Under the pieces are notes generated by a model, which saw nothing but the letters and a program-made list of their open reading frames with translations, searched no databases and was not told where the DNA came from. Below are positions 1 to 64,000 of a stretch of 64,000 bases of DNA, in pieces. Position 1 is the stretch's first letter. The number at the start of each line of letters is the position of its first letter. The position numbers and the translations under genes were made by a program. Source of the stretch: Endomychus coccineus (lineage: Eukaryota; Arthropoda; Insecta; Coleoptera; Endomychidae); contig OY294072.1 in the NCBI GenBank assembly GCA_958510875.1, positions 1 to 64,000 of the forward strand, given 5' to 3'.

Positions 1-226
1 TAACTTAACTAACTAACTAAACTAACTTAACCTAACTTAACTTAACTTAACTTAACTTAACTAACTAACTTAACTAACCTTAACTTACCTAACTAACTAA
101 CTTAACGAACTTACTTAACTAACTTAACTTAACTACTACTAACTAACTTAACTTAACCTAACCTAACTTATCTAACCTAACCTAACCTTACCTAACCTAA
201 CTCCTAAACTAACCTAACCTAACTCT
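1..226. repeat. Degenerate telomere-like repeats at the extreme left end
   Basis: The stretch is built from TAACT, TAAC and CTTAA words that resemble CCTAA with many dropped or changed C residues, and it grades into regular CCTAA near position 225. It lies at the distal edge, where read depth normally falls. I infer that base errors at a contig end are more likely than a true variant repeat, but the sequence alone cannot decide. No gene is present. Confidence 0.8.
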
Positions 227-3200
227 AACCTAACCTAACCTAACCTAACCTAACCTAACCTAACCTAACCTAACCTAACCTAACCTAACCTAACCTAACC
301 TAACCTAACCTAACCTAACCTAACCTAACCTAACTAACCTAACCTAACCTAACCTAACCTAACCTAACCTAACCTAACCTAACCTAACCTAACCTAACCT
401 AACCTAACCTAACCTAACCTAACCTAACCTAACCTAACCTAACCTAACCTAACCTAACCTAACCTAACCTAACCTAACCTAACCTAACCTAACCTAACCT
501 AACCTAACCTAACCTAACCTAACCTAACCTAACCTAACCTAACCTAACCTAACCTAACCTAACCTAACCTAACCTAACCTAACCTAACCTAACCTAACCT
601 AACCTAACCTAACCTAACCTAACCTAACCTAACCTAACCTAACCTAACCTAACCTAACCTAACCTAACCTAACCTAACCTAACCTAACCTAACCTAACCT
701 AACCTAACCTAACCTAACCTAACCTAACCTAACCTAACCTAACCTAACCTAACCTAACCTAACCTAACCTAACCTAACCTAACCTAACCTAACCTAACCT
801 AACCTAACCTAACCTAACCTAACCTAACCTAACCTAACCTAACCTAACCTAACCTAACCTAACCTAACCTAACCTAACCTAACCTAACCTAACCTAACCT
901 AACCTAACCTAACCTAACCTAACCTAACCTAACCTAACCTAACCTAACCTAACCTAACCTAACCTAACCTAACCTAACCTAACCTAACCTAACCTAACCT
1001 AACCTAACCTAACCTAACCTAACCTAACCTAACCTAACCTAACCTAACCTAACCTAACCTAACCTAACCTAACCTAACCTAACCTAACCTAACCTAACCT
1101 AACCTAACCTAACCTAACCTAACCTAACCTAACCTAACCTAACCTAACCTAACCTAACCTAACCTAACCTAACCTAACCTAACCTAACCTAACCTAACCT
1201 AACCTAACCTAACCTAACCTAACCTAACCTAACCTAACCTAACCTAACCTAACCTAACCTAACCTAACCTAACCTAACCTAACCTAACCTAACCTAACCT
1301 AACCTAACCTAACCTAACCTAACCTAACCTAACCTAACCTAACCTAACCTAACCTAACCTAACCTAACCTAACCTAACCTAACCTAACCTAACCTAACCT
1401 AACCTAACCTAACCTAACCTAACCTAACCTAACCTAACCTAACCTAACCTAACCTAACCTAACCTAACCTAACCTAACCTAACCTAACCTAACCTAACCT
1501 AACCTAACCTAACCTAACCTAACCTAACCTAACCTAACCTAACCTAACCTAACCTAACCTAACCTAACCTAACCTAACCTAACCTAACCTAACCTAACCT
1601 AACCTAACCTAACCTAACCTAACCTAACCTAACCTAACCTAACCTAACCTAACCTAACCTAACCTAACCTAACCTAACCTAACCTAACCTAACCTAACCT
1701 AACCTAACCTAACCTAACCTAACCTAACCTAACCTAACCTAACCTAACCTAACCTAACCTAACCTAACCTAACCTAACCTAACCTAACCTAACCTAACCT
1801 AACCTAACCTAACCTAACCTAACCTAACCTAACCTAACCTAACCTAACCTAACCTAACCTAACCTAACCTAACCTAACCTAACCTAACCTAACCTAACCT
1901 AACCTAACCTAACCTAACCTAACCTAACCTAACCTAACCTAACCTAACCTAACCTAACCTAACCTAACCTAACCTAACCTAACCTAACCTAACCTAACCT
2001 AACCTAACCTAACCTAACCTAACCTAACCTAACCTAACCTAACCTAACCTAACCTAACCTAACCTAACCTAACCTAACCTAACCTAACCTAACCTAACCT
2101 AACCTAACCTAACCTAACCTAACCTAACCTAACCTAACCTAACCTAACCTAACCTAACCTAACCTAACCTAACCTAACCTAACCTAACCTAACCTAACCT
2201 AACCTAACCTAACCTAACCTAACCTAACCTAACCTAACCTAACCTAACCTAACCTAACCTAACCTAACCTAACCTAACCTAACCTAACCTAACCTAACCT
2301 AACCTAACCTAACCTAACCTAACCTAACCTAACCTAACCTAACCTAACCTAACCTAACCTAACCTAACCTAACCTAACCTAACCTAACCTAACCTAACCT
2401 AACCTAACCTAACCTAACCTAACCTAACCTAACCTAACCTAACCTAACCTAACCTAACCTAACCTAACCTAACCTAACCTAACCTAACCTAACCTAACCT
2501 AACCTAACCTAACCTAACCTAACCTAACCTAACCTAACCTAACCTAACCTAACCTAACCTAACCTAACCTAACCTAACCTAACCTAACCTAACCTAACCT
2601 AACCTAACCTAACCTAACCTAACCTAACCTAACCTAACCTAACCTAACCTAACCTAACCTAACCTAACCTAACCTAACCTAACCTAACCTAACCTAACCT
2701 AACCTAACCTAACCTAACCTAACCTAACCTAACCTAACCTAACCTAACCTAACCTAACCTAACCTAACCTAACCTAACCTAACCTAACCTAACCTAACCT
2801 AACCTAACCTAACCTAACCTAACCTAACCTAACCTAACCTAACCTAACCTAACCTAACCTAACCTAACCTAACCTAACCTAACCTAACCTAACCTAACCT
2901 AACCTAACCTAACCTAACCTAACCTAACCTAACCTAACCTAACCTAACCTAACCTAACCTAACCTAACCTAACCTAACCTAACCTAACCTAACCTAACCT
3001 AACCTAACCTAACCTAACCTAACCTAACCTAACCTAACCTAACCTAACCTAACCTAACCTAACCTAACCTAACCTAACCTAACCTAACCTAACCTAACCT
3101 AACCTAACCTAACCTAACCTAACCTAACCTAACCTAACCTAACCTAACCTAACCTAACCTAACCTAACCTAACCTAACCTAACCTAACCTAACCTAACCT

Positions 3201-6200
3201 AACCTAACCTAACCTAACCTAACCTAACCTAACCTAACCTAACCTAACCTAACCTAACCTAACCTAACCTAACCTAACCTAACCTAACCTAACCTAACCT
3301 AACCTAACCTAACCTAACCTAACCTAACCTAACCTAACCTAACCTAACCTAACCTAACCTAACCTAACCTAACCTAACCTAACCTAACCTAACCTAACCT
3401 AACCTAACCTAACCTAACCTAACCTAACCTAACCTAACCTAACCTAACCTAACCTAACCTAACCTAACCTAACCTAACCTAACCTAACCTAACCTAACCT
3501 AACCTAACCTAACCTAACCTAACCTAACCTAACCTAACCTAACCTAACCTAACCTAACCTAACCTAACCTAACCTAACCTAACCTAACCTAACCTAACCT
3601 AACCTAACCTAACCTAACCTAACCTAACCTAACCTAACCTAACCTAACCTAACCTAACCTAACCTAACCTAACCTAACCTAACCTAACCTAACCTAACCT
3701 AACCTAACCTAACCTAACCTAACCTAACCTAACCTAACCTAACCTAACCTAACCTAACCTAACCTAACCTAACCTAACCTAACCTAACCTAACCTAACCT
3801 AACCTAACCTAACCTAACCTAACCTAACCTAACCTAACCTAACCTAACCTAACCTAACCTAACCTAACCTAACCTAACCTAACCTAACCTAACCTAACCT
3901 AACCTAACCTAACCTAACCTAACCTAACCTAACCTAACCTAACCTAACCTAACCTAACCTAACCTAACCTAACCTAACCTAACCTAACCTAACCTAACCT
4001 AACCTAACCTAACCTAACCTAACCTAACCTAACCTAACCTAACCTAACCTAACCTAACCTAACCTAACCTAACCTAACCTAACCTAACCTAACCTAACCT
4101 AACCTAACCTAACCTAACCTAACCTAACCTAACCTAACCTAACCTAACCTAACCTAACCTAACCTAACCTAACCTAACCTAACCTAACCTAACCTAACCT
4201 AACCTAACCTAACCTAACCTAACCTAACCTAACCTAACCTAACCTAACCTAACCTAACCTAACCTAACCTAACCTAACCTAACCTAACCTAACCTAACCT
4301 AACCTAACCTAACCTAACCTAACCTAACCTAACCTAACCTAACCTAACCTAACCTAACCTAACCTAACCTAACCTAACCTAACCTAACCTAACCTAACCT
4401 AACCTAACCTAACCTAACCTAACCTAACCTAACCTAACCTAACCTAACCTAACCTAACCTAACCTAACCTAACCTAACCTAACCTAACCTAACCTAACCT
4501 AACCTAACCTAACCTAACCTAACCTAACCTAACCTAACCTAACCTAACCTAACCTAACCTAACCTAACCTAACCTAACCTAACCTAACCTAACCTAACCT
4601 AACCTAACCTAACCTAACCTAACCTAACCTAACCTAACCTAACCTAACCTAACCTAACCTAACCTAACCTAACCTAACCTAACCTAACCTAACCTAACCT
4701 AACCTAACCTAACCTAACCTAACCTAACCTAACCTAACCTAACCTAACCTAACCTAACCTAACCTAACCTAACCTAACCTAACCTAACCTAACCTAACCT
4801 AACCTAACCTAACCTAACCTAACCTAACCTAACCTAACCTAACCTAACCTAACCTAACCTAACCTAACCTAACCTAACCTAACCTAACCTAACCTAACCT
4901 AACCTAACCTAACCTAACCTAACCTAACCTAACCTAACCTAACCTAACCTAACCTAACCTAACCTAACCTAACCTAACCTAACCTAACCTAACCTAACCT
5001 AACCTAACCTAACCTAACCTAACCTAACCTAACCTAACCTAACCTAACCTAACCTAACCTAACCTAACCTAACCTAACCTAACCTAACCTAACCTAACCT
5101 AACCTAACCTAACCTAACCTAACCTAACCTAACCTAACCTAACCTAACCTAACCTAACCTAACCTAACCTAACCTAACCTAACCTAACCTAACCTAACCT
5201 AACCTAACCTAACCTAACCTAACCTAACCTAACCTAACCTAACCTAACCTAACCTAACCTAACCTAACCTAACCTAACCTAACCTAACCTAACCTAACCT
5301 AACCTAACCTAACCTAACCTAACCTAACCTAACCTAACCTAACCTAACCTAACCTAACCTAACCTAACCTAACCTAACCTAACCTAACCTAACCTAACCT
5401 AACCTAACCTAACCTAACCTAACCTAACCTAACCTAACCTAACCTAACCTAACCTAACCTAACCTAACCTAACCTAACCTAACCTAACCTAACCTAACCT
5501 AACCTAACCTAACCTAACCTAACCTAACCTAACCTAACCTAACCTAACCTAACCTAACCTAACCTAACCTAACCTAACCTAACCTAACCTAACCTAACCT
5601 AACCTAACCTAACCTAACCTAACCTAACCTAACCTAACCTAACCTAACCTAACCTAACCTAACCTAACCTAACCTAACCTAACCTAACCTAACCTAACCT
5701 AACCTAACCTAACCTAACCTAACCTAACCTAACCTAACCTAACCTAACCTAACCTAACCTAACCTAACCTAACCTAACCTAACCTAACCTAACCTAACCT
5801 AACCTAACCTAACCTAACCTAACCTAACCTAACCTAACCTAACCTAACCTAACCTAACCTAACCTAACCTAACCTAACCTAACCTAACCTAACCTAACCT
5901 AACCTAACCTAACCTAACCTAACCTAACCTAACCTAACCTAACCTAACCTAACCTAACCTAACCTAACCTAACCTAACCTAACCTAACCTAACCTAACCT
6001 AACCTAACCTAACCTAACCTAACCTAACCTAACCTAACCTAACCTAACCTAACCTAACCTAACCTAACCTAACCTAACCTAACCTAACCTAACCTAACCT
6101 AACCTAACCTAACCTAACCTAACCTAACCTAACCTAACCTAACCTAACCTAACCTAACCTAACCTAACCTAACCTAACCTAACCTAACCTAACCTAACCT

Positions 6201-9200
6201 AACCTAACCTAACCTAACCTAACCTAACCTAACCTAACCTAACCTAACCTAACCTAACCTAACCTAACCTAACCTAACCTAACCTAACCTAACCTAACCT
6301 AACCTAACCTAACCTAACCTAACCTAACCTAACCTAACCTAACCTAACCTAACCTAACCTAACCTAACCTAACCTAACCTAACCTAACCTAACCTAACCT
6401 AACCTAACCTAACCTAACCTAACCTAACCTAACCTAACCTAACCTAACCTAACCTAACCTAACCTAACCTAACCTAACCTAACCTAACCTAACCTAACCT
6501 AACCTAACCTAACCTAACCTAACCTAACCTAACCTAACCTAACCTAACCTAACCTAACCTAACCTAACCTAACCTAACCTAACCTAACCTAACCTAACCT
6601 AACCTAACCTAACCTAACCTAACCTAACCTAACCTAACCTAACCTAACCTAACCTAACCTAACCTAACCTAACCTAACCTAACCTAACCTAACCTAACCT
6701 AACCTAACCTAACCTAACCTAACCTAACCTAACCTAACCTAACCTAACCTAACCTAACCTAACCTAACCTAACCTAACCTAACCTAACCTAACCTAACCT
6801 AACCTAACCTAACCTAACCTAACCTAACCTAACCTAACCTAACCTAACCTAACCTAACCTAACCTAACCTAACCTAACCTAACCTAACCTAACCTAACCT
6901 AACCTAACCTAACCTAACCTAACCTAACCTAACCTAACCTAACCTAACCTAACCTAACCTAACCTAACCTAACCTAACCTAACCTAACCTAACCTAACCT
7001 AACCTAACCTAACCTAACCTAACCTAACCTAACCTAACCTAACCTAACCTAACCTAACCTAACCTAACCTAACCTAACCTAACCTAACCTAACCTAACCT
7101 AACCTAACCTAACCTAACCTAACCTAACCTAACCTAACCTAACCTAACCTAACCTAACCTAACCTAACCTAACCTAACCTAACCTAACCTAACCTAACCT
7201 AACCTAACCTAACCTAACCTAACCTAACCTAACCTAACCTAACCTAACCTAACCTAACCTAACCTAACCTAACCTAACCTAACCTAACCTAACCTAACCT
7301 AACCTAACCTAACCTAACCTAACCTAACCTAACCTAACCTAACCTAACCTAACCTAACCTAACCTAACCTAACCTAACCTAACCTAACCTAACCTAACCT
7401 AACCTAACCTAACCTAACCTAACCTAACCTAACCTAACCTAACCTAACCTAACCTAACCTAACCTAACCTAACCTAACCTAACCTAACCTAACCTAACCT
7501 AACCTAACCTAACCTAACCTAACCTAACCTAACCTAACCTAACCTAACCTAACCTAACCTAACCTAACCTAACCTAACCTAACCTAACCTAACCTAACCT
7601 AACCTAACCTAACCTAACCTAACCTAACCTAACCTAACCTAACCTAACCTAACCTAACCTAACCTAACCTAACCTAACCTAACCTAACCTAACCTAACCT
7701 AACCTAACCTAACCTAACCTAACCTAACCTAACCTAACCTAACCTAACCTAACCTAACCTAACCTAACCTAACCTAACCTAACCTAACCTAACCTAACCT
7801 AACCTAACCTAACCTAACCTAACCTAACCTAACCTAACCTAACCTAACCTAACCTAACCTAACCTAACCTAACCTAACCTAACCTAACCTAACCTAACCT
7901 AACCTAACCTAACCTAACCTAACCTAACCTAACCTAACCTAACCTAACCTAACCTAACCTAACCTAACCTAACCTAACCTAACCTAACCTAACCTAACCT
8001 AACCTAACCTAACCTAACCTAACCTAACCTAACCTAACCTAACCTAACCTAACCTAACCTAACCTAACCTAACCTAACCTAACCTAACCTAACCTAACCT
8101 AACCTAACCTAACCTAACCTAACCTAACCTAACCTAACCTAACCTAACCTAACCTAACCTAACCTAACCTAACCTAACCTAACCTAACCTAACCTAACCT
8201 AACCTAACCTAACCTAACCTAACCTAACCTAACCTAACCTAACCTAACCTAACCTAACCTAACCTAACCTAACCTAACCTAACCTAACCTAACCTAACCT
8301 AACCTAACCTAACCTAACCTAACCTAACCTAACCTAACCTAACCTAACCTAACCTAACCTAACCTAACCTAACCTAACCTAACCTAACCTAACCTAACCT
8401 AACCTAACCTAACCTAACCTAACCTAACCTAACCTAACCTAACCTAACCTAACCTAACCTAACCTAACCTAACCTAACCTAACCTAACCTAACCTAACCT
8501 AACCTAACCTAACCTAACCTAACCTAACCTAACCTAACCTAACCTAACCTAACCTAACCTAACCTAACCTAACCTAACCTAACCTAACCTAACCTAACCT
8601 AACCTAACCTAACCTAACCTAACCTAACCTAACCTAACCTAACCTAACCTAACCTAACCTAACCTAACCTAACCTAACCTAACCTAACCTAACCTAACCT
8701 AACCTAACCTAACCTAACCTAACCTAACCTAACCTAACCTAACCTAACCTAACCTAACCTAACCTAACCTAACCTAACCTAACCTAACCTAACCTAACCT
8801 AACCTAACCTAACCTAACCTAACCTAACCTAACCTAACCTAACCTAACCTAACCTAACCTAACCTAACCTAACCTAACCTAACCTAACCTAACCTAACCT
8901 AACCTAACCTAACCTAACCTAACCTAACCTAACCTAACCTAACCTAACCTAACCTAACCTAACCTAACCTAACCTAACCTAACCTAACCTAACCTAACCT
9001 AACCTAACCTAACCTAACCTAACCTAACCTAACCTAACCTAACCTAACCTAACCTAACCTAACCTAACCTAACCTAACCTAACCTAACCTAACCTAACCT
9101 AACCTAACCTAACCTAACCTAACCTAACCTAACCTAACCTAACCTAACCTAACCTAACCTAACCTAACCTAACCTAACCTAACCTAACCTAACCTAACCT

Positions 9201-12119
9201 AACCTAACCTAACCTAACCTAACCTAACCTAACCTAACCTAACCTAACCTAACCTAACCTAACCTAACCTAACCTAACCTAACCTAACCTAACCTAACCT
9301 AACCTAACCTAACCTAACCTAACCTAACCTAACCTAACCTAACCTAACCTAACCTAACCTAACCTAACCTAACCTAACCTAACCTAACCTAACCTAACCT
9401 AACCTAACCTAACCTAACCTAACCTAACCTAACCTAACCTAACCTAACCTAACCTAACCTAACCTAACCTAACCTAACCTAACCTAACCTAACCTAACCT
9501 AACCTAACCTAACCTAACCTAACCTAACCTAACCTAACCTAACCTAACCTAACCTAACCTAACCTAACCTAACCTAACCTAACCTAACCTAACCTAACCT
9601 AACCTAACCTAACCTAACCTAACCTAACCTAACCTAACCTAACCTAACCTAACCTAACCTAACCTAACCTAACCTAACCTAACCTAACCTAACCTAACCT
9701 AACCTAACCTAACCTAACCTAACCTAACCTAACCTAACCTAACCTAACCTAACCTAACCTAACCTAACCTAACCTAACCTAACCTAACCTAACCTAACCT
9801 AACCTAACCTAACCTAACCTAACCTAACCTAACCTAACCTAACCTAACCTAACCTAACCTAACCTAACCTAACCTAACCTAACCTAACCTAACCTAACCT
9901 AACCTAACCTAACCTAACCTAACCTAACCTAACCTAACCTAACCTAACCTAACCTAACCTAACCTAACCTAACCTAACCTAACCTAACCTAACCTAACCT
10001 AACCTAACCTAACCTAACCTAACCTAACCTAACCTAACCTAACCTAACCTAACCTAACCTAACCTAACCTAACCTAACCTAACCTAACCTAACCTAACCT
10101 AACCTAACCTAACCTAACCTAACCTAACCTAACCTAACCTAACCTAACCTAACCTAACCTAACCTAACCTAACCTAACCTAACCTAACCTAACCTAACCT
10201 AACCTAACCTAACCTAACCTAACCTAACCTAACCTAACCTAACCTAACCTAACCTAACCTAACCTAACCTAACCTAACCTAACCTAACCTAACCTAACCT
10301 AACCTAACCTAACCTAACCTAACCTAACCTAACCTAACCTAACCTAACCTAACCTAACCTAACCTAACCTAACCTAACCTAACCTAACCTAACCTAACCT
10401 AACCTAACCTAACCTAACCTAACCTAACCTAACCTAACCTAACCTAACCTAACCTAACCTAACCTAACCTAACCTAACCTAACCTAACCTAACCTAACCT
10501 AACCTAACCTAACCTAACCTAACCTAACCTAACCTAACCTAACCTAACCTAACCTAACCTAACCTAACCTAACCTAACCTAACCTAACCTAACCTAACCT
10601 AACCTAACCTAACCTAACCTAACCTAACCTAACCTAACCTAACCTAACCTAACCTAACCTAACCTAACCTAACCTAACCTAACCTAACCTAACCTAACCT
10701 AACCTAACCTAACCTAACCTAACCTAACCTAACCTAACCTAACCTAACCTAACCTAACCTAACCTAACCTAACCTAACCTAACCTAACCTAACCTAACCT
10801 AACCTAACCTAACCTAACCTAACCTAACCTAACCTAACCTAACCTAACCTAACCTAACCTAACCTAACCTAACCTAACCTAACCTAACCTAACCTAACCT
10901 AACCTAACCTAACCTAACCTAACCTAACCTAACCTAACCTAACCTAACCTAACCTAACCTAACCTAACCTAACCTAACCTAACCTAACCTAACCTAACCT
11001 AACCTAACCTAACCTAACCTAACCTAACCTAACCTAACCTAACCTAACCTAACCTAACCTAACCTAACCTAACCTAACCTAACCTAACCTAACCTAACCT
11101 AACCTAACCTAACCTAACCTAACCTAACCTAACCTAACCTAACCTAACCTAACCTAACCTAACCTAACCTAACCTAACCTAACCTAACCTAACCTAACCT
11201 AACCTAACCTAACCTAACCTAACCTAACCTAACCTAACCTAACCTAACCTAACCTAACCTAACCTAACCTAACCTAACCTAACCTAACCTAACCTAACCT
11301 AACCTAACCTAACCTAACCTAACCTAACCTAACCTAACCTAACCTAACCTAACCTAACCTAACCTAACCTAACCTAACCTAACCTAACCTAACCTAACCT
11401 AACCTAACCTAACCTAACCTAACCTAACCTAACCTAACCTAACCTAACCTAACCTAACCTAACCTAACCTAACCTAACCTAACCTAACCTAACCTAACCT
11501 AACCTAACCTAACCTAACCTAACCTAACCTAACCTAACCTAACCTAACCTAACCTAACCTAACCTAACCTAACCTAACCTAACCTAACCTAACCTAACCT
11601 AACCTAACCTAACCTAACCTAACCTAACCTAACCTAACCTAACCTAACCTAACCTAACCTAACCTAACCTAACCTAACCTAACCTAACCTAACCTAACCT
11701 AACCTAACCTAACCTAACCTAACCTAACCTAACCTAACCTAACCTAACCTAACCTAACCTAACCTAACCTAACCTAACCTAACCTAACCTAACCTAACCT
11801 AACCTAACCTAACCTAACCTAACCTAACCTAACCTAACCTAACCTAACCTAACCTAACCTAACCTAACCTAACCTAACCTAACCTAACCTAACCTAACCT
11901 AACCTAACCTAACCTAACCTAACCTAACCTAACCTAACCTAACCTAACCTAACCTAACCTAACCTAACCTAACCTAACCTAACCTAACCTAACCTAACCT
12001 AACCTAACCTAACCTAACCTAACCTAACCTAACCTAACCTAACCTAACCTAACCTAACCTAACCTAACCTAACCTAACCTAACCTAACCTAACCTAACCT
12101 AACCTAACCTAACCTAACC
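227..12119. repeat. Telomeric (CCTAA)n / (TTAGG)n array
   Basis: About 11.9 kb of nearly perfect CCTAA, with one visible slip near 333. TTAGG is the typical arthropod telomere repeat. The C-rich strand reading 5' to 3' from the left places the chromosome end on the left. The array contains no inserted element until the poly(T) of copy 1 starts at 12120. There are no ORFs or other structure in it. Confidence 0.97.
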
Positions 12120-12320
12120 TTTTTTTTTTTTTTTTTTTTTTTTTTGTTTTTTTTTTTTTTTTTTTTTGATGGGGAGGAATGCTCATGCACACCAGCTACT
12201 CGTTCTTCCTTTCGCTGGTAGTGTGGGACTCCAGCTATCCTGGCCTACCCACTAAACCTCCCTCTTACCGGGATGCTCCGGTATCACCTTCCGGTATTCT
12301 TCGCAGCAACCCTCCTGTGT

Positions 12321-15300
12321 CTAGTCGATCTCGATTACTCGCTGTCTATTACTTTGATCTTCGTTTTTAGTGCGTAGAACTATCTCACAGAATTTCTCCA
12401 TAGCTTCCCATTTGTCTGAATTTTCTAACATCAGTTTAACGATGTTGTCTGCTCTCAAGTTTTCTCCCATGGCCGTTCGCAGTTCCTCTCTTTCATTTCT
12501 CCATTTATGGCATATCAGCAAGGTGTGTTGTGCGTCGTCCTGTTGTTCTGTGCAGTATAGACACATTACTGTGTCGCTTTTCTTGATTCTATTCAGATAT
12601 GTCTGGAAGCATCCATGACCACTGAGCATTTGAGTCAACCAGTATGTACACGATCCATGTTTCCTCTGCGTCCACGTGCCTATGTCATTTATTAGCGACC
12701 TTGTCCATGCACCTTTTATCGCGCGGCTCCATCTGTCCTGCCATTTTTCCATCGTGTGCCTCCTTGCTTCCTTTTTTGCTGTGCTCATGGTCTGTCCTTG
12801 TATTTTGGCGTCGTATAGTACTTTTCTTTCCGTGATCATGAGGTCTGCTGGTATAATAGAAGCCAGTACTTCGATTGCATCCGTGGATACCGTGCGGTAT
12901 GCTCTCACGATCCTCAGAGCTAAAGTCCTCTGTGAGCTGCGCATTCTGGTGACGTTTCTCTCAACAGTTACGGAGTCTGCCCACGCTGGTGCCCCATATA
13001 GCAGCTTGGCTTGTGATACACAGGCCAGGAGTCGTCGGCTACCTTCGCCAGGGCCGCTCATATTCGGCATGATTCTTGCTAATGCTAGCTCGGTTCTCCT
13101 AGCTTTGTCAGTAGCGTATAGCACTTGCTGGCTGTGGCGAGGATTTGCCTCTAGTACAATCCCCAAGTAATTCAGATGTCTTCCGATTTCGATCTCTTGT
13201 CCTATGATTGTGATAGTCTCATGGCGGCTTCGTCCGCTCCTTTTAGTGGAGAGCCAAGCTATTTCTGTTTTTTGTATCGCAAGCTGGAGACCCGCTTCCT
13301 CTAGCCACTTGGAGATCATTCGTGCTGCGCTCTCAGCGCATTCCCTCAGTTCATCCATGCTTCTCCGTTTCACGACCACCCCGAGGTCGTCGGCAAAACC
13401 GATAACCTTCGCTCCCTCCGGTAGTCGCAGTCTAAGGACCCCGTCATATGCGATATTTCATAAGAGAGGTCCTAGTACAGAGCCCTGTGGGACCCCTCCT
13501 GTTATCTCCATTTCTACTTTGGTACCTGCGCAATCGTATGTGAGGTGTCTATGTTCTAGGTAGCTGCTTATCAATCTTCTGAGATACACTGGAATTTTCC
13601 TCCTCTTTAGTTCCTTCAGAACCGTATCCCAAGGTAGGGAGTTAAACGCGTTACGAACATCTAATGTTATTATAACGCAGTGTTCTCGTTTCCTGAGTGG
13701 CCCTGTATTAGCCTCCTTCGCAATATTTTGTACCGCTATAATGGCATCTATCGTTGACTTCTTTTTCCTGAACCCGTACTGTGATGAAGATAACCCTCCT
13801 GAGTTCTCGATTTCCTTTTCAAGTCTTCCGGCCAAGATTCTCTCGAATAACTTGCCTGCTCCATCTAATAGGCAAATCGGTCTGAAGGAGCCGGGGTCCA
13901 TTTCTGGTTTCCCTGGTTTGGGGATGAGCGCCAGTTTGGCAACCTTCCATCGCTTCGGAAATAGGCCTTCTTGGAGGCACCTGTTCAGCAAGTCAGTGAA
14001 TTGTTCCGGGTAGTTCTCAGTTATGATCTTAATGATTTCATTTGGAAGACCGTCCGGCCCTGGAGCTTTTTTGTTCGGTAACGCGTTTCCGGCTTCCTGT
14101 ATATCTCTGTTATTCAGTGGGGTAAACTCTCCATTCGTGCCAGTTTCCCTCAGTTCAGGTGGTTTTTGTTTTGGAAACAACTCTTCGACAACCGCGGATA
14201 TTCCTCCTGGTACTCGAGCTACTGGGTTGGGGGTTTTTACACCGATTTTTTTCATCACCAGTTTGTATGGTAGACCCCAAGGATCGACATCTATTTCGTC
14301 GCATAACTTCCGCCAGGACCGCTCTTTACTCCTAGTTATCTCTAGTTTTAACTGTTTTTTCGTCAATCTATATTGGTTTTCTAGAATGGCAACTTCATCA
14401 TCCTCACCTACTATTCTTCTGTACCTAATCAATCTTCTTCTGGCATTGTTATTCTCGGACCTAGCAGACGCAACTTCCGCACACCACCAGTATGCTTGGC
14501 GTCTCTCATTCGGTTCATAGGTTGGTATGGATGCCCTGCAAGCTTTTAGAACACTAGTCATGACTGCGTCGGCCATAAGATCTGCATCCTCCTCATTTCG
14601 GCAGGAGTTTCTACTCGTCTTCATTACCTCGATCAACTTGGTAACGTTAGCTTTTTTCGTTTGCCAGCGCATGTATTTCTGTACGATTGGTGTAGCTTCA
14701 TTCACAGTTTCGATCATGTATTTGACGTAGGCGTGGTCGCTCATGCTGTCTTCTCCCAGTACGCTCCATGTTTCAAATTTTCTTGAGAGGCTCTCGGTTG
14801 CAAACGTAACATCCACTATGGATGTGCTCGCTCCTCGACGGAAAGTGGGTTCTTCTCCCCGATTGCATAAGTACATGTTTAGGCTCGTTGTTAGTTCCAA
14901 CAGTGCCTGGCCTCTCCTGTCTGTGTTCAGAGAACCCCATTGTACGGATGATGCATTGAAGTCCCCCCCCACAATGCTGCTGCCACCGTGCGCTCTAATG
15001 CTACTTTCTAGAACCTCTAACCGTTTCTCGAATTCTTCGAACGGTATGTTCGGCGAGATGTAGCAACTGAAAAATTTGATTCCTGCTATTTTGGCCCAGA
15101 CGATGCCTCTTGTGGGGCTATCCCATTTCTCCACCAAGCTCTTCAGTGGTCCGCGCACTTGTATCGCCACGTCGGCCGCCACGTCCTTCATCCATGCTGT
15201 TATTTTCGCAGCATTAGGTTCGCTTATTAGTAACACGTCCGCGGAATGAGCTCTGGCCGTGGCTTCAAGGATATCATGTGCGGCTCGACATCTGTTCAGG

Positions 15301-15326
15301 TTCACTTGCAGGATATTAATTTTCAT
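12321..15326 (-). pseudogene. Family A ORF2 (endonuclease-reverse transcriptase), copy 1, interrupted by TGA
   Basis: Encodes the replication enzyme of the element: an APE-type endonuclease that nicks telomeric DNA and a reverse transcriptase that copies the RNA at the nick. I take the ATG at 15326-15324 as start because it overlaps the ORF1 TGA (ATGA) and is followed at once by the endonuclease motif QVNLNRC. Endonuclease residues seen are E36, GDFN 121-124 and SDH 196-198. RT motifs are APGPD 421-425, catalytic D556 and GVPQGS 611-616. FADD lies at 644-647, beyond an in-frame TGA at 13460-13458 (codon 623). Family B has Trp at that place (TGG), so a TGG to TGA change is likely. The frame stays open to 12321, with a C-terminal CCHC (C922, C925, H934, C939). 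Full length would be 1001 residues. Confidence 0.93.
13458..13460 (-). other. In-frame TGA in RT between GVPQGS and FADD
   Basis: The sense codon is TGA directly after GPLL, where the family B protein has Trp607. The reading frame continues open on both sides, so this is a point nonsense change and not a frameshift. It removes the second half of the RT active site. The same codon is present in copies 2, 3 and 4. Confidence 0.95.
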
Positions 15327-17710
15327 TTTCTGTTTGTATTCGCCCTCGTTGTCGGCCCAGATCGACACTGTCCGCTCCCCGGGTAGTGGTCTGTAGGTCC
15401 CGATCCTTCGCATAATATACATTTCGGTGGGTTTGTGCATTCTTTCTGCCTGTGTCCTGTTCCACCGCATATTCGGCATAAGTCTCTGCGGTTTGGACCA
15501 TTGCATTCTTCCGCCTTGTGTCCGAATCCGTGACAGTTGAAGCATCTTTCTGCTCTTGGCTGCCTCTCCTGTATTTTACATTTCGTCAAGCCAATTTTAA
15601 CTTTGCCTTTTTGTAGCAACACTTTGCTAGCTTCCATAGATACCGCCACTAAAGCTATTCTCAGGTCTGGGCTGTACTCTCGTATCCATCTTACTTCGGA
15701 TGTTTTCAGGTTTTCCGTCGTCATCGTTTGGCTGTCTGATTTTCGCTGTGCTTGGTCCTCCGAGTTTGGGTGGCCTAGGACTGCTTCTATGGCCAGAATA
15801 ATCTCCTCCGGGGTCGTGTCCTCCTCCAGATTTCTGACTTCGATTACTGCTTCGTCTGTCTGTGTACGTCTGACGTAGTTTTCGCCGACAACTTTGCTTA
15901 TGGCGGCTGTGAGCTGCTTCGTGCCTTTTGCTCCTTTCTCCATTTCTACCAGTAGGTTCCCGTTTTTGGTTTTCCGCACTGTGTTAATCTCCTGGAGACC
16001 ATCTTCACTAGCAACCTTAGTTTTTATTGCCCTGAGCGTGTCGGCGTATGACCTGCCTTCTGCCATTTGAACTATAATTTTTTGTGGCCTTCGTCTGACT
16101 CTGGTATCTGGTTTGCGTCCGTTTTTATCCTCTTTAGCTCCTTTCTTGTGAGAAACTGTTATCCAATCGTCCGCCGGATTGTTGTCTTCGTCCTTGTTTT
16201 CCATTTCACCGTGTTCCCTCTGGTTTCCTGTGTACGTGACAATGTCGACGTCCGTATCGGAGAAGGTGTATTCCACCATCTTTTTGCAAGTCGCCCAGGT
16301 TGGCTCTTGACCAATCAGACCTATTCTTGGTATGGCGAGTTTCTTGCACCCGTGTTCAATGAGATGTACTTTCAGCTGTTTTATGCACTCGTATGTGTTC
16401 TCGGCTGTTTGTTTGGCAGTAGAGTCGCCCTTGCAAACGAGATAGTAAATATACCTGGTGCTCTTCTGCATGTTGCCGTTTTTGGTTGGTACCGCTGTTA
16501 TATTCATTAGGTAAGCCACTCCTCCGAGATCAACCTGTTGTGCTAGTAATTCTGTAGCTCCTTGATATCTCTCTTTGAACAGAGCTGATATGCCGCTGCT
16601 CATTTCAAAGTCAGGGGCAACGCAATTGGCCAAAGCGTAATCCATCGGGGCTTTCATGAGGTCTCCCTGTACTTCGGTTACTCTTTCGTAGATTCCGGTT
16701 GGCCACTCCTTTGCTGCCATCTCGCAAAATTTTTGGTATGAGGATCCAGGCTCCATTTCCTGTCTCGAGGCTTCCTTCAATTTTGTCTCGGGTATCTTCG
16801 GTTTCCTTTTTTGATTTTCCAGCTCTCTTAACCTGGTCTCTAACGTGATGGTTTTCTCTGCGTATTCTTTCAGCTTGCTATTCATTTGCGTGGACGCTAT
16901 ACTATACTCCTCCAATTGTTGTTGTTGCCTTCCAATCAGATTTTCGTACTTAGCCTCTGCTTCCCTCCAGTTCGACTCGGTAAGAATTCTCGCTCTTTCG
17001 TCCCGGGTTTGTTTGGTCATTATTGCTCCCTTCTCCCATGCCCGCGTAGTCTTGCGAAGCAAGTCATGAAGCTCGTCCATTCCTTTCTTGAGCTCCACCT
17101 TTGTGTTCGTGTTTGCCTTGGTTATGTCCCGCAGTTGTTCCACTTTCTTCGAAACGCGAGCTAGATGGACTTCCACATTTGCTGTGTCTCCGTGTGAGTC
17201 GGTTCCCTCTGATTCTCTGGTTTCCTTGGCTGCCAGTTTCGTAGGAGGGGCCTTGATAAAGGACTCGTCCGTCGTTGCCCTTTTCCTTTTGGACGTTTCG
17301 GCGTCATGCTTGGAAGGTGCAGGGAAAGGCGCGTACCTGGGCTTTTCGGACGGTTTCGCCTCGACTTCCTTCAAGTGCCTGGGTAGTGAAGGGAGAGATC
17401 CTGTTCTCTCCCTGAATGGACGTTGAATCAGAGAATTGAAGAAGCCTTCTAGGCGTTCCTCCGATTCCCTAGTGGTCGTTAGTTCTTTTCCTATTACGTA
17501 GGGTTCTACGTTCGTTTGCATATCCGTGCCCGTTAAGTCAACCGTGCAGTCTACGCCACCGTCTCGGATTGGTCTCGATTTATCGCTCTCCTCGACTATT
17601 TGCTCTTTGTAGCTTTTTGGAGGTGTTCTGCTCAGCGAGGACCTCCTCACTGACGGGTCTTGCACATCTTCCCAGCTATATTGTTCTTTATCATTGTTTA
17701 GAAATTCCAT
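15323..17710 (-). CDS. Family A ORF1 (gag-like protein with macrodomain and zinc knuckles), copy 1
   Basis: An intact 795-residue ORF1 protein, expected to bind the element RNA and carry it to telomeres. Visible parts in order: a charged N-terminal region (1-180); a probable coiled coil (about 180-305); a stretch at about 338-497 that matches the TARG1/OARD1 macrodomain pattern; a gag-like region (about 540-715); and three zinc knuckles (C723-C736, C745-C758, C764-C782). Macrodomain signs are QGD at 348-350, ALANC at 359-363, YIYYLVCK at 420-427 and PRIG at 461-464. The Lys used by TARG1 has a match at K427, but its catalytic Asp position holds Q468. I chose the ATG at 17710 because family B has a start in the same conserved context. 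The stop overlaps the ORF2 start. Known for the family: knuckles bind nucleic acid. Inferred: ADP-ribose binding. Confidence 0.92.
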   Translation of the reverse strand: MEFLNNDKEQYSWEDVQDPSVRRSSLSRTPPKSYKEQIVEESDKSRPIRDGGVDCTVDLTGTDMQTNVEPYVIGKELTTTRESEERLEGFFNSLIQRPFRERTGSLPSLPRHLKEVEAKPSEKPRYAPFPAPSKHDAETSKRKRATTDESFIKAPPTKLAAKETRESEGTDSHGDTANVEVHLARVSKKVEQLRDITKANTNTKVELKKGMDELHDLLRKTTRAWEKGAIMTKQTRDERARILTESNWREAEAKYENLIGRQQQQLEEYSIASTQMNSKLKEYAEKTITLETRLRELENQKRKPKIPETKLKEASRQEMEPGSSYQKFCEMAAKEWPTGIYERVTEVQGDLMKAPMDYALANCVAPDFEMSSGISALFKERYQGATELLAQQVDLGGVAYLMNITAVPTKNGNMQKSTRYIYYLVCKGDSTAKQTAENTYECIKQLKVHLIEHGCKKLAIPRIGLIGQEPTWATCKKMVEYTFSDTDVDIVTYTGNQREHGEMENKDEDNNPADDWITVSHKKGAKEDKNGRKPDTRVRRRPQKIIVQMAEGRSYADTLRAIKTKVASEDGLQEINTVRKTKNGNLLVEMEKGAKGTKQLTAAISKVVGENYVRRTQTDEAVIEVRNLEEDTTPEEIILAIEAVLGHPNSEDQAQRKSDSQTMTTENLKTSEVRWIREYSPDLRIALVAVSMEASKVLLQKGKVKIGLTKCKIQERQPRAERCFNCHGFGHKAEECNGPNRRDLCRICGGTGHRQKECTNPPKCILCEGSGPTDHYPGSGQCRSGPTTRANTNRK

Positions 17711-17963
17711 GATTGTCCCACGATCAGGGCCGAAGTAAAAATCACCCCCTGGCAGTGCGCCCGTACCAGGGAGAAGGCTATGTACTGCGGAGGACGCCCG
17801 GTTTCCGCAGGTTTTAGCGACTTCGCTGTCGGTTTTTTATAGAGATTCTCTTCTCGCGAGCCGGCCAGTTAAGGCAAGCCCCCCACTTCCAGATGCCACA
17901 GAACACTCCTCTCAGACTCGCCTCTCTGCGGTTCGCGCTGTGGTCCAGATTTACGGTATTAGC

Positions 17964-17986
17964 GGGCGGTAGGCGAGCGACCGCCC
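17964..17986 (-). other. Covarying hairpin in 5' UTR, copy 1
   Basis: Sense GGGCGGU pairs with ACCGCCC around a 9-nt loop. Family B has GGGUGGU/ACCACCC at 61940-61962: both sides changed and pairing is kept, which supports a functional RNA stem. Copy 5 has a one-sided change here (37608) that breaks the pair. Confidence 0.75.
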
Positions 17987-18039
17987 TCGGCTAAGGCCCT
18001 TGGGATGCCAACCCCAAAGTGCTTCTGCAGCACTTTGCC

Positions 18040-18206
18040 CTAGGTTGAGTCGTTCCTTGGTTTCCACTGCTCGCCTTCGACCTGTCCGGCTTGGGAAGCC
18101 CTACCAGGAGTCACTTGCGAGACTCCAGCCGGCATAGCTCTCAGGTTCATTGCAGTTACTTAAGCCCCTCCACCAGCGACAAGGTGTCACGACTCCTAGG
18201 AGGGGG
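18040..18206 (-). ncRNA. Candidate HDV-like ribozyme fold at element 5' end, copy 1
   Basis: Sense-strand helices: P1 pairs the first nucleotides (CCCCUCC, 18206-18200) with GGAGGGG (18171-18165). P2 pairs CUAGGAGUCGU (18199-18189) with ACGACU (18053-18048) and, past a CAA bulge, CCUAG (18044-18040). P3 is CACC/GGUG (18186-18183 with 18174-18171) closing an 8-nt loop UUGUCGCU. The P4 position is filled by a branched stem at 18132-18086. This order and nesting is that of HDV-like ribozymes, which are known at the 5' ends of R2 and other non-LTR elements. Family B keeps P1 by wobble pairs and P2 by a G:C to A:U change. P1 and P3 compete for one base. I could not assign the catalytic C or P1.1 with confidence, so cleavage is a hypothesis. 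Confidence 0.55.
18107..18126 (-). other. GNRA-capped hairpin inside the 5' leader, copy 1
   Basis: Sense GGAGUCUC-GCAA-GUGACUCC forms an 8-bp stem with one U-U mismatch and a GCAA tetraloop. Family B has GGAGUCUC-GAAA-GAGACUCC, a perfect stem with another GNRA loop (62082-62101). An outer stem CCGGCU/AGCCGG (18132-18127 with 18091-18086) encloses it together with a small GGG/CCC hairpin. Confidence 0.7.
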
Positions 18207-18268
18207 CCTAACCTAACCTAACCTAACCTAACCTAACCTAACCTAACCTAACCTAACCTAACCTAACC
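18207..18268. repeat. 62-bp CCTAA tract between copies 1 and 2
   Basis: Twelve CCTAA units plus CC. The tracts between copies 2/3 and 3/4 have exactly this length. That is hard to explain by independent insertions and points to duplication of a whole element-plus-spacer unit. Confidence 0.97.
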
Positions 18269-18469
18269 TTTTTTTTTTTTTTTTTTTTTTTTTTGTTTTT
18301 TTTTTTTTTTTTTTTTGATGGGGAGGAATGCTCATGCACACCAGCTACTCGTTCTTCCTTTCGCTGGTAGTGTGGGACTCCAGCTATCCTGGCCTACCCA
18401 CTAAACCTCCCTCTTACCGGGATGCTCCGGTATCACCTTCCGGTATTCTTCGCAGCAACCCTCCTGTGT

Positions 18470-21400
18470 CTAGTCGATCTCGATTACTCGCTGTCTATTA
18501 CTTTGATCTTCGTTTTTAGTGCGTAGAACTATCTCACAGAATTTCTCCATAGCTTCCCATTTGTCTGAATTTTCTAACATCAGTTTAACGATGTTGTCTG
18601 CTCTCAAGTTTTCTCCCATGGCCGTTCGCAGTTCCTCTCTTTCATTTCTCCATTTATGGCATATCAGCAAGGTGTGTTGTGCGTCGTCCTGTTGTTCTGT
18701 GCAGTATAGACACATTACTGTGTCGCTTTTCTTGATTCTATTCAGATATGTCTGGAAGCATCCATGACCACTGAGCATTTGAGTCAACCAGTATGTACAC
18801 GATCCATGTTTCCTCTGCGTCCACGTGCCTATGTCATTTATTAGCGACCTTGTCCATGCACCTTTTATCGCGCGGCTCCATCTGTCCTGCCATTTTTCCA
18901 TCGTGTGCCTCCTTGCTTCCTTTTTTGCTGTGCTCATGGTCTGTCCTTGTATTTTGGCGTCGTATAGTACTTTTCTTTCCGTGATCATGAGGTCTGCTGG
19001 TATAATAGAAGCCAGTACTTCGATTGCATCCGTGGATACCGTGCGGTATGCTCTCACGATCCTCAGAGCTAAAGTCCTCTGTGAGCTGCGCATTCTGGTG
19101 ACGTTTCTCTCAACAGTTACGGAGTCTGCCCACGCTGGTGCCCCATATAGCAGCTTGGCTTGTGATACACAGGCCAGGAGTCGTCGGCTACCTTCGCCAG
19201 GGCCGCTCATATTCGGCATGATTCTTGCTAATGCTAGCTCGGTTCTCCTAGCTTTGTCAGTAGCGTATAGCACTTGCTGGCTGTGGCGAGGATTTGCCTC
19301 TAGTACAATCCCCAAGTAATTCAGATGTCTTCCGATTTCGATCTCTTGTCCTATGATTGTGATAGTCTCATGGCGGCTTCGTCCGCTCCTTTTAGTGGAG
19401 AGCCAAGCTATTTCTGTTTTTTGTATCGCAAGCTGGAGACCCGCTTCCTCTAGCCACTTGGAGATCATTCGTGCTGCGCTCTCAGCGCATTCCCTCAGTT
19501 CATCCATGCTTCTCCGTTTCACGACCACCCCGAGGTCGTCGGCAAAACCGATAACCTTCGCTCCCTCCGGTAGTCGCAGTCTAAGGACCCCGTCATATGC
19601 GATATTTCATAAGAGAGGTCCTAGTACAGAGCCCTGTGGGACCCCTCCTGTTATCTCCATTTCTACTTTGGTACCTGCGCAATCGTATGTGAGGTGTCTA
19701 TGTTCTAGGTAGCTGCTTATCAATCTTCTGAGATACACTGGAATTTTCCTCCTCTTTAGTTCCTTCAGAACCGTATCCCAAGGTAGGGAGTTAAACGCGT
19801 TACGAACATCTAATGTTATTATAACGCAGTGTTCTCGTTTCCTGAGTGGCCCTGTATTAGCCTCCTTCGCAATATTTTGTACCGCTATAATGGCATCTAT
19901 CGTTGACTTCTTTTTCCTGAACCCGTACTGTGATGAAGATAACCCTCCTGAGTTCTCGATTTCCTTTTCAAGTCTTCCGGCCAAGATTCTCTCGAATAAC
20001 TTGCCTGCTCCATCTAATAGGCAAATCGGTCTGAAGGAGCCGGGGTCCATTTCTGGTTTCCCTGGTTTGGGGATGAGCGCCAGTTTGGCAACCTTCCATC
20101 GCTTCGGAAATAGGCCTTCTTGGAGGCACCTGTTCAGCAAGTCAGTGAATTGTTCCGGGTAGTTCTCAGTTATGATCTTAATGATTTCATTTGGAAGACC
20201 GTCCGGCCCTGGAGCTTTTTTGTTCGGTAACGCGTTTCCGGCTTCCTGTATATCTCTGTTATTCAGTGGGGTAAACTCTCCATTCGTGCCAGTTTCCCTC
20301 AGTTCAGGTGGTTTTTGTTTTGGAAACAACTCTTCGACAACCGCGGATATTCCTCCTGGTACTCGAGCTACTGGGTTGGGGGTTTTTACACCGATTTTTT
20401 TCATCACCAGTTTGTATGGTAGACCCCAAGGATCGACATCTATTTCGTCGCATAACTTCCGCCAGGACCGCTCTTTACTCCTAGTTATCTCTAGTTTTAA
20501 CTGTTTTTTCGTCAATCTATATTGGTTTTCTAGAATGGCAACTTCATCATCCTCACCTACTATTCTTCTGTACCTAATCAATCTTCTTCTGGCATTGTTA
20601 TTCTCGGACCTAGCAGACGCAACTTCCGCACACCACCAGTATGCTTGGCGTCTCTCATTCGGTTCATAGGTTGGTATGGATGCCCTGCAAGCTTTTAGAA
20701 CACTAGTCATGACTGCGTCGGCCATAAGATCTGCATCCTCCTCATTTCGGCAGGAGTTTCTACTCGTCTTCATTACCTCGATCAACTTGGTAACGTTAGC
20801 TTTTTTCGTTTGCCAGCGCATGTATTTCTGTACGATTGGTGTAGCTTCATTCACAGTTTCGATCATGTATTTGACGTAGGCGTGGTCGCTCATGCTGTCT
20901 TCTCCCAGTACGCTCCATGTTTCAAATTTTCTTGAGAGGCTCTCGGTTGCAAACGTAACATCCACTATGGATGTGCTCGCTCCTCGACGGAAAGTGGGTT
21001 CTTCTCCCCGATTGCATAAGTACATGTTTAGGCTCGTTGTTAGTTCCAACAGTGCCTGGCCTCTCCTGTCTGTGTTCAGAGAACCCCATTGTACGGATGA
21101 TGCATTGAAGTCCCCCCCCACAATGCTGCTGCCACCGTGCGCTCTAATGCTACTTTCTAGAACCTCTAACCGTTTCTCGAATTCTTCGAACGGTATGTTC
21201 GGCGAGATCTAGCAACTGAAAAATTTGATTCCTGCTATTTTGGCCCAGACGATGCCTCTTGTGGGGCTATCCCATTTCTCCACCAAGCTCTTCAGTGGTC
21301 CGCGCACTTGTATCGCCACGTCGGCCGCCACGTCCTTCATCCATGCTGTTATTTTCGCAGCATTAGGTTCGCTTATTAGTAACACGTCCGCGGAATGAGC

Positions 21401-21475
21401 TCTGGCCGTGGCTTCAAGGATATCATGTGCGGCTCGACATCTGTTCAGGTTCACTTGCAGGATATTAATTTTCAT
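18470..21475 (-). pseudogene. Family A ORF2, copy 2, two nonsense codons
   Basis: Endonuclease-RT gene with the shared TGA before FADD (19609-19607) and a second stop of its own. At 21211-21209 the sense codon is TAG where copies 1, 3 and 4 have TAC (Tyr89, in the CYISPN segment of the endonuclease). The base change is G to C on the + strand at 21209. The product would end after 88 residues, before the GDFN catalytic motif, so neither endonuclease nor RT can be made. The frame is otherwise open from 21475 to 18470. Confidence 0.93.
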
Positions 21476-23859
21476 TTTCTGTTTGTATTCGCCCTCGTTG
21501 TCGGCCCAGATCGACACTGTCCGCTCCCCGGGTAGTGGTCTGTAGGTCCCGATCCTTCGCATAATATACATTTCGGTGGGTTTGTGCATTCTTTCTGCCT
21601 GTGTCCTGTTCCACCGCATATTCGGCATAAGTCTCTGCGGTTTGGACCATTGCATTCTTCCGCCTTGTGTCCGAATCCGTGACAGTTGAAGCATCTTTCT
21701 GCTCTTGGCTGCCTCTCCTGTATTTTACATTTCGTCAAGCCAATTTTAACTTTGCCTTTTTGTAGCAACACTTTGCTAGCTTCCATAGATACCGCCACTA
21801 AAGCTATTCTCAGGTCTGGGCTGTACTCTCGTATCCATCTTACTTCGGATGTTTTCAGGTTTTCCGTCGTCATCGTTTGGCTGTCTGATTTTCGCTGTGC
21901 TTGGTCCTCCGAGTTTGGGTGGCCTAGGACTGCTTCTATGGCCAGAATAATCTCCTCCGGGGTCGTGTCCTCCTCCAGATTTCTGACTTCGATTACTGCT
22001 TCGTCTGTCTGTGTACGTCTGACGTAGTTTTCGCCGACAACTTTGCTTATGGCGGCTGTGAGCTGCTTCGTGCCTTTTGCTCCTTTCTCCATTTCTACCA
22101 GTAGGTTCCCGTTTTTGGTTTTCCGCACTGTGTTAATCTCCTGGAGACCATCTTCACTAGCAACCTTAGTTTTTATTGCCCTGAGCGTGTCGGCGTATGA
22201 CCTGCCTTCTGCCATTTGAACTATAATTTTTTGTGGCCTTCGTCTGACTCTGGTATCTGGTTTGCGTCCGTTTTTATCCTCTTTAGCTCCTTTCTTGTGA
22301 GAAACTGTTATCCAATCGTCCGCCGGATTGTTGTCTTCGTCCTTGTTTTCCATTTCACCGTGTTCCCTCTGGTTTCCTGTGTACGTGACAATGTCGACGT
22401 CCGTATCGGAGAAGGTGTATTCCACCATCTTTTTGCAAGTCGCCCAGGTTGGCTCTTGACCAATCAGACCTATTCTTGGTATGGCGAGTTTCTTGCACCC
22501 GTGTTCAATGAGATGTACTTTCAGCTGTTTTATGCACTCGTATGTGTTCTCGGCTGTTTGTTTGGCAGTAGAGTCGCCCTTGCAAACGAGATAGTAAATA
22601 TACCTGGTGCTCTTCTGCATGTTGCCGTTTTTGGTTGGTACCGCTGTTATATTCATTAGGTAAGCCACTCCTCCGAGATCAACCTGTTGTGCTAGTAATT
22701 CTGTAGCTCCTTGATATCTCTCTTTGAACAGAGCTGATATGCCGCTGCTCATTTCAAAGTCAGGGGCAACGCAATTGGCCAAAGCGTAATCCATCGGGGC
22801 TTTCATGAGGTCTCCCTGTACTTCGGTTACTCTTTCGTAGATTCCGGTTGGCCACTCCTTTGCTGCCATCTCGCAAAATTTTTGGTATGAGGATCCAGGC
22901 TCCATTTCCTGTCTCGAGGCTTCCTTCAATTTTGTCTCGGGTATCTTCGGTTTCCTTTTTTGATTTTCCAGCTCTCTTAACCTGGTCTCTAACGTGATGG
23001 TTTTCTCTGCGTATTCTTTCAGCTTGCTATTCATTTGCGTGGACGCTATACTATACTCCTCCAATTGTTGTTGTTGCCTTCCAATCAGATTTTCGTACTT
23101 AGCCTCTGCTTCCCTCCAGTTCGACTCGGTAAGAATTCTCGCTCTTTCGTCCCGGGTTTGTTTGGTCATTATTGCTCCCTTCTCCCATGCCCGCGTAGTC
23201 TTGCGAAGCAAGTCATGAAGCTCGTCCATTCCTTTCTTGAGCTCCACCTTTGTGTTCGTGTTTGCCTTGGTTATGTCCCGCAGTTGTTCCACTTTCTTCG
23301 AAACGCGAGCTAGATGGACTTCCACATTTGCTGTGTCTCCGTGTGAGTCGGTTCCCTCTGATTCTCTGGTTTCCTTGGCTGCCAGTTTCGTAGGAGGGGC
23401 CTTGATAAAGGACTCGTCCGTCGTTGCCCTTTTCCTTTTGGACGTTTCGGCGTCATGCTTGGAAGGTGCAGGGAAAGGCGCGTACCTGGGCTTTTCGGAC
23501 GGTTTCGCCTCGACTTCCTTCAAGTGCCTGGGTAGTGAAGGGAGAGATCCTGTTCTCTCCCTGAATGGACGTTGAATCAGAGAATTGAAGAAGCCTTCTA
23601 GGCGTTCCTCCGATTCCCTAGTGGTCGTTAGTTCTTTTCCTATTACGTAGGGTTCTACGTTCGTTTGCATATCCGTGCCCGTTAAGTCAACCGTGCAGTC
23701 TACGCCACCGTCTCGGATTGGTCTCGATTTATCGCTCTCCTCGACTATTTGCTCTTTGTAGCTTTTTGGAGGTGTTCTGCTCAGCGAGGACCTCCTCACT
23801 GACGGGTCTTGCACATCTTCCCAGCTATATTGTTCTTTATCATTGTTTAGAAATTCCAT
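21472..23859 (-). CDS. Family A ORF1, copy 2
   Basis: Intact 795-residue gag-like protein, identical in translation to copy 1: coiled coil, macrodomain-like part (338-497), gag-like region and three zinc knuckles. Its TGA stop overlaps the ORF2 ATG (ATGA). This copy could still supply ORF1 protein even though its ORF2 is dead. Confidence 0.92.
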   Translation of the reverse strand: MEFLNNDKEQYSWEDVQDPSVRRSSLSRTPPKSYKEQIVEESDKSRPIRDGGVDCTVDLTGTDMQTNVEPYVIGKELTTTRESEERLEGFFNSLIQRPFRERTGSLPSLPRHLKEVEAKPSEKPRYAPFPAPSKHDAETSKRKRATTDESFIKAPPTKLAAKETRESEGTDSHGDTANVEVHLARVSKKVEQLRDITKANTNTKVELKKGMDELHDLLRKTTRAWEKGAIMTKQTRDERARILTESNWREAEAKYENLIGRQQQQLEEYSIASTQMNSKLKEYAEKTITLETRLRELENQKRKPKIPETKLKEASRQEMEPGSSYQKFCEMAAKEWPTGIYERVTEVQGDLMKAPMDYALANCVAPDFEMSSGISALFKERYQGATELLAQQVDLGGVAYLMNITAVPTKNGNMQKSTRYIYYLVCKGDSTAKQTAENTYECIKQLKVHLIEHGCKKLAIPRIGLIGQEPTWATCKKMVEYTFSDTDVDIVTYTGNQREHGEMENKDEDNNPADDWITVSHKKGAKEDKNGRKPDTRVRRRPQKIIVQMAEGRSYADTLRAIKTKVASEDGLQEINTVRKTKNGNLLVEMEKGAKGTKQLTAAISKVVGENYVRRTQTDEAVIEVRNLEEDTTPEEIILAIEAVLGHPNSEDQAQRKSDSQTMTTENLKTSEVRWIREYSPDLRIALVAVSMEASKVLLQKGKVKIGLTKCKIQERQPRAERCFNCHGFGHKAEECNGPNRRDLCRICGGTGHRQKECTNPPKCILCEGSGPTDHYPGSGQCRSGPTTRANTNRK

Positions 23860-24188
23860 GATTGTCCCACGATCAGGGCCGAAGTAAAAATCACCCCCTG
23901 GCAGTGCGCCCGTACCAGGGAGAAGGCTATGTACTGCGGAGGACGCCCGGTTTCCGCAGGTTTTAGCGACTTCGCTGTCGGTTTTTTATAGAGATTCTCT
24001 TCTCGCGAGCCGGCCAGTTAAGGCAAGCCCCCCACTTCCAGATGCCACAGAACACTCCTCTCAGACTCGCCTCTCTGCGGTTCGCGCTGTGGTCCAGATT
24101 TACGGTATTAGCGGGCGGTAGGCGAGCGACCGCCCTCGGCTAAGGCCCTTGGGATGCCAACCCCAAAGTGCTTCTGCAGCACTTTGCC

Positions 24189-24355
24189 CTAGGTTGAGTC
24201 GTTCCTTGGTTTCCACTGCTCGCCTTCGACCTGTCCGGCTTGGGAAGCCCTACCAGGAGTCACTTGCGAGACTCCAGCCGGCATAGCTCTCAGGTTCATT
24301 GCAGTTACTTAAGCCCCTCCACCAGCGACAAGGTGTCACGACTCCTAGGAGGGGG
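24189..24355 (-). ncRNA. Candidate HDV-like ribozyme fold, copy 2
   Basis: The same sequence as in copy 1 (18040-18206) with P1, P2, P3 and the branched P4-position stem unchanged. It is a duplicate, so it adds no independent evidence. Confidence 0.5.
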
Positions 24356-24417
24356 CCTAACCTAACCTAACCTAACCTAACCTAACCTAACCTAACCTAA
24401 CCTAACCTAACCTAACC
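24356..24417. repeat. 62-bp CCTAA tract between copies 2 and 3
   Basis: Twelve CCTAA units plus CC, identical in length to the tract at 18207-18268. Confidence 0.97.
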
Positions 24418-24618
24418 TTTTTTTTTTTTTTTTTTTTTTTTTTGTTTTTTTTTTTTTTTTTTTTTGATGGGGAGGAATGCTCATGCACACCAGCTACTCG
24501 TTCTTCCTTTCGCTGGTAGTGTGGGACTCCAGCTATCCTGGCCTACCCACTAAACCTCCCTCTTACCGGGATGCTCCGGTATCACCTTCCGGTATTCTTC
24601 GCAGCAACCCTCCTGTGT

Positions 24619-27600
24619 CTAGTCGATCTCGATTACTCGCTGTCTATTACTTTGATCTTCGTTTTTAGTGCGTAGAACTATCTCACAGAATTTCTCCATA
24701 GCTTCCCATTTGTCTGAATTTTCTAACATCAGTTTAACGATGTTGTCTGCTCTCAAGTTTTCTCCCATGGCCGTTCGCAGTTCCTCTCTTTCATTTCTCC
24801 ATTTATGGCATATCAGCAAGGTGTGTTGTGCGTCGTCCTGTTGTTCTGTGCAGTATAGACACATTACTGTGTCGCTTTTCTTGATTCTATTCAGATATGT
24901 CTGGAAGCATCCATGACCACTGAGCATTTGAGTCAACCAGTATGTACACGATCCATGTTTCCTCTGCGTCCACGTGCCTATGTCATTTATTAGCGACCTT
25001 GTCCATGCACCTTTTATCGCGCGGCTCCATCTGTCCTGCCATTTTTCCATCGTGTGCCTCCTTGCTTCCTTTTTTGCTGTGCTCATGGTCTGTCCTTGTA
25101 TTTTGGCGTCGTATAGTACTTTTCTTTCCGTGATCATGAGGTCTGCTGGTATAATAGAAGCCAGTACTTCGATTGCATCCGTGGATACCGTGCGGTATGC
25201 TCTCACGATCCTCAGAGCTAAAGTCCTCTGTGAGCTGCGCATTCTGGTGACGTTTCTCTCAACAGTTACGGAGTCTGCCCACGCTGGTGCCCCATATAGC
25301 AGCTTGGCTTGTGATACACAGGCCAGGAGTCGTCGGCTACCTTCGCCAGGGCCGCTCATATTCGGCATGATTCTTGCTAATGCTAGCTCGGTTCTCCTAG
25401 CTTTGTCAGTAGCGTATAGCACTTGCTGGCTGTGGCGAGGATTTGCCTCTAGTACAATCCCCAAGTAATTCAGATGTCTTCCGATTTCGATCTCTTGTCC
25501 TATGATTGTGATAGTCTCATGGCGGCTTCGTCCGCTCCTTTTAGTGGAGAGCCAAGCTATTTCTGTTTTTTGTATCGCAAGCTGGAGACCCGCTTCCTCT
25601 AGCCACTTGGAGATCATTCGTGCTGCGCTCTCAGCGCATTCCCTCAGTTCATCCATGCTTCTCCGTTTCACGACCACCCCGAGGTCGTCGGCAAAACCGA
25701 TAACCTTCGCTCCCTCCGGTAGTCGCAGTCTAAGGACCCCGTCATATGCGATATTTCATAAGAGAGGTCCTAGTACAGAGCCCTGTGGGACCCCTCCTGT
25801 TATCTCCATTTCTACTTTGGTACCTGCGCAATCGTATGTGAGGTGTCTATGTTCTAGGTAGCTGCTTATCAATCTTCTGAGATACACTGGAATTTTCCTC
25901 CTCTTTAGTTCCTTCAGAACCGTATCCCAAGGTAGGGAGTTAAACGCGTTACGAACATCTAATGTTATTATAACGCAGTGTTCTCGTTTCCTGAGTGGCC
26001 CTGTATTAGCCTCCTTCGCAATATTTTGTACCGCTATAATGGCATCTATCGTTGACTTCTTTTTCCTGAACCCGTACTGTGATGAAGATAACCCTCCTGA
26101 GTTCTCGATTTCCTTTTCAAGTCTTCCGGCCAAGATTCTCTCGAATAACTTGCCTGCTCCATCTAATAGGCAAATCGGTCTGAAGGAGCCGGGGTCCATT
26201 TCTGGTTTCCCTGGTTTGGGGATGAGCGCCAGTTTGGCAACCTTCCATCGCTTCGGAAATAGGCCTTCTTGGAGGCACCTGTTCAGCAAGTCAGTGAATT
26301 GTTCCGGGTAGTTCTCAGTTATGATCTTAATGATTTCATTTGGAAGACCGTCCGGCCCTGGAGCTTTTTTGTTCGGTAACGCGTTTCCGGCTTCCTGTAT
26401 ATCTCTGTTATTCAGTGGGGTAAACTCTCCATTCGTGCCAGTTTCCCTCAGTTCAGGTGGTTTTTGTTTTGGAAACAACTCTTCGACAACCGCGGATATT
26501 CCTCCTGGTACTCGAGCTACTGGGTTGGGGGTTTTTACACCGATTTTTTTCATCACCAGTTTGTATGGTAGACCCCAAGGATCGACATCTATTTCGTCGC
26601 ATAACTTCCGCCAGGACCGCTCTTTACTCCTAGTTATCTCTAGTTTTAACTGTTTTTTCGTCAATCTATATTGGTTTTCTAGAATGGCAACTTCATCATC
26701 CTCACCTACTATTCTTCTGTACCTAATCAATCTTCTTCTGGCATTGTTATTCTCGGACCTAGCAGACGCAACTTCCGCACACCACCAGTATGCTTGGCGT
26801 CTCTCATTCGGTTCATAGGTTGGTATGGATGCCCTGCAAGCTTTTAGAACACTAGTCATGACTGCGTCGGCCATAAGATCTGCATCCTCCTCATTTCGGC
26901 AGGAGTTTCTACTCGTCTTCATTACCTCGATCAACTTGGTAACGTTAGCTTTTTTCGTTTGCCAGCGCATGTATTTCTGTACGATTGGTGTAGCTTCATT
27001 CACAGTTTCGATCATGTATTTGACGTAGGCGTGGTCGCTCATGCTGTCTTCTCCCAGTACGCTCCATGTTTCAAATTTTCTTGAGAGGCTCTCGGTTGCA
27101 AACGTAACATCCACTATGGATGTGCTCGCTCCTCGACGGAAAGTGGGTTCTTCTCCCCGATTGCATAAGTACATGTTTAGGCTCGTTGTTAGTTCCAACA
27201 GTGCCTGGCCTCTCCTGTCTGTGTTCAGAGAACCCCATTGTACGGATGATGCATTGAAGTCCCCCCCCACAATGCTGCTGCCACCGTGCGCTCTAATGCT
27301 ACTTTCTAGAACCTCTAACCGTTTCTCGAATTCTTCGAACGGTATGTTCGGCGAGATGTAGCAACTGAAAAATTTGATTCCTGCTATTTTGGCCCAGACG
27401 ATGCCTCTTGTGGGGCTATCCCATTTCTCCACCAAGCTCTTCAGTGGTCCGCGCACTTGTATCGCCACGTCGGCCGCCACGTCCTTCATCCATGCTGTTA
27501 TTTTCGCAGCATTAGGTTCGCTTATTAGTAACACGTCCGCGGAATGAGCTCTGGCCGTGGCTTCAAGGATATCATGTGCGGCTCGACATCTGTTCAGGTT

Positions 27601-27624
27601 CACTTGCAGGATATTAATTTTCAT
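24619..27624 (-). pseudogene. Family A ORF2, copy 3, interrupted by TGA
   Basis: Endonuclease-RT gene translated the same as copy 1. The only break is the shared TGA at 25758-25756 between GVPQGS and FADD. The endonuclease part is complete (E36, GDFN, SDH). A truncated protein of 622 residues could therefore nick DNA but lacks the second half of the RT palm. Confidence 0.93.
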
Positions 27625-30008
27625 TTTCTGTTTGTATTCGCCCTCGTTGTCGGCCCAGATCGACACTGTCCGCTCCCCGGGTAGTGGTCTGTAGGTCCCG
27701 ATCCTTCGCATAATATACATTTCGGTGGGTTTGTGCATTCTTTCTGCCTGTGTCCTGTTCCACCGCATATTCGGCATAAGTCTCTGCGGTTTGGACCATT
27801 GCATTCTTCCGCCTTGTGTCCGAATCCGTGACAGTTGAAGCATCTTTCTGCTCTTGGCTGCCTCTCCTGTATTTTACATTTCGTCAAGCCAATTTTAACT
27901 TTGCCTTTTTGTAGCAACACTTTGCTAGCTTCCATAGATACCGCCACTAAAGCTATTCTCAGGTCTGGGCTGTACTCTCGTATCCATCTTACTTCGGATG
28001 TTTTCAGGTTTTCCGTCGTCATCGTTTGGCTGTCTGATTTTCGCTGTGCTTGGTCCTCCGAGTTTGGGTGGCCTAGGACTGCTTCTATGGCCAGAATAAT
28101 CTCCTCCGGGGTCGTGTCCTCCTCCAGATTTCTGACTTCGATTACTGCTTCGTCTGTCTGTGTACGTCTGACGTAGTTTTCGCCGACAACTTTGCTTATG
28201 GCGGCTGTGAGCTGCTTCGTGCCTTTTGCTCCTTTCTCCATTTCTACCAGTAGGTTCCCGTTTTTGGTTTTCCGCACTGTGTTAATCTCCTGGAGACCAT
28301 CTTCACTAGCAACCTTAGTTTTTATTGCCCTGAGCGTGTCGGCGTATGACCTGCCTTCTGCCATTTGAACTATAATTTTTTGTGGCCTTCGTCTGACTCT
28401 GGTATCTGGTTTGCGTCCGTTTTTATCCTCTTTAGCTCCTTTCTTGTGAGAAACTGTTATCCAATCGTCCGCCGGATTGTTGTCTTCGTCCTTGTTTTCC
28501 ATTTCACCGTGTTCCCTCTGGTTTCCTGTGTACGTGACAATGTCGACGTCCGTATCGGAGAAGGTGTATTCCACCATCTTTTTGCAAGTCGCCCAGGTTG
28601 GCTCTTGACCAATCAGACCTATTCTTGGTATGGCGAGTTTCTTGCACCCGTGTTCAATGAGATGTACTTTCAGCTGTTTTATGCACTCGTATGTGTTCTC
28701 GGCTGTTTGTTTGGCAGTAGAGTCGCCCTTGCAAACGAGATAGTAAATATACCTGGTGCTCTTCTGCATGTTGCCGTTTTTGGTTGGTACCGCTGTTATA
28801 TTCATTAGGTAAGCCACTCCTCCGAGATCAACCTGTTGTGCTAGTAATTCTGTAGCTCCTTGATATCTCTCTTTGAACAGAGCTGATATGCCGCTGCTCA
28901 TTTCAAAGTCAGGGGCAACGCAATTGGCCAAAGCGTAATCCATCGGGGCTTTCATGAGGTCTCCCTGTACTTCGGTTACTCTTTCGTAGATTCCGGTTGG
29001 CCACTCCTTTGCTGCCATCTCGCAAAATTTTTGGTATGAGGATCCAGGCTCCATTTCCTGTCTCGAGGCTTCCTTCAATTTTGTCTCGGGTATCTTCGGT
29101 TTCCTTTTTTGATTTTCCAGCTCTCTTAACCTGGTCTCTAACGTGATGGTTTTCTCTGCGTATTCTTTCAGCTTGCTATTCATTTGCGTGGACGCTATAC
29201 TATACTCCTCCAATTGTTGTTGTTGCCTTCCAATCAGATTTTCGTACTTAGCCTCTGCTTCCCTCCAGTTCGACTCGGTAAGAATTCTCGCTCTTTCGTC
29301 CCGGGTTTGTTTGGTCATTATTGCTCCCTTCTCCCATGCCCGCGTAGTCTTGCGAAGCAAGTCATGAAGCTCGTCCATTCCTTTCTTGAGCTCCACCTTT
29401 GTGTTCGTGTTTGCCTTGGTTATGTCCCGCAGTTGTTCCACTTTCTTCGAAACGCGAGCTAGATGGACTTCCACATTTGCTGTGTCTCCGTGTGAGTCGG
29501 TTCCCTCTGATTCTCTGGTTTCCTTGGCTGCCAGTTTCGTAGGAGGGGCCTTGATAAAGGACTCGTCCGTCGTTGCCCTTTTCCTTTTGGACGTTTCGGC
29601 GTCATGCTTGGAAGGTGCAGGGAAAGGCGCGTACCTGGGCTTTTCGGACGGTTTCGCCTCGACTTCCTTCAAGTGCCTGGGTAGTGAAGGGAGAGATCCT
29701 GTTCTCTCCCTGAATGGACGTTGAATCAGAGAATTGAAGAAGCCTTCTAGGCGTTCCTCCGATTCCCTAGTGGTCGTTAGTTCTTTTCCTATTACGTAGG
29801 GTTCTACGTTCGTTTGCATATCCGTGCCCGTTAAGTCAACCGTGCAGTCTACGCCACCGTCTCGGATTGGTCTCGATTTATCGCTCTCCTCGACTATTTG
29901 CTCTTTGTAGCTTTTTGGAGGTGTTCTGCTCAGCGAGGACCTCCTCACTGACGGGTCTTGCACATCTTCCCAGCTATATTGTTCTTTATCATTGTTTAGA
30001 AATTCCAT
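27621..30008 (-). CDS. Family A ORF1, copy 3
   Basis: Intact 795-residue gag-like protein, the same translation as copy 1, including the TARG1-like macrodomain segment and three zinc knuckles. The stop overlaps the ORF2 start as in copy 1. Confidence 0.92.
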   Translation of the reverse strand: MEFLNNDKEQYSWEDVQDPSVRRSSLSRTPPKSYKEQIVEESDKSRPIRDGGVDCTVDLTGTDMQTNVEPYVIGKELTTTRESEERLEGFFNSLIQRPFRERTGSLPSLPRHLKEVEAKPSEKPRYAPFPAPSKHDAETSKRKRATTDESFIKAPPTKLAAKETRESEGTDSHGDTANVEVHLARVSKKVEQLRDITKANTNTKVELKKGMDELHDLLRKTTRAWEKGAIMTKQTRDERARILTESNWREAEAKYENLIGRQQQQLEEYSIASTQMNSKLKEYAEKTITLETRLRELENQKRKPKIPETKLKEASRQEMEPGSSYQKFCEMAAKEWPTGIYERVTEVQGDLMKAPMDYALANCVAPDFEMSSGISALFKERYQGATELLAQQVDLGGVAYLMNITAVPTKNGNMQKSTRYIYYLVCKGDSTAKQTAENTYECIKQLKVHLIEHGCKKLAIPRIGLIGQEPTWATCKKMVEYTFSDTDVDIVTYTGNQREHGEMENKDEDNNPADDWITVSHKKGAKEDKNGRKPDTRVRRRPQKIIVQMAEGRSYADTLRAIKTKVASEDGLQEINTVRKTKNGNLLVEMEKGAKGTKQLTAAISKVVGENYVRRTQTDEAVIEVRNLEEDTTPEEIILAIEAVLGHPNSEDQAQRKSDSQTMTTENLKTSEVRWIREYSPDLRIALVAVSMEASKVLLQKGKVKIGLTKCKIQERQPRAERCFNCHGFGHKAEECNGPNRRDLCRICGGTGHRQKECTNPPKCILCEGSGPTDHYPGSGQCRSGPTTRANTNRK

Positions 30009-30337
30009 GATTGTCCCACGATCAGGGCCGAAGTAAAAATCACCCCCTGGCAGTGCGCCCGTACCAGGGAGAAGGCTATGTACTGCGGAGGACGCCCGGT
30101 TTCCGCAGGTTTTAGCGACTTCGCTGTCGGTTTTTTATAGAGATTCTCTTCTCGCGAGCCGGCCAGTTAAGGCAAGCCCCCCACTTCCAGATGCCACAGA
30201 ACACTCCTCTCAGACTCGCCTCTCTGCGGTTCGCGCTGTGGTCCAGATTTACGGTATTAGCGGGCGGTAGGCGAGCGACCGCCCTCGGCTAAGGCCCTTG
30301 GGATGCCAACCCCAAAGTGCTTCTGCAGCACTTTGCC

Positions 30338-30504
30338 CTAGGTTGAGTCGTTCCTTGGTTTCCACTGCTCGCCTTCGACCTGTCCGGCTTGGGAAGCCCT
30401 ACCAGGAGTCACTTGCGAGACTCCAGCCGGCATAGCTCTCAGGTTCATTGCAGTTACTTAAGCCCCTCCACCAGCGACAAGGTGTCACGACTCCTAGGAG
30501 GGGG
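30338..30504 (-). ncRNA. Candidate HDV-like ribozyme fold, copy 3
   Basis: Duplicate of the copy 1 structure, with all helices unchanged. Confidence 0.5.
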
Positions 30505-30566
30505 CCTAACCTAACCTAACCTAACCTAACCTAACCTAACCTAACCTAACCTAACCTAACCTAACC
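30505..30566. repeat. 62-bp CCTAA tract between copies 3 and 4
   Basis: Twelve CCTAA units plus CC, again exactly 62 bp. Confidence 0.97.
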
Positions 30567-30767
30567 TTTTTTTTTTTTTTTTTTTTTTTTTTGTTTTTTT
30601 TTTTTTTTTTTTTTGATGGGGAGGAATGCTCATGCACACCAGCTACTCGTTCTTCCTTTCGCTGGTAGTGTGGGACTCCAGCTATCCTGGCCTACCCACT
30701 AAACCTCCCTCTTACCGGGATGCTCCGGTATCACCTTCCGGTATTCTTCGCAGCAACCCTCCTGTGT

Positions 30768-33700
30768 CTAGTCGATCTCGATTACTCGCTGTCTATTACT
30801 TTGATCTTCGTTTTTAGTGCGTAGAACTATCTCACAGAATTTCTCCATAGCTTCCCATTTGTCTGAATTTTCTAACATCAGTTTAACGATGTTGTCTGCT
30901 CTCAAGTTTTCTCCCATGGCCGTTCGCAGTTCCTCTCTTTCATTTCTCCATTTATGGCATATCAGCAAGGTGTGTTGTGCGTCGTCCTGTTGTTCTGTGC
31001 AGTATAGACACATTACTGTGTCGCTTTTCTTGATTCTATTCAGATATGTCTGGAAGCATCCATGACCACTGAGCATTTGAGTCAACCAGTATGTACACGA
31101 TCCATGTTTCCTCTGCGTCCACGTGCCTATGTCATTTATTAGCGACCTTGTCCATGCACCTTTTATCGCGCGGCTCCATCTGTCCTGCCATTTTTCCATC
31201 GTGTGCCTCCTTGCTTCCTTTTTTGCTGTGCTCATGGTCTGTCCTTGTATTTTGGCGTCGTATAGTACTTTTCTTTCCGTGATCATGAGGTCTGCTGGTA
31301 TAATAGAAGCCAGTACTTCGATTGCATCCGTGGATACCGTGCGGTATGCTCTCACGATCCTCAGAGCTAAAGTCCTCTGTGAGCTGCGCATTCTGGTGAC
31401 GTTTCTCTCAACAGTTACGGAGTCTGCCCACGCTGGTGCCCCATATAGCAGCTTGGCTTGTGATACACAGGCCAGGAGTCGTCGGCTACCTTCGCCAGGG
31501 CCGCTCATATTCGGCATGATTCTTGCTAATGCTAGCTCGGTTCTCCTAGCTTTGTCAGTAGCGTATAGCACTTGCTGGCTGTGGCGAGGATTTGCCTCTA
31601 GTACAATCCCCAAGTAATTCAGATGTCTTCCGATTTCGATCTCTTGTCCTATGATTGTGATAGTCTCATGGCGGCTTCGTCCGCTCCTTTTAGTGGAGAG
31701 CCAAGCTATTTCTGTTTTTTGTATCGCAAGCTGGAGACCCGCTTCCTCTAGCCACTTGGAGATCATTCGTGCTGCGCTCTCAGCGCATTCCCTCAGTTCA
31801 TCCATGCTTCTCCGTTTCACGACCACCCCGAGGTCGTCGGCAAAACCGATAACCTTCGCTCCCTCCGGTAGTCGCAGTCTAAGGACCCCGTCATATGCGA
31901 TATTTCATAAGAGAGGTCCTAGTACAGAGCCCTGTGGGACCCCTCCTGTTATCTCCATTTCTACTTTGGTACCTGCGCAATCGTATGTGAGGTGTCTATG
32001 TTCTAGGTAGCTGCTTATCAATCTTCTGAGATACACTGGAATTTTCCTCCTCTTTAGTTCCTTCAGAACCGTATCCCAAGGTAGGGAGTTAAACGCCTTC
32101 AGAACCGTATCCCAAGGTAGGGAGTTAAACGCGTTACGAACATCTAATGTTATTATAACGCAGTGTTCTCGTTTCCTGAGTGGCCCTGTATTAGCCTCCT
32201 TCGCAATATTTTGTACCGCTATAATGGCATCTATCGTTGACTTCTTTTTCCTGAACCCGTACTGTGATGAAGATAACCCTCCTGAGTTCTCGATTTCCTT
32301 TTCAAGTCTTCCGGCCAAGATTCTCTCGAATAACTTGCCTGCTCCATCTAATAGGCAAATCGGTCTGAAGGAGCCGGGGTCCATTTCTGGTTTCCCTGGT
32401 TTGGGGATGAGCGCCAGTTTGGCAACCTTCCATCGCTTCGGAAATAGGCCTTCTTGGAGGCACCTGTTCAGCAAGTCAGTGAATTGTTCCGGGTAGTTCT
32501 CAGTTATGATCTTAATGATTTCATTTGGAAGACCGTCCGGCCCTGGAGCTTTTTTGTTCGGTAACGCGTTTCCGGCTTCCTGTATATCTCTGTTATTCAG
32601 TGGGGTAAACTCTCCATTCGTGCCAGTTTCCCTCAGTTCAGGTGGTTTTTGTTTTGGAAACAACTCTTCGACAACCGCGGATATTCCTCCTGGTACTCGA
32701 GCTACTGGGTTGGGGGTTTTTACACCGATTTTTTTCATCACCAGTTTGTATGGTAGACCCCAAGGATCGACATCTATTTCGTCGCATAACTTCCGCCAGG
32801 ACCGCTCTTTACTCCTAGTTATCTCTAGTTTTAACTGTTTTTTCGTCAATCTATATTGGTTTTCTAGAATGGCAACTTCATCATCCTCACCTACTATTCT
32901 TCTGTACCTAATCAATCTTCTTCTGGCATTGTTATTCTCGGACCTAGCAGACGCAACTTCCGCACACCACCAGTATGCTTGGCGTCTCTCATTCGGTTCA
33001 TAGGTTGGTATGGATGCCCTGCAAGCTTTTAGAACACTAGTCATGACTGCGTCGGCCATAAGATCTGCATCCTCCTCATTTCGGCAGGAGTTTCTACTCG
33101 TCTTCATTACCTCGATCAACTTGGTAACGTTAGCTTTTTTCGTTTGCCAGCGCATGTATTTCTGTACGATTGGTGTAGCTTCATTCACAGTTTCGATCAT
33201 GTATTTGACGTAGGCGTGGTCGCTCATGCTGTCTTCTCCCAGTACGCTCCATGTTTCAAATTTTCTTGAGAGGCTCTCGGTTGCAAACGTAACATCCACT
33301 ATGGATGTGCTCGCTCCTCGACGGAAAGTGGGTTCTTCTCCCCGATTGCATAAGTACATGTTTAGGCTCGTTGTTAGTTCCAACAGTGCCTGGCCTCTCC
33401 TGTCTGTGTTCAGAGAACCCCATTGTACGGATGATGCATTGAAGTCCCCCCCCACAATGCTGCTGCCACCGTGCGCTCTAATGCTACTTTCTAGAACCTC
33501 TAACCGTTTCTCGAATTCTTCGAACGGTATGTTCGGCGAGATGTAGCAACTGAAAAATTTGATTCCTGCTATTTTGGCCCAGACGATGCCTCTTGTGGGG
33601 CTATCCCATTTCTCCACCAAGCTCTTCAGTGGTCCGCGCACTTGTATCGCCACGTCGGCCGCCACGTCCTTCATCCATGCTGTTATTTTCGCAGCATTAG

Positions 33701-33809
33701 GTTCGCTTATTAGTAACACGTCCGCGGAATGAGCTCTGGCCGTGGCTTCAAGGATATCATGTGCGGCTCGACATCTGTTCAGGTTCACTTGCAGGATATT
33801 AATTTTCAT
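30768..33809 (-). pseudogene. Family A ORF2, copy 4, TGA plus 12-residue duplication
   Basis: Endonuclease-RT gene carrying the shared TGA (31907-31905) and an in-frame tandem repeat of 12 residues (AFNSLPWDTVLK), encoded by the 36-bp duplication at 32061-32132. The duplication follows catalytic Asp556 of the RT motif LDVRNAF almost directly, so it would probably disturb the palm even without the stop. The endonuclease half is unchanged from copy 1. The start again overlaps the ORF1 stop. Confidence 0.92.
32061..32132. repeat. 36-bp tandem duplication in copy 4 ORF2
   Basis: Two adjacent identical 36-bp blocks (32061-32096 and 32097-32132), present once in copies 1-3. It keeps the reading frame and adds 12 residues. 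Confidence 0.97.
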
Positions 33810-36157
33810 TTTCTGTTTGTATTCGCCCTCGTTGTCGGCCCAGATCGACACTGTCCGCTCCCCGGGTAGTGGTCTGTAGGTCCCGATCCTTCGCATAATA
33901 TACATTTCGGTGGGTTTGTGCATTCTTTCTGCCTGTGTCCTGTTCCACCGCATATTCGGCATAAGTCTCTGCGGTTTGGACCATTGCATTCTTCCGCCTT
34001 GTGTCCGAATCCGTGACAGTTGAAGCATCTTTCTGCTCTTGGCTGCCTCTCCTGTATTTTACATTTCGTCAAGCCAATTTTAACTTTGCCTTTTTGTAGC
34101 AACACTTTGCTAGCTTCCATAGATACCGCCACTAAAGCTATTCTCAGGTCTGGGCTGTACTCTCGTATCCATCTTACTTCGGATGTTTTCAGGTTTTCCG
34201 TCGTCATCGTTTGGCTGTCTGATTTTCGCTGTGCTTGGTCCTCCGAGTTTGGGTGGCCTAGGACTGCTTCTATGGCCAGAATAATCTCCTCCGGGGTCGT
34301 GTCCTCCTCCAGATTTCTGACTTCGATTACTGCTTCGTCTGTCTGTGTACGTCTGACGTAGTTTTCGCCGACAACTTTGCTTATGGCGGCTGTGAGCTGC
34401 TTCGTGCCTTTTGCTCCTTTCTCCATTTCTACCAGTAGGTTCCCGTTTTTGGTTTTCCGCACTGTGTTAATCTCCTGGAGACCATCTTCACTGTATGACC
34501 TGCCTTCTGCCATTTGAACTATAATTTTTTGTGGCCTTCGTCTGACTCTGGTATCTGGTTTGCGTCCGTTTTTATCCTCTTTAGCTCCTTTCTTGTGAGA
34601 AACTGTTATCCAATCGTCCGCCGGATTGTTGTCTTCGTCCTTGTTTTCCATTTCACCGTGTTCCCTCTGGTTTCCTGTGTACGTGACAATGTCGACGTCC
34701 GTATCGGAGAAGGTGTATTCCACCATCTTTTTGCAAGTCGCCCAGGTTGGCTCTTGACCAATCAGACCTATTCTTGGTATGGCGAGTTTCTTGCACCCGT
34801 GTTCAATGAGATGTACTTTCAGCTGTTTTATGCACTCGTATGTGTTCTCGGCTGTTTGTTTGGCAGTAGAGTCGCCCTTGCAAACGAGATAGTAAATATA
34901 CCTGGTGCTCTTCTGCATGTTGCCGTTTTTGGTTGGTACCGCTGTTATATTCATTAGGTAAGCCACTCCTCCGAGATCAACCTGTTGTGCTAGTAATTCT
35001 GTAGCTCCTTGATATCTCTCTTTGAACAGAGCTGATATGCCGCTGCTCATTTCAAAGTCAGGGGCAACGCAATTGGCCAAAGCGTAATCCATCGGGGCTT
35101 TCATGAGGTCTCCCTGTACTTCGGTTACTCTTTCGTAGATTCCGGTTGGCCACTCCTTTGCTGCCATCTCGCAAAATTTTTGGTATGAGGATCCAGGCTC
35201 CATTTCCTGTCTCGAGGCTTCCTTCAATTTTGTCTCGGGTATCTTCGGTTTCCTTTTTTGATTTTCCAGCTCTCTTAACCTGGTCTCTAACGTGATGGTT
35301 TTCTCTGCGTATTCTTTCAGCTTGCTATTCATTTGCGTGGACGCTATACTATACTCCTCCAATTGTTGTTGTTGCCTTCCAATCAGATTTTCGTACTTAG
35401 CCTCTGCTTCCCTCCAGTTCGACTCGGTAAGAATTCTCGCTCTTTCGTCCCGGGTTTGTTTGGTCATTATTGCTCCCTTCTCCCATGCCCGCGTAGTCTT
35501 GCGAAGCAAGTCATGAAGCTCGTCCATTCCTTTCTTGAGCTCCACCTTTGTGTTCGTGTTTGCCTTGGTTATGTCCCGCAGTTGTTCCACTTTCTTCGAA
35601 ACGCGAGCTAGATGGACTTCCACATTTGCTGTGTCTCCGTGTGAGTCGGTTCCCTCTGATTCTCTGGTTTCCTTGGCTGCCAGTTTCGTAGGAGGGGCCT
35701 TGATAAAGGACTCGTCCGTCGTTGCCCTTTTCCTTTTGGACGTTTCGGCGTCATGCTTGGAAGGTGCAGGGAAAGGCGCGTACCTGGGCTTTTCGGACGG
35801 TTTCGCCTCGACTTCCTTCAAGTGCCTGGGTAGTGAAGGGAGAGATCCTGTTCTCTCCCTGAATGGACGTTGAATCAGAGAATTGAAGAAGCCTTCTAGG
35901 CGTTCCTCCGATTCCCTAGTGGTCGTTAGTTCTTTTCCTATTACGTAGGGTTCTACGTTCGTTTGCATATCCGTGCCCGTTAAGTCAACCGTGCAGTCTA
36001 CGCCACCGTCTCGGATTGGTCTCGATTTATCGCTCTCCTCGACTATTTGCTCTTTGTAGCTTTTTGGAGGTGTTCTGCTCAGCGAGGACCTCCTCACTGA
36101 CGGGTCTTGCACATCTTCCCAGCTATATTGTTCTTTATCATTGTTTAGAAATTCCAT
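33806..36157 (-). CDS. Family A ORF1, copy 4, 12-residue in-frame deletion
   Basis: A 783-residue version of the gag-like protein. Residues 556-567 of the copy 1 protein (ADTLRAIKTKVA, start of the gag-like region after the macrodomain) are missing. The junction lies between 34492 and 34493, and the frame is kept. Macrodomain segment and zinc knuckles are unchanged. The lost segment follows the conserved GRSY and resembles part of a folded gag domain, so function may be impaired. Confidence 0.9.
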   Translation of the reverse strand: MEFLNNDKEQYSWEDVQDPSVRRSSLSRTPPKSYKEQIVEESDKSRPIRDGGVDCTVDLTGTDMQTNVEPYVIGKELTTTRESEERLEGFFNSLIQRPFRERTGSLPSLPRHLKEVEAKPSEKPRYAPFPAPSKHDAETSKRKRATTDESFIKAPPTKLAAKETRESEGTDSHGDTANVEVHLARVSKKVEQLRDITKANTNTKVELKKGMDELHDLLRKTTRAWEKGAIMTKQTRDERARILTESNWREAEAKYENLIGRQQQQLEEYSIASTQMNSKLKEYAEKTITLETRLRELENQKRKPKIPETKLKEASRQEMEPGSSYQKFCEMAAKEWPTGIYERVTEVQGDLMKAPMDYALANCVAPDFEMSSGISALFKERYQGATELLAQQVDLGGVAYLMNITAVPTKNGNMQKSTRYIYYLVCKGDSTAKQTAENTYECIKQLKVHLIEHGCKKLAIPRIGLIGQEPTWATCKKMVEYTFSDTDVDIVTYTGNQREHGEMENKDEDNNPADDWITVSHKKGAKEDKNGRKPDTRVRRRPQKIIVQMAEGRSYSEDGLQEINTVRKTKNGNLLVEMEKGAKGTKQLTAAISKVVGENYVRRTQTDEAVIEVRNLEEDTTPEEIILAIEAVLGHPNSEDQAQRKSDSQTMTTENLKTSEVRWIREYSPDLRIALVAVSMEASKVLLQKGKVKIGLTKCKIQERQPRAERCFNCHGFGHKAEECNGPNRRDLCRICGGTGHRQKECTNPPKCILCEGSGPTDHYPGSGQCRSGPTTRANTNRK

Positions 36158-36486
36158 GATTGTCCCACGATCAGGGCCGAAGTAAAAATCACCCCCTGGC
36201 AGTGCGCCCGTACCAGGGAGAAGGCTATGTACTGCGGAGGACGCCCGGTTTCCGCAGGTTTTAGCGACTTCGCTGTCGGTTTTTTATAGAGATTCTCTTC
36301 TCGCGAGCCGGCCAGTTAAGGCAAGCCCCCCACTTCCAGATGCCACAGAACACTCCTCTCAGACTCGCCTCTCTGCGGTTCGCGCTGTGGTCCAGATTTA
36401 CGGTATTAGCGGGCGGTAGGCGAGCGACCGCCCTCGGCTAAGGCCCTTGGGATGCCAACCCCAAAGTGCTTCTGCAGCACTTTGCC

Positions 36487-36652
36487 CTAGGTTGAGTCGT
36501 TCCTTGGTTTCCACTGCTCGCCTTCGACCTGTCCGGCTTGGGAAGCCCTACCAGGAGTCACTTGCGAGACTCCAGCCGGCATAGCTCTCAGGTTCATTGC
36601 AGTTACTTAAGCCCCTCCACCAGCGACAAGGTGTCACGACTCCTAGGAGGGG
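36487..36652 (-). ncRNA. Candidate HDV-like ribozyme fold, copy 4
   Basis: Same helices as copy 1 but beginning with four C instead of five. This gives a P1 that starts exactly at the element boundary after the telomeric TTAGGTT. Confidence 0.52.
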
Positions 36653-36716
36653 AACCTAACCTAACCTAACCTAACCTAACCTAACCTAACCTAACCTAAC
36701 CTAACCTAACCTAACC
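36653..36716. repeat. CCTAA tract between copies 4 and 5
   Basis: AA followed by twelve CCTAA units plus CC: the same 62 bp as the other spacers, plus the AA belonging to the alternative 5' junction. Confidence 0.96.
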
Positions 36717-37351
36717 TTTTTTTTTTTTTTTTTTTTTTTCTTTGTGTTCGTGTTTGCCTTGGTTATGTCCCGCAGTTGTTCCACTTTCTTCGAAACGCGA
36801 GCTAGATGGACTTCCACATTTGCTGTGTCTCCGTGTGAGTCGGTTCCCTCTGATTCTCTGGTTTCCTTGGCTGCCAGTTTCGTAGGAGGGGCCTTGATAA
36901 AGGACTCGTCCGTCGTTGCCCTTTTCCTTTTGGACGTTTCGGCGTCATGCTTGGAAGGTGCAGGGAAAGGCGCGTACCTGGGCTTTTCGGACGGTTTCGC
37001 CTCGACTTCCTTCAAGTGCCTGGGTAGTGAAGGGAGAGATCCTGTTCTCTCCCTGAATGGACGTTGAATCAGAGAATTGAAGAAGCCTTCTAGGCGTTCC
37101 TCCGATTCCCTAGTGGTCGTTAGTTCTTTTCCTATTACGTAGGGTTCTACGTTCGTTTGCATATCCGTGCCCGTTAAGTCAACCGTGCAGTCTACGCCAC
37201 CGTCTCGGATTGGTCTCGATTTATCGCTCTCCTCGACTATTTGCTCTTTGTAGCTTTTTGGAGGTGTTCTGCTCAGCGAGGACCTCCTCACTGACGGGTC
37301 TTGCACATCTTCCCAGCTATATTGTTCTTTATCATTGTTTAGAAATTCCAT
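36701..37351 (-). pseudogene. Family A ORF1 fragment, copy 5
   Basis: Reads the first 204 residues of ORF1 (N-terminal charged region and the beginning of the coiled coil), then a lysine run from the poly(A) tract, then VRLG and a TAG from the telomere repeat. It lacks the macrodomain and zinc knuckles, so it is not expected to work as a gag protein. Confidence 0.9.
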
Positions 37352-37846
37352 GATTGTCCCACGATCAGGGCCGAAGTAAAAATCACCCCCTGGCAGTGCG
37401 CCCGTACCAGGGAGAAGGCTATGTACTGCGGAGGACGCCCGGTTTCCGCAGGTTTTAGCGACTTCGCTGTCGGTTTTTTATAGAGATTCTCTTCTCGCGA
37501 GCCGGCCAGTTAAGGCAAGCCCCCCACTTCCAGATGCCACAGAACACTCCTCTCAGACTCGCCTCTCTGCGGTTCGCGCTGTGGTCCAGATTTACGGTAT
37601 TAGCGGGAGGTAGGCGAGCGACCGCCCTCGGCTAAGGCCCTTGGGATGCCAACCCCAAAGTGCTTCTGCAGCACTTTGCCCTAGGTTGAGTCGTTCCTTG
37701 GTTTCCACTGCTCGCCTTCGACCTGTCCGGCTTGGGAAGCCCTACCAGGAGTCACTTGCGAGACTCCAGCCGGCATAGCTCTCAGGTTCATTGCAGTTAC
37801 TTAAGCCCCTCCACCAGCGACAAGGTGTCACGACTCCTAGGAGGGG
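36717..37846 (-). mobile_element. Family A copy 5, 5' fragment with its own poly(A) tract
   Basis: Contains the complete 5' UTR and the first 204 codons of ORF1, then joins directly to 23 A (T at 36717-36739) and telomere repeat. The break corresponds to position 17099 of copy 1, just after sense ACAAAG. Non-LTR elements usually lose their 5' end, so loss of the 3' end with a poly(A) tract is unusual. It could be retrotransposition of a prematurely polyadenylated RNA, or a deletion between the poly(A) tract and an internal AAAG. No AATAAA is visible upstream of the break. Confidence 0.9.
37681..37846 (-). ncRNA. Candidate HDV-like ribozyme fold, copy 5
   Basis: All pairing segments are as in copy 4, including the four-C start. 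This short copy keeps the complete 5' structure although it has lost most of the coding sequence. Confidence 0.5.
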
Positions 37847-38504
37847 AACCTAACCTAACCTAACCTAACCTAACCTAACCTAACCTAACCTAACCTAACC
37901 TAACTTAACCTAACCTAACCTAACCTAACCTAACCTAACCTAACCTAACCTAACCTAACCTAACCTAACCTAACCTAACCTAACCTAACCTAACCTAACC
38001 TAACCTAACCTAACCTAACCTAACCTAACCTAACCTAACCTAACCTAACCTAACCTAACCTAACCTAACCTAACCTAACCTAACCTAACCTAACCTAACC
38101 TAACCTAACCTAACCTAACCTAACCTAACCTAACCTAACCTAACCTAACCTAACCTAACCTAACCTAACCTAACCTAACCTAACCTAACCTAACCTAACC
38201 TAACCTAACCTAACCTAACCTAACCTAACCTAACCTAACCTAACCTAACCTAACCTAACCTAACCTAACCTAACCTAACCTAACCTAACCTAACCTAACC
38301 TAACCTAACCTAACCTAACCTAACCTAACCTAACCTAACCTAACCTAACCTAACCTAACCTAACCTAACCTAACCTAACCTAACCTAACCTAACCTAACC
38401 TAACCTAACCTAACCTAACCTAACCTAACCTAACCTAACCTAACCTAACCTAACCTAACCTTACCTAACCTAACCTAACCAAACCTTACCTAACCTAACC
38501 AACA
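37847..38504. repeat. Interstitial telomere repeat tract between element array and satellite
   Basis: About 650 bp of CCTAA, starting with the AA of the copy 5 junction. There is a TTAA variant near 37904, and it ends in degenerate units (CCTTA, CCAAA) that also precede every satellite unit. Confidence 0.95.
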
Positions 38505-40614
38505 GGCCATCAAATACAGCTTTGTGATTAGTCAAATATTTATCAGACATGAGAGGAATGATTTTTTTTCAAGCTCATTTATGATTCGATCTGGTCATAT
38601 TTGACGTCATTCTGCAGGTACATGAATCGGCTACATGCATGCCAAGATTGGTTTCTTAAGTCAGATAACTGCACCACTTATGCCACTCGTTATCGAACGT
38701 TACATATACAGTTCTGTCATTATTTGAGTATATTCTAGACATCAGAGAAAATATGATTTTGCACTCTTACGTATGATACGATTCAGCCGTTTTTCATATT
38801 TTTACATAGCTAAATATCCCTTCTACACGTGTGCCAAAAATAATTCCTCAAGTCAGTTAAACGCACACCTTATGATTTATGAAATGAAGCTTTGACATTA
38901 TTTGAGTATATTTTAGATATGAGAGGAAATAAATTTTTTTCTCGGCTCTTTATCATTCGATCTGGTCATATTTGACGTCATTCTGCAGGTACATGAATCG
39001 GCTACATGCATGCCAAGATTGGTTTCTTAAGTCAGATAACTGCACCTCTTATGCCAGGGACCCCTGTATGATGACAGACTTGGAAAAAAAATTGCAAAAT
39101 TCTGAAAAATTCACATTTCATCATTTGATAGTATTCATGATGAAACGGATAACAATCAAAGTTTCAGTTCGCTAACTTTCATAGTTTAGGAGAAAAAAAA
39201 TATTTTTATTTCAAAATTCTCAATTTCAAATTTTTTTTCCTCGATAGCGAATGAAGCAATTTCGCTCGAGACTATGACATCCAACTTTCAAAAGCGAACT
39301 TTATCGGAAGGTAAATTTTAGGAAACGATTTGGAAAAAATTTTGTCAATCAAACCATGTACATACCTTTGCTCTTAGGAGGAAATTAATTTTATCCTTTT
39401 TCGCTAGAGTTATCGACATCATTGGGTAGGTACGTGAAAAACTAAGATTTTATTACGACGTAAAATTTTTCTCAATCAATCCGTTGCCGATCTAAAGCCA
39501 ATTGAATTTTAATCCCTATGCTTTCCCATGTAAAACGTGGGAGGCCATATCAGCTGAACGAAGATATCCTCCTGTCAGTTTTTCGATAAAATACGTTCCT
39601 GATGATGCTTAGAATTCGAATCAATATTTAGTGGAAAAATTTTGGTCAACTTCTATAGTGTAACCTAACCTTAATTTTTTTTTTTCATTTTTTTTCAGAT
39701 GTAACGACGGTATTAGGTGGAAACGTAAAAATCTAAGATTTAAGTACCAGGTGTAATTTTTCTCAATTGATCCGTTGTCGATCTGAGGCCAATCGAATTT
39801 TCATCCCTATGCTTCCTCATGTAATTTTTTTTGAGGTCATATATCATCATAGCCGGTCGTGTATGACATCGTGTGGTAGGTACAACAATCAACGACACGT
39901 GTGTGACGAGAATGATCTCTCTCAAGTCAGATGAAAGCACACTTTATGGGCGACAAATACAGCTTTGTGATTATTCAAGTATTTTTCAGACATGAGAGGA
40001 ATGATTTTTTTTCAAGCTCATTTATGATTCGATCTGGTCATATTTGACGTCATTCTGTAGGTACATGAATCGGCTACATGCATGCCAAGATTGGTTTCTT
40101 AAGTCAGATAACTGCACCTCTTATGCCTCTCGTTATCGAACGTTACATATACAGTTCTGTCATTATTTGAGTATATTGTAGACATCAGAGAAAATATGAT
40201 TTTGCACTCTTACGTATCATACGATTTAGCCGTTTTTCATATTTTTACATAGCTAAATATCCCTCCTACACGTGTGCCGAAAATAATTCCTCAAGTCAGT
40301 TAAACGCACACCTTATGATTTATGAAATTAAGCTTTGACATTATTTGAGTATATTTTAGATATGAGAGGAAATAAATTTTTTTCTCGGCTCTTTATCATT
40401 CGATCTGGTCATGTTTGACGTCATTCTGCAGGTACATGAATCGGCTACATGCATGCCAAGATTGGTTTCTTAAGTCAGATAACTGCACCTCTTATGCCAG
40501 GGACCCCTGTATGATGACAGGCTTGGAAAAAAAATTGCAAAATTCTGAAAAATTCACATTTCATCATTTGATAGTATTCATGATGAAACGGATAACAATC
40601 AAAGTTTCAGTTCG
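38505..40614. repeat. Subtelomeric satellite, long unit 1
   Basis: Module A (38505-39660) holds three diverged subrepeats of about 180-190 bp (38505-38684, 38685-38874, 38875-39055), followed by a 605-bp AT-rich tail. Module B (39661-40614) starts with a telomere-like AACCTAACCTT and a T-run, then a diverged copy of part of the tail (about 39690-39815), another subrepeat, and a diverged second copy of the three subrepeats plus the start of the tail. It stops at TTCG-CTAAC, where CCTAA repeats take over. No gene is supported. Confidence 0.9.
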
Positions 40615-40689
40615 CTAACCTAACCTAACCTAACCTAACCTAACCTTACCTAACCTAACCTAACCAAACCTTACCTAACCTAACCAACA

Positions 40690-42799
40690 GGCCATCAAAT
40701 ACAGCTTTGTGATTAGTCAAATATTTATCAGACATGAGAGGAATGATTTTTTTTCAAGCTCATTTATGATTCGATCTGGTCATATTTGACGTCATTCTGC
40801 AGGTACATGAATCGGCTACATGCATGCCAAGATTGGTTTCTTAAGTCAGATAACTGCACCACTTATGCCACTCGTTATCGAACGTTACATATACAGTTCT
40901 GTCATTATTTGAGTATATTCTAGACATCAGAGAAAATATGATTTTGCACTCTTACGTATGATACGATTCAGCCGTTTTTCATATTTTTACATAGCTAAAT
41001 ATCCCTTCTACACGTGTGCCAAAAATAATTCCTCAAGTCAGTTAAACGCACACCTTATGATTTATGAAATGAAGCTTTGACATTATTTGAGTATATTTTA
41101 GATATGAGAGGAAATAAATTTTTTTCTCGGCTCTTTATCATTCGATCTGGTCATATTTGACGTCATTCTGCAGGTACATGAATCGGCTACATGCATGCCA
41201 AGATTGGTTTCTTAAGTCGGATAACTGCACCTCTTATGCCAGGGACCCCTGTATGATGACAGACTTGGAAAAAAAATTGCAAAATTCTGAAAAATTCACA
41301 TTTCATCATTTGATAGTATTCATGATGAAACGGATAACAATCAAAGTTTCAGTTCGCTAACTTTCATAGTTTAGGAGAAAAAAAATATTTTTCTTTCAAA
41401 ATTCTCAATTTCAAATTTTTTTTCCTCGATAGCGAATGAAGCAATTTCGCTCGAGACTATGACATCCAACTTTCAAAAGCGAACTTTATCGGAAGGTAAA
41501 TTTTAGGAAACGATTTGGAAAAAATTTTGTCAATCAAACCATCTATACCTTTGCTCTTAGGAGGAAATTAATTTTATCCTTTTTCGCTAGAGTTATCGAC
41601 ATCATTGGGTAGGTACGTGAAAAACTAAGATTTTATTACGACGTAAAATTTTTCTCAATCAATCCGTTGCCGATCTAAAGCCAATTGAATTTTAATCCCT
41701 ATGCTTTCCCATGTAAAACGTGGGAGGCCATATCAGCTGAACGAAGATATCCTCCTGTCAGTTTTTCGATATAATACCTTCCTGATGATGCTTAGAATTC
41801 GAATCAATATTTAGTGGAAAAATTTTGGTCAACTTCTATAGTGTAACCTAACCTTAATTTTTTTTTTTTTCATTTTTTTTCAGATGTAACGACGGTATTA
41901 GGTGGAAACGTAAAAATCTAAGATTTAAGTACCAGGTGTAATTTTTCTCAATTGATCCGTTGTCGATCTGAGGCCAATCGAATTTTCATCCCTATGCTTC
42001 CCCATGTAATTTTTTTTGAGGTCATATATCATCATAGCCGGTCGTGTATGACATCGTGTGGTAGGTACAACAATCAACGACACGTGTGTGACGAGAATGA
42101 TCTCTCTCAAGTCAGATGAAAGCACACTTTATGGGCGACAAATACAGCTTTGTGATTATTCAAGTATTTTTCAGACATGAGAGGAATGATTTTTTTTCAA
42201 GCTCATTTATGATTCGATCTGGTCATATTTGACGTCATTCTGTAGGTACATGAATCGGCTACATGCATGCCAAGATTGGTTCCTTAAGTCAGATAACTGC
42301 ACCTCTTATGCCTCTCGTTATCGAACGTTACATATACAGTTCTGTCATTATTTGAGTATATTGTAGACATCAGAGAAAATATGATTTTGCACTCTTACGT
42401 ATCATACGATTTAGCCGTTTTTCATATTTTTACATAGCTAAATATCCCTCCTACACGTGTGCCGAAAATAATTCCTCAAGTCAGTTAAACGCACACCTTA
42501 TGATTTATGAAATTAAGCTTTGACATTATTTGAGTATATTTTAGATATGAGAGGAAATAAATTTTTTTCTCGGCTCTTTATCATTCGATCTGGTCATGTT
42601 TGACGTCATTCTGCAGGTACATGAATCGGCTACATGCATGCCAAGATTGGTTTCTTAAGTCAGATAACTGCACCTCTTATGCCAGGGACCCCTGTATGAT
42701 GACAGGCTTGGAAAAAAAATTGCAAAATTCTGAAAAATTCACATTTCATCATTTGATAGTATTCATGATGAAACGGATAACAATCAAAGTTTCAGTTCG
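40690..42799. repeat. Subtelomeric satellite, long unit 2
   Basis: Same two-module structure as long unit 1, shifted by exactly 2185 bp, with a few substitutions and small indels (for example in the variable tract near 41536). It ends at the same TTCG-CTAAC point. The 75-bp tract at 40615-40689 before it is CCTAA with CCTTA and CCAAA variants. Confidence 0.9.
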
Positions 42800-42874
42800 C
42801 TAACCTAACCTAACCTAACCTAACCTAACCTTACCTAACCTAACCTAACCAAACCTTACCTAACCTAACCAACA

Positions 42875-45480
42875 GGCCATCAAATACAGCTTTGTGATTA
42901 GTCAAATATTTATCAGACATGAGAGGAATGATTTTTTTTCAAGCTCATTTATGATTCGATCTGGTCATATTTGACGTCATTCTGCAGGTACATGAATCGG
43001 CTACATGCATGCCAAGATTGGTTTCTTAAGTCAGATAACTGCACCACTTATGCCACTCGTTATCGAACGTTACATATACAGTTCTGTCATTATTTGAGTA
43101 TATTCTAGACATCAGAGAAAATATGATTTTGCACTCTTACGTATGATACGATTCAGCCGTTTTTCATATTTTTACATAGCTAAATATCCCTTCTACACGT
43201 GTGCCAAAAATAATTCCTCAAGTCAGTTAAACGCACACCTTATGATTTATGAAATGAAGCTTTGACATTATTTGAGTATATTTTAGATATGAGAGGAAAT
43301 AAATTTTTTTCTCGGCTCTTTATCATTCGATCTGGTCATATTTGACGTCATTCTGCAGGTACATGAATCGGCTACATGCATGCCAAGATTGGTTTCTTAA
43401 GTCAGATAACTGCACCTCTTATGCCAGGGACCCCTGTATGATGACAGACTTGGAAAAAAAATTGCAAAATTCTGAAAAATTCACATTTCATCATTTGATA
43501 GTATTCATGATGAAACGGATAACAATCAAAGTTTCAGTTCGCTAACTTTCATAGTTTAGGAGAAAAAAAATATTTTTATTTCAAAATTCTCAATTTCAAA
43601 TTTTTTTTCCTCGATAGCGAATTAAGCAATTTCGCTCGAGACTATGACATCCAACTTTCAAAAGCGAACTTTATCGGAAGGTAAATTTTAGGAAACGATT
43701 TGGAAAAAATTTTGTCAATCAAACCATGTACCCTATACCTTTGCTCTTAGGAGGAAATTAATTTTATCCTTTTTCGCTAGAGTTATCGACATCATTGGGT
43801 AGGTACGTGAAAAACTAAGATTTTATTACGACGTAAAATTTTTCTCAATCAATCCGTTGCCGATCTAAAGCCAATTGAATTTTAATCCCTATGCTTTCCC
43901 ATGTAAAACGTGGGAGGCCATATCAGCTGAACGAAGATATCCTCCTGTCAGTTTTTCGATATAATACGTTCCTGATGATGCTTAGAATTCGAATCAATAT
44001 TTAGTGGAAAAATTTTGGTCAACTTCTATAGTGTAACCTAACCTTAATTTTTTTTTTTTCATTTTTTTTCAGATGTAACGACGGTATTAGGTGGAAACGT
44101 AAAAATCTAAGATTTAAGTACCAGGTGTAATTTTTCTCAATTGATCCGTTGTCGATCTGAGGCCAATCGAATTTTCATCCCTATGCTTCCTCATGTAATT
44201 TTTTTTGAGGTCATATATCATCATAGCCGGTCGTGTATGACATCGTGTGGTAGGTACAACAATCAACGACACGTGTGTGACGAGAATGATCTCTCTCAAG
44301 TCAGATGAAAGCACACTTTATGGGCGACAAATACAGCTTTGTGATTATTCAAGTATTTTTCAGACATGAGAGGAATGATTTTTTTTCAAGCTCATTTATG
44401 ATTCGATCTGGTCATATTTGACGTCATTCTGTAGGTACATGAATCGGCTACATGCATGCCAAGATTGGTTTCTTAAGTCAGATAACTGCACCTCTTATGC
44501 CTCTCGTTATCGAACGTTACATATACAGTTCTGTCATTATTTGAGTATATTGTAGACATCAGAGAAAATATGATTTTGCACTCTTACGTATCATACGATT
44601 TAGCCGTTTTTCATATTTTTACATAGCTAAATATCCCTCCTACACGTGTGCCGAAAATAATTCCTCAAGTCAGTTAAACGCACACCTTATGATTTATGAA
44701 ATTAAGCTTTGACATTATTTGAGTATATTTTAGATATGAGAGGAAATAAATTTTTTTCTCGGCTCTTTATCATTCGATCTGGTCATGTTTGACGTCATTC
44801 TGCAGGTACATGAATCGGCTACATGCATGCCAAGATTGGTTTCTTAAGTCAGATAACTGCACCTCTTATGCCAGGGACCCCTGTATGATGACAGGCTTGG
44901 AAAAAAAATTGCAAAATTCTGAAAAATTCACATTTCATCATTTGATAGTATTCATGATGAAACGGATAACAATCAAAGTTTCAGTTCGCTAACTTTCATA
45001 GTTTAGGAGAAAAAAAATATTTTTATTTCAAAATTCTCAATTTCAAATTTTTTTTCCTCGATAGCGAATGAAGCAATTTCGCTCGAGACTATGACATCCA
45101 ACTTTCAAAAGCGAACTTTATCGGAAGGTAAATTTTAGGAAACGATTTGGAAAAAATTTTGTCAATCAAACCATGTACCCTATACCTTTGCTCTTAGGAG
45201 GAAATTAATTTTATCCTTTTTCGCTAGAGTTATCGACATCATTGGGTAGGTACGTGAAAAACTAAGATTTTATTACGACGTAAAATTTTTCTCAATCAAT
45301 CCGTTGCCGATCTAAAGCCAATTGAATTTTAATCCCTATGCTTTCCCATGTAAAACGTGGGAGGCCATATCAGCTGAACGAAGATATCCTCCTGTCAGTT
45401 TTTCGATATAATACGTTCCTGATGATGCTTAGAATTCGAATCAATATTTAGTGGAAAAATTTTGGTCAACTTCTATAGTG
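42875..45480. repeat. Subtelomeric satellite, long unit 3 (complete module B)
   Basis: Module A (42875-44033) and a module B that does not stop at TTCG-CTAAC but runs through the whole tail to TATAGTG at 45480. It is the fullest version of the satellite here, and it shows that the shorter units are pieces of it. Confidence 0.9.
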
Positions 45481-45634
45481 TAACCTAACCTAACCTAACC
45501 TAACCTAACCTAACCTAACCTAACCTAACCTAACCTAACCTAACCTAACCTAACCTAACCTAACCTAACCTAACCTAACCTAACCTAACCTTACCTAACC
45601 TAACCTAACCAAACCTTACCTAACCTAACCAACA
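45481..45634. repeat. CCTAA tract between satellite units
   Basis: About 150 bp of regular CCTAA, ending in the CCTTA/CCAAA variants and AACA shared by all unit starts. Confidence 0.95.
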
Positions 45635-46790
45635 GGCCATCAAATACAGCTTTGTGATTAGTCAAATATTTATCAGACATGAGAGGAATGATTTTTTTTC
45701 AAGCTCATTTATGATTCGATCTGGTCATATTTGACGTCATTCTGCAGGTACATGAATCGGCTACATGCATGCCAAGATTGGTTTCTTAAGTCAGATAACT
45801 GCACCACTTATGCCACTCGTTATCGAACGTTACATATACAGTTCTGTCATTATTTGAGTATATTCTAGACATCAGAGAAAATATGATTTTGCACTCTTAC
45901 GTATGATACGATTCAGCCGTTTTTCATATTTTTACATAGCTAAATATCCCTTCTACACGTGTGCCAAAAATAATTCCTCAAGTCAGTTAAACGCACACCT
46001 TATGATTTATGAAATGAAGCTTTGACATTATTTGAGTATATTTTAGATATGAGAGGAAATAAATTTTTTTCTCGGCTCTTTATCATTCGATCTGGTCATA
46101 TTTGACGTCATTCTGCAGGTACATGAATCGGCTACATGCATGCCAAGATTGGTTTCTTAAGTCAGATAACTGCACCTCTTATGCCAGGGACCCCTGTATG
46201 ATGACAGACTTGGAAAAAAAATTGCAAAATTCTGAAAAATTCACATTTCATCATTTGATAGTATTCATGATGAAACGGATAACAATCAAAGTTTCAGTTC
46301 GCTAACTTTCATAGTTTAGGAGAAAAAAAATATTTTTATTTCAAAATTCTCAATTTCAAATTTTTTTTCCTCGATAGCGAATTAAGCAATTTCGCTCGAG
46401 ACTATGACATCCAACTTTCAAAAGCGAACTTTATCGGAAGGTAAATTTTAGGAAACGATTTGGAAAAAATTTTGTCAATCAAACCATGTACCTACCTTTG
46501 CTCTTAGGAGGAAATTAATTTTATCCTTTTTCGCTAGAGTTATCGACATCATTGGGTAGGTACGTGAAAAACTAAGATTTTATTACGACGTAAAATTTTT
46601 CTCAATCAATCCGTTGCCGATCTAAAGCCAATTGAATTTTAATCCCTATGCTTTCCCATGTAAAACGTGGGAGGCCATATCAGCTGAACGAAGATATCCT
46701 CCTGTCAGTTTTTCGATATAATACGTTCCTGATGATGCTTAGAATTCGAATCAATATTTAGTGGGAAAATTTTGGTCAACTTCTATAGTG
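45635..46790. repeat. Subtelomeric satellite, short unit 1
   Basis: Module A only, from GGCCATC to TATAGTG, then a 39-bp telomere-like tract. It carries the TAGTGGGA allele near the end and GTACCTACC in the variable tract. Confidence 0.92.
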
Positions 46791-46829
46791 TAACCTAACC
46801 TAACCAAACCTTACCTAACCTAACCAACA

Positions 46830-47985
46830 GGCCATCAAATACAGCTTTGTGATTAGTCAAATATTTATCAGACATGAGAGGAATGATTTTTTTTCAAGCT
46901 CATTTATGATTCGATCTGGTCATATTTGACGTCATTCTGCAGGTACATGAATCGGCTACATGCATGCCAAGATTGGTTTCTTAAGTCAGATAACTGCACC
47001 ACTTATGCCACTCGTTATCGAACGTTACATATACAGTTCTGTCATTATTTGAGTATATTCTAGACATCAGAGAAAATATGATTTTGCACTCTTACGTATG
47101 ATACGATTCAGCCGTTTTTCATATTTTTACATAGCTAAATATCCCTTCTACACGTGTGCCAAAAATAATTCCTCAAGTCAGTTAAACGCACACCTTATGA
47201 TTTATGAAATGAAGCTTTGACATTATTTGAGTATATTTTAGATATGAGAGGAAATAAATTTTTTTCTCGGCTCTTTATCATTCGATCTGGTCATATTTGA
47301 CGTCATTCTGCAGGTACATGAATCGGCTACATGCATGCCAAGATTGGTTTCTTAAGTCAGATAACTGCACCTCTTATGCCAGGGACCCCTGTATGATGAC
47401 AGACTTGGAAAAAAAATTGCAAAATTCTGAAAAATTCACATTTCATCATTTGATAGTATTCATGATGAAACGGATAACAATCAAAGTTTCAGTTCGCTAA
47501 CTTTCATAGTTTAGGAGAAAAAAAATATTTTTATTTCAAAATTCTCAATTTCAAATTTTTTTTCCTCGATAGCGAATGAAGCAATTTCGCTCGAGACTAT
47601 GACATCCAACTTTCAAAAGCGAACTTTATCGGAAGGTAAATTTTAGGAAACGATTTGGAAAAAATTTTGTCAATCAAACCATGTACCTACCTTTGCTCTT
47701 AGGAGGAAATTAATTTTATCCTTTTTCGCTAGAGTTATCGACATCATTGGGTAGGTACGTGAAAAACTAAGATTTTATTACGACGTAAAATTTTTCTCAA
47801 TCAATCCGTTGCCGATCTAAAGCCAATTGAATTTTAATCCCTATGCTTTCCCATGTAAAACGTGGGAGGCCATATCAGCTGAACGAAGATATCCTCCTGT
47901 CAGTTTTTCGATATAATACGTTCCTGATGATGCTTAGAATTCGAATCAATATTTAGTGGGAAAATTTTGGTCAACTTCTATAGTG
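46830..47985. repeat. Subtelomeric satellite, short unit 2
   Basis: Nearly identical to short unit 1, 1195 bp further on, with the same TAGTGGGA and GTACCTACC alleles. The 39-bp tract at 46791-46829 precedes it. Confidence 0.92.
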
Positions 47986-48024
47986 TAACCTAACCTAACC
48001 AAACCTTACCTAACCTAACCAACA

Positions 48025-49182
48025 GGCCATCAAATACAGCTTTGTGATTAGTCAAATATTTATCAGACATGAGAGGAATGATTTTTTTTCAAGCTCATTT
48101 ATGATTCGATCTGGTCATATTTGACGTCATTCTGCAGGTACATGAATCGGCTACATGCATGCCAAGATTGGTTTCTTAAGTCAGATAACTGCACCACTTA
48201 TGCCACTCGTTATCGAACGTTACATATACAGTTCTGTCATTATTTGAGTATATTCTAGACATCAGAGAAAATATGATTTTGCACTCTTACGTATGATACG
48301 ATTCAGCCGTTTTTCATATTTTTACATAGCTAAATATCCCTTCTACACGTGTGCCAAAAATAATTCCTCAAGTCAGTTAAACACACACCTTATGATTTAT
48401 GAAATGAAGCTTTGACATTATTTGAGTATATTTTAGATATGAGAGGAAATAAATTTTTTTCTCGGCTCTTTATCATTCGATCTGGTCATATTTGACGTCA
48501 TTCTGCAGGTACATGAATCGGCTACATGCATGCCAAGATTGGTTTCTTAAGTCAGATAACTGCACCTCTTATGCCAGGGACCCCTGTATGATGACAGACT
48601 TGGAAAAAAAATTGCAAAATTCTGAAAAATTCACATTTCATCATTTGATAGTATTCATGATGAAACGGATAACAATCAAAGTTTCAGTTCGCTAACTTTC
48701 ATAGTTTAGGAGAAAAAAAATATTTTTATTTCAAAATTCTCAATTTCAAATTTTTTTTCCTCGATAGCGAATGAAGCAATTTCGCTCGAGACTATGACAT
48801 CCAACTTTCAAAAGCGAACTTTATCGGAAGGTAAATTTTAGGAAACGATTTGGAAAAAATTTTGTCAATCAAACCATGTACCTATACCTTTGCTCTTAGG
48901 AGGAAATTAATTTTATCCTTTTTCGCTAGAGTTATCGACATCATTGGGTAGGTACGTGAAAAACTACGATTTTATTACGACGTAAAATTTTTCTCAATCA
49001 ATCCGTTGCCGATCTAAAGCCAATTGAATTTTAATCCCTATGCTTTCCCATGTAAAACGTGGGAGGCCATATCAGCTGAACGAAGATATCCTCCTGTCAG
49101 TTTTTCGATATAATACGTTCCTGATGATGCTTAGAATTCGAATCAATATTTAGTGGAAAAATTTTGGTCAACTTCTATAGTG
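48025..49182. repeat. Subtelomeric satellite, short unit 3
   Basis: Module A with the TAGTGGAA allele, GTACCTATACC in the variable tract, and ACTACGAT where most units have ACTAAGAT. This last allele is shared only with short unit 4. Confidence 0.92.
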
Positions 49183-49301
49183 TAACCTAACCTAACCTAA
49201 CCTAACCTAACCTAACCTAACCTAACCTAACCTAACCTAACCTAACCTAATCTAACCTTACCTAACCTAACCTAACCAAACCTTACCTAACCTAACCAAC
49301 A
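49183..49301. repeat. CCTAA tract with CCTAAT variant
   Basis: About 119 bp of CCTAA including one TAATCTAA variant. The next spacer (50281-50399) has the same length and variant, so unit plus spacer was duplicated together. Confidence 0.95.
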
Positions 49302-50280
49302 GGCCATCAAATACAGCTTTGTGATTAGTCAAATATTTATCAGACATGAGAGGAATGATTTTTTTTCAAGCTCATTTATGATTCGATCTGGTCATATTTG
49401 ACGTCATTCTGCAGGTACATGAATCGGCTACATGCATGCCAAGATTGGTTTCTTAAGTCAGATAACTGCACCACTTATGCCACTCGTTATCGAACGTTAC
49501 ATATACAGTTCTGTCATTATTTGAGTATATTCTAGACATCAGAGAAAATATGATTTTGCACTCTTACGTATGATACGATTCAGCCGTTTTTCATATTTTT
49601 ACATAGCTAAATATCCCTTCTACACGTGTGCCAAAAATAATTCCTCAAGTCAGATAACTGCACCTCTTATGCCAGGGACCCCTGTATGATGACAGACTTG
49701 GAAAAAAAATTGCAAAATTCTGAAAAATTCACATTTCATCATTTGATAGTATTCATGATGAAACGGATAACAATCAAAGTTTCAGTTCGCTAACTTTCAT
49801 AGTTTAGGAGAAAAAAAATATTTTTATTTCAAAATTCTCAATTTCAAATTTTTTTTCCTCGATAGCGAATGAAGCAATTTCGCTCGAGACTATGACATCC
49901 AACTTTCAAAAGCGAACTTTATCGGAAGGTAAATTTTAGGAAACGATTTGGAAAAAATTTTGTCAATCAAACCATGTACCTATACCTTTGCTCTTAGGAG
50001 GAAATTAATTTTATCCTTTTTCGCTAGAGTTATCGACATCATTGGGTAGGTACGTGAAAAACTACGATTTTATTACGACGTAAAATTTTTCTCAATCAAT
50101 CCGTTGCCGATCTAAAGCCAATTGAATTTTAATCCCTATGCTTTCCCATGTAAAACGTGGGAGGCCATATCAGCTGAACGAAGATATCCTCCTGTCAGTT
50201 TTTCGATATAATACGTTCCTGATGATGCTTAGAATTCGAATCAATATTTAGTGGAAAAATTTTGGTCAACTTCTATAGTG
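49302..50280. repeat. Subtelomeric satellite, short unit 4 with one subrepeat deleted
   Basis: Sister of short unit 3 (same ACTACGAT allele) but 979 bp long. About 179 bp is missing, with the junction at a shared AAGTCAG in CCTCAAGTCAG-ATAACTGC. The loss equals one internal subrepeat, as expected of exchange between misaligned subrepeats. Confidence 0.92.
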
Positions 50281-50399
50281 TAACCTAACCTAACCTAACC
50301 TAACCTAACCTAACCTAACCTAACCTAACCTAACCTAACCTAACCTAATCTAACCTTACCTAACCTAACCTAACCAAACCTTACCTAACCTAACCAACA
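50281..50399. repeat. CCTAA tract with CCTAAT variant (second copy)
   Basis: Same length and internal variant as 49183-49301. Confidence 0.95.
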
Positions 50400-51556
50400 G
50401 GCCATCAAATACAGCTTTGTGATTAGTCAAATATTTATCAGACATGAGAGGAATGATTTTTTTTCAAGCTCATTTATGATTCGATCTGGTCATATTTGAC
50501 GTCATTCTGCAGGTACATGAATCGGCTACATGCATGCCAAGATTGGTTTCTTAAGTCAGATAACTGCACCACTTATGCCACTCGTTATCGAACGTTACAT
50601 ATACAGTTCTGTCATTATTTGAGTATATTCTAGACATCAGAGAAAATATGATTTTGCACTCTTACGTATGATACGATTCAGCCGTTTTTCATATTTTTAC
50701 ATAGCTAAATATCCCTTCTACACGTGTGCCAAAAATAATTCCTCAAGTCAGTTAAACGCACACCTTATGATTTATGAAATGAAGCTTTGACATTATTTGA
50801 GTATATTTTAGATATGAGAGGAAATAAATTTTTTTCTCGGCTCTTTATCATTCGATCTGGTCATATTTGACGTCATTCTGCAGGTACATGAATCGGCTAC
50901 ATGCATGCCAAGATTGGTTTCTTAAGTCAGATAACTGCACCTCTTATGCCAGGGACCCCTGTATGATGACAGACTTGGAAAAAAAATTGCAAAATTCTGA
51001 AAAATTCACATTTCATCATTTGATAGTATTCATGATGAAACGGATAACAATCAAAGTTTCAGTTCGCTAACTTTCATAGTTTAGGAGAAAAAAAATATTT
51101 TTATTTCAAAATTCTCAATTTCAAATTTTTTTTCCTCGATAGCGAATGAAGCAATTTCGCTCGAGACTATGACATCCAACTTTCAAAAGCGAACTTTATC
51201 GGAAGGTAAATTTTAGGAAACGATTTGGAAAAAATTTTGTCAATCAAACCATGTACTATACCTTTGCTCTTAGGAGGAAATTAATTTTATCCTTTTTCGC
51301 TAGAGTTATCGCCATCATTGGGTAGGTACGTGAAAAACTAAGATTTTATTACGACGTAAAATTTTTCTCAATCAATCCGTTGCCGATCTAAAGCCAATTG
51401 AATTTTAATCCCTATGCTTTCCCATGTAAAACGTGGGAGGCCATATCAGTTGAACGAAGATATCCTCCTGTCAGTTTTTCGATATAATACGTTCCTGATG
51501 ATGCTTAGAATTCGAATCAATATTTAGTGGAAAAATTTTGGTCAACTTCTATAGTG
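50400..51556. repeat. Subtelomeric satellite, short unit 5
   Basis: Complete module A with a few private substitutions (for example CGCCATC for CGACATC near 51310). It is followed by an 84-bp tract (51557-51640) in which the CCAAACCTTACC variant block occurs twice. Confidence 0.92.
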
Positions 51557-51640
51557 TAACCTAACCTAACCTAACCTAACCTAACCTAACCAAACCTTAC
51601 CTAACCTAACCTAACCAAACCTTACCTAACCTAACCAACA

Positions 51641-52792
51641 GGCCATCAAATACAGCTTTGTGATTAGTCAAATATTTATCAGACATGAGAGGAATGATTT
51701 TTTTTCAAGCTCATTTATGATTCGATCTGGTCATATTTGACGTCATTCTGCAGGTACATGAATCGGCTACATGCATGCCAAGATTGGTTTCTTAAGTCAG
51801 ATAACTGCACCACTTATGCCACTCGTTATCGAACGTTACATATACAGTTCTGTCATTATTTGAGTATATTCTAGACATCAGAGAAAATATGATTTTGCAC
51901 TCTTACGTATGATACGATTCAGCCGTTTTTCATATTTTTACATAGCTAAATATCCCTTCTACACGTGTGCCAAAAATAATTCCTCAAGTCAGTTAAACGC
52001 ACACCTTATGATTTATGAAATGAAGCTTTGACATTATTTGAGTATATTTTAGATATGAGAGGAAATAAATTTTTTTCTCGGCTCTTTGTCATTCGATCTG
52101 GTCATATTTGACGTCATTCTGCAGGTACATGAATCGGCTACATGCATGCCAAGATTGGTTTCTTAAGTCAGATAACTGCACCTCTTATGCCAGGGACCCC
52201 TGTATGATGACAGACTTGGAAAAAAAATTGCAAAATTCTGAAAAATTCACATTTCATCATTTGATAGTATTCATGATGAAACGGATAACAATCAAAGTTT
52301 CAGTTCGCTAACTTTCATAGTTTAGGAGAAAAAAAATATTTTTATTTCAAAATTCTCAATTTCAAATTTTTTTTCCTCGATAGCGAATGAAGCAATTTCG
52401 CTCGAGACTATGACATCCAACTTTCAAAAGCGAACTTTATCGGAAGGTAAATTTTAGGAAACGATTTGGAAAAAATTTTGTCAATCAAACCATGTACCTT
52501 TGCTCTTAGGAGGAAATTAATTTTATCCTTTTTCGCTAGAGTTATCGACATCATTGGGTAGGTACGTGAAAAACTAAGATTTTATTACGACGTAAAATTT
52601 TTCTCAATCAATCCGTTGCCGATCTAAAGCCAATTGAATTTTAATCCCTATGCTTTCCCATGTAAAACGTGGGAGGCCATATCAGCTGAACGAAGATATC
52701 CTCCTGTCAGTTTTTCGATATAATACGTTCCTGATGATGCTTAGAATTCGAATCAATATTTAGTGGAAAAATTTTGGTCAACTTCTATAGTG
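51641..52792. repeat. Subtelomeric satellite, short unit 6
   Basis: Module A with the shortest form of the variable tract (CATGTACCTTTGC near 52490) and a CTTTGTC variant near 52085. Confidence 0.92.
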
Positions 52793-52831
52793 TAACCTAA
52801 CCTAACCAAACCTTACCTAACCTAACCAACA

Positions 52832-53987
52832 GGCCATCAAATACAGCTTTGTGATTAGTCAAATATTTATCAGACATGAGAGGAATGATTTTTTTTCAAG
52901 CTCATTTATGATTCGATCTGGTCATATTTGACGTCATTCTGCAGGTACATGAATCGGCTACATGCATGCCAAGATTGGTTTCTTAAGTCAGATAACTGCA
53001 CCACTTATGCCACTCGTTATCGAACGTTACATATACAGTTCTGTCATTATTTGAGTATATTCTAGACATCAGAGAAAATATGATTTTGCACTCTTACGTA
53101 TGATACGATTCAGCCGTTTTTCATATTTTTACATAGCTAAATATCCCTTCTACACGTGTGCCAAAAATAATTCCTCAAGTCAGTTAAACGCACACCTTAT
53201 GATTTATGAAATGAAGCTTTGACATTATTTGAGTATATTTTAGATATGAGAGGAAATAAATTTTTTTCTCGGCTCTTTATCATTCGATCTGGTCATATTT
53301 GACGTCATTCTGCAGGTACATGAATCGGCTACATGCATGCCAAGATTGGTTTCTTAAGTCAGATAACTGCACCTCTTATGCCAGGGACCCCTGTATGATG
53401 ACAGACTTGGAAAAAAAATTGCAAAATTCTGAAAAATTCACATTTCATCATTTGATAGTATTCATGATGAAACGGATAACAATCAAAGTTTCAGTTCGCT
53501 AACTTTCATAGTTTAGGAGAAAAAAAATATTTTTATTTCAAAATTCTCAATTTCAAATTTTTTTTCCTCGATAGCGAATGAAGCAATTTCGCTCGAGACT
53601 ATGACATCCAACTTTCAAAAGCGAACTTTATCGGAAGGTAAATTTTAGGAAACGATTTGGAAAAAATTTTGTCAATCAAACCATGTACCTACCTTTGCTC
53701 TTAGGAGGAAATTAATTTTATCCTTTTTCGCTAGAGTTATCGACATCATTGGGTAGGTACGTGAAAAACTAAGATTTTATTACGACGTAAAATTTTTCTC
53801 AATCAATCCGTTGCCGATCTAAAGCCAATTGAATTTTAATCCCTATGCTTTCCCATGTAAAACGTGGGAGGCCATATCAGCTGAACGAAGATATCCTCCT
53901 GTCAGTTTTTCGATATAATACGTTCCTGATGATGCTTAGAATTCGAATCAATATTTAGTGGGAAAATTTTGGTCAACTTCTATAGTG
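52832..53987. repeat. Subtelomeric satellite, short unit 7
   Basis: Module A carrying the TAGTGGGA and GTACCTACC alleles of short units 1 and 2. Confidence 0.92.
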
Positions 53988-54026
53988 TAACCTAACCTAA
54001 CCAAACCTTACCTAACCTAACCAACA

Positions 54027-55184
54027 GGCCATCAAATACAGCTTTGTGATTAGTCAAATATTTATCAGACATGAGAGGAATGATTTTTTTTCAAGCTCAT
54101 TTATGATTCGATCTGGTCATATTTGACGTCATTCTGCAGGTACATGAATCGGCTACATGCATGCCAAGATTGGTTTCTTAAGTCAGATAACTGCACCACT
54201 TATGCCACTCGTTATCGAACGTTACATATACAGTTCTGTCATTATTTGAGTATATTCTAGACATCAGAGAAAATATGATTTTGCACTCTTACGTATGATA
54301 CGATTCAGCCGTTTTTCATATTTTTACATAGCTAAATATCCCTTCTACACGTGTGCCAAAAATAATTCCTCAAGTCAGTTAAACGCACACCTTATGATTT
54401 ATGAAATGAAGCTTTGACATTATTTGAGTATATTTTAGATATGAGAGGAAATAAATTTTTTTCTCGGCTCTTTATCATTCGATCTGGTCATATTTGACGT
54501 CATTCTGCAGGTACATGAATCGGCTACATGCATGCCAAGATTGGTTTCTTAAGTCAGATAACTGCACCTCTTATGCCAGGGACCCCTGTATGATGACAGA
54601 CTTGGAAAAAAAATTGCAAAATTCTGAAAAATTCACATTTCATCATTTGATAGTATTCATGATGAAACGGATAACAATCAAAGTTTCAGTTCGCTAACTT
54701 TCATAGTTTAGGAGAAAAAAAATATTTTTATTTCAAAATTCTCAATTTCAAATTTTTTTTCCTCGATAGCGAATGAAGCAATTTCGCTCGAGACTATGAC
54801 ATCCAACTTTCAAAAGCGAACTTTATCGGAAGGTAAATTTTAGGAAACGATTTGGAAAAAATTTTGTCAATCAAACCATGTACCTATACCTTTGCTCTTA
54901 GGAGGAAATTAATTTTATCCTTTTTCGCTAGAGTTATCGACATCATTGGGTAGGTACGTGAAAAACTAAGATTTTATTACGACGTAAAATTTTTCTCAAT
55001 CAATCCGTTGCCGATCTAAAGCCAATTGAATTTTAATCCCTATGCTTTCCCATGTAAAACGTGGGAGGCCATATCAGCTGAACGAAGATATCCTCCTGTC
55101 AGTTTTTCGATATAATACGTTCCTGATGATGCTTAGAATTCGAATCAATATTTAGTGGAAAAATTTTGGTCAACTTCTATAATG
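54027..55184. repeat. Subtelomeric satellite, short unit 8
   Basis: Module A ending in ATAATG where the other units have ATAGTG, followed by the standard 39-bp telomere-like tract. Confidence 0.92.
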
Positions 55185-55223
55185 TAACCTAACCTAACCA
55201 AACCTTACCTAACCTAACCAACA

Positions 55224-56381
55224 GGCCATCAAATACAGCTTTGTGATTAGTCAAATATTTATCAGACATGAGAGGAATGATTTTTTTTCAAGCTCATTTA
55301 TGATTCGATCTGGTCATATTTGACGTCATTCTGCAGGTACATGAATCGGCTACATGCATGCCAAGATTGGTTTCTTAAGTCAGATAACTGCACCACTTAT
55401 GCCACTCGTTATCGAACGTTACATATACAGTTCTGTCATTATTTGAGTATATTCTAGACATCAGAGAAAATATGATTTTGCACTCTTACGTATGATACGA
55501 TTCAGCCGTTTTTCATATTTTTACATAGCTAAATATCCCTTCTACACGTGTGCCAAAAATAATTCCTCAAGTCAGTTAAACACACACCTTATGATTTATG
55601 AAATGAAGCTTTGACATTATTTGAGTATATTTTAGATATGAGAGGAAATAAATTTTTTTCTCGGCTCTTTATCATTCGATCTGGTCATATTTGACGTCAT
55701 TCTGCAGGTACATGAATCGGCTACATGCATGCCAAGATTGGTTTCTTAAGTCAGATAACTGCACCTCTTATGCCAGGGACCCCTGTATGATGACAGACTT
55801 GGAAAAAAAATTGCAAAATTCTGAAAAATTCACATTTCATCATTTGATAGTATTCATGATGAAACGGATAACAATCAAAGTTTCAGTTCGCTAACTTTCA
55901 TAGTTTAGGAGAAAAAAAATATTTTTATTTCAAAATTCTCAATTTCAAATTTTTTTTCCTCGATAGCGAATGAAGCAATTTCGCTCGAGACTATGACATC
56001 CAACTTTCAAAAGCGAACTTTATCGGAAGGTAAATTTTAGGAAACGATTTGGAAAAAATTTTGTCAATCAAACCATGTACCTATACCTTTGCTCTTAGGA
56101 GGAAATTAATTTTATCCTTTTTCGCTAGAGTTATCGACATCATTGGGTAGGTACGTGAAAAACTAAGATTTTATTACGACGTAAAATTTTTCTCAATCAA
56201 TCCGTTGCCGATCTAAAGCCAATTGAATTTTAATCCCTATGCTTTCCCATGTAAAACGTGGGAGGCCATATCAGCTGAACGAAGATATCCTCCTGTCAGT
56301 TTTTCGATATAATACGTTCCTGATGATGCTTAGAATTCGAATCAATATTTAGTGGAAAAATTTTGGTCAACTTCTATAGTG
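55224..56381. repeat. Subtelomeric satellite, short unit 9
   Basis: Complete module A. Its proximal end is followed by about 40 bp of CCTAA and then the poly(T) of family B. Confidence 0.92.
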
Positions 56382-56419
56382 TAACCTAACCTAACCTAAC
56401 CTAACCTAACCTAACCTAA

Positions 56420-56460
<41 letters not shown>

Positions 56461-56632
56461 GAGGTGTGAAAATCTTTGAAAGATTCTCTAGCCTGGATGG
56501 AAGGGGCCAGAGTTATGTGGGATTTCCACCCACTAAAAACACACCCCTCTTCTTTGTAGCTTCCCGGGAGACCGATGTTCGGTATATCTTCGGGTCGTTT
56601 TTTTTTTTTTTTTTTTTCAATTCCTTATTTCT

Positions 56633-59581
56633 CTATATTCTTCCTTCTCTCATTTCTTTTTCTTTTTTCCTCTCTTTTTCCGCTCTGTTTGTCATAATTT
56701 TTGTTACGTATTTCGTTATTTCTTGCCAGTTCTCTTTTGACTCTAGTAGAGTTTCTTGAAAGCTTTCCGGCTCCAACTTTTTCTTTAGCCTTTTCTCTAG
56801 GACTTCTAGATCGTTTTTGTCCGTGACACATTCAAAGATCGCATGTTCTGCGTCATCTGTTACTCCGCAGGTTTCACATCTGTCTGTTTCAGATTTTCCA
56901 ATACGATTTGTGTACTTTTTGAAAGCCCCATGACCTGTTAAGACCTGAGTTAGATAGAAGTCATTTTCTCCGTGTGTCCTGTTTATCCATTTTTTTAGGT
57001 CTGGAATCAATTTTTTGGTCCATTTGGCTTTGTCCGTTTTATCATCTTTCCATCTATCTGCCCATTCGTTTGTCAAGCTTTCCTCCAGCCCATGTATATT
57101 TGTCCCTCTTTTCTTTGCCTCATATTTCTTCTTCCTCTCCTTAACTTTAAGGTCTATCGGTGTTTGGCTCGCTATTACTTCTGCCGCCTCAGTGGAAACC
57201 GTCCTGTATGCCTTGGCTATTCGTATGGACATTATTCTGTGTACCTTATTTATTTCTTTTCTGTATTTTTCCACCCCCATAGCCTCTGCCCATATCGGGG
57301 CTGCATACAATACTATTGATGTTGCACAGGCACATAGTAGTTTTCTTTTATTTTCCGAAGGTCCCCCTAAATTTGGTATGATTATTTCTAATTTTTTCAT
57401 TGTTTTCAGCGCCTTTTGTGTCACCTTTTCTATATGTTTCCCGAATATTAGCCTTTTGTCTATCGTTACTCCTAAATATTTTGCTTCGTCTTTTGTTTCT
57501 ATTACAGTGTCTTCGAATCTGAAACTCATTTGATTCTCTCTCTTGCATCCGATCAATAGTACCGCTTCTGTTTTTTGCGGTGCCACTTCTAGCTTATTTT
57601 CTTTCATCCACATCGCTATTTTTTTTAGAGCTTCTTCTGCTTTTTTTATCAAGCTTTCTCTACTGTTTCCCTTTATTACCAGAGCCAAGTCATCGGCGTA
57701 AGCTATTGCCTGCGTCCCTTCTGGGTATTGGATCTGCAGGACCCCATCATACAGTACATTCCATAATAATGGACCCAGTACAGATCCCTGCGGGACTCCC
57801 GCCGTGGTTTCCATCTCACTTCCGTCTGTTAATATTATTTTTCTCTCGTTCAGGTAGTCGCTTATTATGTTTTGTAGGTACTTGGATATTTTTTTTTCCC
57901 TCAGTCTTTTCTTTATAATTTGCCAGCTTGCAGAGTTAAACGCGTTCTTCACGTCTATTATTATGAGTAGTGCTATTGTCCTTTTCTTACCATATTGAGC
58001 TCCTTTAGCTATGCTCACTACCTTATTTAGGGCATCTATCGTGGACCTTCCTGGCATGAAGCCATATTGATGTTTTGATATTCCGTTTCTTTCCTCCAGT
58101 TCTTCTCTTATCCTATTTCCTATTATTTGTTCATATACTTTCCCCATTGTGTCTAATAAACATATCGGTCTATACTGTCTCGAGTCCTTTTCTCCCTTTT
58201 CTGTCAATATGACTTTTGCTCTTTTCCACCGGGTAGGGAAGCTATTTTTTTTCAGCAGATTGTCATATAGTTCCAACATTTGTTTTGGGCACTCCTTTAT
58301 GGTCTCTTTTATAATTTCCGGTACTATTTTGTCTGGCCCCGGCGCTTTCCCATTCTTAATTTTATTTGCTGCTGTTATAAGTTCTGTCATGGTTAATTTC
58401 GGCGCATCTGTCTTCTTCCCTATTCTTGTTACTTTATTGTGTTGCGGAAATAACTTCTTTATTATTTTTTCTTCTTCTTCTATTCTCAAACTTAATTTAT
58501 CATGAGTCGTTTTCAGTCTATTGGTCGCTATTTTGTATGCGCTACCCCAGGTGTCATTTTCTATATCGTTTATCATGCTTTTCCATTTTTCTTTCTTTGA
58601 GTTTTCAATTTCTTTACGTAGATTCTTCTTAGTTATTTTATACGTTTCTTCCTCTTCCTTGTTTACAATGTTCTTTGTGTGATTTCTTGTTATCCTTCTT
58701 CTTCCTTTATTGCATTCTTTTCTTAGTTCCTCTATCTTCTGGTTCCACCAATATGGTACTTTGTCTAGGTAGCTTTGTTTTCTCAGGGCTGCAGTTTTTT
58801 CAGCCGATTTTATATTTCTTGTCATTTCGTCCACTGTAACATTTTGTTTTTCCATAGTTAGAAGTTTAATAGTTTCCGCATATATATTTTTGTCTATTAC
58901 TACCATTCCTGCTGTTTTCTGCCTTGCTTTTCTGTTTACTTTGTTCCGTATATCGAAACTTATATATCTATGATCACTGCTTGATTCTTCATCATGTACC
59001 TTCCAGTTCTCAATTTTGTCCCATATCCTCGTATGCGCCATTGTGAGGTCGATAACTGATGTGCCCGTTTTTCTGATTAGTGTGGGTTCTTTTCCTTTGT
59101 TTACAATCATCATATCCGTTACTGTTGCCCATTCCCTTATTTCTGTCCCCCTTTTATCTTCAGTTTTTGATCCCCATAGTGGGCTTTTACCATTGAAGTC
59201 TCCAGCTACTATGCAAGGTAGCTTTTGTGTTTTAACACTGTCCTGTAGATCTTGCAAGATATTTTCCACCTGCATTTTTGTTTCATTTGGAGATATGTAG
59301 CAACTATAAATTACCAATTCCTCCAATTCGTTCCAGACAAAACCTTGCCCTTGCCCCCTATTATATACTTTTGGTCCCTTCTTCATTATTTTTATCCCTG
59401 CATCCCCATTGTTGCATGTATACCATTTTTCTTTTCCTATCCTTTTTTTGTTTATTTCACTGCCTATTATGAGTCCTACTTCTAACTTAGTTGTTGTTTC
59501 GATGAGTAGGTCATGTGCTAAGGCGCATCTATTCAGATTTATTTGAAGCACCCTTTCTACTGTATCGGCCTGTTTGAGCAT
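56633..59581 (-). CDS. Family B ORF2, endonuclease-reverse transcriptase (intact)
   Basis: A full 982-residue protein that nicks telomeric DNA and copies element RNA there. Endonuclease residues: E42, GDFN 127-130, SDH 202-204. Reverse transcriptase motifs: APGPD 413-417, catalytic D543, GVPQGS 595-600 and YADD 628-631, followed by a YLG motif at 702-704. C-terminal CCHC: C902, C905, H913, C918, as in R1-clade elements. The ATG at 59581 lies two bases after the ORF1 TAG (TAG-AA-ATG), which suggests translation by termination and reinitiation. I see no frameshift or missing key residue. This is the only complete RT in the window. Confidence 0.95.
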   Translation of the reverse strand: MLKQADTVERVLQINLNRCALAHDLLIETTTKLEVGLIIGSEINKKRIGKEKWYTCNNGDAGIKIMKKGPKVYNRGQGQGFVWNELEELVIYSCYISPNETKMQVENILQDLQDSVKTQKLPCIVAGDFNGKSPLWGSKTEDKRGTEIREWATVTDMMIVNKGKEPTLIRKTGTSVIDLTMAHTRIWDKIENWKVHDEESSSDHRYISFDIRNKVNRKARQKTAGMVVIDKNIYAETIKLLTMEKQNVTVDEMTRNIKSAEKTAALRKQSYLDKVPYWWNQKIEELRKECNKGRRRITRNHTKNIVNKEEEETYKITKKNLRKEIENSKKEKWKSMINDIENDTWGSAYKIATNRLKTTHDKLSLRIEEEEKIIKKLFPQHNKVTRIGKKTDAPKLTMTELITAANKIKNGKAPGPDKIVPEIIKETIKECPKQMLELYDNLLKKNSFPTRWKRAKVILTEKGEKDSRQYRPICLLDTMGKVYEQIIGNRIREELEERNGISKHQYGFMPGRSTIDALNKVVSIAKGAQYGKKRTIALLIIIDVKNAFNSASWQIIKKRLREKKISKYLQNIISDYLNERKIILTDGSEMETTAGVPQGSVLGPLLWNVLYDGVLQIQYPEGTQAIAYADDLALVIKGNSRESLIKKAEEALKKIAMWMKENKLEVAPQKTEAVLLIGCKRENQMSFRFEDTVIETKDEAKYLGVTIDKRLIFGKHIEKVTQKALKTMKKLEIIIPNLGGPSENKRKLLCACATSIVLYAAPIWAEAMGVEKYRKEINKVHRIMSIRIAKAYRTVSTEAAEVIASQTPIDLKVKERKKKYEAKKRGTNIHGLEESLTNEWADRWKDDKTDKAKWTKKLIPDLKKWINRTHGENDFYLTQVLTGHGAFKKYTNRIGKSETDRCETCGVTDDAEHAIFECVTDKNDLEVLEKRLKKKLEPESFQETLLESKENWQEITKYVTKIMTNRAEKERKKEKEMREGRI

Positions 59582-59583
59582 TT

Positions 59584-61683
59584 CTATAATATTTCTTTCA
59601 CTCTTCCCTTTCTCTTCAATGCATTTAATGCCTTCCTATATCTTGGGCATTCTATTTTCCCTGCTCTGTGTCCTTCTATCTGGCATAGCGGACAGTAAGT
59701 CGTAGTTTCCTTACATTCTCTCCCTTGGTGTCCATTTTTCCCGCATTTTCTACAGTGTCCCTGCAGGCTCTCTTCGCTGCAGTCTTTGGCCACGTGTCCT
59801 GTGTTCCAGCATCTATAGCATTTATCTATTCTAATTTTTTCTTCTATTGTGCATTGTATCAGACCAATTTGTATTTTCCCCATTTTTATCAATGTTTCTG
59901 CTATCTGTTTTTCTATCTCCACTTCCGCTGTCTGTGTATTTCCTCTTCCAATTTTCCTCCATGATACCTTGATATGCGTGTTTATTTCGCACTTTATTGT
60001 TTTGATAATTTCTTGTATGATCTCTTCATCTGTCGTTATCTCGTCCATTTCTTTGATGATAATCGCTTTTTTTTCACCTCTATTCGGTTTTCTTATCTTA
60101 ACGTCATTCCATTTTTCTTCTATGACTGTTTTTATATTTTCTGTTCCTTCCCCTTGCTCCATGATGATTAATATTTCATCCTGCCTTGTTTTCCTTATAC
60201 TTTTTATCCCTTGTTTTACCCCTGAGTTTGTTAAATCCGCTCTTAGATTTCTAAGCATATCCGCGTACGTGGTGCCTTCCTTTTTAAGTACTATTGCCTC
60301 ACTTGGGAATCTCTGTCTGTTGTTTTGTGGCATGTTTTTTCCCCCAGGTTTGATGTGTATTTTTATTTTTATATTCATGCCTCGGAATACATATTCCGTA
60401 ATTTTCCTCAGCAGTTTGTAATTTATCTCACTCGGTTTTGGGAATGCTATCTCTTTCATTCCTATTTCTCCTATTTTATCTTTTGCTTTTTCCATGATTT
60501 CTGTCCATTGTTTTGTTGTTGTTGCCTCTGATTCTATCTTAATTATATTTTCCTCCTTTGTGTATGTTCTGTCATCTATTTTTCTATGCGTTTGTATTTG
60601 CAAATGTCCTACTTCTTCTTTTGGCTTTTTTATTTGGTCTATTCCATTGTATTACTCCTTATATGCCTTCCATAGTCCAGATTCTAATCTCTTATCTTCC
60701 TCTTTTATTAGTACTATTAGGTGGTTTTCGTTTCTCTCTTCCTTTGCTAGTGGGTTTCCCTCTATTATTTCCGTTGTTTGATATAGTTCCTCCGGCCAAT
60801 CTTGTTCAATAATTTCCTCCGCGCTTGTTGCTTGGTCGAATTCCTCTTGTGTTATTTTATTCTCTCCCATTTCAGACGTTTGTGTGGCTATTTCCCTCGT
60901 TTTAGTTTCTTTTTTATTTTCCCCTACTTCCGTCGTTTGTATGGCGATTTCCCTAGTTGTTGTTTTTTTTCCTCCTATTGTAGTTTTTTCTTCCTTTGTC
61001 CACATTTCCTTAATCACTTGTTTAAGTAGTTTGCTTTTCTTTTTCAATTCTTTTGCCATGCTCTTGATTTCAACTTTTGTGTTGATATTTATTTCCGTTA
61101 GCCCTTGTAGATCTTCTATTATGCCTATCATCTCTATGAGCTTGTCCTCGGTGTCTTGTTTTTCTTGTCTGCTCCAGCCTTGTTTTTTTTCTTCCCTATC
61201 CCTTTCCCATTGGTCAGTTTTTTTTTGTTTCTTTTCATCTTTCTCTGATCCTGGACTCTCTCTCTTCCTTTTGTTATATTCTTCCCATTGAAAACCTTTC
61301 GTTTTCTTTGAGGGTATACTCCCCAAGGATCCAGTTCTATTCCTATTTTCTGGGTTTTCGTACGATCCTTCGCTGTCTTCTTGTATTTCTATTACCTCTT
61401 CGTTTCCCATTTCCTTGTCTACCGGGCTTCCGGCTCCTCCTGTCGGGGTGCAGAGTTGTTTCAGGATTTCGAAAGAAGAATTTCCTACTTCTTTTTCTCC
61501 CGGCCTATCTTCCTGAGATGTAATCTCTCTTTCAATTCCCATTTTAGAGACATTAACTACAGGTGATCTAGATAGCTTCTTTCCCTTAGATTTTTGGAGG
61601 AGCGCCCTTTCGTAATCTTCTCTATTTTGTCCATCCTCCTCGAAAACATTTCCTTTCTTTTTATAATTTGATTTATTTGCCAT
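59584..61683 (-). pseudogene. Family B ORF1 (gag-like), one in-frame TAA
   Basis: A gag-like protein of about 700 codons, split by a TAA at 60654-60652 (codon 344). The same frame is open before and after the stop, with no ATG just after it, so this is one gene with a point nonsense codon. I take the ATG at 61683, not the in-frame one at 61740, because it sits in the same ATGATTG(G)TCCCACGAT context as the family A start. A charged, probably coiled-coil N-terminal half is followed by a segment that aligns weakly with the family A macrodomain (WPEELYQTTEIIEGN, later EIAFP and EYVFRGMNIKIKI) but lacks the PRIG loop and the catalytic Lys motif. Three zinc knuckles close it (starting CYRC, CRKC, CPLC). 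Confidence 0.88.
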
Positions 61684-62180
61684 GATTGGTCCCACGATAA
61701 GCAGGGGAATTAATTGGTCCGCCCCTGCAGAGCCCCGCATGCAGAGGTAAGGCTATATACTGCGGAGGTCGCCCGGTATCCGCAGGTTTTTTCGACTTCG
61801 CTGTCGGTTATATTATAGAGGTTTCCTCCTCATAAGCCGGCCGGTTAAGGCAAGCTCCCCGTTTCCAGATCCCACAGAACACTCCTCTCAGACTCGCCTC
61901 TCTGCGGTTCGCTCTGTGGTCCAGATTTGCGGTATTAGCGGGTGGTAGGCGAGCAACCACCCTCGGCTAAGGCCCTTGGGATGCCAACCCCAAATTGCTT
62001 TACAGCACTTTGCCCTAGGTTGAGTCATTCCTTGGTTTTCACTACTCGCCCTCGATCTGTCCGACTTGGGAAACCCTGCCAGGAGTCTCTTTCGAGACTC
62101 CCGCCGGCATAGCTCTCAGGTTCATTGTAGTTACTTAAGCCCCTCCACCAACGACAAGGTGACATGACTCCTAGAAAGGG
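61684..62180 (-). promoter_or_regulatory. Family B 5' UTR (structured leader)
   Basis: 497 nt, one more than family A, and alignable with it almost throughout. An in-frame upstream ATG lies at 61740. The leader keeps the 5'-terminal pseudoknot, the GNRA hairpin (62082-62101), a hairpin at about 61987-62014 and the covarying 7-bp hairpin (61940-61962). Confidence 0.8.
62015..62180 (-). ncRNA. Candidate HDV-like ribozyme fold at family B 5' end
   Basis: P1: CCCUUUC (62180-62174) pairs with GGAGGGG through Watson-Crick and two G-U pairs. P2: CUAGGAGUCAU (62174-62164) pairs with AUGACU (62028-62023) and, past the CAA bulge, CCUAG (62019-62015). P3: CACC/GGUG with loop UUGUCGUU. Compared with family A, P2 has exchanged G:C for A:U on both strands, and P1 has C to U changes that still pair. 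These changes are what RNA-structure conservation predicts. Self-cleavage itself is not shown by sequence. Confidence 0.55.
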
Positions 62181-62298
62181 AACCTAACCTAACCTAACCT
62201 AACCTAACCTAACCTAACCTAACCTAACCTAACCTAACCTAACCTAACCTAACCTTACCTAACCTAACCTAACCAAACCTTACCTAACCTAACCAACA
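62181..62298. repeat. CCTAA tract proximal to family B
   Basis: Starts with the AA of the 5' junction, continues as regular CCTAA, and ends in the CCTTA/CCAAA/AACA variants that lead into the satellite. Confidence 0.95.
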
Positions 62299-63455
62299 GG
62301 CCATCAAATACAGCTTTGTGATTAGTCAAATATTTATCAGACATGAGAGGAATGATTTTTTTTCAAGCTCATTTATGATTCGATCTGGTCATATTTGACG
62401 TCATTCTGCAGGTACATGAATCGGCTACATGCATGCCAAGATTGGTTTCTTAAGTCAGATAACTGCACCACTTATGCCACTCGTTATCGAACGTTACATA
62501 TACAGTTCTGTCATTATTTGAGTATATTCTAGACATCAGAGAAAATATGATTTTGCACTCTTACGTATGATACGATTCAGCCGTTTTTCATATTTTTACA
62601 TAGCTAAATATCCCTTCTACACGTGTGCCAAAAATAATTCCTCAAGTCAGTTAAACGCACACCTTATGATTTATGAAATGAAGCTTTGACATTATTTGAG
62701 TATATTTTAGATATGAGAGGAAATAAATTTTTTTTCTCGGCTCTTTATCATTCGATCTGGTCATATTTGACGTCATTCTGCAGGTACATGAATCGGCTAC
62801 ATGCATGCCAAGATTGGTTTCTTAAGTCAGATAACTGCACCTCTTATGCCAGGGACCCCTGTATGATGACAGACTTGGAAAAAAAATTGCAAAATTCTGA
62901 AAAATTCACATTTCATCATTTGATAGTATTCATGATGAAACGGATAACAATCAAAGTTTCAGTTCGCTAACTTTCATAGTTTAGGAGAAAAAAAATATTT
63001 TTATTTCAAAATTCTCAATTTCAAATTTTTTTTCCTCGATAGCGAATGAAGCAATTTCGCTCGAGACTATGACATCCAACTTTCAAAAGCGAACTTTATC
63101 GGAAGGTAAATTTTAGGAAACGATTTGGAAAAAATTTTGTCAATCAAACCATGTACCTACCTTTGCTCTTAGGAGGAAATTAATTTTATCCTTTTTCGCT
63201 AGAGTTATCGACATCATTGGGTAGGTACGTGAAAAACTAAGATTTTATTACGACGTAAACTTTTTCTCAATCAATCCGTTGCCGATCTAAAGCCAATTGA
63301 ATTTTAATCCCTATGCTTTCCCATGTAAAACGTGGGAGGCCATATCAGCTGAACGAAGATATCCTCCTGTCAGTTTTTCGATATAATACGTTCCTGATGA
63401 TGCTTAGAATTCGAATCAATATTTAGTGGGAAAATTTTGGTCAACTTCTATAGTG
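62299..63455. repeat. Subtelomeric satellite, short unit 10
   Basis: Complete module A with TAGTGGGA and GTACCTACC alleles (as short units 1, 2 and 7) and one extra T in the T-run near 62732. Confidence 0.92.
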
Positions 63456-63494
63456 TAACCTAACCTAACCAAACCTTACCTAACCTAACCAACA

Positions 63495-64000
63495 GGCCAT
63501 CAAATACAGCTTTGTGATTAGTCAAATATTTATCAGACATGAGAGGAATGATTTTTTTTCAAGCTCATTTATGATTCGATCTGGTCATATTTGACGTCAT
63601 TCTGCAGGTACATGAATCGGCTACATGCATGCCAAGATTGGTTTCTTAAGTCAGATAACTGCACCACTTATGCCACTCGTTATCGAACGTTACATATACA
63701 GTTCTGTCATTATTTGAGTATATTCTAGACATCAGAGAAAATATGATTTTGCACTCTTACGTATGATACGATTCAGCCGTTTTTCATATTTTTACATAGC
63801 TAAATATCCCTTCTACACGTGTGCCAAAAATAATTCCTCAAGTCAGTTAAACGCACACCTTATGATTTATGAAATGAAGCTTTGACATTATTTGAGTATA
63901 TTTTAGATATGAGAGGAAATAAATTTTTTTCTCGGCTCTTTATCATTCGATCTGGTCATATTTGACGTCATTCTGCAGGTACATGAATCGGCTACATGCA
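63495..64000. repeat. Subtelomeric satellite, short unit 11, cut by window end
   Basis: The first 506 bp of module A. The satellite clearly continues beyond the window. Confidence 0.92.

Follow-up and report, generated by a model that had tools for sequence, protein, structure and literature searches.

A TARG1-derived macrodomain in the ORF1 protein of a telomeric LINE, and its decayed relatives in other R1-type ORF1s of Endomychus coccineus

The ORF1 protein of family A, a telomere-repeat-inserted LINE of Endomychus coccineus, contains a full-length macrodomain derived from TARG1, which lies upstream of RRM-like units and CCHC zinc knuckles. The window, by which we mean the whole stretch of 64,000 nucleotides that was analysed, is the start of one contig; all coordinates below refer to it, and all features given with coordinates lie on its minus strand. 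ORF1 copy 1 (15323..17710) is an intact frame of 795 amino acids, in which the macrodomain occupies residues 343–494 (16229..16684).

How closely does this domain resemble TARG1? When ORF1 residues 322–502 (16205–16747) were compared with the PDB by phmmer, human C6orf130/TARG1 was found at E 1.3e-23 and accounted for the first five of the 11 distinct PDB sequences listed at E ≤ 10. A profile built from 108 OARD1 proteins, those of mussel and coral excluded, gave the family A domain 114.2 bits; the best of 400 shuffled sequences, 200 each of the family A and family B domains, reached 5.0, and we reject chance similarity to TARG1 on that comparison. The alignment with the TARG1 type by hhalign extends over 154 columns, the identity to human TARG1 is about 38–40%, and structure prediction gives a macro fold to which TARG1 is nearest. 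A preliminary description of this DNA had proposed a TARG1/OARD1-type macrodomain in ORF1 and had made that proposal depend on a macro fold and a significant profile match. Both were found, and the eight motifs on which it had relied are all present in ORF1 at the residues it assigned to them. Across 120 listed OARD1-like proteins, 55 columns are uniform to at least 95%; family A keeps 30 of them and family B 10. An insertion of 13 residues in family A (residues 402–414, 16469..16507) falls opposite a gap in all 120 of these proteins. The Pfam Macro model scored the family A ORF1 under its cut-off (13.5 of 22 bits, E 0.069), and NCBIfam listed nothing on the whole ORF1.

Relatives in protein and contig collections were also sought. 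Among protein-database candidates, which had to share common 5-residue words with the query and be of similar length, none of 156 reached E ≤ 10 with ORF1 residues 320–500, and none of 17 reached E ≤ 0.001 with the domain alone. Because of the word and length requirement these negatives are weak evidence of absence. Another query (A1) matched 1032 proteins at E ≤ 0.01; those named among the 120 listed are vertebrate OARD1s, one coral and one mussel protein, and arthropod OARD1s are absent from the 120 listed. The domain itself had no relative in the viral and prokaryotic contigs; query A1 found one contig in the viral collection and a further query, A4, three bacterial loci.

What kind of element carries the domain? 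The window opens with 12 kb of (TAACC)n; four ORF1–ORF2 units in tandem follow, three of which measure exactly 6149 bp, and then a fifth that is truncated. The macrodomain is present in four ORF1 copies: in copy 1, in copy 2 (21472–23859; macrodomain 22378..22833), in copy 3 (27621–30008; macrodomain 28527..28982) and in copy 4 (33806–36157; macrodomain 34676..35131). The fifth ends before the domain. By Pfam, ORF1 has a zinc knuckle and ORF2 (copy 1, 12321..15545) a LINE endonuclease of the APE type and a reverse transcriptase. An in-frame TGA, at 13458–13460 in copy 1, is common to ORF2 copies 1–3; copy 2 has a second stop, and copy 4 is split likewise in the list of open reading frames. The viral and prokaryotic contig scans yielded no relative of ORF2.

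At the 5' junctions GGTT is followed directly by CCCC in copy 4 and by CCCT in family B, and copies 1–3 differ slightly. The 5' untranslated region of copy 1 with its telomeric-repeat edge (17707..18268) is 88% identical to 61680–62244 of family B; Rfam gave no match to it at E ≤ 0.1. At the other end, the poly(A) tails of the elements continue into GGTTAGG, and that of copy 1 (12120..12167) adjoins (TTAGG)n. Read together, the junctions place the insertion point between T and A of TTAGG, with the element sense on the TTAGG strand. SART1Bm inserts between the same two bases (PMC7265360). We conclude that family A is a telomere-repeat-inserted LINE of the SART type, a class assigned from the target site and the ORF1 and ORF2 domains rather than from a reverse transcriptase tree. 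The TT/AGG target and the poly(A)-GG junction bear out the telomeric retrotransposon of the preliminary description.

Downstream of the macrodomain, residues 541–718 of ORF1 (15557..16090) appear to form two RRM-like units, in a model of low confidence, and CCHC zinc knuckles follow at residues ~723–780 (15371..15544), one of them a Pfam match (745–760) and the others recognised by eye. The model of the C-terminal half has a mean pLDDT of 59.7. Foldseek listed tandem-RRM proteins first (E 1.4e-4 to 9.5e-4), with TM-scores of 0.25–0.33 by query length. As pLDDT and TM-scores are low, the predicted RRMs rest on the order of strands and helices and on the Foldseek listing.

How does the pocket of the family A domain compare with that of TARG1? 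Five positions are kept: D350 (Asp20 of TARG1, whose residues are counted here on the PDB chain), G373, K427 (Lys84; codon 16430..16432), G464 and W472. Four are altered: N362 (His32), A365 (Ser35), I466 (Gly123) and Q468 (Asp125; codon 16307..16309). The replacement of Gly123 by Ile was read from an ungapped alignment. That the Lys has its match at K427 and that the Asp position is Gln had been noted from the sequence beforehand, and the alignment with TARG1 agrees. The effect of mutating Ser35 and Asp125 in human C6orf130 was reportedly described by Peterson in 2011. The relative A', described below, keeps K427 and has His at 362, as in OARD1, Ala at the 365 site and Leu at 468. Since Asp125 is replaced by Gln in family A and Leu in A', we class the domain as TARG1-derived and not as a TARG1 enzyme. 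Given these changes, and Ala at the Ser35 site among them, normal TARG1 catalysis is not expected.

Two other macrodomains are informative here. DarG keeps only the Lys of the catalytic dyad and SCO6735 neither residue, and both act on DNA-linked ADP-ribose (PMC7050489, PMC9411070). SCO6735 and DarG require an Asn that we equate with Ser35, SCO6735 being almost inactive when it is altered, and a change of the PB-loop Gly cripples SCO6735 (PMC9411070). The Ser35 equivalence is our own, made through the His-x-x-Asn pattern; PMC9411070 numbers the residue Ser26 in TARG1. For the other position, PMC7050489 gives Glu125 for TARG1, and the PDB chain has Asp. Judged from its residues, the family A domain may bind ADP-ribose or may catalyse slowly in the manner of DarG.

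Is family A still alive? The 906 Mb assembly was searched with the domain, and 150 of 311 candidates were scored. Among these, 21 show 100% identity to the query over all 181 residues, four of which lie in the window, and TTAGG-type runs are present at 20 of these 21 loci. In the main alignments the family A loci differ from the element of the window by 0–9 mismatches and at most two gaps (99.6–100% identity). An uninterrupted ORF2 frame of 1084 codons was found in 7 of 12 fetched regions; two examined regions of contig C22 have the same ORF2 defect as the window. The near-identity of the loci, together with the open ORF2 frames, indicates that family A is young and has copies free of the window's defect. 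The 7 open frames also lead us to reject the death of the whole family. The next-best relative, A', is older, lies in two pieces and is 78–79% identical. Between A and A' (dS ~0.25) the dN/dS ratio is 0.385 in the macrodomain (150 codons), 0.336 in ORF1 before it and 0.384 after it, ratios that are rough because A' is frameshifted, some of its changes being neutral and pushing them up.

The same search returned, among the 150 scored, 19 matches of 21–28% identity that start within the first 10 query residues. No stop interrupts the domain in 15 of the 19. Of these R1-type matches 17 were fetched and 13 aligned, in frames of 298–748 codons; the other four are stop-split or partial. Two, L047 and L049, run on into an ORF2 with an APE-type endonuclease (Pfam), and were assigned to R1 by that match and the N-terminal motifs of ORF2; the assignment of the others rests on similarity or a nearby knuckle-bearing frame, and none on a reverse transcriptase tree. 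In family B of the window, ORF1 (59584–61740) contains a decayed domain (60364..60816) with an in-frame TAA (60652–60654), and ORF2 (56633..59581) has an endonuclease and a reverse transcriptase. The Lys and four PB-loop residues are absent in all 13 aligned R1-type domains, and family B shows the same loop loss; in family A the loop has kept its length, unlike in the R1-type versions.

Are these decayed stretches really of TARG1 descent? With the OARD1 profile they score 8.6–31.9 bits, against 114 for family A. A profile made from 9 of the 13, with neither family A nor OARD1 in it, matched five sequences among all PDB chains at E ≤ 10, all of them human TARG1 (best E 2e-11). Compared profile to profile with an OARD1-centred alignment (10 OARD1, one phage, one bacterial and two LTR domains), the R1-type profile gave E 2.6e-17 over 139 columns. 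In the core (residues 345–494) family A outscores the best LTR or OARD1 sequence against each of the 13 R1-type domains. The family B core scores 83 with LTR, 65 with OARD1 and 58 with family A, and its domain is 22.4% identical to that of family A, the lowest value among the ORF1 regions compared. An unrooted tree was built from 23 rows out of 35, after near-copies and partial or divergent rows, 12 in all, had been set aside. It has separate groups for OARD1 (97/98), for LTR domains (83/84) and, weakly, for R1-type domains with family B (64/57), and family A lies outside the last. In an earlier tree the branch leading to family A, at 8–9 changes per column, was too long to be informative. As the tree is unrooted and this group weak, we do not place family A inside it.

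A TTAGG run was seen within the fetched 3–4.5 kb at 3 of 17 R1-type loci (L050, L056 and L058) and at none of the other 14, so that the domain does not generally seem to be bound up with telomeres. An extension of the alignment into the flank was dropped as a trait of R1-type matches: LTR rows also align from query residue 4–8, so the alignment range does not separate the classes. The preliminary description had taken the macrodomain for a foreign, non-standard part of such an ORF1. That view was not supported: a decayed version is found in further R1-type ORF1s of the genome, and the domain looks shared rather than a private capture by family A. Presumably R1/TRAS ORF1s of other insects show a stretch like that of family B. 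With moderate confidence, we take the macrodomain to be part of a plan common to the R1-type ORF1s of this genome, family A having apparently the best-preserved form.

TARG1-like domains are found elsewhere in the genome too. The remaining 108 rows of the search (150 scored of 311) are 30–37% identical, and many lie in long open frames. In two of these, L043 and L044, Pfam applied in pieces found reverse transcriptase, RNase H, Macro, integrase H2C2 and integrase core domains in that order, a Ty3/Gypsy-like pol, and the macro piece of L044 matched TARG1 at E 5.5e-39. Among 14 aligned LTR domains the Lys is kept in 13 and the Asp in 13; L069 lacks both. Predicted proteins of arthropod viruses, for example Kadipiro virus and an isopod iridovirus, likewise have TARG1-like domains.

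Does family A correspond to any described system? From human TARG1/OARD1/C6orf130, of the ALC1-like macrodomain class, its domain differs in standing inside a LINE ORF1, in the changes Asp125 to Gln, Ser35 to Ala and Gly123 to Ile, and in the 13-residue insertion. The DarG antitoxin model of NCBIfam gives it 26.8 bits, far below the equivalog cut-off of 250, and the Asn that DarG requires (PMC9411070) is Ala in family A by our mapping. SART1 of Bombyx mori, of the R1 clade, is alike by description rather than by sequence in its T/A target within TTAGG, its sense on the TTAGG strand, poly(A), CCHC-bearing ORF1 and ORF2 with endonuclease and reverse transcriptase; the accessible part of PMC7265360 makes no mention of a macrodomain. 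Type I LINE ORF1s have RRM and CCHC (PMC4120745), and family A likewise has RRM-like units upstream of CCHC, but with an extra macrodomain upstream. For LINE ORF1, the accessible text of PMC4120745 and PMC5563155 names RRM, CCHC, coiled coil, PHD, esterase and SF1 helicase. In fish epsilon-like endogenous retroviruses a macro domain is an additional ORF of an LTR retrovirus, not a domain of a LINE ORF1 (PMC4977317, citing Basta 2009). A limited search of the openly licensed PMC literature, as far as its texts were accessible, returned no report of a macrodomain in a LINE ORF1.

What might the domain do? At human telomeres PARP1 attaches ADP-ribose to the DNA, and TARG1 clears this mark but its K84A mutant does not; TARG1 is the principal hydrolase there, DarG being only partially active on the mark in vitro (PMC11102865). 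PARP1 and PARP2 help L1 integration, partly via RPA (PMC8535693), and the macrodomain of chikungunya virus can lose catalysis and still bind ADP-ribose (PMC12632316). On the strength of this literature we favour the view that ORF1p binds ADP-ribose where the telomeric target is nicked, serving as a tether or a shield. Because the Lys is kept but Asp125, Ser35 and the PB-loop Gly are changed, a reader, or at most a slow eraser like DarG, is expected over a normal TARG1 protein hydrolase. To the reading as a whole, namely that R1-type ORF1 has a domain derived from TARG1, which telomeric family A preserves best and which there probably binds ADP-ribose at PARP-marked targets, we give slightly less than an even chance. 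The family A copy would still bind ADP-ribose or ADP-ribosylated nucleic acid. Beyond the presence of the domain we infer every step of the following scheme. ORF1p would use its RRMs and knuckles to coat the RNA of the element. The endonuclease would nick the telomeric repeat, and PARP1 or 2 would mark the DNA ends and nearby proteins. The macrodomain may then tether the RNA–protein particle to the mark, or shield or slowly clear it, so that the free 3' end could prime reverse transcription. Against this stand the three changed pocket positions (S35 to A, G123 to I, D125 to Q). Moreover, R1-type relatives without the Lys and the PB loop persist, 15 of 19 stop-free, so that ADP-ribose binding is not needed by R1-type ORF1p generally.

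Might the domain instead be a structural or RNA/protein-binding scaffold of ORF1p, the family A pocket being a relic on its way to the state of its relatives? The Lys and four PB-loop residues are gone in 13 of 13 R1-type domains and in family B, yet most domains are free of stops and the TARG1 profile signal remains; the pocket is altered at three positions even in family A, whose domain is no more constrained against A' than the rest of ORF1. On the other hand, family A is much more TARG1-like than its relatives (114 bits against 8.6–31.9), and it keeps 30 of the 55 near-uniform OARD1 columns (family B 10) and the loop length lost in the R1-type. We consider a scaffold somewhat unlikely. Less probable still is a working eraser of the DarG kind, whose single Lys would strip telomeric DNA of ADP-ribose, or the RNA of the element of U-ADPr, so opening the target or protecting the template. 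It would have precedents: DarG with the Lys only and SCO6735 with neither residue act on DNA (PMC7050489, PMC9411070), TARG1-like proteins including that of Drosophila remove U-ADPr (PMC13036486), and TARG1 is the main hydrolase of telomeric DNA-ADPr (PMC11102865). But the Ser35 equivalent, Asn in SCO6735 and DarG and needed there, is Ala in both A and A', and at the PB-loop Gly, where a change cripples SCO6735, family A has Ile.

A further alternative concerns origin rather than function: an ancestral, decayed domain may have been overwritten in family A by a fresh TARG1-type copy from a host gene, an LTR element or an arthropod virus. Family A is closer to human TARG1 (~38–40%) than to family B (22.4%), the unrooted tree weakly keeps it on the OARD1/LTR side, and TARG1-like domains exist in this genome's Ty3/Gypsy-type pol and in arthropod virus proteins. 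Nor would capture be new to the R1 clade, whose TRAS elements took up viral helicases (PMC5563155, PMC4686597). The core scores divide: all 13 R1-type domains score highest with family A, which speaks against overwriting, and family B is the exception, closer to LTR (83) and OARD1 (65) than to A (58). On balance we find overwriting doubtful. The widest picture would make the TARG1-derived macrodomain an unrecognised ancestral part of R1-clade LINE ORF1, mostly a pocketless scaffold, of which a telomere-specific family keeps the pocket to read or clear PARP-made telomeric ADP-ribose, with Ty3/Gypsy elements having taken up the same enzyme separately in pol; taken as a whole, this too is unlikely.

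With this domain, a fold that handles ADP-ribose joins the components of LINE ORF1, and a stretch of R1-type ORF1 that has had no name may gain one. The finding ties telomere-targeted retrotransposition to PARP/TARG1 chemistry, which was demonstrated at human telomeres in 2024 (PMC11102865), and because a retrotransposition assay exists for SART1 (PMC7265360), the idea is directly testable. The presence in one genome of two types of retroelement with TARG1-like domains suggests that retroelements repeatedly meet ADP-ribosylation by the host, whether as a hindrance or as a help.

Where else are TARG1-like macrodomains encoded? In the genome of Endomychus coccineus, such a domain is sited between RNase H and integrase in Ty3/Gypsy-type pol frames, of which there are numerous copies; the loci include L043 and L044, both matched by the search with the macrodomain of family A and both shown with Pfam to have this domain order, and further loci. 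The equivalents of TARG1 Lys84 and Asp125 are both kept in 13 of the 14 aligned pol-type macrodomains.

TARG1-like proteins are also encoded in viral sequences. A contig of the viral collection (L001:2998–3417) encodes a standalone protein of 139 amino acids, 45% identical to human TARG1 over the best segment. In BFVD, predicted proteins of arthropod viruses appear among the top structural matches of the family A macrodomain, namely those of Kadipiro virus (VP8), of thrips virga- and flavi-like viruses and of an isopod iridovirus.

Within the window, 12120–30566 holds three units of family A, the telomeric SART-type LINE, each of exactly 6149 bp, with 0–1 differences and identical telomeric spacers. 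Seven further near-identical copies lie on another contig of the assembly (C22). Together, these copies look less like independent insertion events than like the array amplification of one copy whose ORF2 carries a stop. The subtelomeric stretch 46791–55219 contains degenerate short TAACC runs that recur every ~1.2 kb.

In family B, the second LINE of the window, ORF1 is one frame of 718 codons apart from a single in-frame TAA (60652–60654), which falls within the macrodomain remnant. How closely are the two families related? Their 5′ UTRs (17707–18268 in family A, 61680–62244 in family B) are 88% identical as far as the ORF1 start, whereas coding identity is far lower, at ~23% for ORF1 and ~35% for ORF2. 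Such UTR identity beside divergent ORFs suggests either inter-family exchange or strong constraint.
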